This document shows, piece by piece, positions 1-64,000 of a stretch of 64,000 nucleotides of DNA. Within the stretch, counting starts at the first letter, position 1; every line of letters begins with the position of its first letter. Source of the DNA: Haliea alexandrii. Its GTDB lineage: Bacteria > Pseudomonadota > Gammaproteobacteria > Pseudomonadales > Halieaceae. The DNA is taken from NCBI RefSeq assembly GCF_003719295.1, contig NZ_RFLW01000003.1, positions 434,001 to 498,000 on the forward strand, given 5' to 3'. Both the position numbers and the translations under genes were made by a program. The notes beneath the pieces were generated by a model that did not search any database, was not told the origin of the DNA, and saw only the letters and a program-made list of their open reading frames with translations.

Positions 1-1
1 C

Positions 2-481
2 TGGGCAGAGATCACCACCGAGGGCGGCACCACCGGCTGGGTGCGTTCGCAATACCTGATGACCAGTGTCCCGGCCAGAAACCAGGTGGACTCGGCGCGC
101 TCGCGTGCAGAGCAACTGGCGGAGCAGAATGCAGGGCTTACAGAGGAATTGAACCAGCTGAAACAGGTGCGCGGCGAGCTTGAGACCAGCATCGACAGCG
201 CCGATGGCACACTGCAGGCGGTGACCGAGGAGCTGGCGCAATTGAAGCAGATATCCGGGCGCTCACTGGAATTGGACGCCGAGAACCGGCGCCTGGTAGA
301 AGATGTGGAGAACCTGCGCGCTCAGGCCGACATGCTCGGCGCGGAGAACCAGCGCCTGCAGGAAAATCTGCGCAGCAGCGCTTTTATCGACGGCGCCCTG
401 GCCGTGCTGCTGGGGGTGGTGATCACCCTGGTGGTGCCGCGCCTGTGGCCAAAGCGCCGGCGCAATGATGGCTGGGCCTGA
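2..481 (+). CDS. SH3-domain/coiled-coil membrane protein, YgiM (TIGR04211) type, 5' end missing
   Basis: The reading frame is open from the window edge, so only the C-terminal 159 residues are seen. The first residues look like the end of a bacterial SH3 domain (GGTTGWVRSQYL). A long Glu/Gln/Leu-rich heptad segment follows, predicted to be coiled coil, then a single hydrophobic membrane helix (AVLLGVVITLVVP) and a short basic tail (WPKRRR). This order (SH3, coiled coil, C-terminal membrane anchor) matches the TIGR04211/YgiM family of envelope proteins, whose function is not well defined. A peptidyl-prolyl isomerase gene follows 24 bases downstream on the same strand. Confidence 0.8.
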   Translation, partial: WAEITTEGGTTGWVRSQYLMTSVPARNQVDSARSRAEQLAEQNAGLTEELNQLKQVRGELETSIDSADGTLQAVTEELAQLKQISGRSLELDAENRRLVEDVENLRAQADMLGAENQRLQENLRSSAFIDGALAVLLGVVITLVVPRLWPKRRRNDGWA

Positions 482-505
482 GTGACACAACGGAGAATTC
501 CACTG

Positions 506-1081
506 ATGAAATACACCCTCAGTCTGCTGGCTGTGTTGATGCTGGCTTTGAACCCGGCCTGGTCGCAACAGGCGGCGGGCAATGACCCCATCGTGACAAT
601 CAAGACCAGTGAAGGTGACATTACCCTGCGCCTGTTTCGGGAAAAGTCGCCGGTGACTGTTGCCAACTTTCTCAGCTACGTCGATAGCGGACACTACGCC
701 GGCACGATCTTCCACCGGGTCATCCCCGATTTCATGGTGCAGGGTGGCGGGTTCCTGCCCGACATGACCGAAAAGGCAACCGGCGAGCCGATTGTCAATG
801 AATCGCGCAACCGTCTGCACAACGTCCGCGGCACCGTGGCCATGGCGCGCACAGGCGACCCGGACTCGGCGACTGCGCAGTTCTTCATCAACCAGCGCAG
901 CAACCTGCGACTGGACTGGTCGCCGGGCCAGGAGGGCTATACGGTATTCGGGGAAGTCATTGAGGGCATGTCGGTAGTGGACTACATCGCGTCCAGCCCC
1001 GTGCGCCAGTGGGCAGGCTACCAGGACGTTCCCGTGGAGCCCATCCTGATCGAGAGCATTCAGCGCGCGGGCAGCGAATGA
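506..1081 (+). CDS. Exported cyclophilin-type peptidyl-prolyl cis-trans isomerase
   Basis: This is a 191-residue protein with an N-terminal signal peptide (MKYTLSLLAVLMLALNPAWSQ, likely cleaved after the Ala-Trp-Ser region) and a small cyclophilin domain. The domain keeps the active-site signature FHRVIPDFMVQGG and the AQFFIN block. It should catalyse proline isomerisation in the periplasm, like PpiA-class proteins. The ATG at 506 was chosen because it starts the signal peptide and has a CGGAG element about 10 bases upstream; upstream in-frame codons would spoil the signal sequence. The stop overlaps the pdxJ start (ATGA), so the two genes are probably cotranscribed. Confidence 0.9.
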   Translation: MKYTLSLLAVLMLALNPAWSQQAAGNDPIVTIKTSEGDITLRLFREKSPVTVANFLSYVDSGHYAGTIFHRVIPDFMVQGGGFLPDMTEKATGEPIVNESRNRLHNVRGTVAMARTGDPDSATAQFFINQRSNLRLDWSPGQEGYTVFGEVIEGMSVVDYIASSPVRQWAGYQDVPVEPILIESIQRAGSE

Positions 1082-1848
1082 CAGCTCTCAGCGTCAACCT
1101 GAACAAGATTGCCCTGATTCGCAACTCGCGCGATACCCGCAACCCCGACATACCGCTGCACGCACAGCTCTGTATCGACGCCGGGGCCGATGGCATCACG
1201 GTGCACCCGCGTCCCGACCAGCGACATATCCGGGTGCAGGATTGTTACGACCTGGCTGCCACGCTCAGCGTGGAATTCAACATCGAGGGCAACCCGATGA
1301 CCGGGCCGCGCAAGAGCGACCGCGCGGGTGTCAGCGATTACCCCGGCTTTATGGCGCTGGTGCGCGAGATCCGCCCCGCACAGGCAACTCTGGTGCCGGA
1401 CGGGGACAACCAGCTCACTTCAGACCACGGTTTCGACCTGCGCAGGGACGGCGACAGGATTGCGCCGCTGGTGGCGGAGCTCAAGGCACTGGGGATCCGC
1501 ACCAGCCTCTTCATGGACCCGGAGCCGGCACAAATGCGCCTCGCCGCGGAGCTGGGTGCCGATCGCGTTGAACTCTATACCGAAAGCTATGCCCGGGCGT
1601 ATGCCAGCCGCACCGACGTCGATGCCGTACTGCAGCGCTACATCCGCGCTGCGGAAGCGGCGACCGAGGCCGGGCTGGGGGTGAACGCCGGGCATGACCT
1701 GGACCTGCACAACCTGCCGGCATTCAGCCGCGTGCCGGGCCTGCTCGAAGTCTCGATTGGGCATGCCCTGACCGTTGATGCCCTGCGCCTGGGCCTCGCC
1801 AACGCCATTGCCGCCTATCAGCGCGCACTGGGCAAAACGGTCGCCTGA
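1078..1848 (+). CDS. pdxJ: Pyridoxine 5'-phosphate synthase, variant active-site form
   Basis: A 256-residue TIM-barrel protein of the PdxJ family, which condenses 1-deoxyxylulose-5-phosphate with 3-amino-1-hydroxyacetone phosphate to make pyridoxine phosphate. Conserved pieces are GADGITVH (catalytic His), FNIEG (Glu), VELYTESY (Glu), NAGHDL (His) and the phosphate-binding SIGHAL. The N-terminus differs from the E. coli type: where E. coli has N-I-D-H-I this protein has N-L-N-K-I, so the Asp-His pair is Asn-Lys. As far as I recall, Bacteroidetes enzymes have the same change. The gene overlaps the upstream isomerase by 4 bases and is not beside recO, the usual gammaproteobacterial neighbour. 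Another pdxJ copy elsewhere is possible. Confidence 0.88.
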   Translation: MTALSVNLNKIALIRNSRDTRNPDIPLHAQLCIDAGADGITVHPRPDQRHIRVQDCYDLAATLSVEFNIEGNPMTGPRKSDRAGVSDYPGFMALVREIRPAQATLVPDGDNQLTSDHGFDLRRDGDRIAPLVAELKALGIRTSLFMDPEPAQMRLAAELGADRVELYTESYARAYASRTDVDAVLQRYIRAAEAATEAGLGVNAGHDLDLHNLPAFSRVPGLLEVSIGHALTVDALRLGLANAIAAYQRALGKTVA

Positions 1849-1853
1849 GCGGC

Positions 1854-2525
1854 GTGAGCAGTGAAGATGAACTCCCGCCCTACCTGGTGCCGCACAGCCA
1901 GGAGCCGATTCACATTCTCTACGCCGATAACGACTTGCTGCTGGTGCGCAAGCCCCACCTCCTGCTCAGTGTGCCGGGGCGCCACCCCCTCAACCGCGAC
2001 TGCCTGATCAGCCGACTGCAGCAGACTTACCCACAGGCCAGTATGGTGCATCGCCTTGACCTGGACACCTCAGGCATCATGGTGATTCCACTGAACCGCG
2101 CCTGCCACGCCAACCTGAGCCGCCAGTTCCAGGAGAGACTGGTATACAAGCGCTACGAGGCGGTGGTGTGGGGTGTGGTAGCACGCGACCGCGGCGAAAT
2201 CAGCCTGCCCATCGTCAGCGACTGGGAACGCCGGCCGCTGCAGAAAATTTGCTTCGAGACGGGTCGCGAAGCCATTACCTGGTTTGAAGTGGTGACGCGC
2301 GAAGCCGACCGCACACGGCTGCAGCTCATGCCCCAGACAGGCCGCTCACACCAGTTGCGTATTCACTGCCGGGAGCTGGGTCACCCCATTCTCGGCTGTG
2401 ACATGTATGCCCATGAGGCCGCCTTGGCCATGGCGCCCCGCCTGTTGCTGCATGCAAGCGAGCTCGGCTTCACACACCCCACCACCGGCGATTGGCTACA
2501 GGAAGCCTGCCCGCCCGATTTCTGA
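1854..2525 (+). CDS. rluA: RluA-family 23S rRNA/tRNA pseudouridine synthase
   Basis: A 223-residue single-domain pseudouridine synthase. The catalytic motif MVHRLDLDTSG places the nucleophilic Asp at about residue 69. The blocks KPHLLLSVPGR, QTGRSHQLRIH and LGHPILGCDMYA follow E. coli RluA closely along the full length, and there is no S4 domain, which also fits RluA. RluA modifies U746 of 23S rRNA and U32 of several tRNAs. The start is a GTG 6 bases after the pdxJ stop; no better in-frame ATG exists before the conserved region. It appears to be the last gene of the isomerase-pdxJ-rluA unit and converges on the sulfurtransferase gene. Confidence 0.9.
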   Translation: MSSEDELPPYLVPHSQEPIHILYADNDLLLVRKPHLLLSVPGRHPLNRDCLISRLQQTYPQASMVHRLDLDTSGIMVIPLNRACHANLSRQFQERLVYKRYEAVVWGVVARDRGEISLPIVSDWERRPLQKICFETGREAITWFEVVTREADRTRLQLMPQTGRSHQLRIHCRELGHPILGCDMYAHEAALAMAPRLLLHASELGFTHPTTGDWLQEACPPDF

Positions 2526-2529
2526 GGCG

Positions 2530-3351
2530 TTAATCGGCCGGCAGATAACTGCACCAATCCGACCAGCTGCCGGCATACAGCCGCGCGCGTTCGTCCCCTG
2601 AGCGCGCCAGTGCGAAGAGATTGACGCAAGCGGTGACACCGCTGCCGCAGTACACCACGCGTGGCGCGCCTTCGGGCAGCGCCGCAAAGTGTTGAGCCAG
2701 TTGCCTGTCATCCAGCAAAAACCCACGGGAATCCGACACCGCTTGCCAGGGCATATTCAGCGCGCCGGGTATATGTCCCGCCACCGGATCAAGTGGTTCT
2801 TCCAGGCCCGCATAACGGGCCGGATCACGCGAGTCCAGCAGCGGCGAGCCGGCGGCCTGCAGTACCCCCAGTTCGGCAATATCCACGACACCGGCATAGC
2901 CCTCCACAACGGGCACGGCGCAGGGTTGGGGCTGTGGCACGCACTGCTCGCTGGTGCCGCCGGCAGCCAGCCAGGCGGCATAGCCACCATCGAGCAACGC
3001 GGGCGGGCGATAACCCAGGGACCGCAGCAGCCACCAGAAACGCGCGGCAAAGGCGAAGCGAGAGGCATCGTAAGCGACGACCCGGGTGCCTGGCGCAATA
3101 CCCAGTGACGCCAGCTTTACGACCAGCTGCTGCGCAGCGGGCAGTGGATGCCGCCCACCGTGCGGCCCCACGGGGCCGGAGAGATCCCTTTCCAGGTGCA
3201 GGTAATGCGCACCGGGAATGTGCCCGCGCAAATAATCCTCGTATCCCGCCGCGGGCTGACCCAGCACGAAACGGCAGTCGACAACCACGGCATCCGTCGT
3301 CGCGGCAAGTGCCTGGGCGTTGATCAGCTCGGCTGTCGATGAGGTACTCAT
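2530..3351 (-). CDS. sseA: 3-mercaptopyruvate sulfurtransferase (two-domain rhodanese)
   Basis: A 273-residue tandem rhodanese protein with an inactive N-terminal domain and a catalytic C-terminal domain. The active loop is VYCGSGVTAC with the persulfide-forming Cys at residue 235. The loop CGSGVTA is typical of 3-mercaptopyruvate sulfurtransferases, while thiosulfate rhodaneses usually carry CRKGVTA, so mercaptopyruvate is the likely sulfur donor. It should act in the cytoplasm in cysteine catabolism and persulfide formation. It is monocistronic and convergent with rluA, with stops only a few bases apart. A sulfide/persulfide-type regulator lies elsewhere in the window (24.3-24.6 kb), but no physical link joins the two. 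Confidence 0.9.
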   Translation of the reverse strand: MSTSSTAELINAQALAATTDAVVVDCRFVLGQPAAGYEDYLRGHIPGAHYLHLERDLSGPVGPHGGRHPLPAAQQLVVKLASLGIAPGTRVVAYDASRFAFAARFWWLLRSLGYRPPALLDGGYAAWLAAGGTSEQCVPQPQPCAVPVVEGYAGVVDIAELGVLQAAGSPLLDSRDPARYAGLEEPLDPVAGHIPGALNMPWQAVSDSRGFLLDDRQLAQHFAALPEGAPRVVYCGSGVTACVNLFALARSGDERARLYAGSWSDWCSYLPAD

Positions 3352-3484
3352 GATTCAAGTGTAGCGCCAAGGGCCGGCCGCGCCCAGCGTACACGCGGCG
3401 TTTTGTCGCTGGTCAAAACAGGGACATGCATGCCAGCGCGCCGCGACTGTACTAGACTGGGACAAATTTTGCAGAGGCCGCCGC

Positions 3485-3988
3485 GTGGTCATTCGCAACT
3501 GCGAGGGTGAAACCGTCACCATCGTCGCCAAACCCAACCAGTCCGCAAGCTGGCGTACCAACAAGCTGGTGCTGCTGGCGCTCGCTATACCCTCGCTGGG
3601 GGCTGGCATCGGCTTTGCGCTGGCGGGCGCCTGGGTCATTCTGCCCTTCGCCGGACTGGAGCTGGCAGCGCTGGGTGGCTCACTCTATTACGTCAACTGG
3701 AAACTGCAGTATCGTCATGTCATCACCCTGGACGCGAGCACGGTGCGCATCGACAAAGGCTTTTACCTGCCCCGGCACAGTTGGACCTTTGCCCGCGCAC
3801 AAACCGGCTTGAGTATCCAGCCAGAGCGCCACCCCTGGGACGCGCCAGGACTCAGCCTGCAAAGCGCCGGCGAATCCATCCGCGTGGGAGAGTTCCTCAA
3901 CCGGGATGACGGGCTCCTGCTACAACAGCAGCTGCAGCGGGAACTGCGCGTGCGCAGTTTCGCCTCACAGGCCAGCCAGGCGTTTTAG
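3485..3988 (+). CDS. DUF2244 family membrane protein
   Basis: A 167-residue protein of the DUF2244 family, function unknown. After a short polar N-terminus it has two adjacent hydrophobic segments (about residues 29-45 and 48-66, LVLLALAIPSLGAGIGFALA then VILPFAGLELAALG). A soluble C-terminal part follows with the family-typical VRIDKG(F/Y) and ERHPWD pieces, seen here as RIDKGFYLPRHSW. The start is a GTG at 3485; the preceding AGAGGCC element (about 3474-3480) is a reasonable ribosome site. It is transcribed away from the divergent sulfurtransferase gene. Similar proteins often sit near cytochrome oxidase genes, but no such genes are seen here. Confidence 0.75.
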   Translation: MVIRNCEGETVTIVAKPNQSASWRTNKLVLLALAIPSLGAGIGFALAGAWVILPFAGLELAALGGSLYYVNWKLQYRHVITLDASTVRIDKGFYLPRHSWTFARAQTGLSIQPERHPWDAPGLSLQSAGESIRVGEFLNRDDGLLLQQQLQRELRVRSFASQASQAF

Positions 3989-4033
3989 GGGGCGCCCAGC
4001 CGGGGGCGCCCAGCCGGGGCGCCCAGCTGGGGC
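3988..4033. repeat. Short GC-rich tandem repeat just after the DUF2244 stop
   Basis: Three near-identical copies of a 13-15 base unit (GGGGCGCCCAGCCG and variants, the last with CTG for CCG) lie directly after the stop codon. GGGCGCCC is self-complementary, so adjacent copies can pair into a stable hairpin. A run of five T lies about 10 bases past the repeats (GCGTTTTT near 4040), so this could be an imperfect terminator, but the T run is not immediately next to the stem. Confidence 0.5.
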
Positions 4034-4175
4034 AGCATTACCGCGTTTTTCACTCTGCACGACGGCAGCCTATCGGGTATCATCGCGCCCACGAGCAACG
4101 CCTCCCGCCAGCGTACACACCGCCCCCTGACGGCGCGGTGATACCGCCGCAGGCGAGTCCTCCACAGGAAACAGC

Positions 4176-5501
4176 ATGAGCAACACCGACAAGAAAACCA
4201 TTGGCTTCGTCAGCCTGGGCTGCCCCAAAGCCCTGGTGGACTCCGAGCGCATCCTGACCCAGCTCAAACTGGATGGCTACGACATTGTACCGAGCTACGA
4301 GGATGCACAACTCGTGGTGGTCAATACCTGCGGTTTTATCGACAGCGCCAAACAGGAGTCGCTGGATGCCATTGGCGAAGCCTTGAGCGAGAACGGCCGG
4401 GTGATCGTGACCGGCTGCATGGGCAAGGGGGCCGATGCCGAGGCCATCCGCCAGCTGCACCCGAAGGTGCTCAGCGTGACCGGGCCTGCCGCCTATGAAG
4501 AGGTAGTCGGTGCGGTACACCAGTACGTGCCGCACACGCCGGTGCATGACCCCTACACTGACCTGGTGCCACCCCAGGGGGTGAAACTGACACCGCGTCA
4601 CTACGCCTACCTGAAAATATCGGAGGGCTGTAACCACCGCTGCAGCTTCTGCATCATCCCGCACATGCGCGGCGACCTGGTGAGCCGCCCGATCGGTGAG
4701 GTCATGGAAGAAGCCGAACGGCTGGCGCGGGCGGGGGTGCGGGAACTGCTGGTCATTTCCCAGGACACCAGCGCCTACGGCGTAGACCTGAAATACCGCA
4801 CAGGCTTCTGGAACGGCCGGCCAATGAAAACCAGCATGCAATCGCTGTGCGAAGGGCTTGCGGAGTTCGGCATTTGGGTGCGCCTGCACTACGTCTACCC
4901 CTACCCGCATGTCGACCACGTGTTGCCGCTGATGGCGGACGGCAAGATTCTTCCCTATCTCGATATTCCCTTTCAACACGGCAGCCCCAGTGTGCTCAAG
5001 CGCATGAAGCGGCCGGCGGCCGCGGAAAAATCCCTGGAGCGTATTCACCGCTGGCGCGAGATCTGCCCGGACATCACCCTGCGCAGCACCTTTATTGTCG
5101 GCTTCCCGGGGGAAACCGATGCGGATTTTGAGGTATTGCTGGACTTCCTGCGCGAGGCCCAGCTGGACCGCGTGGGCTGTTTCCAGTACTCGCCGGTCGC
5201 CGGGGCACCCGCCAACGATCTGCCGAATCAGGTGCCGGCAACGCTGAAGCAGGAACGCTGGGAGCGCTTCATGGCCCTGCAACAGGAGATCAGTGCCGCG
5301 AAATTGCAGGCCAAAATCGGCCGCAGGATTGAAATCCTCATCGACGAAGTGGACGACGAAGGCGCCATCGGCCGTTCCACGGCGGACGCCCCGGAAATTG
5401 ACGGCAAGGTCTACCTCGACGGCGTCACCGATCTCCAGCCCGGCGACTTCGTGGAAGCCGAAGTCACTGCCGCCGACGATTACGACCTCTGGGCCGGCTA
5501 G
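4176..5501 (+). CDS. rimO: Ribosomal protein S12 methylthiotransferase RimO
   Basis: A 441-residue radical-SAM enzyme that adds a methylthio group to the conserved Asp of ribosomal protein S12. It has the N-terminal UPF0004 domain with its own cluster cysteines ([25 protein letters not shown]). The radical-SAM motif is CNHRCSFC at residues 152-159, and a C-terminal TRAM domain ends the protein. Length and blocks match RimO rather than MiaB (the C-P-K-A/N signature in the first cysteine motif). The ATG at 4176 is preceded by CACAGGAAACAGC, a strong ribosome site. rsmE follows 7 bases after the stop, so the two ribosome-modifying genes are likely cotranscribed. Confidence 0.96.
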
Positions 5502-5508
5502 CACTGCG

Positions 5509-6216
5509 GTGAACCTGCTGCTGTTCAGGCCCGATGAGTGCTCACCCGAGGGGGAGCTGCGCGTCACCGGCCGCCGCGCGCAACACCTGCGACAGGTGCT
5601 GCAGGCCAAACCCGGCGACGTGCTGCAGGTGGGGCAAATCGACGGGCTTATGGGCACGGCCGAGCTTGCAGCCATTGACTCGCACAGCGCCACGCTGCAG
5701 GTACAGCTGCAGCACGCCGCACCAACCAAACGCCCGGTGACACTGCTGTTGGCGCTACCGCGGCCGAAAATGCTGCGGCGTATCCTGCGCAGCGCGGCGG
5801 AATTCGGCGTACGCGAGATTCACCTGCTGAACAGCTACCGCGTGGAGAAAAGCTACTGGCAAACCCCGGTGCTGGCGCCGGAGGTGATCGAGGCGTATCT
5901 GCTGCAAGGGCTGGAGCAGGCGCGCGACACCGTATTGCCGGCTGTGCATTTGCAGCGGCGTTTCAAGCCCTTTGTCGAGGATGTACTTCCAGGACTTATT
6001 GCAGGGCAGTGCGCTTTGCTCGCGCATCCGGGCGCGGGACCGCTGGCACCTACAGCTTTGACGGAAAACACCGTGCTCGTTGTCGGGCCCGAGGGCGGCT
6101 TCATTCCCTATGAAGTGGAGAAGTTACTGATGGCGGGTTGTCGTCAGATAACACTGGGCGACCGCATTCTCCGGGTGGAGAATGCGGTCGCGGCACTGCT
6201 TGCGCGAGCGCTGTAG
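5509..6216 (+). CDS. rsmE: 16S rRNA (uracil-1498-N3)-methyltransferase RsmE
   Basis: A 235-residue SPOUT-class methyltransferase. It has the N-terminal PUA-like part (RRAQHLRQVLQAKPGD) and the knotted C-terminal SAM site with LVVGPEGGF, LGDRILRVENAVAALLA, both RsmE hallmarks. It methylates U1498 of 16S rRNA in the assembled 30S subunit. The frame is open well upstream into rimO, but conserved sequence begins at the GTG at 5509, seven bases after the rimO stop, giving the normal family length. It converges on the TonB-dependent receptor gene with a 6-base gap. Confidence 0.93.
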   Translation: MNLLLFRPDECSPEGELRVTGRRAQHLRQVLQAKPGDVLQVGQIDGLMGTAELAAIDSHSATLQVQLQHAAPTKRPVTLLLALPRPKMLRRILRSAAEFGVREIHLLNSYRVEKSYWQTPVLAPEVIEAYLLQGLEQARDTVLPAVHLQRRFKPFVEDVLPGLIAGQCALLAHPGAGPLAPTALTENTVLVVGPEGGFIPYEVEKLLMAGCRQITLGDRILRVENAVAALLARAL

Positions 6217-6222
6217 GCGCGC

Positions 6223-8697
6223 CTAGAACCGGTACTGAATTTCAGCACCGTACATGCGTGGCGGCGCCACCGCAAAACCACCGGTACCGGAAGACTCCAC
6301 CAGGGCGATACCCCCGTTGATGTAGTCCTCGTCGGTGAGGTTGGTACCGTAGAGCGAAGCACTCCAGCGTTCATCGGTAGAGGTCCAGCCCAGACGGGCA
6401 CTGAGTTCGAACTGTTCATCTTCAAACCAGAGGCCGGTGGTACAGCTCAGCGCATCGAAACAGAACTCCATATCGAACTTCCAGCTGGCCTGGATGCGCG
6501 GCAGGAAGGTGCCCCAGGCGGTATCCAGTGCATACTGCGCCGACAGCAGGTAGCTCTGCTCGGGCAGGCGTGGCAGGTTTTCACTGGAACGGTCGTTGGG
6601 GCAGGAATCGACCTGTATCAGGCTGAGGTCGGCGCGCACGCAGTTCGCGGCCGGTGGCTGTGCAGTGTCCGCAATGGTGATCTGCGTGTCCATGAACTCC
6701 TTGATTTCACCATCCGTGAAGGTCGCGTTAAAGCCGATAATCAGCCTGTCGGTCGCCAACCAGGTAGTCTCCAGTTCAAAGCCCTTGATCGTCGAATCCG
6801 CCGCGTTGATGGTGGCAGGTGACGGCGAGTTCACCTCCGGGTTGATGACCAGCGTGGTCAACTGGCGGTTGGTGTAGTCGCTGTAAAAAAGCGCGCCGTT
6901 GAGCCGCAACCGGCGATCGAGCAAGTCCAGCTTGAAACCCAGCTCGATATTCTGCACTTCCTCCGGCTCGAAGGGCTCGAGCTCGCCGGTGGGCGACTCG
7001 GACAGCCCCCCGGACAGGAAGCCTTCGCTGTAGGTGAGATACAGGCTGCCCTGATCCAGCCACTCACTCTCCCCGATCAGATACTGAACGCTGGCCATGG
7101 GGGTGACATCGCTGTTGGAGATCTTGCGCTGGCGCAGGTCACTCTCATCGAGAATAAAAGCCGGGTTGTACTCAAATCCCGGTCGCTGCACCACGAAAAG
7201 ACCGCCCCCCACCGGGATTGCTGCGCCCCCGTTGGCATCCAGCGTACTAGTGTCGATCGCGTAGTCCTGTACCCGAAGGTCGCGGCTTTCATCGGTATAG
7301 CGCAGGCCGAGCGTGGTGCGCCACTGCGGCGTGAACTCCCACTCCACCTGCGCGTAAGCAGCGATGGCATCGTTCTTCGCGGTCAGGCTGCTGGGGGAAA
7401 TATTGAGGAAGAACAGGTTGGCGATCGCCGGATCGAACGGACCCAGGAAACTGATGCTCTGCCGTCCGCCGCTCTCCTCCTGATACCAGAACAGACCGGT
7501 CACATACTGCATGCGATCATCGAAGGCACTGCCAATGAGCTGGAACTCCTGGCTGTACTGGTCGCTTTCTCCGGCACCACCCTGCGGGTGTACCGTATTG
7601 GTGCGGTGCAGAAACGGTATGCCCGTATGGTCGAGCTCATCATTCTGTGACGCTTCGGTGAAGCGATAGGCACTGATGCTCTTGAGAGAGAGGTCCGGAT
7701 TGATGGCCCACTCCGCCACCAGGGACGCCCCGCGGTTCTCGGCCTTGTAGTCACCGCCGAGGTCGGAGATCACGGTGCGCGGATCGCCGCCACCGGCCTG
7801 TGCTGCGTCCTCACAGAAGTCAGCCAACGTGCGGCCCGTGGCGGGACCAATCGCAATCGTGTTAAACAGGGCCGCCTGCCAGCCGTTGGCACCCTCCACG
7901 TTGACGCACTTCTGCGGGCGCATTTTCTGGTCGGTGTCGGCCCAGTTCAGATTCAGGTCGAGCACCAGGTCTTCCGTGGCCGCCCAGCGGGTCTGCCAGA
8001 TCAGGCTCTGACGATCCTCGTCCATGTAATCTTCGCCGTCGAAGAGATTTTCAATCTGGCCATCGCGCTTGCGGGTCACTCCGGACACGCGCGTCCAGAC
8101 TGAATCGGTCAGCGGTACGTTGAGCACGAACTCCGTGTCCAGTCGGTCATAGTTCCCCACCCGCAGGCCCACCGAGCCTTCAAGCTCATCCACCGGCTTG
8201 TTGGTGGTAAACACCAGCGCGCCACCGGTGGTGTTCTTGCCAAACAGGGTGCCCTGGGGGCCGCGCAATACCTGTACCGACTGTATGTCATTCAGGTCCA
8301 GCAACGCGCCATCCGGTCGGCCGAGGTACACATCGTCGATATAAATGCCCACGCCAGAGTCAATGTTCTCCCCCGTGTTGCGCTGGCCGACACCGCGAAT
8401 GTATACGCTCGCCAGCGGCGCCGAGCCGTTGGCCTCAACCACGTCGATATTGGGCGCCAGCGTATTGAGATCGGCGAGGTTGCGTACGCCCGCCTCACGC
8501 AGGGCCGTGGCATCCAGCGCGGTCACCGCCAGCGGCGTTTCCTGCAGGCTCTCGGCGCGCTTGCGTGCTGTCACGACAACCTCCTCAAGCACCATGCCCT
8601 GGGCGAGCACAGGCTTGGGCACAGCTGCCGCGCAGGCAGCGGCCACAGCCAGAGACAGAACGGACATCCGGGACGTTTTCTGCTTCACCATCAACAT
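6223..8697 (-). CDS. TonB-dependent outer-membrane receptor
   Basis: An 824-residue outer-membrane active transporter. It has a signal peptide (about residues 1-33, ending PKPVLAQ) and a TonB-box-like EEVVVTARK. The plug domain contains SVYIRGVGQR and VQVLRGPQGTLFGKNTTGGA. The beta barrel ends in the aromatic signature YGAEIQYRF with a terminal Phe. The substrate cannot be read from sequence; this subtype is expanded in marine gammaproteobacteria and sphingomonads that use varied carbon sources. A GAGGTG ribosome site precedes the ATG by about 7 bases. A Fur-box-like sequence lies just upstream, which would favour iron or siderophore uptake if real. Confidence 0.93.
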   Translation of the reverse strand: MLMVKQKTSRMSVLSLAVAAACAAAVPKPVLAQGMVLEEVVVTARKRAESLQETPLAVTALDATALREAGVRNLADLNTLAPNIDVVEANGSAPLASVYIRGVGQRNTGENIDSGVGIYIDDVYLGRPDGALLDLNDIQSVQVLRGPQGTLFGKNTTGGALVFTTNKPVDELEGSVGLRVGNYDRLDTEFVLNVPLTDSVWTRVSGVTRKRDGQIENLFDGEDYMDEDRQSLIWQTRWAATEDLVLDLNLNWADTDQKMRPQKCVNVEGANGWQAALFNTIAIGPATGRTLADFCEDAAQAGGGDPRTVISDLGGDYKAENRGASLVAEWAINPDLSLKSISAYRFTEASQNDELDHTGIPFLHRTNTVHPQGGAGESDQYSQEFQLIGSAFDDRMQYVTGLFWYQEESGGRQSISFLGPFDPAIANLFFLNISPSSLTAKNDAIAAYAQVEWEFTPQWRTTLGLRYTDESRDLRVQDYAIDTSTLDANGGAAIPVGGGLFVVQRPGFEYNPAFILDESDLRQRKISNSDVTPMASVQYLIGESEWLDQGSLYLTYSEGFLSGGLSESPTGELEPFEPEEVQNIELGFKLDLLDRRLRLNGALFYSDYTNRQLTTLVINPEVNSPSPATINAADSTIKGFELETTWLATDRLIIGFNATFTDGEIKEFMDTQITIADTAQPPAANCVRADLSLIQVDSCPNDRSSENLPRLPEQSYLLSAQYALDTAWGTFLPRIQASWKFDMEFCFDALSCTTGLWFEDEQFELSARLGWTSTDERWSASLYGTNLTDEDYINGGIALVESSGTGGFAVAPPRMYGAEIQYRF

Positions 8698-8711
8698 CTA
8701 TTGCACCTCAC

Positions 8712-8730
8712 TATTATGATTATCGTTACA
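8712..8730 (-). promoter_or_regulatory. Possible Fur box upstream of the TonB-dependent receptor
   Basis: By hand alignment this 19-base stretch agrees with the classical Fur consensus at 13 of 19 positions, with the central ATGATTATC core intact. It lies 15-33 bases upstream of the receptor ATG, where a bound repressor would block transcription. Two ACAGCG copies exactly 21 bases apart (8728 and 8749) flank a GCGATCGC palindrome next to it, so another regulator could also bind. Confidence 0.35.
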
Positions 8731-8853
8731 GCGCGATCGCTTATACTAACAGCGATTAGTCTGGATTAAAGCAAGCTTTGCGTCGCGCCGACAAGGCGAC
8801 AAAATACCGCGATCGGGGCAGTGTGGCAGGCTTTGGGTGCCGCCCCTCGCGCT

Positions 8854-9519
8854 TCAGGTTTCGCGCCTGGCATGCACGCCCGCCGGACAGCTTACCCCCG
8901 TCCCCCCCAGGCCACAGTAGCCACCCGGATTCTTCGCCAGGTACTGCTGGTGGTACTCTTCGGCGTAGTAAAACGGGGGGGCCGGCGCTATCTCGGTGGT
9001 GATCGCACCGTAGCCGGACTGCTCCAGCGCCCGCTGGAAATCATCCCTGCTCGCCAGCGCCTGTGCCTGTTGCTCATCGCCGTAGGTATACAGGGCGGAG
9101 CGATATTGTGTGCCCCGGTCATTACCCTGCCGCATGCCCTGAGTGGGGTCGTGGCCCTCCCAGAATCGCTGCAGGAGCTCAGCGTAGGCGATCTGCGCGG
9201 GATCAAACACCACCAGCACAACCTCGGTGTGCCCGGTACCACCGCTGCACACTTCCTGATAGGTGGGATTGGGCGTAGGGCCGCCAGCATAGCCCGCTGC
9301 AGTGATGTACACGCCGGGCAATTGCCAGAACAGGCGCTCTACACCCCAGAAGCAGCCCATGCCGAACACAGCCTGCTGCAACGGCGCAGGGAAAGGCCCT
9401 TGCAGCGGGTGGCCGTTGACGAAGTGCGCAGCGGGCACAGGCATGGCTTCACTGCGGCCCGGCAAGGCGGAGCCGGCATCGGGCAATGCGTGTTTCTTGC
9501 GAATATCAAACAGACTCAT
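8854..9519 (-). CDS. msrA: Peptide-methionine (S)-S-oxide reductase MsrA
   Basis: A 221-residue MsrA that repairs oxidised methionine. The catalytic motif [10 protein letters not shown] carries the nucleophilic Cys at residue 56. [25 protein letters not shown] and [16 protein letters not shown]-type blocks follow, and C-terminal cysteines ([13 protein letters not shown]) can act as resolving residues. The ATG at 9519 was chosen because an AGAGGTT ribosome site lies just upstream and the protein then has the normal E. coli-type length; the frame extends 28 codons further without conserved sequence. It is probably monocistronic. Confidence 0.94.
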
Positions 9520-9722
9520 GCGGCTAACCTCTACCTGATAAATACGCCAGTGTACTGCCCTTCCCGTTTCTGGTGTAGCGGGTGTAAGCTGTCCTGACGG
9601 CATTCCCGCAGCGCTGCCACTGTACTGTCACACTTTTGCCCTAATGTGCAGGCAGAAGCACCCCCATGCAGTGAACCAAAGTGTCAGCGCCAGGTCTGAC
9701 TGGGAAGAACAAGGACTTCAAC

Positions 9723-9914
9723 ATGAACACAAATAGCGAAACATTCAACCCGGGAGCGCTGTGTAGCCGCAAACTGTGGCGACTTGTCGCCGGGCAGGAA
9801 CAACAGCCGCAACTGGACGAGGGCAGCCTGCGCAGCGCCGTTGCGGAGCTGGCCGAACGGCGCACGTATCTCACGGAGCTGGAACGCCTGGGCAAGCTCG
9901 ACCCGCGGCACTGA
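9723..9914 (+). CDS. Small protein of unknown function (63 aa)
   Basis: A 63-residue open frame starting at an ATG with AAGGA about 8 bases upstream. The protein is charged and probably helical (RSAVAELAERRTYLTELERLGKLD), without signal peptide or membrane helix. I do not recognise the family. It is followed after 13 bases by the VWA-domain gene and lies at the head of a five-gene same-strand row ending with htpX. Its ribosome site and codon use resemble its neighbours, so I think it is real. Confidence 0.6.
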   Translation: MNTNSETFNPGALCSRKLWRLVAGQEQQPQLDEGSLRSAVAELAERRTYLTELERLGKLDPRH

Positions 9915-9927
9915 CGCAGCCTCCGCC

Positions 9928-10614
9928 ATGGCGAAACCTCCTGCGCGAAACTCCAGTTCACAGGACATCCAGGCTTTTCTCGGCACCGCCAAGGCCGTTG
10001 CCGTTTTTGCGCAACGACAGCCACGGCTTGTCTTCGCCATCGACGCCACCGCCAGTCGCGAGCCCACCTGGGCCATGGCGCGCGACCGACAGGCCGCCAT
10101 GTTCCACAGTGCCAGCCAATTGGCCGCGATCAGCATTCAGCTGTGCTATTACCGTGGTTTTCAGGAATTCAAGGCAAGCCCGTGGCTGACTGACAGCGAC
10201 GCCCTGGCGCAGCAGATGGCGCGTGTGCGCTGCCAGGGCGGTCACACGCAAATCAGGCGCCTGCTGCGTCACGCCCTCACCGTACATCAGGAAAACCCCG
10301 TACGCGGCCTGGTATTTATTGGCGATGCGCTGGAAGAGCCGGCAGATGATGTCTGCCAGCTCGCGGGACAGTGCGGCCTGCGCAAACTGCCGCTGTTTCT
10401 GTTCCAGGAAGGTCGCGACCCCGCTGTGCAGAACACCTTTCAGTCCATGGCGCGCGTAAGCGGCGGGGCATGGGCGCGTTTCGATCAGCACAGCGCGAAC
10501 ACCCTGGCCGATCTGCTTGGCGCCGTGGCCTGCTATGCCTCGGGTGGCCGCGAAGCGCTGGAGAATCACCCCGGCCAAGGTGCTAGACTGCTGCTTCAAC
10601 AGTTGAAACCCTGA
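9928..10614 (+). CDS. VWA-like domain protein
   Basis: A 228-residue cytoplasmic protein. The segment LVFAIDATASREPTW resembles the first beta strand and MIDAS motif of von Willebrand factor A domains (D-x-T-x-S, a variant of D-x-S-x-S). VRGLVFIGDALEE and KLPLFLFQEG look like later core strands, so a metal-dependent protein-binding role is plausible. The partner is unknown. The ATG at 9928 comes 13 bases after the preceding small gene; there is no strong ribosome site, so translation may be coupled. The J-domain gene starts 8 bases after its stop. The pairing suggests a chaperone-related or stress function, but this is inference. Confidence 0.7.
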   Translation: MAKPPARNSSSQDIQAFLGTAKAVAVFAQRQPRLVFAIDATASREPTWAMARDRQAAMFHSASQLAAISIQLCYYRGFQEFKASPWLTDSDALAQQMARVRCQGGHTQIRRLLRHALTVHQENPVRGLVFIGDALEEPADDVCQLAGQCGLRKLPLFLFQEGRDPAVQNTFQSMARVSGGAWARFDQHSANTLADLLGAVACYASGGREALENHPGQGARLLLQQLKP

Positions 10615-10622
10615 GGGCCTAC

Positions 10623-11342
10623 GTGCCGAGACTTCTGCTCCTGCTGGCCATTGCCGCAGTCCTGTACATCCTCTATGTCCGCGCGCGATCGTTGCCACCC
10701 CACAAGCGCAAGGCACAGTACATCAAGCTCGGGCTGGCGGCAGTCGCTATTGTTGTTTTATTTCTTACGCTAACCGGGCGCATGCATTGGGTTGGCGCTG
10801 CGCTCACCGGCCTGCTGGTGGCAGGCAGGCAGCTACTGCCCCTGCTGATACGGCTGTTTCCGATGCTCTCTTCACTGCGCAACTCATCGACAAGCGCGGG
10901 GCAAGGCCGACAATCCACTGTGGACAGCGCCGTGCTGCGTATGCATCTGGACCATGACAGCGGCAAGCTCAGTGGCGAGGTGCTGACCGGCCCGTTCAAG
11001 GATTGGCGACTCGATGAACTGGATCGTACGCAACTGGAATCCCTACTGCAGTATTGCCGGCAGGAGGACAGTGATTCTGTACAACTTCTGGACAGCTATC
11101 TGCAGCAGCGCTTCCCGGGCGAGACCGATTTTGGTCATCAGGGCTCCAGGCCGCCGCCGCACAGCCAGAGCGGGCTCAGCCGCAGCGAAGCACTGGCCAT
11201 TCTCGGCCTCGGCGATGAGGCTACGGATGATGATATTGTTGCCGCGCACCGCAGCCTGATGCAAAAACTGCATCCAGACCGCGGCGGCAACCACTACCTT
11301 GCTGCCAAGGTGAACGAAGCCAAAGACTTCCTGCTGGGGTAG
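10623..11342 (+). CDS. Membrane-anchored J-domain protein
   Basis: A 239-residue protein. Two hydrophobic segments near the N-terminus (LLLLAIAAVLYILYV and LGLAAVAIVVLFLTLTG) are followed by a third around GAALTGLLVAGRQLLPLLI. A variable middle and a C-terminal J domain (about residues 180-239) follow, with the diagnostic HPD in QKLHPDRGG and the helix IV-like KVNEAKDFLL. It should recruit DnaK to the membrane, like DjlA/DjlC-type co-chaperones. The start is a GTG at 10623 with GAGGG upstream. It lies 8 bases after the VWA gene and is likely cotranscribed with it. Confidence 0.82.
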   Translation: MPRLLLLLAIAAVLYILYVRARSLPPHKRKAQYIKLGLAAVAIVVLFLTLTGRMHWVGAALTGLLVAGRQLLPLLIRLFPMLSSLRNSSTSAGQGRQSTVDSAVLRMHLDHDSGKLSGEVLTGPFKDWRLDELDRTQLESLLQYCRQEDSDSVQLLDSYLQQRFPGETDFGHQGSRPPPHSQSGLSRSEALAILGLGDEATDDDIVAAHRSLMQKLHPDRGGNHYLAAKVNEAKDFLLG

Positions 11343-11427
11343 AGCAGGCGGCGCAATGCAGGCTGGTGTGCATCGTGACGACTCTTTACACTGCGCGCCG
11401 CACACTGCTAAGAGGAGCCCGAGAGTC

Positions 11428-11706
11428 ATGAGTGAGGTATTTGTCGTCCGCAATCAGCTTGGCCACTACTGGGGCAAAAGCAAAAGCTGGGTAGACGGTC
11501 GCGACGCCCGTCAGGTGGCGCGCCTGAAGCATCACGATGAGGGCGTCAACCTGCTGTTCGAGCTCAGCAGCAAGGATGTGGCACTGCGCGGGGAAGTCGT
11601 GGCGGCGCCAACCGATGGGCGCGGCGAACCGGTTATCGAAGCCAGCCACCACCCGCTACCGAACGCGGAGCAGGATTTACTCACAGAGACGGAACAGAAT
11701 CCATGA
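11428..11706 (+). CDS. Conserved-looking protein of unknown function (92 aa)
   Basis: A 92-residue soluble protein beginning [26 protein letters not shown], with AGAGGAG about 11 bases before the ATG. The N-terminal part, including [25 protein letters not shown], reads like a small beta-rich domain in which the protein is described by its own label-like W and H residues, but I cannot assign a family. There is no signal peptide, membrane helix or cysteine. It sits 85 bases after the J-domain gene and 52 bases before htpX on the same strand. Confidence 0.65.
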
Positions 11707-11758
11707 GCTACCGGTCAAACCGGGGCTAAAACAACCACCACGAGGTGAAACAACGACC

Positions 11759-12640
11759 ATGAGAATCCTGCTCTTCCTTGCCACAAACATCGCCGTACTG
11801 GTACTGGTCAGCATTATTTTCAATCTGCTGGGCCTTGAGGGCATTCTTGCCGCGAACGGCGTTGACCTGAACCTGGGTCCGCTGCTGATCTTCTGCGCCC
11901 TGTTCGGCTTCGGCGGTTCACTCATTTCGCTGTTTCTCTCCAAGTGGCTGGCGAAGCGGGGCACCGGGACCTACATCATCAAACAGCCACGCAATCGAGA
12001 CGAGCAGTGGCTGCTCGATACAGTGCGGGAACTCGCCGAGGAGGCCGGCATCGGCATGCCCGAGGTGGGGATTTTTCCCTCGGAGGCAGCCAACGCCTTC
12101 GCCACCGGCTGGAACCGCAACGCGGCACTGGTCGCGGTTTCCAGCGGCATGCTGGAGCGCTTCCAGCCCGCTGAGGTGCGCGCGGTCATGGCACACGAAA
12201 TCGGCCACGTAGCCAACGGCGACATGGTGACACTCACCCTGATCCAGGGCGTGGTGAACACCTTCGTCATGTTTCTGGCGCGCATTATCGGACACACCGT
12301 GGACCGCGTCATTTTCAAAACGGAGCGCGGTTACGGTATCGGCTATTACGTGGTCACGATCGTTGCGGAACTGGTGTTGGGCTTACTCGCCAGCATGATC
12401 GTGTTCTGGTTCTCGCGCTGGCGCGAATACCGTGCGGATGCGGCCGGCGCAAGGCTGGCCGGTGGCGGCGCGATGGTAGCAGCCCTGCAGCGCCTGCGTG
12501 CCGAGCAGGGCCTGCCCCAGGATCTGCCGGGTGAGCTGACTGCCTTTGGCATCAGCGAGCAGATGAAGGAGGGCTTTTCCGCCCTCTTCCGTTCACATCC
12601 GCCGCTGGAGGATCGTATCAGGGCCCTGCAGCAGGGCTGA
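11759..12640 (+). CDS. htpX: Membrane zinc metalloprotease HtpX (M48)
   Basis: A 293-residue heat-shock membrane protease that degrades misfolded membrane proteins together with FtsH. Two N-terminal membrane helices come first (residues 4-23 and about 36-57). The zinc motif is HEIGH at residues 146-150 in [12 protein letters not shown]. Two further helices follow, and the third zinc ligand Glu lies in [17 protein letters not shown]. Family length is normal. The ATG at 11759 follows CACGAGGTGAAACAACGACC, a good ribosome site. The 3' end overlaps the convergent EthD-domain gene by 23 bases. In E. coli htpX answers to CpxR; I could not identify such a site here. Confidence 0.96.
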
Positions 12641-13331
12641 ACCAGTACGCGCTCATCGGCACCACGTCGATCCGGTCGAAGTCGATGAAGCGCGCACAAC
12701 TTTCCATCATGGCATTCTGGTTTGCCTCCAGCGTCGCGTCGTCCTGCGCGGCGTAGAAACTGTGTGCGGATGTCATAGCGTCGGCGGGAAAGTCCTCCTC
12801 GACGATCGCGTCGAGCGCCGGGCCACCCTCATCGAGGGCACAGACCACTAAATTCTGACGATAACCGAAGGTGGACTGGGTGTCGATGGCCACCTGCCAG
12901 TGGCTGCCTTTCCAGATATTGAGCCACTCCGGCACTGTCAACCGGGGAGGACGCTGCAGCAGAGCGACCTGGCAGAAGCCGGTCACGCGCGCGTCAACGC
13001 CCGGCGGCTGCGTGTCGTTGACGATCGGCTCGGCCTCGGCCACCAGCCACGCGTGGCTGCGGGCAACCAGCTCGGGCACCAGTGCCGCTGGTTGCGGCCT
13101 GCGCCAGGCATCGTCCAACCACACTGAAAGCAGCGCATCCGGCAAGGGGCCGCCACTGGCGAGGCGTTTGTCCGCTGCAGGCGCCACAGCGGAATCCACT
13201 ACTGCCAGACGCAAACCGCGCACAGACTCCAGGCGCTGCAATGCCGGCACCAGATCCGCCAGCAGTCCCGCACGAAACGCATCTTCTCCCACTGCGGCCA
13301 CACGCCACAGGCAATACTGCACCTTCTCCAT
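12618..13331 (-). CDS. EthD-like domain protein
   Basis: A 237-residue protein. The C-terminal half, with [18 protein letters not shown] followed by FGYRQN, resembles the dimeric alpha/beta-barrel EthD family, best known from ether-degradation loci but widespread with unknown roles. The N-terminal half may be a second, diverged copy of the same fold. There is no signal peptide. It lies 8 bases downstream of an SDR dehydrogenase gene on the same strand, so the two likely form an operon in small-molecule catabolism. Its last 23 bases overlap the end of htpX on the other strand. Confidence 0.68.
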
Positions 13332-13339
13332 GGAACCTC

Positions 13340-14110
13340 CTAGGACAAGCCGACCGGCGGCGTAATGGTAGAACAGTTGTCAATCAACATCTCGGCACCA
13401 TTGACGAAACCGGACTCGTCCGCGACGAGATAGAGCACCATCTGGGCGATATCCTCGGGGTTGCACATGTCAGCATCCTTCAGCGACGCCAGCTCCTCCT
13501 CGGAGGCGGTATCCTTGCCGGTGGCCGCCTTGATCACCATGGGCGTGCGCACCCCATCGGGGTGAATCGAGTTGCAGCGAATACCGTTGCCCCGCTCCTT
13601 GCAGTACATGGCGATGGATTTGGTGATGGAGCGCACCGCACCCTTGCTGGCGCTGTAAGCTGCGGCAAAAGAAATGCCCTGAATGGCCGCCACCGACGAC
13701 ATGTTGACGATAGAACCGCCACCGCTTTGCTCCATGGCGGGAATGGCGTGTTTACAGCCGAGAAAAACACCCTCACTGTTGACCGCCTGCACCTTGCGGA
13801 ACATCGCCAGATCGGTGTCCACAATCGAGGCGATGGTCAGCATACCGGCGTTGTTGACCAGAATATCCAGGCGCCCGAACACCTTCAGGGTATCGGCAAT
13901 GACCTGACGCCAATTGTCCTCGTCTGACACATCCAGGCGCATGAAACGGGCGTGCTCGCCGATGCTGTCGGCAACGGCCTGACCGTCAGCTTCATTCAGG
14001 TCGGCGACAACCACCGACGCGCCTTCCGCGGCCAGCAAAACGGCATCCGCCTTGCCCATGCCACTGGCGGCACCCGTGACAATGGCGACTTTTCCGGCGA
14101 CTCGTCCCAT
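13340..14110 (-). CDS. Short-chain dehydrogenase/reductase (SDR)
   Basis: A 256-residue classical SDR. It has the cofactor motif TGAASGMGKA, VVADLNEADG (an Asp after beta2 suggests NAD preference), the structural NNAG, the catalytic Ser in VNMSSVAA and YSASKGAV (YxxxK). Substrate is unknown; family members often oxidise alicyclic or steroid-like alcohols. It is first in a two-gene unit with the EthD-like gene. The start ATG at 14110 directly precedes MGRVAGKVAIVTGAASG, the usual N-terminus. Neighbouring acyl-CoA dehydrogenases, a second SDR and a ketosteroid-isomerase homologue make a role in lipid or steroid breakdown plausible. Confidence 0.9.
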   Translation of the reverse strand: MGRVAGKVAIVTGAASGMGKADAVLLAAEGASVVVADLNEADGQAVADSIGEHARFMRLDVSDEDNWRQVIADTLKVFGRLDILVNNAGMLTIASIVDTDLAMFRKVQAVNSEGVFLGCKHAIPAMEQSGGGSIVNMSSVAAIQGISFAAAYSASKGAVRSITKSIAMYCKERGNGIRCNSIHPDGVRTPMVIKAATGKDTASEEELASLKDADMCNPEDIAQMVLYLVADESGFVNGAEMLIDNCSTITPPVGLS

Positions 14111-14304
14111 ACTGCTGCTCCTTCGCCCGCTATGGGCCTGTTATTACTGTGAGCGCCGGAGTTAAGCAAATGCCCCTGCGAAGCTCAATGCGCGGCGTGA
14201 AAAACAGGGATGCATGGCTGCTCTGTTGAACCGCTTGCGGGCCTCGCACAACACCGCTCGTAATAGTATTCTCATCCCCCACCACGACTCGCCTGGAGTT
14301 CACC

Positions 14305-15038
14305 ATGACTGCCTCTCAACGTCCTCCCCGCCTGCCCGTCTGGCTGCTCGCATTCACGGCACTGCTCCTGCTGGCATTGCCCCTGGCAGTGCTGGTCGTG
14401 CGCGCTGGCCTGTGGCAGCAGGGACTGCTGCTGTACGCGCTGGCCTGTCTGTTGGCAACCGTCTCGGCCCTGATACTGGCGCTACTGTGCGCACTGCCGC
14501 GCTACCGGTCGCAACGCAGGCAGCTGCTGCTCGGCATCGCCTGCGCCCTGCCCGGCACCCTGCTGTTCCTCTCGCTGGCGGCAGGGCGCGGCGACTACCC
14601 CGCCATTCACGACATCACCACGGACTTGAGTGACCCGCCGACCTTCTCTCACGCCGCCACACTGCGTGGGCCCCAGAGCAATTCGCTGGACATCAAACCT
14701 GACAGCCTCGGCGCACAACAGGAAGCCTACCCGGACCTGCAATCCCTGCGCAGCGAGCGCAGTGCGGACAACGCCTACCGTCACGCCCTTGCCATCGCCG
14801 AACAGCTGGGCTGGGAGGTCGTCTGGCAGGACCCTGATGCCTGGCGCTTCGAAGCGGTCGACACCACCGCCATCATGGGCTTCAAGGACGATGTCGCGGT
14901 ACGCATTCGCTCTACTGCCGACGGCAGCGTTGTCGACCTGCGTTCCGTTTCACGCGTCGGGGTGGGTGATATCGGCGCCAATACCCAGCGCATTCGCGCC
15001 TTCCAGACAGCTTTCACCGAGGATAAAGGGGGACAGCT

Positions 15039-15042
<4 letters not shown>
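14305..15042 (+). CDS. DUF1499 family membrane protein
   Basis: A 245-residue protein. The N-terminal third has three hydrophobic segments (LLAFTALLLLALPLAVLVV, LLLYALACLLATVSALILALL and LLLGIACALPGTLLFLSLAA), probably membrane helices. The C-terminal 150 residues match DUF1499 (YPDLQSLRSERSADNAYRHA, AVDTTAIMGFKDDVAVRI, RSVSRVGVGDIGANTQRI). The biochemical role of this family is unknown. The ATG follows CTGGAGTTCACC. The stop overlaps the start of the HtrA-like protease gene (GTGA), implying translational coupling. Confidence 0.85.
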
Positions 15043-16088
<1,046 letters not shown>

Positions 16089-16137
16089 ACGCAGCACCGC
16101 CCCGCAGGAAAAAGGGCGCGCTGCGCACAGTGACATA

Positions 16138-16887
16138 TCAGGACAACATCCCGCCGTCGACCCGGATGTCTTCACCAGTGATGTGTACCGCGTCTTCAGA
16201 GGCGAGCATGGCAATCACACCGGCCATCACCTCCGCATCCTTGGCTCCGGACAGGGAAGTGATGCGTGCAATCAACTCGAAGTCCATGTTGGGTGGCCAC
16301 TCGATCCCGGTAGTCATGCCGCTGTTGATATCCCCTGGACACACGCAGTTGGCACGTACACCGCGCTTGGCGAATTCCACCGCAATACTGCGCGTCATCG
16401 CCAGAACGCCACCCTTACTGGCAGAATAAGCCGCTCCACACGGCAGACCTGTGAGAGCAGCTGTAGACGCAGCGTTGACAATACTGCCCTTCGTTTCCAT
16501 GAGATGTGGCAGCACTTCCCGGCACAATAGCAGCGTACCGGTAAGGTTTACCGCAATGACTCGCTGGAAGGCCTCAACAGCGATCGCGTCCGTGTCGTCG
16601 AAACGTAGAATGCCCGCCATGTTGACCAGCGCATACAGGCTGCCGTAGTGCGCCACACAGGCGGCGACCGTTTCCTTGACCTGGTTTTCATCCGCGACAT
16701 CACAGCACCGAGCCGCAGCCTCACCGCCGGCCGCCGTAATGCTCGCCACGGTCTCATCCAGCCCTGGCTGGCTGATATCCACGCAGTACACGCTGCCCCC
16801 CTCAGCAGCGATACGCACTGCGGCGGCACGTCCAATTCCACTGCCGGCACCCGTGACCAGAACTACCCTGTTACTGAAACGCTGCAT
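16138..16887 (-). CDS. Short-chain dehydrogenase/reductase (SDR)
   Basis: A 249-residue classical SDR with TGAGSGIGRA, YCVDISQPG (Asp after beta2, so NAD is likely), the NxAG element as NMAG, Ser in VNAASTAAL and YSASKGGV. Its C-terminus (EDIRVDGGMLS) is typical. The substrate is unassigned. It is divergent from the acyl-CoA dehydrogenase pair with 261 bases between starts, an arrangement common for catabolic modules sharing a control region. It may supply or use the ketone or hydroxyl intermediates of the same pathway. Confidence 0.9.
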   Translation of the reverse strand: MQRFSNRVVLVTGAGSGIGRAAAVRIAAEGGSVYCVDISQPGLDETVASITAAGGEAAARCCDVADENQVKETVAACVAHYGSLYALVNMAGILRFDDTDAIAVEAFQRVIAVNLTGTLLLCREVLPHLMETKGSIVNAASTAALTGLPCGAAYSASKGGVLAMTRSIAVEFAKRGVRANCVCPGDINSGMTTGIEWPPNMDFELIARITSLSGAKDAEVMAGVIAMLASEDAVHITGEDIRVDGGMLS

Positions 16888-16899
16888 CGTCTGTCCTCG

Positions 16900-16909
16900 T
16901 TATCGATAA
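16900..16909. promoter_or_regulatory. 10-bp palindrome upstream of SDR gene
   Basis: TTATCGATAA is a perfect palindrome 13 bases before the SDR start codon, inside the intergenic region shared with the divergent acyl-CoA dehydrogenase operon. A dimeric repressor could bind here. The site is short, so chance occurrence cannot be excluded. The rest of the 261-base intergenic region shows no clear promoter that I can defend. Confidence 0.25.
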
Positions 16910-17148
16910 TCAGGCGGCGAGCATGTACCAGACACAATAGAAGCGTCAATTCGCGCGGTACGCGGCACTGAACTCAGCTACCGAGATTGTTACTGTGTGG
17001 AGGGTTTGCTGCTCTATACCAGCTCCGCATCTAGGCCTGCGCTGCGCGGTCAATCGTTGCTTATGGCCGCCCGGTCATTACCCTTGGCACACTCGAAGCG
17101 CGAGCCCTGCGGGGAAGGTGCGCAGGGCCGTCATACAGGAGATACAGC

Positions 17149-18357
17149 GTGGAAGACCTGGACCAGTTTAGAGAAGAGACGCGGCAGTGGCTGGACGCCA
17201 ATTGTCCGGCCTCACAGCGGCTGCCCAATACACCCGAAGAACAGTACTGGGGCGGCCGCCGCGGCCGCTTTGCCAGCGAAGATGCCAGGGTTTGGTTTGA
17301 GCGCATGCGCGACCGCGGCTGGACCGCGCCGGAATGGCCAGCGGCCTATGGCGGCGGCGGCCTGACCCCGCAGCAGGGCCGGGTGTTAAAAGAAGAGATG
17401 AAGCGCATCAAGGCGCGCACGCCCCTCTACAGCCTGGGGCTGTGGATGCTCGGCCCGGCACTGCTCGAATACGGTAGCGAAGAGCAAAAGCAGCAACACC
17501 TGCGCGCTATCGTCAACGGCGAATTCCGCTGGTGCCAGGGCTACTCTGAACCGGCAGCCGGCTCTGACCTCGCCAGCCTGCAAACCCGTGCCGAAGACCA
17601 GGGCGAGCACTTCCTGGTCAATGGCAGCAAGATCTGGACGACTGGCGCAGACCGCTCGGACTGGATTTTCTGCCTGGTGCGCACCAATCCCCATGTAAAA
17701 AAGCAGGAAGGCATCAGTTTCCTCCTGATCGACATGGCAAGCCCCGGCGTCAGCACGACGCCCATTGAACTGATCAGCGGCGAGTCGGAGTTCTGCCAGA
17801 CGTTCTTCGACAATGTGCGCGTGCCCAAGAGCAACCTGGTCGGCGAGCTGAATCACGGCTGGTCGGTCGCCAAGGCGCTGCTGGTGCACGAGCGCAAACT
17901 GATGGCGGAAATTGGCGGCGACTCCCCACGTCAGGAAATCGCGCCCGTCGAGGCCGCGCGACGCTACCTCGAATTCAGCGCCGGGCGCATCGCCGACAAC
18001 CAACTGCGCAGCGACCTCGCCGACTACGAGATGCGCATGCACGCCATCGGCCTGACCCACATGCGCAGCTTTGAAGAGCGCGCTGCGGGCATCAAGGGCA
18101 GTGTCGGCCTGGCAATGAAGTACCTCGGCACAGAAGCCGTGAAAGACAAAAACGAGCTACTGCTGGCAATCATGGGGACGCGCGCCCTGGGCTGGGAGGC
18201 GCCCGGGTTCACCACGGAAGAACTCGACACAACGCGGCTCTGGGCCATGTCCAAAGCCATGACCATCGCCGGCGGTACCAGCGAGGTGCAGTTGAATGTC
18301 ATCGCCAACCACGTCCTGCAACTGCCGCAGGCGCCCAAAGCCGCCACCGAGTCCTGA
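17149..18357 (+). CDS. Acyl-CoA dehydrogenase, first of an adjacent pair
   Basis: A 402-residue flavoprotein of the acyl-CoA dehydrogenase family. Visible blocks are WTAPEWPAAYGGGGLTPQQ, the FAD/substrate motif GYSEPAAGSDLASLQTRAE, GSKIWTTGADRSDW and the C-terminal TIAGGTSEVQLNVIANHVL. The residue where medium-chain enzymes carry the catalytic Glu (Y-E-G-T) is Gly here (A-G-G-T), as in family members that use a Glu elsewhere or a partner subunit. The GTG at 17149 follows ACAGGAGATACAGC. The second dehydrogenase gene follows after 10 bases. Such pairs form hetero-oligomers in steroid side-chain degradation. Confidence 0.92.
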   Translation: MEDLDQFREETRQWLDANCPASQRLPNTPEEQYWGGRRGRFASEDARVWFERMRDRGWTAPEWPAAYGGGGLTPQQGRVLKEEMKRIKARTPLYSLGLWMLGPALLEYGSEEQKQQHLRAIVNGEFRWCQGYSEPAAGSDLASLQTRAEDQGEHFLVNGSKIWTTGADRSDWIFCLVRTNPHVKKQEGISFLLIDMASPGVSTTPIELISGESEFCQTFFDNVRVPKSNLVGELNHGWSVAKALLVHERKLMAEIGGDSPRQEIAPVEAARRYLEFSAGRIADNQLRSDLADYEMRMHAIGLTHMRSFEERAAGIKGSVGLAMKYLGTEAVKDKNELLLAIMGTRALGWEAPGFTTEELDTTRLWAMSKAMTIAGGTSEVQLNVIANHVLQLPQAPKAATES

Positions 18358-18367
18358 GGAGTACAGC

Positions 18368-19507
18368 ATGGCACTGGTATTGAATGAAGAGCAGCGCTTG
18401 CTGGCTGAGACCGCGCGGGAATTCCTGCAGAAACAGGCACCCGTGAGCGCACTGCGCGCACTGCGTGACAGCCGCGACCCGCTGGGATACGACGCCACAC
18501 TCTGGCAGCAAATGGCCGAGCTGGGTTGGGCCAGCGTGATACTGCCGGAGGAGTTTGGCGGCCTTGACTTCGGCTTCAGTGGCCTCGGTGTTGTGCTACA
18601 GGAGAGCGGCCGCACATTGACAGCGAGCCCGCTGTTCGCCACCGCGGTCGTGGGCGCATCGGCCCTGTTGCTCGGCGGCAGCACGGCCCAGAAAACCGAG
18701 TATCTCCCCCAGGTCGCGGCGGGTGAACTCACTTTGGCCCTCGCGCTGGAGGAATCACCGCATCATCGACCCCAGCATATTGCCACGCGGCTGGAAACGG
18801 CGGGCGATGGCTTTGCGCTCAGCGGAGAAAAGGTATTTGTGCTCGACGGCCACTCGGCAGATACCCTGCTGGTGGTGGCCCGCAGCAGCGGCGACCCCGG
18901 CAGCCGCGACGGCCTCTCGGTGGTTATGGTGCCGCGCGACACAGCCGGTGTTGCCATCGAGCGCACCGTCATGGCCGACAGCCGGAATACGGCCAACATC
19001 CGCTTTACCGATGTCGCCATTTCCGGCGCACAGGTTATCGGTACCGCAGGTGAAGCCGGTACATGGCTGGAGGACGTGCTTGATCGTGGCAGAATCGCCT
19101 TGGCTGCGGAGATGCTGGGGAGCGTTGAGGAAGTCTTCGCACGCACCGTGGCATGGCTCAAAGAGAGAGTGCAGTTTGGCGTACCCATTGGCAGCTTCCA
19201 AGCCCTGCAGCACCGCGCGGCGCGCCTGCAGGCTGAGCTGGAGCTGGCGCAGTCTGTGGTGTTGCAGGCCCTGTCTACCGTGGATGAGCAGCCCCGGCAG
19301 CTGGCGCTGATGGCCAGTCTGGCCAAGGCCAATTTGAATGAACTGGCCAAGCTCGCCACTAATGAAGCCGTGCAAATGCACGGTGGCATCGGTGTGACCG
19401 ATGAGCTGGAAATCGGTTTCTTTCTCAAGCGCGCACGCACGGCCATGCAGATATTCGGCGATACCGGTTTCCACAAAGACCGCTACGCAACACTGTGTGG
19501 CTACTGA
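18368..19507 (+). CDS. Acyl-CoA dehydrogenase, second of an adjacent pair
   Basis: A 379-residue acyl-CoA dehydrogenase homologue, more divergent than its neighbour. It keeps the N-terminal helical domain (GWASVILPEEFGGLDFGFSG), the middle beta domain (LSGEKVFVLDG) and the C-terminal helix block (VQFGVPIGSFQALQHRAA, NEAVQMHGGIGVTDE). The usual FAD motif E-P-x-A-G-S-D is not recognisable (the aligned part reads ALEESPHHRPQ), so it may be a structural or FAD-poor subunit. The ATG follows TGAGGAGTACAGC 10 bases after the first gene. It is followed after 31 bases by the isomerase gene. Confidence 0.88.
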   Translation: MALVLNEEQRLLAETAREFLQKQAPVSALRALRDSRDPLGYDATLWQQMAELGWASVILPEEFGGLDFGFSGLGVVLQESGRTLTASPLFATAVVGASALLLGGSTAQKTEYLPQVAAGELTLALALEESPHHRPQHIATRLETAGDGFALSGEKVFVLDGHSADTLLVVARSSGDPGSRDGLSVVMVPRDTAGVAIERTVMADSRNTANIRFTDVAISGAQVIGTAGEAGTWLEDVLDRGRIALAAEMLGSVEEVFARTVAWLKERVQFGVPIGSFQALQHRAARLQAELELAQSVVLQALSTVDEQPRQLALMASLAKANLNELAKLATNEAVQMHGGIGVTDELEIGFFLKRARTAMQIFGDTGFHKDRYATLCGY

Positions 19508-19538
19508 CATAACACTGTTTAGAGCCCGGAGGGCAATT

Positions 19539-19901
19539 ATGGACAATGCAGACAAGATCGCGATGGTGGAGCGTTACGTTGAGGCGTTTGAAAAGGGCGA
19601 CGTCGAGATCATTCGCAGCATGTACGCACAGGACGCGGTTGTGGAGGACCCTGTGGGCACTGACGCCCACCACGGGCTGGATGCTATCTGCGAATTCTAT
19701 CAGGGTGCGCTGGGAGCCGGCGCCAAACTGCGCCTGTCAGGACAGGCGCGTTGCGCGGGTAACGCGGTTGCTTTCCCGTTTCATGTGGTGATGCCGGGCA
19801 TGCAGATTGACGTCATCGATGTCTTCGAATTCAACGACGAGGGCAAGATCAGCAGCATGAAGGCCTACTGGGGCCCCGACAACCTGCGCAAGGACGGCTG
19901 A
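19539..19901 (+). CDS. Steroid delta-isomerase (ketosteroid isomerase) homologue
   Basis: A 120-residue NTF2-fold protein that resembles Comamonas delta-5-3-ketosteroid isomerase along its whole length. The catalytic Tyr is at residue 13 (VERYVEAF). The general-base Asp is at residue 37 in VEDPVG, which is identical to the classical enzyme motif. The second Asp appears in IDVIDVFEFNDEGKI. Conserved REFY/GPxN-type pieces appear as CEFYQG and YWGPDN. Retention of all three functional residues argues for true isomerase activity on a 3-oxo-delta-5 steroid or similar ketone. It is third in the dehydrogenase operon; its stop abuts the stop of the convergent adaptor gene with no gap. Confidence 0.82.
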   Translation: MDNADKIAMVERYVEAFEKGDVEIIRSMYAQDAVVEDPVGTDAHHGLDAICEFYQGALGAGAKLRLSGQARCAGNAVAFPFHVVMPGMQIDVIDVFEFNDEGKISSMKAYWGPDNLRKDG

Positions 19902-20969
19902 CTAACGCTCACTGCTCTGCGCCAGCGGCAGCAGCTCGTCCCCGGCCTGCAGCCCGGCAACCACCTCGACGCGGCCATCGCCGTCGCGTTTCCCGACGCG
20001 CAGGAAGCGTCGCTCAGGCCCTTCGGGGCCGGCGACCGTGGCCACCCAAAGCTGGCCGACCTGCGCCAGCAATGCCTCGGGCACGCGCATGCGCCGCTCG
20101 CTGCCCGCCGGCACGTCAACCCGCGCATAGAGCCCCGGCAACAAGCGGTCGTCGTAGGGCAACCGGATCTTGACCAGAAAGCTGCGCGAGCCAGGCTCGG
20201 CTGCTGGCACAATTTCCTCGATACTACCCTGCACGGCGCTATCCAGCGCCGGCAAGCTCACAGACACAGCCTGGCCCACGGTAAGAGTGACCGCCAACTG
20301 CTCACGCACGCTGGCTTCGACCCGCAGCGACAGCGGATTATAAAGCGACAACAATGTGGTTCCCGGTGCGGCCATATCACCGGGCTCGGCAAAGCGATCA
20401 ACGACCCGTCCGTCGAGTGGCGAGTGAATCGAGGCGTAAGCCAGCGCCGCGCGCGCCTCTTCCAGCCCCTGCTCCGTGCGTTGCAGGTCAGCTTGCAGGC
20501 TGTCCCGTGTTGCCTGCGCTGCCTCCCGGTCAGACGCTGACAACAGACCGCGCTGCTGCAACTCGATACTGCGCTGCAAGTTGCGCTCTGCTTCGGTGAA
20601 GCGCGCCCGCGCCGCCGTAATCTGGTTGCCGGCCTGGGCGACCCGCGCTTCCAGGTCGGTCTTCTCCAGTTCCAGCAGTAGCTGCCCTGCTCTGACCGTA
20701 TCACCGGCCCGCACCAGAATACGCTCGATGCGGGCGATGATCCGCGATGCCACAAGCGTTGCCTGCTTCGCCTCCACGGACCCTGGCACCGGCTCGGTGA
20801 CCGCAACCAGCTCCTCCACGACCCGAAAGGCGGGTTGTTGTGCCTGGTCGGAGCGGGGCTTGAGCCCGGGCGCAAGCCGGTTATCGAAGACGCCCGCCAT
20901 CCACGCCACCAGCAGCACCAGCACCGCTGTTGCCGCCACGGCGGGCACCCACCGCAAAATACTACGCAT
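19902..20969 (-). CDS. RND efflux periplasmic adaptor (membrane fusion protein, HlyD/AcrA family)
   Basis: A 355-residue adaptor. It has an N-terminal membrane anchor (ILRWVPAVAATAVLVLLVAWMAGVF) and a split lipoyl-type domain (IERILVRAGDTVRAGQLLLELEKTDLEARVAQA, then HSPLDGRVVDRFAEPGDMAAPGTTLL). Between them is a helical hairpin rich in Gln/Glu/Arg, and a beta-barrel and membrane-proximal domain end the protein. It bridges the inner-membrane pump to an outer-membrane channel. The ATG at 20969 was preferred to one 10 codons upstream because GGGGAGG precedes it by about 9 bases. It overlaps the pump gene end by 8 bases. No outer-membrane channel gene is adjacent. Confidence 0.92.
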   Translation of the reverse strand: MRSILRWVPAVAATAVLVLLVAWMAGVFDNRLAPGLKPRSDQAQQPAFRVVEELVAVTEPVPGSVEAKQATLVASRIIARIERILVRAGDTVRAGQLLLELEKTDLEARVAQAGNQITAARARFTEAERNLQRSIELQQRGLLSASDREAAQATRDSLQADLQRTEQGLEEARAALAYASIHSPLDGRVVDRFAEPGDMAAPGTTLLSLYNPLSLRVEASVREQLAVTLTVGQAVSVSLPALDSAVQGSIEEIVPAAEPGSRSFLVKIRLPYDDRLLPGLYARVDVPAGSERRMRVPEALLAQVGQLWVATVAGPEGPERRFLRVGKRDGDGRVEVVAGLQAGDELLPLAQSSER

Positions 20970-23900
20970 CGCCTGAAACCTCCCCGCGCTCGCGGTCAAA
21001 GACCAGCAGATACACCACCGGTACCACCACCAATGTCAGCAGGGTCGACGCGATGATGCCAAAAATAATAGCCAGGGCCAGGCCACTGAAGACCGGGTCG
21101 AGAATAATCACGAGATTGCCCAACAGCGTTGTACCCGCCGTCAACAGCACCGGACGCATGCGCACATGCCCCGCCGCCAGCAGGGCATCGACAATAGAGG
21201 CGCCGCGACTGCGCGCCTGGGTGACAAACTCAACCAGGATCAGTGAATTGCGCACCACGATCCCCGCCAGCGCAATCATGCCAATCATGGCCGTTGCCGT
21301 GAACAGAACGGGATCGGGGGCGCCTGCCACGGTACGTTCACCCACCGTGTTCAACCACCAGAACCCAGGCATGATGCCGATCACTGTTAACGGGATGGCC
21401 GCCATGATGATCAGCGACAGCGCCGATGAAGCCGTTTGCACCCGCAGCAGAAAGAAAATCGCCAACAGGGCAAAGGCAAAAGCCAGCCCCATATCGCGAA
21501 ACACATCTACCGTGATGCGCCATTCGCCCTCTCCCGTCCAGCGCACCTCGATGTCCGGCGGCAGTGCCCATCCATCGCCGCCGCCTGCGGTGAGAAACGT
21601 GCGTCCCTGCCAATCATTGGTGCTACCTTCACCAGCGCCCTCATCGGCGACAATGTCGGCAATTACGTCAGCCGGTGGGCGCCCTGACAGCTCGGCGCTG
21701 ACATAGACCACCGGGCGCAGATCCTTGCGGTAAATGGCCTGATCAGCAGTCAGTTGCCGAAAGTGACCCAGCTCACCCAACGCCACCAGTGGCTGCGGCG
21801 CGGCGTCGAGACCGCTGGCCTTGCTGGCCTGGGTAATACCGGCACGCCCTTTCACCTGCAGGCGCGCAAAGTCGTGCGGGGAGATGCGCTCTTCCGGCGC
21901 CAGACGCAGCAACAGCGGCAGGGGTTTGGCCTCGCTGGCCTGTTGCAAGAAGCCCGCAATGACGCCTTCATTGGCCATCGCAATGGTGTCGTTGATATCG
22001 GCAGTCGACACACCGGACAGGGCCGCCCTGGGCTTGTCGACAACAAAACGCCAACGCGGTTGCGCTGCCTGCACCGAGGTATCCACCTCGACCACGTGTG
22101 CTTCGCGCGACAAGCGCGCCGCAAGCTCCCGGGCAGCGGCCTGTTGCCGGTCATACGGTGTGAGCGTCGCGCCGTAAACTTCCGCCACCAACGTGCTCAT
22201 CACCGGCGGGCCTGGCGGCACCTCAACCACCTGCAGGTTAACGCCCTCCTTCTGCAGCGGTGCCAACAATTCGCGCAGACGCAGCACAACACCGTGGGAC
22301 TGCTGCTCGCGCCGGTTCTTGTCTACCAGAACCACCCGGATATCCGCCAGGTGCGGCGCCACCCGCTGGTAGTGACGGCGCACCATGCCATTGAAGTCGA
22401 TCGGCGAGGGCTCGCCAACAAACACCGCTGCCGCTTCCACCTCAGGCACCCGCAGCAGTGTTTGCACCACGCGCTGGCTCAGCGCCGCTGTCTGTTCCAG
22501 CGTGGCAGATTCAGGCAGATCCACCAGCACCTGCACTTCGTTCTTGTTGTCGTAGGGCAGCAGCTTCAAGGGCACCAGCCGCAACAGAGGCAAGCTCGCG
22601 GCGCCCATGAACATCACCAGCACCACCCAGACCACCAGCCGTGCCCTGCCGCGCCGCATCAACACAGGACGCATAAACCGGGCGTAGGCACCGCCCGCAG
22701 GGGCGGGGTCTCCCGCGATTGCCTCCAGAGCGGGGCTATCAACAGAGGGCAACAGGCGCTCGGCGAGCCAGGGCGTTACCAGAAAGGCGACCAATGTGCT
22801 GCTGATGACGGCCACAGGCACATTAAAGGCCATCGGCGCCATATACGGCCCCATCATGCCGGTGATAAAGGCCAGCGGCAGAAAAGCGACCACAATGGTC
22901 AACGTGGACATCAGCAGGGGGACCCGAATTTCCGCCATGGCGTCGACAATGCGCCGTGTCCGCGGTCCGCTGCCGCCGGCAAAGTTGCGCGCAATATTGT
23001 CAACCCCGGTAATCGGGTCATCCACCAGCAGGCCCAGAGCGAGAATCAGCGCAAACAACGTTACCCGGTTGATGGTATAACCAAACGCCATATCCAGTGC
23101 CAGGGTGAAGCCGTAGCAAATGGGCACGGCGAGGCCCACCACCAGACCCGCGCGCCACCCCAGGAATACGCTGATGAAAACCACCACTGTCACGATGGCA
23201 AAGCCGAGGCTGCTGGCCAGATTGTTGACCTTTTCGTTGGCGGTTTGCCCGTAGTCGCGCAGCACGCGCATCTGCATTTCGGCGGGCAGCAGCTCCCGTT
23301 GCAGGGTATTGAGCTCCGCGTGGACCCGCTGCGCCAGACCCACGGCATTGGTGCCGGGCTTCTTGGCAACGTTCAGCGTGACCATCGGGTAGCGGGCAGC
23401 GGCGTCGGTCCCGGCAGCCGTGCGCTCCCCGGCGAAGCTGATCCAGGTGTAATGGCTGGGCTCCTGCGGGCCGTCGACAATGCGCGCAACATCGCGCAGA
23501 TACACCGGTACGCCGTCAATCACATTCACTACCAACTCGGGAAGTTCATGTGCACCGCGCAGTGCATCGCCGCTCTCGAGCAGGATCGACGTATTGTTGT
23601 AAGTCCAGCGTCCGGCGGGTTGCAGCAGGTTGGATACCGACAGGGCCGCATGCACCTCCGACGCGCTGGTGCGCCGTGCGGCCAGGCGCTCCGGGTCCAG
23701 CAGTATCTGCACCTGCCGCGCGCGTCCACCGGTCACCGTCACTTCACCCGAGTCCGGCAGGCGTTGCAGGTGGGTACTCAACTCATCGGCCACGCGGCGC
23801 AGATCGAAGTCACTGTAGCGCTCCGGGGTATCCGACCACAGCGCCAGTACCACGATCGCGACATCATCCACCTCGACCGGGCGCAGGTGCCACTGACTGA

Positions 23901-24279
23901 CTACGGCAGGCAGCAAGTGTGGATTGGAGTAGAGCTTGTTATAGGTGTTGAGTAATGCCGCTTCACGCTCTTCGCCCACGTAGAAGGAAAGCGTGACGGT
24001 GGTACGGCCAGCCGTTGTGGTGGAGTAGACATGTTCAACGCCCGGAATCTGGGCCAGCAGCTTTTCCAGTGGCACCGCCACTTGCCGCTCGACTTGCGTG
24101 GCGGAGAGCCCTGGCGCCTCAACAAACACATCCACAACGGGTACGACAATCTGCGGCTCCTCCTCTCGCGGCGTCAGCCACAGTGACAGGATTCCAGCCA
24201 GCAAGCCCACTGCGAACAACAGCCTGGGCAAGCCACCACCGAGTGCGTACGCCACAACCCGATCCAGCGGGTGGCTCAT
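20962..24279 (-). CDS. RND-family efflux pump permease (AcrB/CusA superfamily)
   Basis: A 1105-residue inner-membrane pump. It has the RND plan: one N-terminal helix, a large periplasmic loop, a block of helices with the proton-relay region (LFALILALGLLVDDPITGVDNIARNF), a second periplasmic loop and a final helix block (TATAMIGMIALAGIVVRNSLILVEF). The substrate is not readable; the N-terminal block is closer to the uncharacterised pumps often annotated acriflavin resistance than to metal pumps. The ATG at 24279 overlaps the stop of the upstream regulator gene (ATGA), so regulator, pump and adaptor form one operon. Confidence 0.94.
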   Translation of the reverse strand: MSHPLDRVVAYALGGGLPRLLFAVGLLAGILSLWLTPREEEPQIVVPVVDVFVEAPGLSATQVERQVAVPLEKLLAQIPGVEHVYSTTTAGRTTVTLSFYVGEEREAALLNTYNKLYSNPHLLPAVVSQWHLRPVEVDDVAIVVLALWSDTPERYSDFDLRRVADELSTHLQRLPDSGEVTVTGGRARQVQILLDPERLAARRTSASEVHAALSVSNLLQPAGRWTYNNTSILLESGDALRGAHELPELVVNVIDGVPVYLRDVARIVDGPQEPSHYTWISFAGERTAAGTDAAARYPMVTLNVAKKPGTNAVGLAQRVHAELNTLQRELLPAEMQMRVLRDYGQTANEKVNNLASSLGFAIVTVVVFISVFLGWRAGLVVGLAVPICYGFTLALDMAFGYTINRVTLFALILALGLLVDDPITGVDNIARNFAGGSGPRTRRIVDAMAEIRVPLLMSTLTIVVAFLPLAFITGMMGPYMAPMAFNVPVAVISSTLVAFLVTPWLAERLLPSVDSPALEAIAGDPAPAGGAYARFMRPVLMRRGRARLVVWVVLVMFMGAASLPLLRLVPLKLLPYDNKNEVQVLVDLPESATLEQTAALSQRVVQTLLRVPEVEAAAVFVGEPSPIDFNGMVRRHYQRVAPHLADIRVVLVDKNRREQQSHGVVLRLRELLAPLQKEGVNLQVVEVPPGPPVMSTLVAEVYGATLTPYDRQQAAARELAARLSREAHVVEVDTSVQAAQPRWRFVVDKPRAALSGVSTADINDTIAMANEGVIAGFLQQASEAKPLPLLLRLAPEERISPHDFARLQVKGRAGITQASKASGLDAAPQPLVALGELGHFRQLTADQAIYRKDLRPVVYVSAELSGRPPADVIADIVADEGAGEGSTNDWQGRTFLTAGGGDGWALPPDIEVRWTGEGEWRITVDVFRDMGLAFAFALLAIFFLLRVQTASSALSLIIMAAIPLTVIGIMPGFWWLNTVGERTVAGAPDPVLFTATAMIGMIALAGIVVRNSLILVEFVTQARSRGASIVDALLAAGHVRMRPVLLTAGTTLLGNLVIILDPVFSGLALAIIFGIIASTLLTLVVVPVVYLLVFDRERGEVSGDA

Positions 24280-24596
24280 GACTTGCCCTGTTCCTCGCCA
24301 CAATACAGGGTATGCAGGACCTGCAGAATTGCGGCCACCTCACCCGCGGCAAGCGAGTAGTACACCTGCTGCCCCTCCCGCCGCGCCGTGACCAGACCGG
24401 CCTCGCGCAAGCGCGCAAGGTGCTGAGAAAGGGCCGACTGCGACAGTTCGATGTCGGCATTCAAGGCACCCACAGAACGCTCACCCTCCACCAGCGTACA
24501 GAGAATCAGCAAACGTTGCTCGTTGGCGAGTTCCTTGAGCAGGGCGACCGCCTGCTTGGCCTGTGCGGCCATTGCACCTGCATCCATTTCCGCCAT
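24276..24596 (-). CDS. ArsR-fold repressor of the BigR/SqrR/YgaV persulfide-sensor type
   Basis: A 106-residue winged-helix regulator. The region LLILCTLVEGERSVGALNADIELSQSALSQHLARLREAGLV is the ArsR DNA-binding fold with recognition helix SQSALSQHLARLRE. Only two cysteines occur, Cys33 (LILCTL) and Cys99 (TLYCGE). This position and the spacing of 66 match the sensing pair of BigR, in which sulfide or persulfide forms a disulfide or tetrasulfide link and releases DNA. The arsenic motif ELCVCDL is absent. It is the first gene of the RND operon and is probably autoregulated through the palindrome at 24630-24649. Confidence 0.87.
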   Translation of the reverse strand: MAEMDAGAMAAQAKQAVALLKELANEQRLLILCTLVEGERSVGALNADIELSQSALSQHLARLREAGLVTARREGQQVYYSLAAGEVAAILQVLHTLYCGEEQGKS

Positions 24597-24629
24597 GACT
24601 GCTTCACCCCGGCTGCTTGCGGTAACGAT

Positions 24630-24649
24630 ATATTAGATTTAATTAATAT
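24630..24649. promoter_or_regulatory. AT-rich inverted repeat, likely operator of the ArsR-type repressor
   Basis: ATATTA and TAATAT form a perfect inverted repeat separated by 8 bases, in an AT-rich patch that stands out from GC-rich surroundings. It lies 34 bases upstream of the regulator start codon and 77 bases upstream of the divergent class II aldolase gene. Size and position fit a dimeric ArsR-family repressor overlapping its own promoter; the TAATAT half could double as a -10 element. Confidence 0.6.
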
Positions 24650-24725
24650 GTAAGGTCTTTGACGCCAACCTCAGGTCAAAAACGTCTACACTGCAGCAGT
24701 AATATACAGAGAAAAGGGCCAGGAC

Positions 24726-25517
24726 ATGAATACTGCAAATGCCATCATCATGAACCGGGACACCACCGGCATGGGGGGTGAATCCACCGAGAAATCCAGC
24801 AGCGAGCTGCGCACCGAACGCAAGCAGCGCCTCGCGGCAGCACTGCGCCTGTTCGGCAAGTTCGGCTTCGACGAGGGTGTGGCCGGCCACGTCACCGTGC
24901 GGGACCCCGAACACAGTGACCACTTCTGGGTGAACCCCATGGGCCGCTCATTCAAGCAGATGCGCGTATCCGACCTGTTGCTGGTCAGCCACACAGGCGA
25001 GGTGGTGGAAGGCGACGGCCTCCTCAATGGCGCTGCCTTTACCATCCATTCACGTATTCACATGGCCAATCCACGGGTAACGGCGGCAGCCCACTCACAC
25101 TCCCTGTATGGCAAGGCCTGGGCATCCCTGGGGCGACCACTGGACCCGATTACGCAGGACGCCTGCGCATTCTTCGAAGACCATGTCGTGTTCGATGACT
25201 TCACCGGCGTGGTACTGGATAACGGTGAGGGCGAGCGCATCGCGACGGCACTGGGCGACAACAAGGCGGCCATCCTGCAGAACCACGGCTTGCTGACGGT
25301 GGGAGAAACCGTTGAAGAGGCTGCCTGGTGGTTTATCACCATGGAGCGTTCCTGCCAGGCACAACTGCTGGCCGAGGCCGCCGGTACACCGCGATTGATT
25401 GACGCCGATTGCGCCCGGCAAACGCGCGCCACGGTGGGTTCCCCCCTGGCCGGCTGGTTCAGTTTTCAGCCGCTATATGACGTTATCGTGGCGGAGCAAC
25501 CCGAATTACTCGAGTAG
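24726..25517 (+). CDS. Class II aldolase/adducin family protein
   Basis: A 263-residue protein with the class II aldolase fold. Zinc-ligand motifs are visible: His pair in AAHSHSLYGKAWASLG and the later His in ILQNHGLLTVGETVEEA. The Glu usually used as acid/base lies around FFEDHVVF. Members split or epimerise sugar phosphates, but many of this subgroup (long N-terminus, RKQRLAAALRLFGKFGFDEGVAGHVTVRD) have no known substrate. The ATG at 24726 follows CCAGGAC. It is divergent from the persulfide-type regulator and could share its control region. Confidence 0.85.
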   Translation: MNTANAIIMNRDTTGMGGESTEKSSSELRTERKQRLAAALRLFGKFGFDEGVAGHVTVRDPEHSDHFWVNPMGRSFKQMRVSDLLLVSHTGEVVEGDGLLNGAAFTIHSRIHMANPRVTAAAHSHSLYGKAWASLGRPLDPITQDACAFFEDHVVFDDFTGVVLDNGEGERIATALGDNKAAILQNHGLLTVGETVEEAAWWFITMERSCQAQLLAEAAGTPRLIDADCARQTRATVGSPLAGWFSFQPLYDVIVAEQPELLE

Positions 25518-25607
25518 GGTGCTCGAACACGTTACTCGAACAAGCGGCTACGATCGTCCGCGCGGGAATGCTATCCTGCGTGGGGCTTTCATCTACACGG
25601 ATACCGC

Positions 25608-26516
25608 ATGTCACGAGCGTTCTGGTACAAAATCCTGTTGGCTGCGTTTCTCATCACCCTCGCCGTCATCCAGTTCATTCCCCCTGCCCCCGTGCAACTG
25701 CCGGTGGAGCTGCCCGCCGCCGAGCGCAAAGACGCGCGCCTGTTGGCATTCGAGGGTATTCACAACTTCCGCGACCTGGGCGGTTACACCACCGGGGACG
25801 GACACAGCGTTGCCTGGGGCAGGCTTTACCGCTCCGGGCATCTGGCCAATGCTTCGCGCAGTGATCTACAGCAGCTGCAGCGCCTGCAACTCGACACCCT
25901 GATCGATTTTCGCTCCAGTGCCGAGCGCGAAGACGAACCCAGCCGGCTACCCGAAGACACCACGTTCACGCAGTTGAGCATCCCGATTCTCGATTCCGGC
26001 AACGATGCCCTGATACATGACCTGCATGCCAGGATCGACAGCGGCGATCTCGCTGGCTTCAACGCCGATGACTTCATGCTGCAGGCCAACCGCCAGTTTG
26101 CGGACGAATTCACGCCCCAGTACCGCCGCTTCATACAGACCGTACTCGCCGCCGAGGGCCGTCCGCTGGCCTGGCACTGCACGGCGGGGAAAGATCGCAC
26201 CGGATTTGCCGCCGCAATACTGCTGAGGATTCTGGGCGTACCCGAAGAGCAGATCATGGCGGATTATCTGGCGAGTCGTGAACCGTCGCTGGAGGCCCGC
26301 AGCCAGGACCTGATGCTGCTGCGGGTATTCAAGGGCGAGGCGGCAGCATCCACCGTAGAAACCATGCTCGGTGTCGATGCGCGTTGGCTGCAGGCCGGGT
26401 TCGACGAGATAGACGCACGCTGGGGGAGTTTTGACGCGTACGTGCGCGACGGCCTGCAGTTGACTTCCAACGACATCCAGAATCTGCACCGCCATTTACT
26501 GGCGGGTGCCGGGTAG
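25608..26516 (+). CDS. Membrane-anchored or exported tyrosine/dual-specificity phosphatase (Y_phosphatase3 type)
   Basis: A 302-residue protein with an N-terminal hydrophobic segment (LLAAFLITLAVIQFIPPAP) that is a membrane anchor or signal. The phosphatase domain starts with FRDLGGY and RLYRSGHLA. The phosphate-binding loop WHCTAGKDRTGFAAAILL has the nucleophilic Cys and the invariant Arg (C-x5-R). Family members hydrolyse phosphotyrosine or phosphoinositide-like substrates. The catalytic domain would face the periplasm. The cardiolipin synthase gene follows after 17 bases on the same strand, which raises the possibility of a phospholipid substrate; that is speculation. Confidence 0.87.
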   Translation: MSRAFWYKILLAAFLITLAVIQFIPPAPVQLPVELPAAERKDARLLAFEGIHNFRDLGGYTTGDGHSVAWGRLYRSGHLANASRSDLQQLQRLQLDTLIDFRSSAEREDEPSRLPEDTTFTQLSIPILDSGNDALIHDLHARIDSGDLAGFNADDFMLQANRQFADEFTPQYRRFIQTVLAAEGRPLAWHCTAGKDRTGFAAAILLRILGVPEEQIMADYLASREPSLEARSQDLMLLRVFKGEAAASTVETMLGVDARWLQAGFDEIDARWGSFDAYVRDGLQLTSNDIQNLHRHLLAGAG

Positions 26517-26533
26517 GCGGTTTGGGGCTGGAA

Positions 26534-27964
26534 ATGTACACCGAGGTCATCGCCGTTGCGGTGGTCCTGTTCTATGCGCTGGGCATCGTGTCTGCCGTCG
26601 AGGCCATCATCAACGTACGCACGGCGCAGGGCGCCATCGCCTGGGCCATCTCCCTGCTCGCCGTGCCCTATCTTGCCGTGCCCTGCTATCTGGTATTCGG
26701 GCGCACCAAGTTCGACGGTTATCTGGAGCAGCGCAATGCCGTGGAGCAGGAAACCCGCGAGCTGTTGCAACAAACAAGAGCCGAGGTGTCCAAACATTTG
26801 GTCTTCAGCTCCCCCGCCGAACCCGTCTACAACGCCCTCTTCAACCTCACGGGTATTCCTGCAGCCGGGGGCAATGCTGTCGAGCTGCTGGTTGATGGCC
26901 AGCAGACCTTCGACAGTATTCTCCGCGGCCTGGAATCCGCCCAACACCACATCCTGCTCGAGTCTTACATTATTCGCGACGACAACCTGGGCCGACGCAT
27001 CGGCCGGGTATTGTCGGACAAGGCGCGCTCAGGCGTCAGCGTACATGTGCTCTACGATGAAATAGGCAGCCGCAATTTTCACCGCACGGGGTTGTGTCGC
27101 CAGCTGCGCCAGACTGGCGTGCAGGTTGCCGCTTTCAATACCACGCAGGGGCGCCGCAATCGCTTCCAGCTCAACTTCCGGAATCACCGCAAGATCGTCG
27201 TTGTCGACGGCCATACGGCCTGGGTCGGTGGCCACAATATTGGCGACGAGTACCTGGGGCTGGATCCGGATATCGGGCACTGGCGTGACACGCACTTGCG
27301 CCTGCAGGGGCCCGCCGTGCTGGGCGTGGAACTGGCCTTTGCCACCGACTGGCGCTGGGCTACGCAAACCTCACTGAGCGTCGTACAGCCGGACGCGGAG
27401 GATGCCCACCACGGCACAGAGAATGTGCTCGTGTTTCCGTCCGACCCCTCCAGCATACTGGAGCAAGCCGGGCTCATGTTCCTGCAGCTCATTGTGGCCG
27501 CGAAAGAGAGAATCTGGATCGCGAGCCCCTACTTTGTTCCCGACAGAAGCATCGTGTCGGCCCTGCAGCTCGCCGCGCTACGCGGTGTCGATGTGCGCGT
27601 CATGATTCCCGACGAACCCGATGGACCTGTCGTAGGCATGGCCAACTGGTCGTTCACCCGTGAGCTGCTACCCGCGGGCGTGAAGGTGTACCGCTACCAG
27701 GGTGGCTTCCTGCACCAGAAAGTGCTGTTGATGGACCACCACCTCGCCGGTATCGGCACCGCCAATTTCGACAACCGCTCGTTCCGGCTCAACTTCGAGA
27801 TTACGCTGCTGGTGGATGGCGAGCGTTTTGCCAGCGAGGTGCAGGCCATGCTCGAGGCTGATCTGCTGAAATGTCGCGAGGTAACGCCTGCTGAAATTGC
27901 GGCCAAGCCCGCCTGGTTTCCGCTTGCCACCGGCGCTGCTCGCCTGTTTTCACCTGTACTGTAA
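26534..27964 (+). CDS. cls: Cardiolipin synthase (phospholipase D superfamily)
   Basis: A 476-residue inner-membrane enzyme. Two N-terminal helices (VIAVAVVLFYALGIVSAVEAII and AWAISLLAVPYLAVPCYLVFG) precede two HKD domains: NHRKIVVVDGHTAWVGGHN and LHQKVLLMDHHLAGIGTANFDNRSF, both with H-x-K-x4-D intact. It makes cardiolipin from phosphatidylglycerol or a related donor. I chose the ATG at 26534; a TTG four codons earlier is also possible. It follows the phosphatase gene by 17 bases and converges on the alanine-type symporter gene. E. coli ClsA has the same helix-plus-two-HKD plan. Confidence 0.93.
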   Translation: MYTEVIAVAVVLFYALGIVSAVEAIINVRTAQGAIAWAISLLAVPYLAVPCYLVFGRTKFDGYLEQRNAVEQETRELLQQTRAEVSKHLVFSSPAEPVYNALFNLTGIPAAGGNAVELLVDGQQTFDSILRGLESAQHHILLESYIIRDDNLGRRIGRVLSDKARSGVSVHVLYDEIGSRNFHRTGLCRQLRQTGVQVAAFNTTQGRRNRFQLNFRNHRKIVVVDGHTAWVGGHNIGDEYLGLDPDIGHWRDTHLRLQGPAVLGVELAFATDWRWATQTSLSVVQPDAEDAHHGTENVLVFPSDPSSILEQAGLMFLQLIVAAKERIWIASPYFVPDRSIVSALQLAALRGVDVRVMIPDEPDGPVVGMANWSFTRELLPAGVKVYRYQGGFLHQKVLLMDHHLAGIGTANFDNRSFRLNFEITLLVDGERFASEVQAMLEADLLKCREVTPAEIAAKPAWFPLATGAARLFSPVL

Positions 27965-27993
27965 GCGCGGGGCATGCACCCGAAAACAGACGT

Positions 27994-29382
27994 TTAACCC
28001 GGCCAGGACTTCTCGTCGATATCCAGATCGCGCCAGTCATCCGGTCGCAGGCGAGGTTCCTCACCCTGGCGCAACTGGGTGTCGTAGTCGCGTAGCAGGC
28101 GCATGCCAATGCGGTACATCCACACCAGGCCAACCAGGTTCACCAGCGCCAGCAAGCCCATGGTCAGCTCGGCAAAACCGAACACCGTGCTCAGATCCTG
28201 CAGCGACCCCCAAAACACCAGCCCCAGCACCGCAACGCGGAAAATATTGGCAACTGTCGGGTTGTCGTCACTGAAAAAGCTCAGGCTGTTATCGCCGAGA
28301 TAATAGTTATAAAGAATGGAACTGAATGCGAACAGCACCAGCGCAACGGACACAAAGGTGGCACCCCAGCCGCCCACGTGACTCCCCATGGCGAGCTGGG
28401 TCAGCAGCACACCATCCACATCCGGGGCACCCGGCTGGTAGACATCAGACAGCAGAATGATCACCGCGGTGCAGCTGCACATGATCATGGTGTCAATGAA
28501 CACGCTGAACGCCTGCACCACACCCTGGTTGGCCGGGTGCGGCACAAGCGCCACAGCCGCCACGTTGGGGGCACTGCCCAGCCCCGCCTCGTTGCTGAAC
28601 AGGCCGCGCTTTACCCCCTGCAGGATGACGGCGCCGAGCCCGCCGCCCACTGCCTGCTCAATGCCAAACGCACTTTGCACAATGGACCAGAGCGCTGCGG
28701 GCACCTCGGTAATGTGCAAGGCAATCACCACCAGGGCGGCAAGAAAATACATGAGTGCCATGACCGGCACGATAATCTCGGACACGAGGGCAATCCGACG
28801 AATACCACCGAATATCACGCTGCCAAGCACCAGCACCATGATCGCGCCGGTGGCCCAGGTGGCCACGCCGAACGATTCGGCCAGCGATGTGGCTACCACA
28901 TAGGACTGCACGGCATTGAATCCCAGGCCGAAGGTCAGCAACAACAACACGGAGTAGACCGCCGCGAGACCGCGCTGGCGAACACCGTGGGTCAGGTAAT
29001 AGGCGGGCCCGCCACGGAAGCTGCCATCGGGTTCAGTACGCTTGAACAACTGCGCCAGAGAGCACTCGAAAAAACTCGTTGCCATACCCATGAGGCCTAT
29101 CAGCCACATCCAGAATACGGCACCTGGACCGCCAAGCGTAATGGCGACCGCCACTCCAGCGATATTGCCACTGCCCACGCGCCCGGCCACCGACACCACC
29201 AGAGCCTGAAACGAGCTTACCTGACCACGTTCGTGGTGCATGCCTCCGCGCAGCACACCGAACATACGACCAAAATAGCGGAACTGCACGCCACGTGAGG
29301 CTACCGTGAACAACAACCCGACGGCGACCAGAACCAGAATGAGTACCTGGCCCCAGAGGAAGTCATTGATAGCAGTGAACAT
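27994..29382 (-). CDS. Sodium:alanine/glycine symporter family transporter (AGCS)
   Basis: A 462-residue multi-pass protein. Motifs of the AGCS family are clear: SSFQALVVSVAGRVGSGNIAGVAVAITLGGPGAVFWMW and LFKRTEPDGSFRGGPAYYL, then KRGLFSNEAGLGSAPNVAA. It imports small neutral amino acids such as alanine or glycine with sodium. The ATG at 29382 begins the first helix. A second sodium-coupled transporter gene lies upstream on the same strand (51-base gap), so both may be in one transcript. Confidence 0.93.
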   Translation of the reverse strand: MFTAINDFLWGQVLILVLVAVGLLFTVASRGVQFRYFGRMFGVLRGGMHHERGQVSSFQALVVSVAGRVGSGNIAGVAVAITLGGPGAVFWMWLIGLMGMATSFFECSLAQLFKRTEPDGSFRGGPAYYLTHGVRQRGLAAVYSVLLLLTFGLGFNAVQSYVVATSLAESFGVATWATGAIMVLVLGSVIFGGIRRIALVSEIIVPVMALMYFLAALVVIALHITEVPAALWSIVQSAFGIEQAVGGGLGAVILQGVKRGLFSNEAGLGSAPNVAAVALVPHPANQGVVQAFSVFIDTMIMCSCTAVIILLSDVYQPGAPDVDGVLLTQLAMGSHVGGWGATFVSVALVLFAFSSILYNYYLGDNSLSFFSDDNPTVANIFRVAVLGLVFWGSLQDLSTVFGFAELTMGLLALVNLVGLVWMYRIGMRLLRDYDTQLRQGEEPRLRPDDWRDLDIDEKSWPG

Positions 29383-29433
29383 AGGAACTCCGCGGGCTCA
29401 AGCCCGTGCTTGCACGGTCAACCAGGCGTAAAG

Positions 29434-30783
29434 TCAGCCAGCAACACCCCGCACGAAAATGACCACCAGCGCAGGTGGCACCACAAACCGGATCATGAAG
29501 CGCCATAGCCCATAGCTCATGCCACTCATGCTCCAGAGTTCGTCGCGACTGGCCCGCGCGGTCGTGACCCAGCCGGCAAACACGGCGATCATGAGGCCAC
29601 CCAGGGGCAACAGGATCTGGTTGGAAAAGTAATCCATGGTGTCGTTGAAATTCCGGCCACCGAGGCTGAAGTCGACCCATACGTTGTAGGACAGAATGCT
29701 CAGCACGCTGAACACGGCAACCGAGCCAATCACCAACAGAGCGCTGCGGTGCCGTGGCATGCCATAGCGGTCTTCTATCCAGGCGTTCACACACTCCACC
29801 AGTCCGACCATGGAGGTGATACCAGCCACCGAAAGCATGGTGAAAAAGAGTACGCTGAAGACATGTCCGCCGGGCATCTGGGCAAAGGCCACCGGCAGGG
29901 TTTGGAAAATGAGACCGGCACCGGCCGCCGGATCAAGTCCGTAATTGAACACAGCCGGGAAAATCACCAGACCGGCCAGCAGGGCCACCACTGTGTCCGC
30001 CACCACAATGATCAATGCAGACTGGCCGATGGAAATCGACCTGGGCAGGTAGGACCCATAAATCATCATGCCACCCATGGCCACGCCGATGGAGAAAAAG
30101 GCCTGGCCAATCGCGGCCAGCACTGCGTCGGGACCGATCTTGCTGAAATCCGGCGTGAACAGCCAATCGATCGCGGCGTGAAAACCCCCGGCAAAATAAT
30201 TGTAGGCTGCAAGGCCCACCAGGAGGAGGAACATCAGTGGCATCATCACGACCACCGCGCGCTCAATGCCATCCTTGACGCCGGCATATATAATCAACCC
30301 GGTGATGCCCAGACCGACCAGGGTCCAGAACAGCATGCCCAAGGTATCGCCCTGAACCGCGGTGAACTGTGCGGCAGCGTTCACGGCATCGACATCGGTA
30401 AAACCGGTCGTCACCGCTTTGAACAGGTACCAGAGCACCCAGCCCACAATGACTGCGTAGACAATCTCGATGGTGTAGGCCGCCAGCAGTCCCATACCAC
30501 CGACCCACTGCCACTGGCGACTGCGCCCACTCTCTGTGGCCACCACGGCCATGGCTTCCGGCGGGCTGGCCTGGCCGCGCCGCCCCACCATAAGCTCGGC
30601 AATCAGGATAGGCATGCCGATACAGAAGGCGCAGAGCAAATAGACGATGACGAAGGCGGCGCCGCCATTTTCACCCGTGATGTAGGGAAACCGCCAGATG
30701 TTCCCCAAGCCCACCGCAAACCCGACGGCCGCCATGAGGAACGCAAACCGCGAAGACCAGTGATCCGCTGCCGCTATTGCCAT
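29434..30783 (-). CDS. Sodium-dependent amino-acid transporter (NSS/SNF family)
   Basis: A 449-residue multi-pass protein of the neurotransmitter:sodium symporter family, LeuT-like. The first helix block FAVGLGNIWRFPYITGENGGAAF (written AVGLGNIWRFPY) is the family signature forming the sodium and substrate sites. MPILIAELMVGRRG and AAIGQAFFSIGVAMGGMMIYGSY follow as in bacterial members. It has about 11-12 helices. The substrate is probably a neutral or aromatic amino acid. It is upstream of the alanine-type symporter gene; amino-acid breakdown genes sit at the other end of the window. Confidence 0.92.
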   Translation of the reverse strand: MAIAAADHWSSRFAFLMAAVGFAVGLGNIWRFPYITGENGGAAFVIVYLLCAFCIGMPILIAELMVGRRGQASPPEAMAVVATESGRSRQWQWVGGMGLLAAYTIEIVYAVIVGWVLWYLFKAVTTGFTDVDAVNAAAQFTAVQGDTLGMLFWTLVGLGITGLIIYAGVKDGIERAVVVMMPLMFLLLVGLAAYNYFAGGFHAAIDWLFTPDFSKIGPDAVLAAIGQAFFSIGVAMGGMMIYGSYLPRSISIGQSALIIVVADTVVALLAGLVIFPAVFNYGLDPAAGAGLIFQTLPVAFAQMPGGHVFSVLFFTMLSVAGITSMVGLVECVNAWIEDRYGMPRHRSALLVIGSVAVFSVLSILSYNVWVDFSLGGRNFNDTMDYFSNQILLPLGGLMIAVFAGWVTTARASRDELWSMSGMSYGLWRFMIRFVVPPALVVIFVRGVAG

Positions 30784-30843
30784 GGTGCTCTATTCTCCGA
30801 GTTCTGATTATTCTGCGCAGTGTACACAAAACCCCTTAACGCA

Positions 30844-32628
30844 TCAGCTGGCAATCAATGGCGCGCAGGCCTGCGCCAGCCATTGCCGGTCAGGCTCGTC
30901 CAGCAGGGGCCCTACCGTATCTTCCACGCGCCGGTGATAGGCATCAATCCAGGCCTGTTCAGCAGGCGACAGCAGGCCGACTTCAATCAGGCGCCGGTCA
31001 AAAGGCACGAGGGTCAACACGTCAAAGCCGTACATCGGCGTTTCCAGCTCGCCGTTCAATGCCTCCACCACCACCAGGTTTTCACAGCGAATACCGAACT
31101 CGCCGTCGCGATAGTAGCCCGGTTCGTTGCTGAGGATCATGCCCGGCTCAAGCGTTGCTGCGCTCCACGCCCGGCTGATCCGCTGCGGCCCTTCGTGCAC
31201 GCTGAGAAAGGCCCCGACACCGTGGCCGGTGCCGTGGTCGTAATCGAAGCCCTCACGCCAGAGCGGCTGGCGCGCCAACACGTCGAGATGCGTGCCGGTG
31301 GTACCGCGGGGGAAGCGTGCCTGGTCAAGTGCAATGTGACCCCGCAATACCAGTGTGAAGAGCTTGCGCACCCCCGCCGCCGGCGTGCCAATGGCCACCG
31401 TGCGGGTGATGTCGGTTGTGCCGTCAGTATACTGACCCCCGGAGTCCACCAGATAAATGGAGTCAGGCGGCAACCGGGCCGGCGTGGCGTTGCGATGATT
31501 GTAGTGGCACATGGCGGCGTTGCCCCCGGCCGCCGAGATGGTGTCAAACGAGGGCCCCTGAAAGTGCTCGCCATCCTCACGGAAGGCAAGCAGCTGATCG
31601 GCCAGCCCCGCCTCGTCGTGATACCGGCCATGCTGCAGCTGCGCATCCAGCCAGGCGAGGAAACGGACCACGGCAACGGCGTCGCGCACGTGCGCCTGGC
31701 GCGTGCCCGCAATCTCCACGGCGTTCTTGCAGGCTTTGGGCAGCAGCACCGGGTCGGGCGCGGCGATCAGGGTTGCACCGCCCTCTTCCAGGCATTGTTG
31801 CGACCAGGCATTGGCCGTGTGGGGGTCCGCCACCACACGCTGGCCAGCCTGGCCGGTGAGCAGTGTCGCGGCCTCCTGTGGAGCGTGCAGGCGCACGTCT
31901 GCTCCGCAGTGCGCCTGCCAGCCCGGGGGCATACGCTGTGGGTCCACGATAAGGTCGACCGAGGCGTCACGCCAGATCAGCGCCATCGCCTGTAATACCG
32001 GCAGGCAGGGAACATCCAGACCGCGCACATTCAGCAACCAGGATACGGAGTCCGGCGCGAATACCAGTGCAGCATCGGCGCGGTGACCTTCCAGGCTTGC
32101 CGCGATGCGCGCGCGTTTGCTGGCGCTGGACTCACCGCTAAACGCGTCGTCCAGCAACAGCGCCGGACGCACGTCTGGCGCAGGACGATCGTGCCAGCAA
32201 CGGTCGACCAGGTTGTCCGCATCCGCACACAACACGACACCCGAGGCCTGCAATGTGTCCTCGGCGTCGCGGTACCACTGCAGGCTGTGCAGCCGTGGGT
32301 CTACCGCGACCCGTGCTCCGCAGGGCAATGCCGCGGCCAGCCAGCTGGCCGGGGGCGTGTTGATCAGGTGTTGATAACTGAAATGGGCCACATCCACCTG
32401 TTGTCGGACCTGCACGGTGTAGCGCCCGTCGACAAAAATCGCCGCACTGTCGCGCAGCACCACAACCACGCCCGCCGAGCCGGTAAATCCGGACACCCAG
32501 AGAAGGCGTTCATTGTGCAGCGGAATATATTCGCCGAGGTGTTCATCGGCACGGGGGATGACCAGGGCATCGTAACCCCGCTCCTCCATCAGTTGGCGCA
32601 GGGCTTGCAGCCGGTGTGCAGTCGTCAT
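30844..32628 (-). CDS. Xaa-Pro aminopeptidase (M24B, aminopeptidase P family)
   Basis: A 594-residue cytoplasmic metallopeptidase. Two creatinase-like N-terminal domains are followed by the pita-bread catalytic domain with metal ligands: two Asp in LVDSGGQYTDGTTDITRT, His in GHGVGAFLSVHEGPQ, and Glu residues in NEPGYYRDGEFGIRCENLVVV. It removes an N-terminal residue next to proline. Length fits the long (about 600 aa) aminopeptidase P class. I chose the ATG at 32628; the frame opens 10 codons earlier at a TTG overlapping the rubredoxin stop. It lies just downstream of rubredoxin and the gsp operon on the same strand. Confidence 0.92.
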   Translation of the reverse strand: MTTAHRLQALRQLMEERGYDALVIPRADEHLGEYIPLHNERLLWVSGFTGSAGVVVVLRDSAAIFVDGRYTVQVRQQVDVAHFSYQHLINTPPASWLAAALPCGARVAVDPRLHSLQWYRDAEDTLQASGVVLCADADNLVDRCWHDRPAPDVRPALLLDDAFSGESSASKRARIAASLEGHRADAALVFAPDSVSWLLNVRGLDVPCLPVLQAMALIWRDASVDLIVDPQRMPPGWQAHCGADVRLHAPQEAATLLTGQAGQRVVADPHTANAWSQQCLEEGGATLIAAPDPVLLPKACKNAVEIAGTRQAHVRDAVAVVRFLAWLDAQLQHGRYHDEAGLADQLLAFREDGEHFQGPSFDTISAAGGNAAMCHYNHRNATPARLPPDSIYLVDSGGQYTDGTTDITRTVAIGTPAAGVRKLFTLVLRGHIALDQARFPRGTTGTHLDVLARQPLWREGFDYDHGTGHGVGAFLSVHEGPQRISRAWSAATLEPGMILSNEPGYYRDGEFGIRCENLVVVEALNGELETPMYGFDVLTLVPFDRRLIEVGLLSPAEQAWIDAYHRRVEDTVGPLLDEPDRQWLAQACAPLIAS

Positions 32629-32654
32629 CAGGGTTTTCCAGAAAGTGGGTAGGC

Positions 32655-32834
32655 TCAACCTTCCATGAGGTCAAAATCGGCCTTGGAGATACCGCAGTCC
32701 GGGCACTCCCAGTCCTCGGGCAGATCTTCCCAGAGGGTGCCGGGCGCAATGCCGTCCTCCGGAATACCCAGGGCTTCATCGTAAATAAAACCGCAAATGA
32801 CACACTCGTACTTGCGCTGGCCGGGCTTGCTCAT
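32655..32834 (-). CDS. Rubredoxin
   Basis: A 59-residue iron protein with both cysteine pairs: CVICG at residues 11-14 and CPDCG at 44-47, plus the typical Y-D-E/G-I-P-E-D-G-I-x-P-G-T segment and an acidic surface. It carries single electrons, for example to alkane hydroxylase or in oxidative-stress reactions. No hydroxylase or rubredoxin reductase gene is adjacent. The ATG at 32834 gives the standard length and follows AGGATCACGTGTT. It sits 37 bases after gspN and 26 bases before the aminopeptidase gene, so it may be read through from the gsp operon. Confidence 0.95.
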
Positions 32835-32871
32835 AACACGTGATCCTGTTGGTAGTTCGAAGTCAGTGACC

Positions 32872-33627
32872 CTACTGCGGGAGGGCGCCATCGAGGCGTA
32901 AATCGTAGCCCGCCGCCACTGGCCGCGCCAGCAGGGCGAGCGCTTCCTGTAACAGCGGATCCCAGGTTTCGTCATGGGTCAGTAAAATGGCGATGCTATA
33001 GTCGCGCTGTCGCAACTGCAACTCTCCCTCGGCACGCAGGGGGCCGGCGAGCGTGACTATGGTGCCGGCCAAAACCCCGGGGCCGGTATCCCGTATATCC
33101 GCGGCGTAACTGCCCAGCGGCAGCAGACCCTGCGGTGAATCCCAGGCCGCCTGCTGCCAGGTCAGCCGCGCGGTCGCCTCCAGCGGCAAACCGTCGCGCA
33201 GGTGCAGCGTCTCGGCCTGGGCTGTCATTCGCCCCGTGAGGGCTATCGGCGCCAGGTGTCGCAACAGCGCTGCATCAAATCGCGCCTCGACATCGGACAG
33301 GATGACCTCGCGTTCGCCACGCCAGGCGACAACAGCCGCCAGTTCCTGGTCACTCCAGCGGGCGTGTATACGCAGTGTGGGGGCCGCCACGAGCAGCGAC
33401 AGCGGACGCAAGGACCAGGTCACCTCGCCCAGATGCAGAATGCCGGCATCAGTGGACACCCGCACACGGCTCGCGCGGCCACTCCACACCGTACCTGACA
33501 AGCCGTCAGCCGCGACCGGCGTACCCGCGAGAACACGATTCAGCACGTGCGCAGGCGCGCCCGCCAGCAGCAGGACAATCAACAACAGCAGGGCGGCGAC
33601 CCCCGCGAGCAGCTGCGCGCGGCTCAT
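32872..33627 (-). CDS. gspN: Type II secretion system protein N
   Basis: A 251-residue protein with an N-terminal membrane helix ([24 protein letters not shown]) and a periplasmic beta-rich domain with [11 protein letters not shown] and WSLRPLSLL, typical of GspN. GspN is a non-universal inner-membrane part of the secreton. It is the last gsp gene. Its ATG overlaps the gspM stop (ATGA). The low sequence conservation of the family means the call also leans on position. Confidence 0.88.
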
Positions 33628-34094
33628 GGCTGACCGATCCGCACCGTCGCATTGACCAGGCCCGCGCTGCCCGCCTGTGTGATCGCAACTTCTGCGAACA
33701 CCAGGCCCTCACGCATTTCGAGCTGATGCAGCCAGGCCGCAAGATCGGCAAAACGGGCGTTTTCCAGGCGCACCTGCAGGTCGCCCCGCGCACCCGGTTG
33801 CAACCTGCTCACTGACAGGCCGTAACGGGCGGTACTCTGATTGACCACTGCGGCGAGATTGCTGCCCGAGCGCACCGGCGTATTACCCTCCCGCGCCTGC
33901 AATACCAGCGCTGACAGCGCATCCACGCGCACCAGCGTTTCCGCTGTCGCGCTGTTCTGCTCCGCCATGCGATCGCGTTTGGCAGCCATCGGCGACCACA
34001 GGGCTACCCACAGCAACCACACCGCCACAGCCACCGCCAACACCAGCACGCTGGACTGCTCCCGCACCGTGAGGCGCACCCACCAGGCTTTCAT
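33624..34094 (-). CDS. gspM: Type II secretion system protein M
   Basis: A 156-residue bitopic inner-membrane protein. It has a short cytoplasmic N-terminus, one helix (SSVLVLAVAVAVWLLWVALWSPM), a coiled-coil-like stretch and a ferredoxin-like periplasmic domain. GspM pairs with GspL to hold the ATPase platform. The ATG shares one base with the gspL stop (TGATG), so translation is coupled. A GTG one codon upstream is also possible. Confidence 0.9.
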   Translation of the reverse strand: MKAWWVRLTVREQSSVLVLAVAVAVWLLWVALWSPMAAKRDRMAEQNSATAETLVRVDALSALVLQAREGNTPVRSGSNLAAVVNQSTARYGLSVSRLQPGARGDLQVRLENARFADLAAWLHQLEMREGLVFAEVAITQAGSAGLVNATVRIGQP

Positions 34095-35287
34095 CACGCG
34101 CCCCTCACCCGGATGCGGGCTCGCACCCCGTCACCTTGCGCACTGCTGCTCTCCATTTCAGCCGCCAGACCCGCATCGGTGAGCCCCGCACGCAGCTGCT
34201 CAACCGCAGAAAAATCGCTGGCAACAATATTGAGGCGCATCTCGCCGCCACGCTGGTTGTAGTTCAGGCTGAGTACCCGCATGGCCGGACGCTCGGCAAT
34301 CACGCGACCGGCGCGCTCCAGCAAGGGCACGAAACTGCCCGCGCCGGGTCCACCACGCAGGCTATCCAGCTGCCGTTGCAGCTGTCGCTCGGCGTCCACC
34401 AGCGCACCCTGGGGCATGGCCTGGCGGTAACTTGTCTCCAGCGCGCCACGCAACACCCGATTCTCGCTTGCCAGGGCGCGGTAGTCCGCCCATGTCGCCG
34501 CCAGCTGCAAGACGAACGCGCCGAGCAGTAAACTGGCGGCGACACGCCAGTAGTTCCACCATTGCACCAGCGGCAGGCGTGGCGCATAAGCGCCCTGGCG
34601 CAGGTTCAATGCCGCGTCATCAGCCGATAACAGTAATGCGCTGCAGAGGTTACCCTGCCGCCATTGCACACGCTCCCGCAGCGCCGCTGGCAGCAAATCG
34701 AGTGCGGCTGCCTGATCGGCCGCATAGAAAATGACGGTCTCCGGCATCTCTGCCTCAGCCGCAGCCGCGAGCACGGCGGGCAGCAGCTCGCGCTCCACCG
34801 CGTAGCCCTCGGCCTCACCGCTGCGCACCAGTACCTGCGTGCCATCCATGACCAGGCACCATTCACCCGCACGCCACGGAAGCAGCAGCGTTTCCGGCAC
34901 CCACCGCGGCAAATCCGGCAGATGCGACAGGCGCTGCGCCCAGTACGCCATCGCCCGGTGGCTACACATCGCCACCGCATAGCGGGTTTTATCCAGTGCC
35001 CGCGAGGCGAAATGCAGAGCGTCTACGTCTTCGGCAACCTGCTCCTCGAACATGAACGGCAATGCCCGCGCCAGATGCTTCTTCTCTGCCGCTGTTACCT
35101 CCAGCGACAGTAAGCGCACATCGGCACCCGGGGCTGCGAAGCATGCCTGCCAGCGCGAACTGCGCAGACTGACGACGAAGTTTGCGACCTCTTCAGCACT
35201 GCCCAGCGGCCGCGGCTGCTCACCCGCACCGGGTGGATACCAGACAAGCGCATCATCCATCAGGCGTACGATGGCTAGGTTCTGCAC
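34094..35287 (-). CDS. gspL: Type II secretion system protein L
   Basis: A 397-residue inner-membrane platform protein. The N-terminal actin-like cytoplasmic domain binds the ATPase GspE. A membrane helix follows near residue 260 (VAASLLLGAFVLQLAATW), then a periplasmic domain with a ferredoxin-like end (RVLSLNYNQRGGEMRLNIVASDFSAVEQLRAGL). The chosen start is GTG at 35287 with GGAGAG upstream; the frame continues 44 codons further into sequence that overlaps gspK and lacks conservation. Arrangement between gspK and gspM is canonical. Confidence 0.92.
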   Translation of the reverse strand: MQNLAIVRLMDDALVWYPPGAGEQPRPLGSAEEVANFVVSLRSSRWQACFAAPGADVRLLSLEVTAAEKKHLARALPFMFEEQVAEDVDALHFASRALDKTRYAVAMCSHRAMAYWAQRLSHLPDLPRWVPETLLLPWRAGEWCLVMDGTQVLVRSGEAEGYAVERELLPAVLAAAAEAEMPETVIFYAADQAAALDLLPAALRERVQWRQGNLCSALLLSADDAALNLRQGAYAPRLPLVQWWNYWRVAASLLLGAFVLQLAATWADYRALASENRVLRGALETSYRQAMPQGALVDAERQLQRQLDSLRGGPGAGSFVPLLERAGRVIAERPAMRVLSLNYNQRGGEMRLNIVASDFSAVEQLRAGLTDAGLAAEMESSSAQGDGVRARIRVRGA

Positions 35288-35330
35288 AGAGTTCTCTCCG
35301 TTGTCATCAATCCGGGGGATGGCGAGCGGG

Positions 35331-36335
35331 TCACAGGCTGCCCATCGCTCGCACGATTGGCCGCACCGCGCGCTTGTCGCGCTGCAGGACACTGTACAAG
35401 CGCATCTTGCGCTCGGCAACTTCCACCTCCGCAGACAGCAGAAACCAGGAGGAGCTTTCCCCCAACAGGCTACCCGCGTCGGTCATGGTCTTCTCGCCGA
35501 AAACGGAATGGGCGAGGAACGTCTCAAGGTCGGCAAACCCGCCTTCCTCCTGCTGCGTCTGCCAGAGTGCGTCGCCCTGGGCCTCGCTGAGGGGGGTAAG
35601 CTCACCGTCACCATTGATCGCGCGCAGCAAGGGCAGCGATGCCGTGTGAATATTCAGCGGCGCCGGCGTGCGCGGCCAGACCGTGACCCAAGGCGCCAGT
35701 GCCACATACAGTTGCGGTGTCATGTTGGCGACCGCACGCAGCTCGCTAACGCTCGCCATGGGGTGGTTGGCCGCACGGTAGGCGGGCGTCTGCCCACTGT
35801 AAACATCATCCTCCGCGCCGAACGCACGGGGAATGCTGTCCTCATCCAGCCAGTCGCCGATAGCGCGTGTGACCGCCACCGCCTCGGCCTGCCCCAGCGC
35901 AGCATCCGGGAGTGCCTGCAGCAGACGGATGAAAAAGGCCTCGGCCGGGGTGAAGCGCTGGCCCGCCTCCCCGGGTTCAGTCGGCGCTGCCGCCAGTGTA
36001 TTGAGGTTGAAGCGCCCCTGCAGATCCTGCAACGACCCGACCAGCCAACCGCCCTCGTCCAGTGGATACGGGGTCGCCTGCTGCGCCCAAATTTCGTTCT
36101 TGTCGTCACGCGGCTGCGCACGGGACTGGTCGGCGTCGTAATCCATCACCAGGGCCACCGCGGCAAGCTCTTCGGCCCCGCGCAGGTAGGCATAGCCCTG
36201 GTCCTGTAAAAACAGATTTGCGCCGCGTTGCGCAAACAGGGTGAACTCACGCTGCATGGCGACCATGAGGGCAGCACACAGGCCGAACACCAACAGGGCG
36301 ACCACCAGTGCCACGCCGCGCTCTGCCAGGCGCAT
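35331..36335 (-). CDS. gspK: Type II secretion system minor pseudopilin K
   Basis: A 334-residue large minor pseudopilin that caps the pseudopilus tip. The short basic leader before the hydrophobic segment (MRLAERG followed by VALVVALLVFGLCAALMVAM) is the prepilin-peptidase site; as expected for GspK, Glu at +5 is not conserved. The alpha domain insert typical of GspK contains GRFNLNTLA, AIGDWLDEDSIPRAFGAED and NHPMASVSELRAV. The ATG at 36335 is 8 bases after the gspJ stop. Confidence 0.94.
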   Translation of the reverse strand: MRLAERGVALVVALLVFGLCAALMVAMQREFTLFAQRGANLFLQDQGYAYLRGAEELAAVALVMDYDADQSRAQPRDDKNEIWAQQATPYPLDEGGWLVGSLQDLQGRFNLNTLAAAPTEPGEAGQRFTPAEAFFIRLLQALPDAALGQAEAVAVTRAIGDWLDEDSIPRAFGAEDDVYSGQTPAYRAANHPMASVSELRAVANMTPQLYVALAPWVTVWPRTPAPLNIHTASLPLLRAINGDGELTPLSEAQGDALWQTQQEEGGFADLETFLAHSVFGEKTMTDAGSLLGESSSWFLLSAEVEVAERKMRLYSVLQRDKRAVRPIVRAMGSL

Positions 36336-36342
36336 ACCGGGG

Positions 36343-36987
36343 CTACAAGGGCGGCAGTGCATACAACATCCGCAGGTCGCCGAGATCATCCAGCTCCAGC
36401 GTCAGTTCCAGCGCCGCCGGGGGCGCCAGGGTGGCATTCGGTTGACTGGTATCCAGCACCCAATTATCGGGCCAATTGCGCGTATCCACCTCAGTGCCCC
36501 GGGCGCCCGGCTGCAAGGCCGCCACCGAGGCCAGAAACGTGATCTGAACCCCTGTCACCCCCTCCAGCAGGCGCACCCGCTGCGGCTCGGTCGAACCCGC
36601 ACGGTCCAGCACGGCGTAGCTCTCGCGCCACAGGCTGTCTTCCTGCCACACATAGTTGACCCGCTGCAGCGTGCTGCGCGGCTGGCCCGTCGGGTTATGC
36701 CAGCCGGTGCGGGTAAAGCTGAGCAGAAAGCGCGCGGCAGGCCCCCCCATCAGGGCCGGCTCCTGCTCGCCGAATTCATCCCGGACTGGCCGGTCGACGA
36801 ATTGTCGCAGGTCGCGCTGCAGTATCTGGAGGGCACGATTCACCTCCCAGGTGCGCTCAGCAACCCCGCGGGTACTCTCGACGCCGTTGATAACGGTGGA
36901 CAGACCGGTGTACGCCACCGCCGCCACAAACGCCGTTATGGCCAACGCGATCAGCACTTCCACCAGGGTAAAGCCGCTAGCTCGCAA
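36343..36987 (-). CDS. gspJ: Type II secretion system minor pseudopilin J
   Basis: A 214-residue minor pseudopilin with the prepilin signature (ASGFTLVEVLIALAITAFVAA; cleavage after Gly, then Phe and Glu at +5). It forms the tip complex with GspI and GspK. No ATG or GTG sits near the signature. I chose a TTG at 36987, 8 bases after AGAGGG, which gives a 5-residue leader; it overlaps gspI by 11 bases. Alternative starts further upstream would overlap gspI by much more. Confidence 0.9.
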   Translation of the reverse strand: MRASGFTLVEVLIALAITAFVAAVAYTGLSTVINGVESTRGVAERTWEVNRALQILQRDLRQFVDRPVRDEFGEQEPALMGGPAARFLLSFTRTGWHNPTGQPRSTLQRVNYVWQEDSLWRESYAVLDRAGSTEPQRVRLLEGVTGVQITFLASVAALQPGARGTEVDTRNWPDNWVLDTSQPNATLAPPAALELTLELDDLGDLRMLYALPPL

Positions 36988-37444
36988 AACGGAAACCCTC
37001 TGCCCGCTGCCGCGCCACGCTATCCTGCCGCTCGCCACCCGGCGCGGCGAGGAAGGCGACCAGGGAATAGAGCAACGGCCCGCCATCCTCCTCACCGGCA
37101 CGCACGGTAATTTCCACCCGGTAGAAACCTTGCACCTCGGTCGGCGTGCTTTCCAGCCGCCAGTACCAGGGGCGGCCGGCAAACGCCTCACTGCCGCTGT
37201 CGGAGCCGCGCAACAGCTCACCCCGTGCGGCGCTCAACAGGCGCAACTCCACCAGTTTGTTGTTGGCCACCAGCTGCGCCAGCGACTTGTCACGCAAATA
37301 GCCCGTGCCGTCCACCTGCTGATGCAGGGCGAACAACAACGCGGGCAGGGCGAGCGCCACGATCGCCAGTGCCACCATCACTTCCACCAGTGTGAAACCA
37401 CGCACGCTGCGGGCACGGCGACTAGCGCGACGGATAGGCGTCAT
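36977..37444 (-). CDS. gspI: Type II secretion system minor pseudopilin I
   Basis: A 155-residue minor pseudopilin. The basic leader MTPIRRASRRARSVRG ends at the prepilin site G-FTLVEVMVALAIVALALPA with Glu at +5. It nucleates the pseudopilus tip with GspJ and GspK. The ATG at 37444 overlaps the gspH end by 23 bases. The block DKSLAQLVANNKLVELRL matches the family's A-x-x-I-A-x-N-x-x-x-E region after the helix. Confidence 0.94.
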   Translation of the reverse strand: MTPIRRASRRARSVRGFTLVEVMVALAIVALALPALLFALHQQVDGTGYLRDKSLAQLVANNKLVELRLLSAARGELLRGSDSGSEAFAGRPWYWRLESTPTEVQGFYRVEITVRAGEEDGGPLLYSLVAFLAAPGGERQDSVARQRAEGFRFAS

Positions 37445-38024
37445 CGATCTCACCCCGGGGCAACATCGTCATACGCCCCAGCAAGTCCCACTCCAGCCGC
37501 CAAAGCACTTTCGCCGTGTCTCGATCACGCCATTCCAAAGCGCCCGGGGCCACTTCGCCACTGGCGTAGAACACCACCTGGGGCGCGGCGTCCTCGGCCA
37601 GCGGCGCAGCCAGCAAATCAGCGGTGGGTATATCATCCAGCAGCAACACCAGTTCGACCTCCGCGGGCAGCGTGCGCGGCGCCAGCACCTCGCGCGCCAG
37701 CGCCGGCGACCGCCAGCCCTCGGCACGCCGCTCGCGCCAGTCGTAGAGGTATTGGGTTTGCGCACCGCGCGCATCCACCGCCAGCACCAGACCCATGTCC
37801 CGCCCCGCCATCTGCGCCTCTTCCAGGGCGAACTCCGCGACATTGCGCAACTCACGCACCTGGGATTCAAGCACCTGTTGCCGTCCGCCATCACCCACGT
37901 TGAGGGTGGCGAGCGACGTCATCAACACAATCACGAACAGAACGACCAGCAGTTCAACCAGGCTGAAAGCGCGACACCGTGCGGCACACGGCCGCGATAA
38001 CCCCGCGCCCACCTGCCGCCACAT
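37422..38024 (-). CDS. gspH: Type II secretion system minor pseudopilin H
   Basis: A 200-residue minor pseudopilin. The prepilin site is RAFSLVELLVVLFVIVLMTSLATL, where Ala replaces the usual Gly before cleavage and Phe and Glu at +5 remain. The leader is unusually long (about 19 residues) if the ATG at 38024 is right. The C-terminal domain has EFALEEAQMAGRDMGLVL. The Ala at -1 is tolerated by some prepilin peptidases; processing could be less efficient. Confidence 0.9.
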   Translation of the reverse strand: MWRQVGAGLSRPCAARCRAFSLVELLVVLFVIVLMTSLATLNVGDGGRQQVLESQVRELRNVAEFALEEAQMAGRDMGLVLAVDARGAQTQYLYDWRERRAEGWRSPALAREVLAPRTLPAEVELVLLLDDIPTADLLAAPLAEDAAPQVVFYASGEVAPGALEWRDRDTAKVLWRLEWDLLGRMTMLPRGEIDDAYPSR

Positions 38025-38028
38025 GGAA

Positions 38029-38478
38029 TCAGTCCCGTTCCTTCCAGTTGCCAATATCGGCGTTCTGGCCTTCGCCACCCGACAGGCCATCGGCGCCAAG
38101 GCTGTAAATATCCACTTCACCATTTTCGCCCGGGCTCAGGAACAGGTAGGGGCGTCCCCAGGGATCCAGCGGCACTTCCGGCAGGTAACCGCCGTCTTTG
38201 AAATTACGTGGCTGCGGGTCGAGATTGCTCGCCTCGACCAGCGCATCAAGGCCCTGCTCGGTGGTGGGATAGACGTAGTTGTCGAGCCGATAGATTTTCA
38301 GCGCAGTCTCGATCGCCTTGAAATCGGCGTGAACTTTCTGGATGCGCGCTTCATCCGCCCGGTTGAGCACCGTGGGTGCCACGACACTGATCAGCAGCCC
38401 CATGATCACCAGCACCACCAGAATTTCCACCAGCGAGAAACCGCTGTGCGTCCGCCTTGCTGTAGTCGGCAATTTCAT
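38029..38478 (-). CDS. gspG: Type II secretion system major pseudopilin G
   Basis: A 149-residue major pseudopilin that builds the pseudopilus shaft. The leader MKLPTTARRTHSG is followed by FSLVEILVVLVIMGLLISVV with Glu at +5. Family blocks are strong: ADFKAIETALKIYRLDNYVYPTTEQGLDALV, LPEVPLDPWGRPYLFLSPGENGEVDIYSLGADG. The ATG at 38478 is 4 bases after the gspF stop. Confidence 0.97.
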   Translation of the reverse strand: MKLPTTARRTHSGFSLVEILVVLVIMGLLISVVAPTVLNRADEARIQKVHADFKAIETALKIYRLDNYVYPTTEQGLDALVEASNLDPQPRNFKDGGYLPEVPLDPWGRPYLFLSPGENGEVDIYSLGADGLSGGEGQNADIGNWKERD

Positions 38479-38482
38479 ATCA

Positions 38483-39703
38483 CTATCGCACCATCGTATT
38501 GAGATCAAAAATCGGCAACAGAATGGCCATGACAATGACCAACACCATGCCGCCCATAAACACCACGAGCAAGGGTTCGAGCAGGCTCATGAGTGTTCCC
38601 AGTGTCATTTCCAGTTCGCGCTCCTGATTGCTGGCCGAACGCGCCAGCATGGTCTCCAGTTCGCCACTGGCTTCGCCGCTGGCCACCATGTGCACCATCA
38701 TCGGCGGGAACCGGCCATTCTCTCGCAGCGCCCGGTGCAGGCTGCTTCCCTCCTGCACCCGCTCGGCCACGCGGGCACTGTCCTCCCGCAGCACCAGATT
38801 GGTCAACACCTGCCCGGCAATGCGCAGCGACTCCAGCAGGGGCACCCCGCTGGCCATGAGAATACTCAGGGTCGAGGCAAAACGCGCCGTGTCCATCGCT
38901 ATCACCAGCCGGGAAAAACCGGGCACGCGCAGCAACAGGGCATGCCAGCGCCGGCGACGCTGAGGCTGGCGCAGCCAGCGCCGCAGCCCGAACACCAACA
39001 ACACCAAGGCCACCAGCACCCACAGCGCGTAATCGCGCGAAAAATCGCTGGCGACAATCAAGCCGCGGGTCAGCAGCGGCAACTCGCGATTGGTGTGTGC
39101 AAAAATGCCGATCAGCTCGGGTACGACAAAAATCATCAGTGCCACAACCACCGCCAGCGCCACGGCGATCAGGATAAACGGATAGATCATGGCCATTTTC
39201 AGCTTTTGCGCGGTGTACTGACGCTGTTCGTTGTAATCGGCCAACTGCGCCAGCACCGGGCCGAGAAAACCGGCGTGCTCCCCGGCGTTGACCATGGCCC
39301 GGTACATTTCGTTGAACACCAGCGGGAACTCACCCATGGCATAGGCCAGCGTATGACCCTCGGCGACCCTGGAGCGCACCTGCAACAGCAGCCCCTGCGT
39401 GCGGCCCTTGCGGCTCTGTTCGGCGGCTGCCTGCAAACATTCGTCCAGCGGCAAATTGGACTGCACCAGGGTGGCGAGCTGCCGGGTCACCAGCGCCAGT
39501 TCAGCGACACTGATACGCGGCTGCAGAAACGACCAGCCTGAACGCGGCTTGCTCTCCGCCTGGCGGTTTGCCACCGCAACGTCGACCGGGCGCAGCTTCT
39601 GCGTGCGCAGCTGGCCGCGCACCTGGCGCTCGGAATCACCTTCCAGTACGCCCTTGACCAGCTTGCCGCTGGCATCCAGTGCCCGGTAACGATATGCGGT
39701 CAT
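38483..39703 (-). CDS. gspF: Type II secretion system inner-membrane platform protein F
   Basis: A 406-residue polytopic platform protein. Two repeated GspF/PilC domains are visible, each followed by helices (MIYPFILIAVALAVVVALMIFVVPEL, YALWVLVALVLLVFGLRRW and the C-terminal LLEPLLVVFMGGMVLVIVMAILLPIFDLN). It contacts GspE and GspL and is thought to couple ATP hydrolysis to pseudopilus growth. It lies 14 bases after the gspE stop. Confidence 0.97.
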   Translation of the reverse strand: MTAYRYRALDASGKLVKGVLEGDSERQVRGQLRTQKLRPVDVAVANRQAESKPRSGWSFLQPRISVAELALVTRQLATLVQSNLPLDECLQAAAEQSRKGRTQGLLLQVRSRVAEGHTLAYAMGEFPLVFNEMYRAMVNAGEHAGFLGPVLAQLADYNEQRQYTAQKLKMAMIYPFILIAVALAVVVALMIFVVPELIGIFAHTNRELPLLTRGLIVASDFSRDYALWVLVALVLLVFGLRRWLRQPQRRRRWHALLLRVPGFSRLVIAMDTARFASTLSILMASGVPLLESLRIAGQVLTNLVLREDSARVAERVQEGSSLHRALRENGRFPPMMVHMVASGEASGELETMLARSASNQERELEMTLGTLMSLLEPLLVVFMGGMVLVIVMAILLPIFDLNTMVR

Positions 39704-39717
39704 AAGCGCCTATCGGC

Positions 39718-41223
39718 TCAGGTGACAGCGGTGACGCGCAGCACTTCTTCGATGCTGGTTTCACCGCTCAGGATGCGCCGGCGACCGTCCTCCTGAATCC
39801 CCGGATAGTGCTTGCGCGCTTCGAGCAGCATCTGCTGCTCGCTCGCGCCCTCGTGAATCATCAGGCGCAGCGCATCCGTCACCTCGATCAATTCGTAAAT
39901 GCCGGTGCGACCGCGGTAGCCACCGAAATTGCACTGTTCGCAGCCCTTGGCCCGATAGACACTGACCGCTGTAGTCGTATCCGCAGAGAGTCGCAGCAGC
40001 GTGCGCTCGGAATCTGCCAGCTGATGGGGCTCCTTGCAGTCGCGACAAAGCAACCGCACCAGCCGCTGGGCCATCACGCCAATCAGGCTTGATGACAGCA
40101 GGAAAGGCTCAATACCCATGTCCTGCAGACGCGTCACTGCACCGATGGCAGTATTGGTGTGCAGCGTGGAGAGCACCAAGTGCCCGGTGAGGGACGCCTG
40201 TACCGCAATTTCCGCCGTTTCCAGATCGCGAATCTCGCCCACCATCACCACGTCAGGGTCCTGCCGCAGAATAGCCCGCAGGCCGCGCGCGAAGGTCATG
40301 TCGACCTTGGGATTGACCTGCGTCTGCCCCACCCCTGGCAGCATGTATTCCACCGGGTCTTCGATGGTGAGGATGTTGCGCGTGGCCTGGTTGATATGCG
40401 ACAGGCCGGCGTACAGCGTTGTGGTTTTACCCGACCCCGTCGGGCCGGTTACCAGGATGATGCCGTGTGGACTGCGCAGGGCCTTTTCGTAACTGTGCAG
40501 CACCTGCTCATTCATGTTCAATTGCCGCAGCTCCAACTGCCCGGCCTGCTTGTCCAGCAGGCGCAGCACCACGCGTTCGCCGTGGGCAGAGGGCATGGTC
40601 GACATGCGGATATCAATGGCGTGCCCGGCTATGCGCACGGAAATGCGGCCATCCTGGGGCACCCGCTTTTCAGCGATGTCCAGTTTCGCCATCACTTTCA
40701 GCCGCGACACCAGCAGCGGCGCCAGCATCCGCTTCGGGGACAGCACCTCCGCCAGCACACCATCCACCCGATAGCGCACGCTGAGCCGGTCCTCGAAGGT
40801 CTCAATATGGATGTCCGAGGCCTGCTCACGCACGGCCTGGGACAGGATGGCGTTGATCAGGCGAATAATGGGCGCATCGTCCTCGGCGTCCATCAAATCG
40901 CCCGCGTCCGGTATTTCATCGGCGAGACGGCTGAGGTCGACATCGGCACTGATGTCTTCCGCCATCTGCACCGCCGCGTTGTTGTCGCGTTGGTAGGCGC
41001 GGGAGAGGCGCCGCTGGAACTCGGCATCCGACACCGTCTCGCATTCGAACGGGGCGCCCAGCCAGCGACGAATCTCCAGCAACAACGGGGCCTCGAGAGG
41101 GCTACGATGCACGAGCACCGCACCCTGCGCCCGGTTATCGACCAGCACGCCAAACTGCTTGGCAAACCCGAAGGGCAGGTTTGCCCTCGGCGGCTCGGGC
41201 ACCGCGACCTCCGCGGAGGACAT
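39718..41223 (-). CDS. gspE: Type II secretion system ATPase E
   Basis: A 501-residue hexameric ATPase that powers the system. It has an N-terminal GspL-binding domain, Walker A VTGPTGSGKTTTLYAGL, the Asp box (NILTIEDPVEY), Walker B (DVVMVGEIRDLETAEIA) and the His box (GHLVLSTLHTNTA). Near the C-terminus is the tetracysteine zinc domain, CRDC and CEQC. Its ATG shares one base with the gspD stop (TGATG). Confidence 0.98.
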   Translation of the reverse strand: MSSAEVAVPEPPRANLPFGFAKQFGVLVDNRAQGAVLVHRSPLEAPLLLEIRRWLGAPFECETVSDAEFQRRLSRAYQRDNNAAVQMAEDISADVDLSRLADEIPDAGDLMDAEDDAPIIRLINAILSQAVREQASDIHIETFEDRLSVRYRVDGVLAEVLSPKRMLAPLLVSRLKVMAKLDIAEKRVPQDGRISVRIAGHAIDIRMSTMPSAHGERVVLRLLDKQAGQLELRQLNMNEQVLHSYEKALRSPHGIILVTGPTGSGKTTTLYAGLSHINQATRNILTIEDPVEYMLPGVGQTQVNPKVDMTFARGLRAILRQDPDVVMVGEIRDLETAEIAVQASLTGHLVLSTLHTNTAIGAVTRLQDMGIEPFLLSSSLIGVMAQRLVRLLCRDCKEPHQLADSERTLLRLSADTTTAVSVYRAKGCEQCNFGGYRGRTGIYELIEVTDALRLMIHEGASEQQMLLEARKHYPGIQEDGRRRILSGETSIEEVLRVTAVT

Positions 41224-43259
41224 CAGTCGGCCTCCACAGCCGCCGGCGTGTTACCCGACTCGTCGCGGATTTCCTGCAACTGGCGGATCTGCTCTTCCCA
41301 CTCGGGCAGCACCGGCACACTGCTATCATCGAGGAACATGAGGCCGCGCTCGCGGCGCAGCACTTGCTGGTCGCGGATGTAGCGATACTTGTCCGCGGTG
41401 GCACCAGCGAGTTGCTCGTCATCGCGAATGATCGTGGGACGGATGAAAATGAGCAGGTTGGTTTTTATGACCTGTACCGCATCATTGCGGAACAGGCGCC
41501 CGAGCAGCGGTATATCACCGAGCAACGGCACCTTCTGGCTGGCGTCCTGCACATCATCCTTGATCAGGCCACCGAGCACCACAACGCGTCCATCCGCCGC
41601 CAACACCTTGGTCTGCAGTACGCGCTCGTTGGTGATCAGGTCAGACGCCTGCAACACCACGGAGGTGTTGCTGAGACTGGAGACTTCCTGGGAGATATCC
41701 AGCACCACAGAGTCTCCCTCGTTGATGTGGGGCGTCACCTTGAGCGTAATGCCCACGTTCTCCCGCTCAATGGTCTGGAACGGGTTTTGCGCGCCATCGC
41801 CGGTCCCGGTGCTGGTAAATGAGCCAGTGACGAAGGGTACGTTCTGGCCCACGGTGATGTAGGCCTCCTGATTGTCCAGGGTCAGCAGGCTGGGTGTTGA
41901 CAGAATATTGGCGTTGGACTTTTCCTTCAGGGCGTTGAGAATGACGGTCATCGACAGATTGTCGTCGATCACGCCCCAGCCCAGGGAAACCCCCGGCGAC
42001 TGGGCCAGCGCGCCCGCCAGGGCGCCCACGTTGAAGTCACCCGTGGTCACGCCGCTATCGGTCCCGTCCCCGCCATCTTCCGGCAGAATGGCCCCGGCTA
42101 TACGTCGCGCCCGCGCATCGTCGGCACTGATGCTGCTGCCGAAAAAACCGTTGTCGTTGGCAAACAGCCACTGCAAGCCCAGATCCTGCCCGTCGCGCAC
42201 TTCCATCTCGACGATAATGGCCTCTACCAGCACCTGCGCGCGGCGGATATCAAGTCGCGCTACAACCGCCTCCAGCGCGGCCATTTTGTCAGTCGGCGCA
42301 GTAATGATCAGGGCATTGGTATTGGCGTCGGCCTCGATGGTCGCGCTGGTTTCAGCCGCACGCTGGGCGCGCCCCGCTTCGCCTGCATCCACCCGGCCAA
42401 TGTTCTGCATGACCTTGGTCAGCACCTCGGCGATGTCCTCCGCCTTGGCGTACTCCAGGTAGATCACCTTTACGTTGCCGCTTTGCTCGAGAGGCGTGTC
42501 GAGATAGCGGATCAGCTGCGTCATGCGCGCACGCTCCAGCTCATCGGCACTGATCAACACGCTGTTGGTGCGCGCATCTGCAACCAGCATGACCTCAACC
42601 TCATTGCCCTGCTGCGCCTCTGAGGTATTGAGCTGGTCGAGCATACGCACCACGTCTTCAGCAACGCCATAGCGCAGCTTGATGACCTCGGTCTCCTGCG
42701 TTGCCGTGCGGTCCATGCGCTCGATGATCGCCGCGATGCGATCAATGTTGGAGGCCACATCCGAAATGATAATGGCATTGCTCGGTGCATACGCCGCCAT
42801 ATGCGCCTGTTGCGGCACCAGGGGTCGCAGCACGGGTATCAGCTTGGCGGCGGAAATGTTCTTCAGGCGCATGACCTGGGTGACGTATTCGTCATTGCCG
42901 CGCCGCCCCTCGTCGTCGCGCACCGTTACCGGTGCCGAGCGGGCGTCTTTGCTCTGTATCACCCGCACGACGCCGCCGGAGCGGACTGCGGTGTAACCAT
43001 GCACTTCCAGTATGGACAGGAAGAGATCATAGAGCTCGGTGCGCGACACCGGCTTGGAGGACACCACCTTGACCTTGCCCTTGACTGCCGGGTCCACCAC
43101 GATCGTGGTCTCGGTCGCCTCCGCCACGAACTTGATCAGCTCCTGAATATCGGCCTCTTTCAGATTGACCGTGAAATCCTGGGCGCTCGCGACAGCTGCC
43201 CACAGGGCAGCCAGCAGATAAAATAGCGGTACTCGCAGTGCCCGCAACATGGTTCTCAC
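41223..43259 (-). CDS. gspD: Type II secretion system outer-membrane secretin D
   Basis: A 678-residue secretin. A signal peptide (MRTMLRALRVPLFYLLAALW, cleaved after AVASA) is followed by domains N0 (FTVNLKEADIQELIKFVAE), N1-N3, and the C-terminal secretin barrel (AYITVGQNVPFVTGS, NVGITLKVTPHINEGDSVVLDISQEVSS split over the barrel, VPLLGDIPLLGRLFRN). It ends without a long S domain, so a GspS pilotin may not be needed. I chose GTG at 43259 with GAGGA upstream; an ATG three codons later is equally possible. Confidence 0.96.
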   Translation of the reverse strand: MRTMLRALRVPLFYLLAALWAAVASAQDFTVNLKEADIQELIKFVAEATETTIVVDPAVKGKVKVVSSKPVSRTELYDLFLSILEVHGYTAVRSGGVVRVIQSKDARSAPVTVRDDEGRRGNDEYVTQVMRLKNISAAKLIPVLRPLVPQQAHMAAYAPSNAIIISDVASNIDRIAAIIERMDRTATQETEVIKLRYGVAEDVVRMLDQLNTSEAQQGNEVEVMLVADARTNSVLISADELERARMTQLIRYLDTPLEQSGNVKVIYLEYAKAEDIAEVLTKVMQNIGRVDAGEAGRAQRAAETSATIEADANTNALIITAPTDKMAALEAVVARLDIRRAQVLVEAIIVEMEVRDGQDLGLQWLFANDNGFFGSSISADDARARRIAGAILPEDGGDGTDSGVTTGDFNVGALAGALAQSPGVSLGWGVIDDNLSMTVILNALKEKSNANILSTPSLLTLDNQEAYITVGQNVPFVTGSFTSTGTGDGAQNPFQTIERENVGITLKVTPHINEGDSVVLDISQEVSSLSNTSVVLQASDLITNERVLQTKVLAADGRVVVLGGLIKDDVQDASQKVPLLGDIPLLGRLFRNDAVQVIKTNLLIFIRPTIIRDDEQLAGATADKYRYIRDQQVLRRERGLMFLDDSSVPVLPEWEEQIRQLQEIRDESGNTPAAVEAD

Positions 43260-43295
43260 TGATTTTATGTCCTCAACCGAATAGCCGTGACTCTA

Positions 43296-44357
43296 TCACC
43301 GATCCGTCGACGCAGCATCAAGGCTCACACTGAGTGCCACCGCTTCACCGGCGCGCAGTAGCTCGAATGAGACCTCGCTTGCGGCGCGCATGGCCTGGTA
43401 GAGCCGCATGGTGTTTGCCGGGTCTGACAGGGACAGGCCATTCACCGCCAGCACCAGGTCACCGGGGCGAAATCCCAGCTGCTCGAACTGCGCCCGATCC
43501 CGTCCCGGTGTCACCCGATAGCCCTGCAGGGCGCCCTCCTCGCGCACCGCGCTGATGCGCACCAGATCGGCCAGTGACTGGGGATCCTCATACAGCTGGT
43601 CACGATAGCTCGCCGCCAGCGCTGCGGATTCGGCGTCGGTGCGCCGATCGATGACGGCGGCCGCGGGCGGAGCGGGGCGGGTGTTACCGGTCGCCATTGC
43701 GCGCCGCCCCGCAAGTTGCGCATCAAGCTCGGTTGGGGGGTACAGCCGCAGAAGCTCGTAGGTGCCGCCATTGTCCAGAACCACCTGCTCCGGCATTACC
43801 TTGGCCAGCACTACATTGCCGCCGACAGGCAACTCGTCGTCCACGGAATAAATTGCCTGCCGGCCGCGATACTCAATCACCGCGCTCCCCTCTCCGGCCG
43901 CATTGAAGGCGATGATGCCACGGAGGGTAAGCTCAAGTCGGCTTTCCCGGGCACCTCGCTCGATACCCTCGCGGGCTGCACGCGCCTCGCTGGGGAGTGG
44001 GGCCACCTCTTCCATCACGGATCCAGCGCCGGGCTCACCGAACAGCGCCCAGCCACGCAGTGCCTCAATGTCGACTGGTGTTCGCTCGCCGGACGCTGAG
44101 ATTGCCTCCGCCGGGGGATTGATGACACCACCCGACAACGCGGTTGCAGGCGCTGCAGGGAACAGCGCCCAGAACAACTGCGCCAATGCCGCCATCAACC
44201 AGCATACCGCGACTGCCAGCACACCCCGGCGCAACCAGCGTACACCGCTCGGCTCTGCCAGCATCGCCAGCAGCCGCTGCGCACCGGCCACCCACTTTCC
44301 TGCAACGCTGCCCTGATTCAGTGAACCTGCGGCCAATGCTCTCTCCCGGTGTGCCAC
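43296..44357 (-). CDS. gspC: Type II secretion system protein C
   Basis: A 353-residue bitopic protein linking the inner-membrane platform to the secretin. It has a cytoplasmic N-terminus, a helix near residue 45 (GVLAVAVCWLMAALAQLFWALF), a homology region (LRGWALFGEPG, LTLRGIIAFNAAGEGSAVIEYRGRQAIYSVDDEL) that contacts GspD N0, and a C-terminal PDZ domain (LGFRPGDLVLAVNGLSLSDP) used in substrate choice. It is the first gene of gspCDEFGHIJKLMN. The start is a GTG at 44357. The strong control region upstream is described separately. Confidence 0.94.
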   Translation of the reverse strand: MAHRERALAAGSLNQGSVAGKWVAGAQRLLAMLAEPSGVRWLRRGVLAVAVCWLMAALAQLFWALFPAAPATALSGGVINPPAEAISASGERTPVDIEALRGWALFGEPGAGSVMEEVAPLPSEARAAREGIERGARESRLELTLRGIIAFNAAGEGSAVIEYRGRQAIYSVDDELPVGGNVVLAKVMPEQVVLDNGGTYELLRLYPPTELDAQLAGRRAMATGNTRPAPPAAAVIDRRTDAESAALAASYRDQLYEDPQSLADLVRISAVREEGALQGYRVTPGRDRAQFEQLGFRPGDLVLAVNGLSLSDPANTMRLYQAMRAASEVSFELLRAGEAVALSVSLDAASTDR

Positions 44358-44394
44358 GGTCCGCCGGCGGCGGCCTCATGGATATAACGGCCCG

Positions 44395-44415
44395 ATTATA
44401 GGGTGCGCCATTAAA
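44395..44415 (-). promoter_or_regulatory. Promoter -10 elements for the gsp operon
   Basis: Reading toward gspC, TTTAAT (44415-44410) lies exactly 10 bases after the last PhoB-like half-site, the spacing seen in PhoB-dependent promoters such as phoA. A second, perfect TATAAT lies at 44400-44395. Neither has a good -35 hexamer at 17 bases, which suits an activator-dependent promoter. The leader to the gspC GTG would be about 30-46 bases. Confidence 0.5.
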
Positions 44416-44425
44416 AGATAAAACC

Positions 44426-44465
44426 GTGACGGTTGCATGACAGCCAGATGACGGGGGTATGACAG
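44426..44465 (-). promoter_or_regulatory. Double Pho box (four PhoB half-sites) upstream of gspC
   Basis: On the minus strand, reading toward gspC, four 7-mers follow each other with constant 4-base spacers: CTGTCAT, CCGTCAT, CTGTCAT, CCGTCAC. This is the PhoB arrangement (consensus CTGTCAT, 4 bases, CTGTCAC/T), repeated twice, so two PhoB dimers could bind in tandem on one face of the helix (11-bp period). The half-sites match the consensus 7, 6, 7 and 6 of 7 positions. The spacers are not AT-rich as in E. coli. The orientation faces gsp, not the divergent cysK. Confidence 0.72.
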
Positions 44466-44553
44466 CCGACGCTGCCGCAAGGCGACCCATGGACAGCGAC
44501 AGGCCAGTTGACTACCCTTGCTCGCAGCTGACCCCCTTTCAGGAGCACGACCG

Positions 44554-45522
<969 letters not shown>

Positions 45523-45534
45523 AACGGGCGCGGT

Positions 45535-46134
45535 TCAGCGCCCCTCACGCAGCTGTGCCAGGCGGCGCTTGACTGCCGGCCACTCGGTATCCAGCACGCT
45601 GAAGTAGACCGAATCCCGGGAAAAGTCGTTCTGCACAATACGGTGTTTGCGCAGCACCCCTTCGCGCATGGCGCCGATACGCTCCAGCGCACGCTGTGAT
45701 CGCAGATTGCGCGCGTCCGCCTTGAACTCAACCCGCAAACACCGCAGGCGCTCAAAAGCGTGACGCAGCAGCAACAGTTTGGCCTCGGTGTTCACCCCGG
45801 TACGCTGCCACTCCTGGCCCAGCCAGGTCCAGCCAATTTCCAGGCTGCGATGCTCCGGCAGCATGTTCAGATAGCGTGTACTGCCCACCACCTTGCCTTT
45901 AGCGTTCTCGACAATGGCCCAGGCCTGCTCACCGGGCGCACGGGTGGCCTCGTCGATCCAGTGACGGGTATCCGCCAGATCGATAAAGCAGCCGCGCGGC
46001 ATGAATGCCCAGTCCGGTGCGTGACAGCCGCGCAAAAACAACCCCTGGGCATGCTGCTGGGTAAGTGGCTCCAGCCTGACCAGCTCCCCACGCAGTACCG
46101 TGTTACCGGCATCGGGGCCCGGCGGCATGCTCAT
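45535..46134 (-). CDS. GNAT-family N-acetyltransferase (RimJ/RimL-like)
   Basis: A 199-residue acetyltransferase. Family pieces are LVRLEPLTQQHAQGLF at the start, the acceptor-side GWTWLGQEWQRTGVNTEAKLLLLRHAFERL and the C-terminal RVEFKADARNLRSQRALERIGAMREGVLRKHRI. It resembles the RimJ/RimL subgroup that acetylates protein N-termini or small amines; the substrate is unknown. The ATG overlaps the stop of the quinone oxidoreductase gene (ATGA), so both are cotranscribed. Confidence 0.88.
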   Translation of the reverse strand: MSMPPGPDAGNTVLRGELVRLEPLTQQHAQGLFLRGCHAPDWAFMPRGCFIDLADTRHWIDEATRAPGEQAWAIVENAKGKVVGSTRYLNMLPEHRSLEIGWTWLGQEWQRTGVNTEAKLLLLRHAFERLRCLRVEFKADARNLRSQRALERIGAMREGVLRKHRIVQNDFSRDSVYFSVLDTEWPAVKRRLAQLREGR

Positions 46135-47114
46135 GGCAGTACAATCGTCGAACCGGAGGTCACCCGCCCCTCGAGGTCGCGATGGGCGCGTGCAATGTCA
46201 GCCAACGGGTAGCGCTGGCCAATCGTCACCGTCAATACGCCCGCCAGCAATCGCTCGAACACAGCGGCGGACGACTGCCGCAACTGCTCCGTGGTAGCGG
46301 TGTAGGTCAGCAGCGTCGGGCGCGTCACATACAGCGACCCCAGGGTGGCGAGCGTTTGCACATCCAGCGGAGCCGGCTTGCCGGAGGCGTTGCCAAAACT
46401 CACCAGCATGCCCCGCGGCTGCAAACAGGCCAGCGATGCGTCGAAGGTATCGCGACCTACGCCGTCATAGACGACCGGCACGCCCTGCCCGTCAGTCAGC
46501 TCCCGTACGCGCTGGACTACGTCTTCCCGCGCATAATTGATCACGTGGGTGTAACCCTGAGCCTGAGCGAGCTCCGCTTTCGCCTCTGAGCTGACAGTGC
46601 CAATCGCGTTGACACCCAGGCTCCTCGCCCATTGTCCAAACAATAGCCCCACGCCACCCGCCGCCGCATGAAACAGGCAGGTCTGGCCAGATTGCAGCGG
46701 ATACACCCGCTGCAACAGAAACTCTGTTGTCTGGCCCTTGAGCAAAGCTGCCGCAGCCGTTGCAAAATCGATGCCCTCAGGTATGGCGACCAGTCGCGCA
46801 GAGGGCAGATTCACCGCCTCGGCGTAGGCACCAAACAGGGCAGAGCAATAGGCCACGCGGTCACCCACGGCGAACTCCGCGCCTTCCCCCACCGCAGTCA
46901 CCACGCCGGCAGCCTCCATACCCAACCCGCTGGGCAAGGGGATGGGATAGGCGCCACTGCGGTGATAGGTATCAATGAAGTTCAGTCCAATGGCCCGCTG
47001 AGCCACAGTCACCATGCCGGGCCCCGGTGGCGGCAGCTCAACATCAACCAGCTGCATGACCTCGGGCCCACCTGTGTGCTCAATGCGCACTGCCTTTACT
47101 GACTGTGTATTCAT
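46131..47114 (-). CDS. NADPH:quinone oxidoreductase, zeta-crystallin type
   Basis: A 327-residue medium-chain reductase without zinc. The N-terminal catalytic part has GLNFIDTYHRSGAYPIPLPSGLGMEAAG; the nucleotide-binding motif is AAAGGVGLLFGQWA, and YDGVGRDTFDASLACLQPRGMLVSFGNASG is typical of QOR/QorA. It reduces quinones with NADPH by one or two electrons. The ATG at 47114 matches the usual N-terminus (VKAVRIEHTGGPEVM). It is cotranscribed with the acetyltransferase gene and divergent from the helicase gene. Confidence 0.93.
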   Translation of the reverse strand: MNTQSVKAVRIEHTGGPEVMQLVDVELPPPGPGMVTVAQRAIGLNFIDTYHRSGAYPIPLPSGLGMEAAGVVTAVGEGAEFAVGDRVAYCSALFGAYAEAVNLPSARLVAIPEGIDFATAAAALLKGQTTEFLLQRVYPLQSGQTCLFHAAAGGVGLLFGQWARSLGVNAIGTVSSEAKAELAQAQGYTHVINYAREDVVQRVRELTDGQGVPVVYDGVGRDTFDASLACLQPRGMLVSFGNASGKPAPLDVQTLATLGSLYVTRPTLLTYTATTEQLRQSSAAVFERLLAGVLTVTIGQRYPLADIARAHRDLEGRVTSGSTIVLP

Positions 47115-47283
47115 ACAACCATCTGCTTGCCCTGTGTGGATCACTAGTGTGCCAAACAAGCCCACTGAGGGAAACGGAAGTTTGCCTGCGGTCACGCGGT
47201 CGGGTATTGGCCCGTGGCATGCTACACTGCGCGCCTTCACCTGCGCCGGCGACAGACCGGCGCCGCAGCCTGAGACTACCCAT

Positions 47284-48609
47284 GTGTTAGAAGATCTTGC
47301 CCTTGACCGCAGCCTGCAACTGGCACTGGAAGACCTCGGCTTCGGCAAGCCGACGGCCGTACAAAAGGATGTTATTCCGCTCGCCCTGAGCGGCAGTGAC
47401 CTGCGTGTCAGCGCCCCGACCGGCAGCGGCAAGACACTCGCCTACCTGCTGCCCGGATTGCAGCGCCTGCTACAGGCACCGCTCCCGACTGACGGCGGCA
47501 CTTTGCTGCTGGTCCTGGTGCCCACGCGGGAGCTTGCGCGCCAGGTGCTGAAAACGGCACGCCAACTGCTGGGCAAGAGCACACTGCGTGCCGATGCCCT
47601 CACCGGGGGCGCCGACTTCAAATACCAGAAATCCCTGTTGCGCAAGAACCCGGAAGTGGTCATCGCGACGCCGGGAAGGCTGCTGGAGCATTGCGAGCAT
47701 GGCAGCGCCGATCTGCGCGGCCTGCAAGTGCTGGTCATTGATGAAGCAGACCGCATGCTCGACCTGGGCTTTCGCGACGACGTGCTGAAAATTGCCGGCT
47801 TCTGCCCCGCCGAGCGCCAGACGCTCCTCCTGTCTGCCACGCTGCACGCCCGCGGCCTGAGTGATATGAGCGCCGCCCTGCAGCAAGACCCGGTTGCTGT
47901 GAGCTGCGGCGACATCCGCAGCGCACACGAAAGTATTCACCACCAGCGCATCCTGGCCGACAGCCAGGAACACAAGGACAAGCTGCTGCTCGCACTGCTG
48001 CAGGACAGCGGCCGCAAGCAGCTGGTGTTTGCCAACAAACGCAGCACGGCGTCACGCCTGGCGGATTTTCTGCGCCACCACGGCCTGCGCGCGGGGTGCC
48101 TGCATGGCGAAATGAGCACCGAGGAACGCAAGGCGATCGTGACGCGTTTTGAGCAGGGCGGCGTCAGCACCGTCACCGCCAGCGATGTCGCTGCCCGGGG
48201 GCTGGATATTCAGGGTATCGACACGGTCATCAACTACGACTTGCCGCGCAGTGGCGACGACTACCTGCACCGCACCGGACGCACCGGCAGGGCCGACAGC
48301 AAGGGTACCGCGATCTCGCTGGTGACCGCCGCTGACTGGAACCTCATGATCAGCATACAGCGCTACCTGAACATCACCATGGAACCGCGCGCCCTGGCCG
48401 GCCTGAAAGCGCGCTACGCAGGGCCGAAGAAGATGAAGTCGTCAGGCAAAGCCAGCGGCAGCAAGAAAAAGGCGCCGGTTGCAAAGAAGAAAGTACGCGC
48501 CCGCGACAGCAAGGCAAAAGGCAAGCCGCGCAAGACAACCAGCGTCTGGCCGACGAACGACGGTTTCGCGCCACTGATGAAAAAGCGGCGCGAACCGAAC
48601 GACGAATGA
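47284..48609 (+). CDS. DEAD-box ATP-dependent RNA helicase, SrmB-like
   Basis: A 441-residue helicase with all core motifs: Q motif FGKPTAVQKDV, motif I APTGSGKT, PTRELARQ, TPGRLLEH, motif II VIDEADRML, SAT, and motif VI HRTGRTGR. A lysine-rich tail (residues about 375-430, with many KK and SGK pieces) should bind RNA. Overall layout resembles SrmB, which helps 50S assembly. The GTG at 47284 begins the conserved region (EDLALDRSLQLALEDLGF); the frame is open upstream but not conserved there. It converges on the S9 peptidase gene. Confidence 0.92.
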   Translation: MLEDLALDRSLQLALEDLGFGKPTAVQKDVIPLALSGSDLRVSAPTGSGKTLAYLLPGLQRLLQAPLPTDGGTLLLVLVPTRELARQVLKTARQLLGKSTLRADALTGGADFKYQKSLLRKNPEVVIATPGRLLEHCEHGSADLRGLQVLVIDEADRMLDLGFRDDVLKIAGFCPAERQTLLLSATLHARGLSDMSAALQQDPVAVSCGDIRSAHESIHHQRILADSQEHKDKLLLALLQDSGRKQLVFANKRSTASRLADFLRHHGLRAGCLHGEMSTEERKAIVTRFEQGGVSTVTASDVAARGLDIQGIDTVINYDLPRSGDDYLHRTGRTGRADSKGTAISLVTAADWNLMISIQRYLNITMEPRALAGLKARYAGPKKMKSSGKASGSKKKAPVAKKKVRARDSKAKGKPRKTTSVWPTNDGFAPLMKKRREPNDE

Positions 48610-48613
48610 GCTC

Positions 48614-50668
48614 TCATTCCACCGGCGTGGGCGAGTAGCGTTCAAACCAACCGAGAATAGCCGTCACCTTGGCGATGAGCTGGCTGGGACGACGGGCGAT
48701 GGCGTGCGATGCGCCGGGAACCCGCACCATCGCAGTCTCAACACCACGCAGTTTCAGCGCCTGGTAGTACTGTTCGGTTTCCGACATGGGCGTACGCAGG
48801 TCCTCCTCGCCTGTCAGCAACAGGGTAGGCGTTGTCACGTTGCCGACCAGGGACAGCGGTGAGCGCCGCCAGTAGGCCTCGGGGTTTTCCCAGGGCATCT
48901 CCCCAAACCAGTAGCGCGCAAACACGGGCGACAGGTCCGCCGTCAGCACAAAACTGGCCCAGTTGATCACCGGCTTGGCCACCACTGCCGCTCGAAAGCG
49001 CTGGGTTTTGCCGACGATCCACGCTGTCAGTGTGCCACCACCACTGCCACCTGTGACGTACAACTGCTGCGGGTCCACATAGCCTTCAGCGATCACCGCA
49101 TCAACGCCGGACATGAGGTCGTCGTAATCCTGGCCCGGATAGTTGTGGTGGATGAGATTGGCAAACTCTTCGCCGTAGCTGGTACTGCCACGTGGATTCA
49201 CATACAGCACGACGTAGCCGGCCGCCGCAAACAGCTGCAACTCGGCGGCAAAGCGCGGACCGTAGTTGGCAAACGGCCCGCCGTGAATTTCCAGGAGCAA
49301 CGGATAGCGCTTTTGCGGGTCAAAATCCGGCGGGGTGACCACCCAGGCTTGAATCTCACGTCCGTCAAACGAGGACGGATAGGTCAGTTCGCGTACCTCG
49401 CCGAGGGTGCGGTAGCCCAGGAGATTGCTGTTTAGTGTGGTGAGCGTACGCATGCGCTCACTGCCGACACGCCCGGACTTCAACTCTGCCGGTGCCTGCG
49501 GGGTCACCGCGGTATACACAAAGTGGTCGCCGCCAACCGCATAATCAGCACCCGCGTAGGGACGACCGAGCTGCTTGCCACCGAGATCGCGGGCAAGGAT
49601 GCGCATGCGGCCCTTGAGATCGGTCATGGCGAGATGCGTGTCGCCCCGATCGTCGTAGTAAAAGAAGATATGCTTGCCATCGGCGGACCACTGGGGCTGC
49701 TCGATGCTGCGATCGAGGTCCGGCAGCAACTCCCGGCGCTGCCCGCCTGCCACACTCATCACGTAGAGCCGGTCCCGGTGATACCCCATCCCCTTGTCGT
49801 CCCAACCGGTCCACGCCAGCCAGCGCCCGTCTGGCGATGCGGTGACGTGCTTGTCCGGCCCCTGACGATCGGTCAGGGGCGTTATGACGCCGGACTGCAG
49901 ATCAACCCGGTACAGCTCGGTATTCTGGGTATCCATTGCCCAGTCGGCATGGCGATTGGCAGACAGGTACAGCGCCGAGCCATCGGCCGCCCAGGCAACT
50001 GCCCCCTTGTGGTTGAAATCACCGTGCGTCACCTGACGCGGGCTGCCACCGGCAGCAGGCAGCACGAACACCTGCTCAAAGCCGTGGGGTTTGCTGCCAC
50101 TGCCATCTGCACGATACACCGTGCGGTCTACCACCACAGGCGCCGCCGCCCACTGGGCACCGGACGGGGCGGCGGGCATGTCTTCCACCGCTGGCGCAGG
50201 TGCCGGCACCAGCATGCGGAACGCCAGCCACTCCCCGTCCGGGGACCAGGTCAAACCCTGGGGCGCCCAGGGCAAGCGCGTGAGCTGTGCGGTCTGTGCG
50301 GAATCCAGCCAGCTCACGAACAGCTGCACGCCCATGTCGTCGCGACGCAAATAGGCCACGCGGTCACCCGCGGGTGACAGGGCCGGCGAGCTGACCGAGT
50401 CAGGGCCCGTCACCACCGGGCGATGCTCGCTGCCGTCAATATTCATGCGCCAGAGGCTGCTCTGCGGCTGGTCACGCATGATGTCCATGCTGTGGCGCAG
50501 GTACACCAGGCGACGCCCCTCCTGATCAAGCTGGGGCGAGGTCGCCCAAGCCAACTGAAACACATCCTTGGCACTGAAGTGATCAGCGCTGGCCGCGCCC
50601 GCTGGGGGTGCAAGTAACGTTACCGCAAGGGCAATCGCCCACAAACAACTGTTCGCTGGCTCTTTCAT
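48614..50668 (-). CDS. Exported S9-family peptidase (acylaminoacyl/dipeptidyl peptidase type)
   Basis: A 684-residue protein. The signal peptide is MKEPANSCLWAIALAVTLLA with cleavage after PPAGAASA. A beta-propeller built from WD-like Tol-type repeats (SPDGEWLAFRM, SPDGRWLAWTGWDD, SADGKHIFFYYDD) follows. The C-terminal alpha/beta-hydrolase has Ser in TGGSGGGTLTAW, Asp in LLTGEEDLRTPMSE and His in VPGASHAIARRPSQ. It cleaves peptides in the periplasm. It is divergent from the oligopeptidase A gene, so both peptide-processing genes share a 60-base region. Confidence 0.93.
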   Translation of the reverse strand: MKEPANSCLWAIALAVTLLAPPAGAASADHFSAKDVFQLAWATSPQLDQEGRRLVYLRHSMDIMRDQPQSSLWRMNIDGSEHRPVVTGPDSVSSPALSPAGDRVAYLRRDDMGVQLFVSWLDSAQTAQLTRLPWAPQGLTWSPDGEWLAFRMLVPAPAPAVEDMPAAPSGAQWAAAPVVVDRTVYRADGSGSKPHGFEQVFVLPAAGGSPRQVTHGDFNHKGAVAWAADGSALYLSANRHADWAMDTQNTELYRVDLQSGVITPLTDRQGPDKHVTASPDGRWLAWTGWDDKGMGYHRDRLYVMSVAGGQRRELLPDLDRSIEQPQWSADGKHIFFYYDDRGDTHLAMTDLKGRMRILARDLGGKQLGRPYAGADYAVGGDHFVYTAVTPQAPAELKSGRVGSERMRTLTTLNSNLLGYRTLGEVRELTYPSSFDGREIQAWVVTPPDFDPQKRYPLLLEIHGGPFANYGPRFAAELQLFAAAGYVVLYVNPRGSTSYGEEFANLIHHNYPGQDYDDLMSGVDAVIAEGYVDPQQLYVTGGSGGGTLTAWIVGKTQRFRAAVVAKPVINWASFVLTADLSPVFARYWFGEMPWENPEAYWRRSPLSLVGNVTTPTLLLTGEEDLRTPMSETEQYYQALKLRGVETAMVRVPGASHAIARRPSQLIAKVTAILGWFERYSPTPVE

Positions 50669-50728
50669 TCCGTCTACCCACCACTATCCGTTAAACTATG
50701 CATACATTCGTCAGGAAAACCCCGGATT

Positions 50729-52759
50729 ATGACCAACCCGCTGTTGGAAAAGAACCTCTTACCGCCTTTTTCCGCCATTCGCGCCGAGCATGTGGAGCCG
50801 GCCATACGCACGCTGATTACGCGCCACAAGGCGCAACTCAATGAGCTGCTCGCGCAACCGGGGCCGCGCACCTGGGCGTCGCTGATGGCCCCCATTGAAG
50901 CTATGGATGACGAGCTCGCGCAGTGTTGGTCCCCTGTTGGGCACTTGAACGGCGTCCTCAACAGCGAGGCGCTGCGCACCGCCTACAAGGCCTGCCTGCC
51001 ATTGCTCTCCGAATACCGTACCTGGGTGGGCCAGAACGCGGACCTGTATGCGGCCTACTGCGAGGTGGCAGAAGGCGAGGACTTCAACGCTCTCGGCCAG
51101 GCCGAACAGCAGGCGGTGCACAACGCCCTGCGCGACTTCACGCTGGCCGGCGTTGCCCTCCCCCCGGAGGGCAAGGCACGCTTCGGCGAGATACAGCAGC
51201 AGCTCGCCAAACTCAGCAGCCAGTTCAGCGACAACGTGCTGGACGCCACCAACGCCTGGAGCAAACAGGTTAGCGCGGAGCAGCTGCAGGGCCTGCCCGC
51301 CTCGGCACTCGCCAGCGCCACTCAGGCGGCAGAGGAACGCGGCCTGGAGGGCTGCCTGCTCACGCTCGACTTCCCCTCGGTGTTGCCGCTACTGACCTAC
51401 TGCGACGATCGGGAGCTGCGCCGCGAAGTCTATCTGGCTAACGTTACCCGGGCATCGGACATTGGCCCGCACGGCGGCCAGTTCGATAACACACAGCTGA
51501 TGGACGAGATTCTCGACCTGCGCCAGGAGCTTGCCCGCCTGCTGGGCTTCGCAAACTATGCCGAGTGCTCCCTGGCGACCAAGATGGCCGACAGCCCACA
51601 GCGCGTCGTCGAATTCCTCACCGAGCTGGCAGCGCGCTCCCGCGCCCAGGCACAAGCAGAGTGGCAGGAGCTGAGCCAGTTTGCCGCCAGCGAGCACGGC
51701 ATCGAGCAACTCAAACCCTGGGATGTCACCTACTACAGCGAAAAACTGCGTGAGCGCACCTTCAGCATTGCGCAGGAAGAGTTGCGCCCCTACCTGCCGG
51801 TGGAGCGCGTACTCAGCGGCCTGTTTGCGGTGGTACAACGGCTCTATAACGTCACCGTGGACGAAGTACAGGATTTCGACAGCTACCACCCGGACCTGCG
51901 CCTGTTCGAGATTCAACAGGATGGTGAACCGTTGGCGCGCTTCTATCTCGACCTGTATGCCCGCAGCCACAAACGGGGTGGCGCATGGATGGACGACTGT
52001 CGCGTGCGCCGCGTGACCGATACCGGATTGCAGCTGCCGGTAGCCTACCTGGTCTGCAATTTCACGGCCCCCGTGGGTGAGCAGCCCTCGCTGCTCACTG
52101 AAAACGAAATGGTTACACTGTTTCACGAATTCGGACACGGCCTGCATCACATGCTGACCAAGCAGCATGTGGCCTCGGTATCCGGCATTAACGGTGTCGC
52201 CTGGGATGCCGTCGAGCTGCCCAGCCAGTTTCTGGAGAACTGGTGTTATCAACCCGAGGCGCTGGCCTTTATTTCCGGCCACGTGGAAACCGGGGAGCCT
52301 CTGCCCCAGGCACTGCTGGATAAAATGCTGGCGGCACGCAACTTCCAATCAGGCATGCAGATGATGCGGCAACTGGAGTTCGCCTTGTTTGACTTCCAGC
52401 TCCACCAGCATTGGGGCGAGACGGGCGTCACCGTACAGGACACCCTGGATGCTGTGCGCGCGCAGGTCGCCGTAATTCCGGCAGTGCCAGAAAACCGGTT
52501 CCAGCACGCGTTCAGCCACATTTTCGCCGGCGGTTATGCTGCAGGGTACTACAGCTACAAATGGGCCGAAGTGCTCTCTGCCGACGCCTTCGCGCGGTTT
52601 GAGGAGGAAGGTATTTTCAACCCCCTCACCGGCAGCGACTTCCGGCGACACATTCTGGAAGCGGGTGGCTCACAAGACGCCATGGCACTGTTCGTGGCGT
52701 TTCGCGGGCGCGAACCGGACGTAGAGCCCCTGCTGCGCCACAGCGGTATCGCGGCCTGA
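50729..52759 (+). CDS. prlC: Oligopeptidase A (M3 metallopeptidase)
   Basis: A 676-residue cytoplasmic zinc peptidase. The zinc motif is TLFHEFGHGLHHMLTKQ (H-E-x-x-H), with the third ligand Glu in a typical helix further on (VELPSQFLENW). The N-terminal NPLLEKNLLPPFSAIRAEHVEPAI is the classical PrlC start. It degrades signal peptides and short peptides. The C-terminus has HIFAGGYAAGYYSYKWAEVLSADAF, diagnostic of the family. The rsmJ gene often found after prlC in E. coli is not here. Confidence 0.97.
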   Translation: MTNPLLEKNLLPPFSAIRAEHVEPAIRTLITRHKAQLNELLAQPGPRTWASLMAPIEAMDDELAQCWSPVGHLNGVLNSEALRTAYKACLPLLSEYRTWVGQNADLYAAYCEVAEGEDFNALGQAEQQAVHNALRDFTLAGVALPPEGKARFGEIQQQLAKLSSQFSDNVLDATNAWSKQVSAEQLQGLPASALASATQAAEERGLEGCLLTLDFPSVLPLLTYCDDRELRREVYLANVTRASDIGPHGGQFDNTQLMDEILDLRQELARLLGFANYAECSLATKMADSPQRVVEFLTELAARSRAQAQAEWQELSQFAASEHGIEQLKPWDVTYYSEKLRERTFSIAQEELRPYLPVERVLSGLFAVVQRLYNVTVDEVQDFDSYHPDLRLFEIQQDGEPLARFYLDLYARSHKRGGAWMDDCRVRRVTDTGLQLPVAYLVCNFTAPVGEQPSLLTENEMVTLFHEFGHGLHHMLTKQHVASVSGINGVAWDAVELPSQFLENWCYQPEALAFISGHVETGEPLPQALLDKMLAARNFQSGMQMMRQLEFALFDFQLHQHWGETGVTVQDTLDAVRAQVAVIPAVPENRFQHAFSHIFAGGYAAGYYSYKWAEVLSADAFARFEEEGIFNPLTGSDFRRHILEAGGSQDAMALFVAFRGREPDVEPLLRHSGIAA

Positions 52760-52766
52760 TACGGCT

Positions 52767-53249
52767 TCAGGGCTTGTGCCAGCAGGCACAGCCCTTTTGC
52801 CCCGGCCCCGAGGCGACGCACAGCTCCACCTCCCGCAGGTCGTCACCCTCTGAGGCGAGCAGCAACTGCTGCAGCAGATAGCGGGAAAACTCTTCCACCG
52901 TCGCATTGCGCAAGGGCAACACGCGGGTATCAGCCTTGAGAAAAAGCATCTCCTCGCGGGCGAAATGCACCCGGTAGTAGTCTTCCGCATCCTCTATGCG
53001 CTGATAGGGCGAATCGCCGGCAAGCACCAGGTACTCGTCAAGCGCATCGCAGAGCGACTTCAGGCGACGCTTGTAGACGTTGTAGTCGGCGGCGAAGCCA
53101 TTATCCCCCATGGGGGCGACAATCTTCGCCGACACGGAATAATTGTGGCCATGCAAGCGTTCGCGCTCGGTCGCCGAAAAAATAGTGAAATGAGCCGCAG
53201 AAAACTTGTGGCTCTCTTTGTCGATGTACAGCGTGGTCAAACGCTCCAT
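52767..53249 (-). CDS. 6-pyruvoyl-tetrahydropterin synthase/QueD-family protein lacking the usual catalytic Cys
   Basis: A 160-residue protein of the PTPS/QueD fold. Zinc ligands are His20 (HKFSAAHF) and His33/His35 (RLHGHNY). In QueD a catalytic Cys sits four residues before the LHGH histidine; here that position is Arg, with Glu28 and Glu30 nearby and no cysteine in the region. It is also longer than QueD (about 120 residues), with an insertion in the middle and a cysteine-rich end (KGCACWHKP). It may be a PTPS-III-like or otherwise changed enzyme acting on a pterin. It is divergent from an SDR and a queuosine-precursor transporter gene. Confidence 0.8.
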   Translation of the reverse strand: MERLTTLYIDKESHKFSAAHFTIFSATERERLHGHNYSVSAKIVAPMGDNGFAADYNVYKRRLKSLCDALDEYLVLAGDSPYQRIEDAEDYYRVHFAREEMLFLKADTRVLPLRNATVEEFSRYLLQQLLLASEGDDLREVELCVASGPGQKGCACWHKP

Positions 53250-53397
53250 GAGATACTTCCAGCCGATTGACGTTGAAACATTGTCACGACTCTACGCAGA
53301 ATAGGCAAGGCTGGACCGGTGATGCACAATGGCGCTGGCCAGGCACAGCGCAAACTGAATTGCGGGCGCCTGCGTATTACCGAATGCACACGACCAT

Positions 53398-53412
53398 CGG
53401 GGTAGCACCCCG
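53398..53412. other. Perfect small hairpin in the leader of the SDR-yhhQ unit
   Basis: CGGGGT, loop AGC, ACCCCG form a perfect 6-bp stem with a 3-base loop, 26 bases before the SDR start codon. It contains no T run. In RNA it would be very stable and could slow or gate translation. It is not a recognisable preQ1 riboswitch. Confidence 0.35.
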
Positions 53413-53438
53413 GTGAGCGATATTCCAGGGGGAAATCC

Positions 53439-54140
53439 ATGCACACTGCAATTATCACCGGCGCCAGCGTTGGTATTGGCCGCGCCGCGGCGCAACGCTT
53501 TCTGGCGCTCGGCTACCGCGTCTACAATCTGTCCCGACGCGCCTGCCCGGAAGACGGCGTCGAAAATATCGCCTGTGACCTCGCCTCCGACGCCTCAATT
53601 AACGCCGCCTGCAGCACCCTGCTGCCGGTCGTGAAAGACAGCGAAACCGTCTGCCTGCTGCACAATGCCAGCCAGATGCGCAAGGATGCAGTTTCCCACT
53701 GCAGCAGCGACAGCCTGCGCGAGGTACTGGAAACCAACGTCGTGGCGCTGAACAGCGTCAACCAGCTGCTGCTACCTGCGCTGCCAGCGGGGTCCAGCCT
53801 GCTGTATATCGGCTCGACGCTGTCCGAGAAAGCGGTCGCCGGCTCCTTCAGCTACGTGCTGAGCAAGCACGCCCAACTCGGCATGATGCGGGCAAGCTGC
53901 CAGGACTTGATGGGCACGGGCATTCACACAGCGCTGATCTGCCCGGGCTTTACCGACACAGAGATGTTGCGCACGCATATCGGCAACAACCCCGAGGTGG
54001 TTGCGGCAATCGGCGGCATGAATGCCTATGGCCGACTGATCGACCCGGGTGAAATCGCCGAGCTGATTGTGTGGGCGCATGGCAACCCGGTGATCAACGG
54101 TGCCGTCCTGCACGCCAACCTGGGACAGAAGGAAGCCTGA
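53439..54140 (+). CDS. Short SDR-family oxidoreductase beside the YhhQ transporter
   Basis: A 233-residue SDR with the cofactor motif TGASVGIGRA, an Arg-bearing second strand (NLSRRACPEDG, suggesting NADPH), the HNAS element in place of NNAG, Ser in YIGSTLSEKAV and YVLSKHAQLG (YxxxK). NADPH-type short SDRs include sepiapterin reductase and FolM, which reduce pterins; given the PTPS-family neighbour, a pterin substrate is an attractive guess only. The ATG follows CAGGGGGAAATCC. The transporter gene starts 2 bases after its stop, so the two are certainly cotranscribed. Confidence 0.87.
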   Translation: MHTAIITGASVGIGRAAAQRFLALGYRVYNLSRRACPEDGVENIACDLASDASINAACSTLLPVVKDSETVCLLHNASQMRKDAVSHCSSDSLREVLETNVVALNSVNQLLLPALPAGSSLLYIGSTLSEKAVAGSFSYVLSKHAQLGMMRASCQDLMGTGIHTALICPGFTDTEMLRTHIGNNPEVVAAIGGMNAYGRLIDPGEIAELIVWAHGNPVINGAVLHANLGQKEA

Positions 54141-54141
54141 C

Positions 54142-54930
54142 ATGACCGCCGCAGTCACCGTGTGGGAGCGCCGGGAGCGGGTTTTCCTGGTCCTGGCCGG
54201 CATTTTTCTCTGTGCGATGACGCTGCTGAATGTAATCGGCATCACCCGGTTTATCCAGCTCGGGCCCATGGCACTGGCCGTGGGTGTGCTGCCCTACCCG
54301 CTCACTTTCCTCTGCACAGACCTGGTCTGTGAGCTTTATGGGCGCGCCCGGGCCAACTTTCTGGTCAGCGTGGGCCTGGGGCTCAATTTCTTCATTCTGC
54401 TCGTCCTGTTCCTGGGCGATGCCATGCCCTCCGTGGGGCCAGAGGCCATGCCGCCGTGGCAGATTCTGCAACTGGCGGAGCCGGTGACGCTGCCCAGTGG
54501 CCAGGTGGTGAGCAACAGCATCGGACTCTACCAGCTGATCTATGCGACAACCTCCGGCGCAGTGTTCGCCTCCATGCTCGCCTACATCGCCGCGCAGTAC
54601 TGCGATGTGCAGCTGTTCCACTTCTGGAAACGGGTAACCCGCGGCAAATACCTGTGGGTTCGCAACAACTTCAGCACGCTAATGAGCCAGATGGTGGACT
54701 CAGTGATGGTCATCACCGTTACGTTTGGTGCGGCATTCCTGCGCGGTGACATCGCTTTCCAGGCCCTGTTGGTGCTGATAGGCAGCAACTACCTGTTCAA
54801 GGCAGCGGTTGCACTCATCGATACCGGCCCGTTCTATGTGCTGGTGCACTACCTGCGCCGTTACCTGGAACTGGGGCCCGACGATTATGCCGTGCCCGGG
54901 GGCAGATCGGACGGGGTCGCGACTGACTAG
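54142..54930 (+). CDS. Queuosine precursor transporter, YhhQ/VUT family
   Basis: A 262-residue inner-membrane protein with about six helices. VUT-family blocks are visible: FIQLGPMALAVGVLPYPLTFLCTDLVCELYGRARAN and LWVRNNFSTLMSQMVDSVMVITVTFGAAF. E. coli YhhQ imports preQ0 and preQ1 for tRNA queuosine synthesis. The ATG at 54142 is about 8 bases after AAGGA. Codirectional with the SDR; the divergent gene is a QueD relative, whose family feeds the same preQ0 route. Confidence 0.88.
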   Translation: MTAAVTVWERRERVFLVLAGIFLCAMTLLNVIGITRFIQLGPMALAVGVLPYPLTFLCTDLVCELYGRARANFLVSVGLGLNFFILLVLFLGDAMPSVGPEAMPPWQILQLAEPVTLPSGQVVSNSIGLYQLIYATTSGAVFASMLAYIAAQYCDVQLFHFWKRVTRGKYLWVRNNFSTLMSQMVDSVMVITVTFGAAFLRGDIAFQALLVLIGSNYLFKAAVALIDTGPFYVLVHYLRRYLELGPDDYAVPGGRSDGVATD

Positions 54931-55110
54931 CAACACATGTGGCGACGTTGCTGTGCAGGGAGCGGCAATCAAACAGCCTCAGAGGCCTGCTTCGCGGCCT
55001 GCGGCACTGACAGCGCAGCAACTTGCAAACTGTTACAAAGATGCGCATGTACCGTCACGTAACAACGCGTATCATGTTGCCGTCTGTAATTGGAACACAA
55101 GGATAGTGCT

Positions 55111-55857
55111 GTGGCCGTGGCGAATATTCTGATAATTGACGATGACTTGCTGTTTTGCAAGGTGTTGCGCTATCAACTGGGTGTGCGCAAATACCACTGC
55201 GAGTTCGTTGACTCCTCTACGCGTGCGCTAAAGCACCTGCAACACGAACCCCGCCCTGACCTTATTATGCTCGACTACTTCCTGGGCGAGCAGGACATGA
55301 ATGGCCTGCAGCTCTGCAGCCAGATTAAAACGATGTGCGACGTGCCGACGATCATGCTCACAGCCAATGACGATGTGCGCACGACGATTTCTTGCCTGGA
55401 TGCAGGAGCCGATCAATACATCGTCAAGCCATACGATATTGAAGAACTGACCGCGAGGATTCGCGCGGTACTGCGGCAGCACAGCAGCAACAATCAGCGC
55501 GACAATAGCGCCGCAGCGAGCAGTGTGTTCGAGTGGGAAGCGCTACAACTCGATCCGCTACACCGCACTCTCGGTGCCTTCGGGGAAGAGGTAGCACTTT
55601 CCGAAAAAGAACTGGCGGTATTATCCATTCTCATGCGCAACGCCGGCAGCGCGGTACAACGCAACGACTTGTACAGCATTGTTTACGGCAGAGATTTTGA
55701 CTCCATGAATCGGGCCATGGATGTTCTGGTCGGGCGTGCCAGAAAGAAACTCAAGTCGCTGACGGACAATTACTGCATTCGCTCGGTACGGGGTGCAGGG
55801 TATGCATTACAGCCTACACGGGCCCGGAGAACACCCTATAAGGAAACCCAATCATGA
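55111..55857 (+). CDS. OmpR/PhoB-type response regulator
   Basis: A 248-residue DNA-binding regulator. The receiver domain has acidic residues DDD at 10-12, phospho-acceptor Asp55 (LIMLDYFLG), Thr/Ala in MLTAND and Lys in IVKPYD. The winged-helix C-terminal domain has LSEKELAVLSILMRNAGSAVQRNDLYSIVYG and MDVLVGRARKKLKS. I chose GTG at 55111 with AAGGAT upstream; a TTG 7 codons earlier is less likely. The Hpt gene overlaps its end (ATGA), followed by a hybrid kinase, so this is the output of a three-part phosphorelay. Confidence 0.93.
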   Translation: MAVANILIIDDDLLFCKVLRYQLGVRKYHCEFVDSSTRALKHLQHEPRPDLIMLDYFLGEQDMNGLQLCSQIKTMCDVPTIMLTANDDVRTTISCLDAGADQYIVKPYDIEELTARIRAVLRQHSSNNQRDNSAAASSVFEWEALQLDPLHRTLGAFGEEVALSEKELAVLSILMRNAGSAVQRNDLYSIVYGRDFDSMNRAMDVLVGRARKKLKSLTDNYCIRSVRGAGYALQPTRARRTPYKETQS

Positions 55858-56216
55858 CCACGGAGAAGGCCGTCTTCGACAGTTCGCATCTACCGCATTC
55901 TTTGGAGCTTGACGATTGGGAGGTACTGGCGGATTTCTACGGTACATTTTTACAGCAGCTGGACGCCCTGCTGCTGCTCATTGAACCGCCCTCTCTGCCA
56001 ATGTCATTAGATGAACAACGTCACCACGCACACAAGCTGGGTTCCTCCTGCCGTACTGTGGGGGCACACGCCCTGGCTTCCCTGTTCGAGTCTCTCGAAG
56101 CGCTGTGCCGGGACGCGGCAACCGAGGAAACGCGGGAGCAACTGCTCGCAAACATCGTAACACTGGCAAAAACGACCCGGGGCCGTGTCGCATCGCATCT
56201 TGCAGCAGGAGCCTGA
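55854..56216 (+). CDS. Histidine phosphotransfer (Hpt) domain protein
   Basis: A 120-residue all-helical protein. The segment RHHAHKLGSSCRTVGAHALASLFESLE is the Hpt signature with phospho-acceptor His60. The second helix of the bundle is LADFYGTFLQQLDALLLLIE. It should carry phosphate from the receiver of the hybrid kinase to the response regulator. The ATG overlaps the regulator stop. Its stop lies 7 bases before the kinase ATG I chose, and a GTG-start alternative for the kinase would overlap it. Confidence 0.9.
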   Translation: MTTEKAVFDSSHLPHSLELDDWEVLADFYGTFLQQLDALLLLIEPPSLPMSLDEQRHHAHKLGSSCRTVGAHALASLFESLEALCRDAATEETREQLLANIVTLAKTTRGRVASHLAAGA

Positions 56217-56223
56217 TACCGGC

Positions 56224-58443
56224 ATGCCCGCCACCAGTGCCATTTTCGAGGCCCTGACCGCCAGCCAACTGGGTGCCATGCGCTGGCGCCGCGGTGTTGG
56301 CGCCATTGCGCTCAACCGTGGCCTGTGTACCGCACTGGAATTGCCTGCAGGCACCAACGCCCTGTCCACAGCGAATTTCGAACGTATGCTCTATGAGGAG
56401 GATCGCGCTCGGGTTATCCGCAGTTTCAATCATCACATCGAGCAGGGTTTACAGGAGACCGTCGAGATTCCGCTGCGCGCACGAACCACGCAAGGCGGCA
56501 TACGAAAATTCCAATGCGTGCTCAGTATTGTCACCGATGAAAGTGAATACCAGGACGATGTCATGATCATCCTCCGCGACATGACCGAAGCGGAAATAGC
56601 ACGCACGGAAACACTGCAGAAATCGGAACTGGAGAGGTTGATTATCTCCATCTCCGTCAAACTGCTTGAAGCCCCGATCGAACTGATTGACGCCACAATC
56701 ACCGAGGCGCTGAGTGACACATCAAGCTATGTCGGTGCTGATAGAGCCTACCGGTTCACCTACTACTGGGAGCGGGAAAGCTGTAGCAATACCCATGAAT
56801 GGTGCGCCCAGGGTATCGAGCCACAAATCGATCTCCTGCAGGATATTTCTACCCGGGACCTGCATTTATGGACCAGCAATCACAAGAGCCGCTTGCCTTT
56901 CATTGTCTCCGCCGTGAGCAGCCGCGCGCCGGGTGACGCCCTGCGGGCAATACTCGAACCTCAGGGCATACAGTCACTGGCGACCTTCCCCGAGCTGCTG
57001 GGTGATGATTGTATGGGCTTTATCGGCTTCGACTCGGTAAACAGTGCCCGCCATTACAGCGACGTAGAGATCATGTTGCTGGAATTGCTGGCCGACCTGA
57101 TCACACACACCGAACAGCGACGCCGCCGGGAACAGGAACTACTCGATACGCTTGTATCCCTCAAGGAATCCCGCAACTCGGCCCTCACCATGGCCGCTGT
57201 GGCGAGCTCAGCCAATGAGGCCAAGTCACGCTTCGTTGCCACCATGAGCCATGAAATCCGCACGCCGCTGCACGTCGTTCTCGGCATGACGGAGTTACTC
57301 AAGGGCACAGTGCTGGACGAGAACCAGCGCTCGCTTCTGGATGCACTGGAGTCGTCCGGGCGCAACCTCACGGAGTTGATTGGCGATATTCTGGAGGTCT
57401 CGCGCATCGAAAGTGGCAACCTCGCACTGGAGCCGGTTCCTTTCTCCCTGCCTGACTTGAGTGTCCCGGTGGAGAGAGTACTGCGTCCACTCGCGGAACG
57501 GAAACGCATCAGCCTTGAATTCCAATTGACCACGGGGCTCACCTGCCGCTTTTACAGCGACGCAATCAAGATCCGCCAAGTCATTCAGAACCTCGTGGCT
57601 AACGCCATAAAGTTTACCGAAGCCGGATCAGTGGAGGTTGACCTGTCCGTCACGCAACCCTACAAGAGCACGGCCAAGGACGACTGGCAGTTACGCATCC
57701 GCGTCGCGGATACGGGCATAGGCATGCCGGAAAATGTGCTTGCGCACCTTCATGAGCCCTTTTATCAAGTCAGTGGCGCTGGGCCTGCTCGCGCCAGTGG
57801 CACCGGGCTAGGGCTGGCAATTGTCTATAATTTGGTCAGCGCAATGGGCGGCTCGGTTTCAGTAGACAGCACGCTCGGCTCCGGCTCAACGTTTGAGGTA
57901 ACCTTGCCACTGCAGCAAGTGGGCGTACCGGAAGGCGCCGACAGCACCGGCCAAGCTGTCGATGGGCTTTGTGCCGAAACGGACGCAGACCAGCTTGCCA
58001 ACACGATCAACGGCAAGCGCCTTCTCCTCGCGGAAGACAACGTGATGAATCAGCGGTTGGTGCAGACACATTTAAAAGGGTTCAGTTGCAAACTGGAGTT
58101 TGCTGAAAACGGCGAAGAAGCCGTTGCAATGGTGGAACAGCGCGACTTCGACCTCATCTTGATGGATTGCCAGATGCCAATCATGAACGGTTTCGAGGCA
58201 ACTCGTCGGATCCGCGCGATCTTGCACCAGCAGAACAGGCATCAGCCGGCGGTCCTGGCTGTAACGGCCAACTCAGTGCAGGGCGACCGGGAAAAATGCC
58301 TGGCCTTTGGTATGGACGCAATGCTGAGCAAGCCATTTTCCCGGCAGGATCTTATAACTGCTGTCGCGCGTTGGATCGCGCCGGCCGCCGTTCAACGCCT
58401 CCCCGGCGAGGGGATACCCAAAGTTACAAAGACAGTCGTCTAG
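56224..58443 (+). CDS. Hybrid sensor histidine kinase with PAS, GAF and receiver domains
   Basis: A 739-residue cytoplasmic kinase with no membrane helix. Order: PAS-like domain (residues about 20-130), GAF-like domain (about 150-295, TFPELLGDDCMGFIGFDS), HisKA with His343 (ATMSHEIRTPLHV), the ATPase domain (NLVANAIKFTEAG, DTGIGMP, GTGLGLAIV), and a C-terminal receiver with Asp648 (LILMDCQMPIMNG) and Lys in LSKPFS. A soluble sensor suggests an intracellular signal. ATG 56224 lies about 12 bases after GGAG; a GTG 13 codons earlier is possible. Confidence 0.93.
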   Translation: MPATSAIFEALTASQLGAMRWRRGVGAIALNRGLCTALELPAGTNALSTANFERMLYEEDRARVIRSFNHHIEQGLQETVEIPLRARTTQGGIRKFQCVLSIVTDESEYQDDVMIILRDMTEAEIARTETLQKSELERLIISISVKLLEAPIELIDATITEALSDTSSYVGADRAYRFTYYWERESCSNTHEWCAQGIEPQIDLLQDISTRDLHLWTSNHKSRLPFIVSAVSSRAPGDALRAILEPQGIQSLATFPELLGDDCMGFIGFDSVNSARHYSDVEIMLLELLADLITHTEQRRRREQELLDTLVSLKESRNSALTMAAVASSANEAKSRFVATMSHEIRTPLHVVLGMTELLKGTVLDENQRSLLDALESSGRNLTELIGDILEVSRIESGNLALEPVPFSLPDLSVPVERVLRPLAERKRISLEFQLTTGLTCRFYSDAIKIRQVIQNLVANAIKFTEAGSVEVDLSVTQPYKSTAKDDWQLRIRVADTGIGMPENVLAHLHEPFYQVSGAGPARASGTGLGLAIVYNLVSAMGGSVSVDSTLGSGSTFEVTLPLQQVGVPEGADSTGQAVDGLCAETDADQLANTINGKRLLLAEDNVMNQRLVQTHLKGFSCKLEFAENGEEAVAMVEQRDFDLILMDCQMPIMNGFEATRRIRAILHQQNRHQPAVLAVTANSVQGDREKCLAFGMDAMLSKPFSRQDLITAVARWIAPAAVQRLPGEGIPKVTKTVV

Positions 58444-58549
58444 ATTTGTTACTGTTCCCGACTCTGATTATCGGAGTCCCGCATTAGCGCACCTACCTTA
58501 CTCAACCCAAACGCAAGGCATGACCGCGGCAGAGCAACACCCGGGGAAA

Positions 58550-58580
58550 CTGGAATTGCAGACAGGCGCCGGGATTCCAG
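58550..58580. terminator. Inverted repeat between convergent kinase and leucine dehydrogenase genes
   Basis: CTGGAAT and ATTCCAG form a perfect 7-bp inverted repeat around a 17-base GC-rich loop in the 184-base gap between two convergent genes. Position suits a bidirectional transcription end, but no T run follows on either side, so a Rho-independent terminator is not shown. An additional GACTC/GAGTC repeat lies close to the kinase stop, near 58461. Confidence 0.3.
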
Positions 58581-58627
58581 ACCTTCCTGTGCGCCGCTGT
58601 TTCTGCTTGTAGCGGCCAGCAGCATTG

Positions 58628-59725
58628 TCAGCTTATATTCATTGCATGCGCTGTTTGCGCTCCTCGGCTAGCAGGCAGGCTCGCGCGCGCCGTGTCACGC
58701 AAATACTCCACCGCCAAGGCCTCGGCCACATCGTTCGACGACTGACTGGAGCCATCTGTCCTGCGTAGTACTTCAGTGAGCGTGACGCTGATACGCTCAA
58801 TATGCGCTCTCTTCGCTGCCGCCGGCAAGCCGGCACGCTGATAGTGCACGTCGATAATGCCTCCGGCGTTTATCAGAAAATCCGGACAATACAGAATGCC
58901 GTGCTCCTGTAGGCGCGCACAGTCTTCCGCCGTCGCCAGCTGATTGTTCGCAGCACCAGCCACAATACCTGCGCGCAAAGTATCGATGGTGCGGTCATTC
59001 AACACGGCGCCCATCGCACAAGGCGCCAGTACATCCACTTCCAGGCCGAGTATTTCCGCTGGCGCCACCGGCAGAACGCCGAGCGCCTCCACCGCGCGAG
59101 CCAGATTCGCCTCGTTTACGTCCGCCCCATACACTACGGCCCCGTCCTCGCGCAGATGACGCGCCAGATGATAGCCTACGTGGCCGAGGCCCTGTACCGC
59201 GACGCGCAAGTCTGCAGTGCTGGCCACACCCAGGCGGTGTTGCGCCGCCGCGCGAATGCCAAGAAAAACACCGTAGGCTGTGCTCGGTGAGGGGTCGCCA
59301 CCGTGCTCATTGTCGTCGATACCGCTAACATGAGGTGTGCGTGCGGCCATTCGGCGCAGATCCTCTACACCGGTACCTGAATCCTCCGCGGCTACATAAC
59401 GCCCGCCTTGGGCATGCACGAAGTCGCCCATCGCTCGCATCAATGCCGACGTCTTGTCGCGCCGCGGGTCGCCAATGATGACCGACTTCCCGCCGCCCAT
59501 GGGCAGGCCCGCCAACGCTGATTTGTAGGTCATACCGCGGGAGAGGCGCAGCACATCGTGCAGCGCGTCCGCATCATTGGCATAGGGAAACATGCGACAG
59601 CCACCGACACCCGGCCCGAGGCTGGAATTGTGTACGGCAATAATCGCGCGAAGCCCGGTGGCAGCATCGCTGCCAAAAACAACCAGTTCGTGGCCATCCC
59701 AGGCGGGGGCCGAAAATACAGTCAT
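58628..59725 (-). CDS. Leucine (Glu/Leu/Phe/Val-type) dehydrogenase
   Basis: A 365-residue NAD-dependent amino-acid dehydrogenase. The catalytic lysines lie in GLPMGGGKSVI and MTYKSALAG, and GPGVGGCRMFPY is the substrate-binding start. The Rossmann domain has VQGLGHVGYHLARHL. Length fits leucine/valine dehydrogenase better than glutamate dehydrogenase (about 420-450). It deaminates branched-chain amino acids to 2-oxoacids. It lies 30 bases downstream of the indolepyruvate oxidoreductase gene, which can oxidise 2-oxoacids, so the two likely form an amino-acid breakdown operon. Confidence 0.9.
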   Translation of the reverse strand: MTVFSAPAWDGHELVVFGSDAATGLRAIIAVHNSSLGPGVGGCRMFPYANDADALHDVLRLSRGMTYKSALAGLPMGGGKSVIIGDPRRDKTSALMRAMGDFVHAQGGRYVAAEDSGTGVEDLRRMAARTPHVSGIDDNEHGGDPSPSTAYGVFLGIRAAAQHRLGVASTADLRVAVQGLGHVGYHLARHLREDGAVVYGADVNEANLARAVEALGVLPVAPAEILGLEVDVLAPCAMGAVLNDRTIDTLRAGIVAGAANNQLATAEDCARLQEHGILYCPDFLINAGGIIDVHYQRAGLPAAAKRAHIERISVTLTEVLRRTDGSSQSSNDVAEALAVEYLRDTARASLPASRGAQTAHAMNIS

Positions 59726-59755
59726 GATGGTTCCTCTCCGGCTGCCTGTGTTGGG

Positions 59756-62700
59756 TCAGGCAGCATTGACAATAGTGACCGTGGCCACGGCTTCGCCGCG
59801 AAAGCGACGCAGAAGCTGGGTGCGCTGCCCGGCCAGCTGCTCACGGTTGCGGTCCTTGACGTGGCCGAAGCCGCGCAGCCGGGCGGGCAGCGACGCCAGC
59901 TCCACCGCATCCGCGTAATTTTCGTCACTCAGACCGGAGAGCAACTCGTCAAGCAGGGTGAGGTAGTCATCAATGTCCGCGCGCTCCTGCCGACGTTCGG
60001 CGGTATAGCCGAAAATATCAAAGCGTGTTCCACGCAGCCTCCGCAGCCGGGCGAGCCAGCCAAAGGCGGTCAGCATCCACGGGCCGAACTCCTGCTTGAT
60101 CAGGTGGCCGGTAGCGGGGTCGCGCTTGCTGAACAAGGGCGGCGCCAGGTTGAAACGCAGTTCAAAATCGCCATCAAACTGCTGCTCGAGCTTGCGCAGG
60201 AACTCGCCGTTGCTGTACAACCTGGCCACTTCGTACTCGTCCTTGTAGGCCATCAGTTTGTGGAGCACCCGGGCCACGGTGGCGCTGAGGCTACCCGGCT
60301 GTTCTGCCCGGGGGTCCGCAGCACGCACGCGATTCACCTGTTGCCGGTAGCGCTCCGCGTAGGCCGCATCCTGGTAGTCCGCAAGACGCGCTGCGCGGTC
60401 GACAACAATCTCTTCCACCAACTCGAGGCGCGATGCCGCGGGCGGGGCCAGCTCATCCACCAGCGCCAGCACGCGCTGGGGCTGATCGGCACAGCGGCGT
60501 CCCCACAGGAATGCCTGTTTATTGAAATTGACGGCCACCGCATTCAACTCGATGGCCTCCTCCAGCGCGGCGGCGGAAACCGGCACCAGACCCTGCTGCC
60601 AGGCGTAGCCAAGCAGGAACAGGTTCGCGGCTATGGAGTCGCCCAGCAGCTGTGTGGCGATGCGTGTTGCATCAATGAAGAACGCCGCCGAGTCGCCGAC
60701 CTCGTCACTCACCTTGGCTTTCATGGCGCTGGTGGGGAAGCGCGCATCCGGGTCGAGAATAAAGGCTGAGGTGGGCACTTCGGCATCGTTGACCACGGCG
60801 TGGGTGCGGCCGTGCGCCACCTTGCCCAGTGCTTCATAGGTGGAAGTCACCACCAGGTCACAACCGAGCAGCAAGTCGGCCTCTCCGGCGGGAATACGCA
60901 CCGCCTTGATGTCTTCCTGATTGGCGCTGACCCGCACATGACTGACCACGGCACCAAACTTCTGCGCCAGGCCCGTCTGGTTCATGGTCGCACAACCCTT
61001 GCCTTCAATGTGTGCCGCCATGGCCACCAGGGCGGTAATGGTCAGCACACCGGTGCCGCCCACGCCGGTCACCACCGTGTTCCAGGGCCGCTCAAGCTCT
61101 GGTAACTGCGGCTCGGGAAGTGGGTCGAACAGGCCTTCCGCGCCACCGCCGGCACCCTCGGGCTTGCGCAACGACCCACCAATGACCGAAACGAAACTCG
61201 GGCAGAAACCATTCGCGCAGCTGTAGTCTTTGTTGCAGGAGCTCTGGTCAATCTTGCGTTTGCGGCCCAGTTCGGTGGCCTTCGGCAGCACCGACAGGCA
61301 GTTGGACTTGATGCTGCAATCCCCGCAGCCCTCGCACACCGCATCGTTGATAAACAGGCGCTTGGCCGGGTCTTCCAACTGGCCCTTTTTACGCCGACGG
61401 CGCTTTTCCGCCGCGCAGGTTTGTACGTAAACGATGACCGATGTGCCGTTATACTCCCGCAGCTCGCGCTGCAAGGCATCCATCTCACGGCGATCATGCA
61501 GGCTGAAGTAACTGGTGACACCGTGGAACTGGCCGCTCCAGGCTTCCGGGTGGTCACTGACCAGGGCGATACGCTGCACACCCTCGGCAGCAACCTGGCG
61601 TATCAGGTCACCTACCGACAAACTGCCATCAATGGGCTGGCCACCCGTCATGGCGACCGCATCGTTATAGAGAATCTTATAGGTAATGTTCACACCGGCG
61701 GCAACCGCGGCCCGAATGGCGAGAATGCCCGAGTGGAAGTAGGTGCCATCACCCAGGTTCTGAAAGACGTGCCGGGTGTCAGTGAACGGCGCCTGGCCAA
61801 TCCACGTCGCCCCCTCGCCACCCATCTGCGTGAACGTATGGGTTTGCCGGTCAGGCATCCAGGTGGCCATGTAATGGCAGCCTATGCCGCCAAAGGCGTG
61901 GCTGCCTTCAGGCACTTTGGTCGAGGTATTGTGGGGGCAGCCGGAACAGAAGTGCGGCACGCGCTCGATGGTGTCCCGCGGCTGGGCGAGTGAGCGCTCC
62001 TTGTCCTCGATCCAGCGAATACGCTGATCCATGGTTTCCGACTGATAGAAGCGGCGGATACGACTGGCGATCGCCAGCGCCACCATCGCCGGCGTCAACT
62101 CGGCCAGGTTGGGCAGGAGGTCCCTGCCGGCTTCATCAAACTCGCCGATCACGCGGGGGCGCGCCGCCACCGGATAATTGTACAGCTGGCCGGTCAGCTG
62201 GTCTTCGATGATGGAACGCTTTTCCTCCACCACCAGAATCTCCTCCAAACCTTCGGCGAAGTCATGGGTCATGCGCGGCTCGAGGGGCCAGGGCATGCCG
62301 ACCTTGTAGACGCGCAGACCGATTTCGGCGGCCACCGCATCGTCGATACCCATGTCCTCCAGCGCCTGCATGACGTCCAGATAGGCCTTGCCGGAGGTGA
62401 TAATACCCAGCCGCGGGTTAGGGCAATCCACTACCACACGGTTGATGCCGTTGACACGGGCGAACTCCCGCGCCGCATAGATCTTGAACTTGTTGAGCCG
62501 CAACTCCTGCTCCAGCGGCTTGTCCGGCCAGCGCGCGTGCACGCCATCGGCGGGCATCTGGAAGTCTTCGGGCATGACGATGTTGATACGGTCGGGGTCG
62601 ATGTCCGCAGAAATGGCGGAATCCATGTTTTCGGTAATGGCTTTCAACGCCACCCAACAGCCGCTATAGCGCGATAATTCCCAGCCGAAGATGCCCAGGT

Positions 62701-63259
62701 CGAGTACTTCCTGCACATTGGCCGGGCTCAACACGGGCACCGAGGCACCGATGAACATGTGCTCCGACTGGTGCGGCAATGTCGAGGACTTGCAGGCATG
62801 ATCATCCCCTGCCACCGCCAGCACACCGCCGTAGCGCGATGTGCCAAATGCATTGGCATGCTTGATCACATCCATGCTGCGATCAACCCCCGGCCCCTTG
62901 CCATACCACATGCCGAACACGCCATCGTAACGCGCGCCGGCAAACAGGTTGGTCTGCTGGCTGCCCCAGACCGAAGTCGCCGCCAGATCTTCGTTCAACC
63001 CCGCCTGAAAGTGAATATTGTGACGCTTGAGCCAGGGTTCGGCTTTCCACATGGCCTGGTCAACGCCACCCACGGGGGAGCCGCGATAGCCGGATATAAA
63101 GCCCGCCGTATTGAGCCCGGCGCGGCGATCGCGCTGCTGCTGCAACATGGGCAGCCTGACCAGTGCTTCAATCCCGGTCATGTAGGCGCGCGCCGTGTCG
63201 AGGGCGTACTTGTCGTCCAGCGATACTTTTCTGAGAGCGTTGCGGTTGTCGGTTGCCAT
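59756..63259 (-). CDS. Indolepyruvate ferredoxin oxidoreductase family protein (fused IorA-IorB type)
   Basis: A 1167-residue fused enzyme that converts aryl- or branched-chain 2-oxoacids and CoA to acyl-CoA. It contains the pyrimidine-binding domain (SGYRGSPVGGVDQA), the thiamine-diphosphate domain (FCSGCPHNTSTKVPEG, GGEGATWIGQAPF), an iron-sulfur region (CEGCGDCSIKSNC, then a second cysteine group SCNKDYSCANGFC) and a gamma-type domain (VTGVGGTGVLTITALVAMAAH). A further C-terminal helical domain follows. The ATG at 63259 is 8 bases after AGGAG. It is upstream of leucine dehydrogenase and divergent from an Lrp-type regulator. Confidence 0.95.
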   Translation of the reverse strand: MATDNRNALRKVSLDDKYALDTARAYMTGIEALVRLPMLQQQRDRRAGLNTAGFISGYRGSPVGGVDQAMWKAEPWLKRHNIHFQAGLNEDLAATSVWGSQQTNLFAGARYDGVFGMWYGKGPGVDRSMDVIKHANAFGTSRYGGVLAVAGDDHACKSSTLPHQSEHMFIGASVPVLSPANVQEVLDLGIFGWELSRYSGCWVALKAITENMDSAISADIDPDRINIVMPEDFQMPADGVHARWPDKPLEQELRLNKFKIYAAREFARVNGINRVVVDCPNPRLGIITSGKAYLDVMQALEDMGIDDAVAAEIGLRVYKVGMPWPLEPRMTHDFAEGLEEILVVEEKRSIIEDQLTGQLYNYPVAARPRVIGEFDEAGRDLLPNLAELTPAMVALAIASRIRRFYQSETMDQRIRWIEDKERSLAQPRDTIERVPHFCSGCPHNTSTKVPEGSHAFGGIGCHYMATWMPDRQTHTFTQMGGEGATWIGQAPFTDTRHVFQNLGDGTYFHSGILAIRAAVAAGVNITYKILYNDAVAMTGGQPIDGSLSVGDLIRQVAAEGVQRIALVSDHPEAWSGQFHGVTSYFSLHDRREMDALQRELREYNGTSVIVYVQTCAAEKRRRRKKGQLEDPAKRLFINDAVCEGCGDCSIKSNCLSVLPKATELGRKRKIDQSSCNKDYSCANGFCPSFVSVIGGSLRKPEGAGGGAEGLFDPLPEPQLPELERPWNTVVTGVGGTGVLTITALVAMAAHIEGKGCATMNQTGLAQKFGAVVSHVRVSANQEDIKAVRIPAGEADLLLGCDLVVTSTYEALGKVAHGRTHAVVNDAEVPTSAFILDPDARFPTSAMKAKVSDEVGDSAAFFIDATRIATQLLGDSIAANLFLLGYAWQQGLVPVSAAALEEAIELNAVAVNFNKQAFLWGRRCADQPQRVLALVDELAPPAASRLELVEEIVVDRAARLADYQDAAYAERYRQQVNRVRAADPRAEQPGSLSATVARVLHKLMAYKDEYEVARLYSNGEFLRKLEQQFDGDFELRFNLAPPLFSKRDPATGHLIKQEFGPWMLTAFGWLARLRRLRGTRFDIFGYTAERRQERADIDDYLTLLDELLSGLSDENYADAVELASLPARLRGFGHVKDRNREQLAGQRTQLLRRFRGEAVATVTIVNAA

Positions 63260-63344
63260 AATCACTGCTCCTGCACGGACCTGAGATTCTGCGCCAGACG
63301 GAGAGGATTTGTTATTTGATTTGGTGGCCTTTTACACGATATTG

Positions 63345-63359
63345 TGCATAAATTATGCA
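63345..63359. promoter_or_regulatory. Perfect 15-bp palindrome, candidate Lrp/AsnC operator
   Basis: TGCATAA, A, TTATGCA is a perfect odd-centred palindrome in the 133-base gap between the oxidoreductase gene and the divergent Lrp-type regulator gene, 33 bases before the regulator ATG. Lrp-family sites are 15-bp imperfect palindromes with an AT-rich core, so this fits in size, symmetry and place. It is in an AT-rich patch unlike the genes around it. Confidence 0.62.
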
Positions 63360-63392
63360 ACAGTTAAGCAATTATAGGGTTAAACAACCATC

Positions 63393-63860
63393 ATGCTCGC
63401 CCCTCAGGACATTGAGATACTGAAACTGCTGCAACGGGATGCCACCACGAGCACCGCCAGCATCGCCGACAGGATCAACCTGTCCCAGTCACCCTGCTGG
63501 CGGCGCATCAACCGTCTGGAAGAGGAGGGTATTATCCGGCGGCGGGTCGCCCTGCTGGATCGCGCACAGCTGGGTATGGATGTGGTGGTGTTCGCCACCA
63601 TCAACCTGACCGCCACCGGTCGCCAGAACCTGGTGAGCTTCGAAACCGAAATCGTCGATCACCCCGAAGTGGTCGAGTGCTATACCATGACCGGCATCTG
63701 GGACTACATGCTGAAGATTGTTACCCGCGACATTCGCCACTACGAAGACTTCGTGCGCAACACGCTGACCACCAGTCCCGGCATTCGAGAGCTGCACTCC
63801 CACATGGCGGTGACTGAAATCAAGAACACCACCGAATTACCGCTGGATACCCAGCTCTAG
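63393..63860 (+). CDS. Lrp/AsnC-family transcriptional regulator
   Basis: A 155-residue regulator. The N-terminal winged helix has DIEILKLLQRDATTSTASIADRINLSQSPCWRRINRLEEEGII, the classical AsnC block. The C-terminal RAM ligand domain has HPEVVECYTMTGIWDYMLKIVTRDI and TSPGIRELHSHMAVTEIKNT. It senses an amino acid. Divergent placement from the oxidoreductase/leucine dehydrogenase operon, with a palindrome between, suggests it controls that operon and itself. The next gene, an aminotransferase, starts 7 bases after its stop. Confidence 0.94.
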   Translation: MLAPQDIEILKLLQRDATTSTASIADRINLSQSPCWRRINRLEEEGIIRRRVALLDRAQLGMDVVVFATINLTATGRQNLVSFETEIVDHPEVVECYTMTGIWDYMLKIVTRDIRHYEDFVRNTLTTSPGIRELHSHMAVTEIKNTTELPLDTQL

Positions 63861-63867
63861 GACGCGC

Positions 63868-64000
63868 ATGTTACAGAGCAAACTCCCGGCGGTTGGCACC
63901 ACCATTTTCTCGCGCATGTCCGCCCTGGCGAGCGAGTGTGGCGCGGTGAACCTGTCGCAGGGCTTTCCCGATTTCCCTGCACCCGAGCGCTTGCGCCAGG
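63868..64000 (+). CDS. Methionine/kynurenine-type aminotransferase (YbdL-like), 3' end missing
   Basis: Only the first 44 residues are in the window. SKLPAVGTTIFSRMSALA and VNLSQGFPDFPAPERL match the start of E. coli YbdL, a PLP methionine aminotransferase of fold type I that also takes aromatic and other amino acids. The ATG follows AGGACGCGC. It is 7 bases downstream of the Lrp-type regulator and would provide 2-oxoacids to the fused oxidoreductase. Confidence 0.85.
   Translation, partial: MLQSKLPAVGTTIFSRMSALASECGAVNLSQGFPDFPAPERLRQ

What the first reader, a model, noticed from the sequence alone, without database searches (positions are those of the whole stretch)
44426..44465. Double Pho box in front of the type II secretion operon
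Seen: on the minus strand four 7-mers (CTGTCAT, CCGTCAT, CTGTCAT, CCGTCAC) with exact 4-base spacers, an 11-bp period, ending 10 bases before TTTAAT, the spacing of PhoB promoters such as phoA. Known: PhoB binds CTGTCAT-type direct repeats with 4-base spacers, and the Hxc type II system of Pseudomonas aeruginosa is induced by phosphate limitation. Inference: the only visible secretion machine here is switched on by low phosphate, presumably to export phosphatases or nucleases. The housekeeping-type gspC-N order makes this control unusual.
Basis: partly seen in the sequence, partly recalled or inferred. Interest (0 to 1): 0.78.

Follow-up and report, generated by a model that had tools for sequence, protein, structure and literature searches.

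The report
Low-phosphate switch before secretion operon
A marine Haliea-type bacterium carries a textbook binding site for the phosphate-starvation regulator PhoB in front of its type II protein-secretion genes, kept at the same exact promoter spacing in many relatives, so the secretion machine is very probably boosted when phosphate runs low.

Summary
Confirmed: four 7-mers with exact 4-base spacers (44426-44465, minus strand), 10 bases before TTTAAT, facing a gspC-N operon; the only exact four-repeat array in the 3.96-Mb genome. PhoB, PhoR and PstS are present; phoB, pstS and a porin gene share the geometry. The genome is Halieaceae, nearest named GspC Haliea salexigens, 95%.

Of 62 Halieaceae gspC promoters with the family core, 15 carry the half-site, all 15 with TTYAAT ten bases on; none of the other 47 has that -10. 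Thirteen further Halieaceae and 6 of 9 genomes of another family have a Pho promoter. The array follows gspC, not cysK. Two genomes in box-bearing groups lack both canonical PhoB and the box; three lack a clear box but keep PhoB.

Correction: a family-conserved TATAAT lies 15 bp downstream of TTTAAT, so two overlapping promoters, constitutive and PhoB-induced, fit best: boosted, not simply switched on. Cargo is unresolved. A T2SS in the PhoB regulon is reported in Caulobacter: a new member of a known kind. No expression data.

The parts
44459..44465 (-). PhoB half-site 4 (CTGTCAT), distal
   Evidence: at least 5/7 match in 6 of 8 same-genus genomes
44448..44454 (-). PhoB half-site 3 (CCGTCAT)
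   Evidence: at least 5/7 in 7 of 8 same-genus genomes
44437..44443 (-). PhoB half-site 2 (CTGTCAT)
   Evidence: at least 5/7 in 8 of 8 same-genus genomes
44426..44432 (-). PhoB half-site 1 (CCGTCAC), proximal
   Evidence: at least 5/7 in 15 of 62 Halieaceae regions with the core, six genera
44410..44415 (-). TTTAAT, -10 of the proposed PhoB-dependent promoter, 10 bp after half-site 1
   Evidence: TTYAAT in 15 of 15 regions with the half-site, 0 of 47 without (rows; 2x2 tested)
44417..44424 (-). GTTTTATC, conserved -35-position element of the second promoter, 17 bp before TATAAT
   Evidence: alignment of 90 upstream regions
44395..44400 (-). TATAAT, -10 of the proposed constitutive promoter
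   Evidence: TATAAT in 59 and TATACT in 3 of the 62 regions with the core; the core was found by searching for TATAAT-like hexamers, so this is partly by construction
43296..44336 (-). gspC; likely start TTG at 44336 after GGGAGAGAG rather than GTG 44357
   Evidence: T2SSC 1.2e-20, TIGR01713 over cut-off; start context seen in relatives
41223..43259 (-). gspD
   Evidence: Secretin and type_II_gspD_N0
39718..41223 (-). gspE
   Evidence: T2SSE
38483..39703 (-). gspF
   Evidence: T2SSF
38029..38535 (-). gspG
   Evidence: T2SSG
37422..38123 (-). gspH
   Evidence: GspH
36977..37453 (-). gspI
   Evidence: T2SSI
36343..37221 (-). gspJ
   Evidence: T2SSJ
35331..36389 (-). gspK
   Evidence: T2SSK_1st
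34094..35419 (-). gspL
   Evidence: T2SSL, GspL_C
33624..34097 (-). gspM
   Evidence: T2SSM
32872..33627 (-). gspN
   Evidence: T2SSN
44554..45522 (+). cysK (cysteine synthase A), divergent neighbour; not the likely target
   Evidence: TIGR01139 over cut-off; box kept with no cysK found within 1500 bp in the five loci of g11, g24, g25

Best explanation
The array is a double Pho box driving the gspC-N operon. When phosphate is low, PhoR phosphorylates PhoB (general knowledge); PhoB binds the four direct repeats as two tandem dimers and recruits RNA polymerase to TTTAAT, ten bases downstream. A second promoter (GTTTTATC, 17 bp, TATAAT) overlaps it, its -10 lying 15 bp further downstream, and gives basal T2SS expression. 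Because the two overlap, PhoB would shift the start site about 15 bp upstream and raise output. Shown: array, spacing, conservation, co-occurrence with TTYAAT, presence of PhoB/PhoR/PstS/PhoU and matching native Pho promoters. Inferred: binding, activation, phosphate response, use of both start sites, and what is secreted.
For: Unique exact array in the genome, 0/100 window shuffles. PhoB over cut-off, PhoR, PstS, PhoU present; the PhoB stretch NVYVEERTVDVHIRRLRKAL differs from E. coli PhoB (3t72, 1qqi) by one residue. Same geometry at phoB, pstS and a porin gene. Half-site (at least 5/7) and TTYAAT co-occur 15/15 vs 0/47 (rows; Fisher on these typed numbers). The script's own stricter rule (5 of 6 TGTCAY) printed 14, 0, 1, 47, the one being L051, whose half-site is 5/7. 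On a gspC/D tree the label needs at least 2 changes among 30 rows and at least 5 among 43 rows incl. another family. Half-site columns vary less than spacers in the genus: mean majority 0.73-0.93 vs 0.50-0.72, further upstream 0.47. A -10 at spacing 8, 9, 11 or 12 equals or beats spacing 10 in 1, 0, 1 and 0 of the 15. PhoB over cut-off in 21 of 21 box-bearing genomes tested and 41 of 51 box-less (one-sided p 0.024, not tree-corrected). G139 and G344, inside box-bearing groups, have only a PhoB-like regulator 42% and 40% identical to own PhoB with an altered recognition helix and no box. The array follows gspC, not cysK.
Against: No expression or binding data. G054 keeps canonical PhoB and a box before its own phoB but has no box at the gspC core (a site at -222 is ambiguous); G270 (weak site, 86/1000 shuffles) and G419 (334/1000) likewise keep PhoB. 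41 of 51 box-less genomes keep PhoB, so the link is optional. Eight genomes of four other families of the order show no box scoring above 9 (window gspC pairs score 18-20 with a nearly equal matrix). Spacers in the window array are GC-rich, unlike the consensus printed in PMC2225411. The conserved TATAAT suggests transcription without PhoB. Co-occurrence p-values ignore relatedness.
Confidence: 0.86

Rival explanations
1. A different OmpR/PhoB-family response regulator recognises the repeats, so the signal is not phosphate.
For: The genome holds nine other nearly full-length relatives of PhoB among 40 TIGR02154 matches, one of them in the window at 55090-55857.
Against: Half-sites match the Pho consensus (printed in PMC2225411, passage) and the native phoB/pstS promoters; in two lineages box and canonical PhoB are missing together although other family members remain.
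Confidence: 0.06
2. PhoB binds but represses the TATAAT promoter or is neutral: the box abuts the -35 element of that promoter.
For: Half-site 1 ends 2 bp before the TTTTAT element; many E. coli PhoB sites, mostly intragenic, are transcriptionally inert (PMC10294691, title, listing and passages).
Against: TTYAAT at the activating distance occurs only where the half-site occurs; g7, g27 and g6 regions show box + 10 + TTCAAT/TTAAAT and no TATAAT core.
Confidence: 0.08
3. The array regulates the divergent cysK gene, and gspC proximity is incidental.
For: Shared intergenic region; cysK is divergent in 10 of 30 loci compared.
Against: The repeats point at gspC; the box is kept in five loci of g11, g24 and g25 where no cysK was found within 1500 bp; in L052/L053 cysK lies about 200 bp further away; L054 has cysK and no box at the core.
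Confidence: 0.03
4. Chance or relic array in a GC-rich genome without regulatory role.
For: Two-half-site matches with up to 2 mismatches number 350 in the genome, fewer than the reversed pattern gives, 439.
Against: Four exact repeats are unique, half-site columns are conserved, spacing to the -10 is the same in 15 genomes of six genera.
Confidence: 0.03

Closest known systems
PhoB-activated promoters of E. coli (phoA, pstS; recalled)
   Same: Direct repeats with an 11-bp period (PMC1906773 prints them as 8 bp + 3-bp linker, passage) and a -10 ten bp downstream; PhoB DNA-binding region nearly identical
   Different: Overlaps a second, conserved TATAAT promoter; GC-rich spacers
Caulobacter crescentus T2SS in the PhoB regulon
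   Same: T2SS listed in the PhoB regulon and said to be raised in phosphate starvation (PMC11208175, passage)
   Different: Alphaproteobacterium with adjacent elpS, whose release depends on the T2SS (PMC2996285, abstract); promoter layout there not examined here
Pseudomonas Hxc type II secretion system
   Same: Hxc proteins rise under phosphate limitation in P. aeruginosa (PMC9769906, passages)
   Different: Hxc is one of two T2SS and secretes the phosphatases LapA/LapB; in P. fluorescens SBW25 hxcR is not phosphate-regulated (PMC2225411, abstract and passages). Here one general gspC-N operon
Pseudomonas Xcp type II secretion system
   Same: General T2SS; XcpQ and XcpS more abundant under phosphate limitation (PMC9769906, table passage)
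   Different: A Pho box before xcp was not tested here; the searches listed no paper that I saw report one

Membership tests
PhoB-activated (Pho box) promoter | At least two CTGTCAT-like 7-mers with 4-bp spacers | tested here: met
   Four, all matching CYGTCAY
PhoB-activated (Pho box) promoter | -10 element 10 bp downstream of the box | tested here: met
   TTTAAT; 15 of 15 regions with the half-site; spacing rule in PMC1906773 (passage)
PhoB-activated (Pho box) promoter | Cognate PhoB/PhoR present, with native Pho promoters | tested here: met
PhoB-activated (Pho box) promoter | PhoB binds and low phosphate induces transcription | not testable with these tools
   needs footprinting and RNA data
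General type II secretion system (gspC-N) | gspC to gspN genes in canonical order | tested here: met
Hxc-type specialised T2SS | Second T2SS of the genome with neighbouring lapA-type phosphatase (recalled) | tested here: not met
   One GspC match in the genome at E 0.001; none of the neighbours scanned is a phosphatase; not every neighbour was scanned

The most novel reading that the evidence does not exclude
PhoB control of the general T2SS is an old, repeatedly reshaped trait of Halieaceae and at least one other family of the order: PhoB promoters without a recognised constitutive core (g2, g3, g6, g7, g27), overlapping constitutive + PhoB promoters (window genus and five others), separate distal Pho promoters (family f43), and constitutive-only descendants; two lineages that have a divergent regulator in place of canonical PhoB lack the box. 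In the PhoB-only genera general protein secretion would itself be a phosphate-starvation response.
Probability: 0.5. Interest if true: 0.58.

Novelty: new member of a known kind. Interest (0 to 1): 0.45.

Why it matters
It ties the main protein-export machine of marine heterotrophs to phosphate status through a checkable promoter. Halieaceae would then release exoenzymes, hence carbon and phosphorus from organic matter, partly as a phosphate-starvation response. The natural series of Pho-only, dual, constitutive-only and PhoB-replaced genomes makes the rewiring of a regulon testable.

Tried and rejected
TTTAAT as the only -10: rejected, TATAAT is the more widely conserved element. Pho boxes at own alkaline phosphatases to name the cargo: the stretches before the two phoD genes score like shuffled DNA (589 and 934 of 1000 shuffles reach them); for the second one the stretch lies inside the gene upstream on the same strand, so a promoter of that possible operon was not scanned; phoX 12.6 with poor half-sites (1 of 1000), not counted as evidence. 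PhoA-type phosphatases and nucleases were not searched. Two-half-site matches alone as evidence: rejected, the reversed pattern gives more. cysK as target: rejected. GspC on plasmids: 24 records, all under 60% identical, no help. tRNA genes in the window: none. Other families of the order: 8 genomes of f3, f12, f14 and f27 show no box scoring above 9.

My first count saw Pho promoters in 15 of 90 regions; a scan without the TATAAT requirement added 13 with scores of 13.5 or more and at most 2 of 200 shuffles (g2 four, g7 three, g3 two, g27 two, g6 one, g21 one); the cut was set after seeing the scores. L054 (15.6, site at -222) is ambiguous and not counted; L091 (11.5) and L141 (9.6) pass the shuffle test but were dropped by eye for poor half-sites. 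Dropped before the 15/47 count: 28 of 90 regions without the core, among them one of 10 bases (L128) and one of 287 (L102). The 90 come from 134 genomes with a GspC match; the 44 not read are 42 of genus g21 plus G005 and G129. In one search matches weaker than E 1e-75 were hidden, and 5 of its 8 genomes without a PhoB match are under 90% complete. In the 43-row tree the tool flags long branches, and L164 (g21) was entered as box-less without a scan. In print: the PMC searches (one search listed 12 of 772) showed no title or abstract start on PhoB control of a T2SS in Halieaceae; the three Haliea papers were seen as listings only; subscription journals are mostly missing.

Full report
What is there. 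The minus strand at 44465-44426 holds CTGTCAT, CCGTCAT, CTGTCAT and CCGTCAC with exact 4-base spacers, then ten bases, then TTTAAT (44415-44410). The exact pattern occurs once in the window, with none in 100 shuffles, and once in the 3.96-Mb genome; the next independent place has two mismatches and the reversed-pattern control has none. Downstream lie gspC, D, E, F, G, H, I, J, K, L, M, N in that order, by Pfam. The neighbour on the other strand is cysK. The genome belongs to Halieaceae: named records with the closest GspC are Haliea salexigens (95%) and other Haliea or Halieaceae. GspC gives a single match in the genome.

The regulator. The genome has one PhoB over the curated cut-off, next to PhoR and near PstS and PhoU. 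Its DNA-binding region matches E. coli PhoB of solved structures (1.1e-36), the stretch NVYVEERTVDVHIRRLRKAL differing by one residue. The native promoters have the same layout: phoB TTGTCATTTTATTGTCAC-10-TCTAAT, pstS TTGTCATAATAGTGTCAC-10-TACTGT, a porin gene CTGTCATGAAAATGTCAT-10-TAATAT. On a box + 10 + -10 score using a matrix recalled from memory, gspC reaches 23.9, phoB 22.1, pstS 18.2, porin 26.2. The 10-bp rule is printed in PMC1906773 (passage; repeats there given as 8 bp + 3), and strict spacing is argued in PMC10294691 (passage).

A second promoter. Alignment of 90 Halieaceae gspC upstream regions (of 134 genomes with a GspC match) shows a core GTTTTAWCTTT, 17-bp spacing, TATAAT in 62 (three have TATACT, and the -35-position element varies, for instance GTTTC in g23). 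In the window this is GTTTTATC 44424-44417 and TATAAT 44400-44395. It overlaps the Pho promoter, its -10 lying 15 bp further downstream.

Co-occurrence test. Among the 62, fifteen genomes of genera g1, g11, g19, g24, g25 and g26 carry a half-site of at least 5/7 at the exact place, and all 15 have TTTAAT or TTCAAT ten bases on; none of the other 47 has AAT there (Fisher 1e-14, ignoring relatedness). The script's stricter rule counts L051 as without half-site (14, 0, 1, 47). On a GspC+GspD tree of 30 rows the label needs 3 changes, at least 2 forced; on 43 rows with another family, 6 changes, 5 forced, with long-branch warnings. L054 and L065 lie inside box-bearing clades and lack both elements at the core. 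The distal pair is less conserved than the proximal pair: all four sites reach 6/7 in three of the eight genomes of the genus, G000, G017 and G019.

Wider occurrence. Without the TATAAT requirement, 13 more Halieaceae regions score as Pho promoters: g7 (3), g27 (2), g6 (1), g2 (4), g3 (2), g21 (1). Those of g7, g27 and g6 show box + 10 + TTCAAT or TTAAAT and no TATAAT core. In another family of the order (f43), 6 of 9 genomes have a box + 10 + -10 some 190-270 bp before the estimated gspC start, separate from a TATAAT near that start; 0-5 of 1000 shuffles reach it; for the other three 86, 334 and 764 do. Eight genomes of four further families showed no box scoring above 9.

Regulator and box. 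PhoB over the cut-off is found in 21 of 21 box-bearing genomes tested and 41 of 51 box-less ones (one-sided p 0.024, not corrected for relatedness, some genomes incomplete). Two of the ten exceptions, G139 and G344, sit inside box-bearing groups. Their best match is a PhoB-like regulator 42% and 40% identical to the window genome's PhoB, with a different recognition helix, and they have no box at gspC. Against a strict rule: G054, G270 and G419 keep canonical PhoB without a clear box.

Target gene. cysK is divergent in 10 of 30 loci; the box is kept in five loci of g11, g24 and g25 with no cysK found within 1500 bp, and L054 has cysK without the box at the core. So the array belongs to gspC.

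Mechanism and limits. Most likely PhoB~P occupies two tandem dimer sites and recruits polymerase to TTTAAT, adding to or displacing basal initiation from TATAAT. Binding, induction and start sites are inferred. Cargo is unresolved: the genome has two PhoD and one PhoX phosphatases with twin-arginine-type signal motifs (my reading of the translations), but without convincing boxes in the stretches scanned.

Known context. The T2SS is listed in the PhoB regulon of Caulobacter crescentus (PMC11208175, passage), where release of ElpS in phosphate starvation depends on it (PMC2996285, abstract). In P. aeruginosa Hxc and Xcp proteins rise in low phosphate (PMC9769906, passages); in P. fluorescens SBW25 hxcR does not respond while the exported Psp does (PMC2225411, abstract and passages). 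So the kind is known; what is added is the Halieaceae case, the overlapping promoter pair, the spread across genera and the shared absence of box and canonical PhoB in two genomes. Verdict: real, well supported, a new member of a known kind. On re-checking, the confidence was lowered slightly (0.87 to 0.86) because the box-less genomes of other families and the stricter count had been left out.

Noticed in passing
44334-44349 (minus): gspC probably starts at TTG 44336 behind GGGAGAGAG, not at GTG 44357; the TTG and its context recur in relatives.
   Followed up: partly
L147 1500-1919 (own genome C5:304825): A small protein with an apparent signal peptide (my reading) lies behind a strong Pho promoter (TTGTCACACAGGTGTCAT, 10 bp, TAAAGT; score 23.2): a possible unknown member of the Pho regulon.
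   Followed up: no
L194 (G139), L195 (G344): Two genomes have no PhoB over the cut-off; their best match is a distant PhoB-like regulator with a changed recognition helix near a phoR-like gene: apparent regulator replacement.
   Followed up: partly
44417-44424 and relatives: The -35 position of the family core promoter is GTTTTAWCTTT, far from TTGACA yet strongly conserved; possibly the site of another activator.
   Followed up: no
9614-9647: Pho-promoter-like site CTGCCACTGTACTGTCAC-10-TAATGT upstream of an ATG at 9723; gene not identified.
   Followed up: no
L136-L138, L144, L145 (genus g21): Half-site pairs before gspC with TACACT about 21 bp on, one repeat period further than usual; perhaps degenerate triple boxes.
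   Followed up: no
55090-58443: PhoB/OmpR-family response regulator followed by a hybrid sensor kinase on the plus strand.
   Followed up: no
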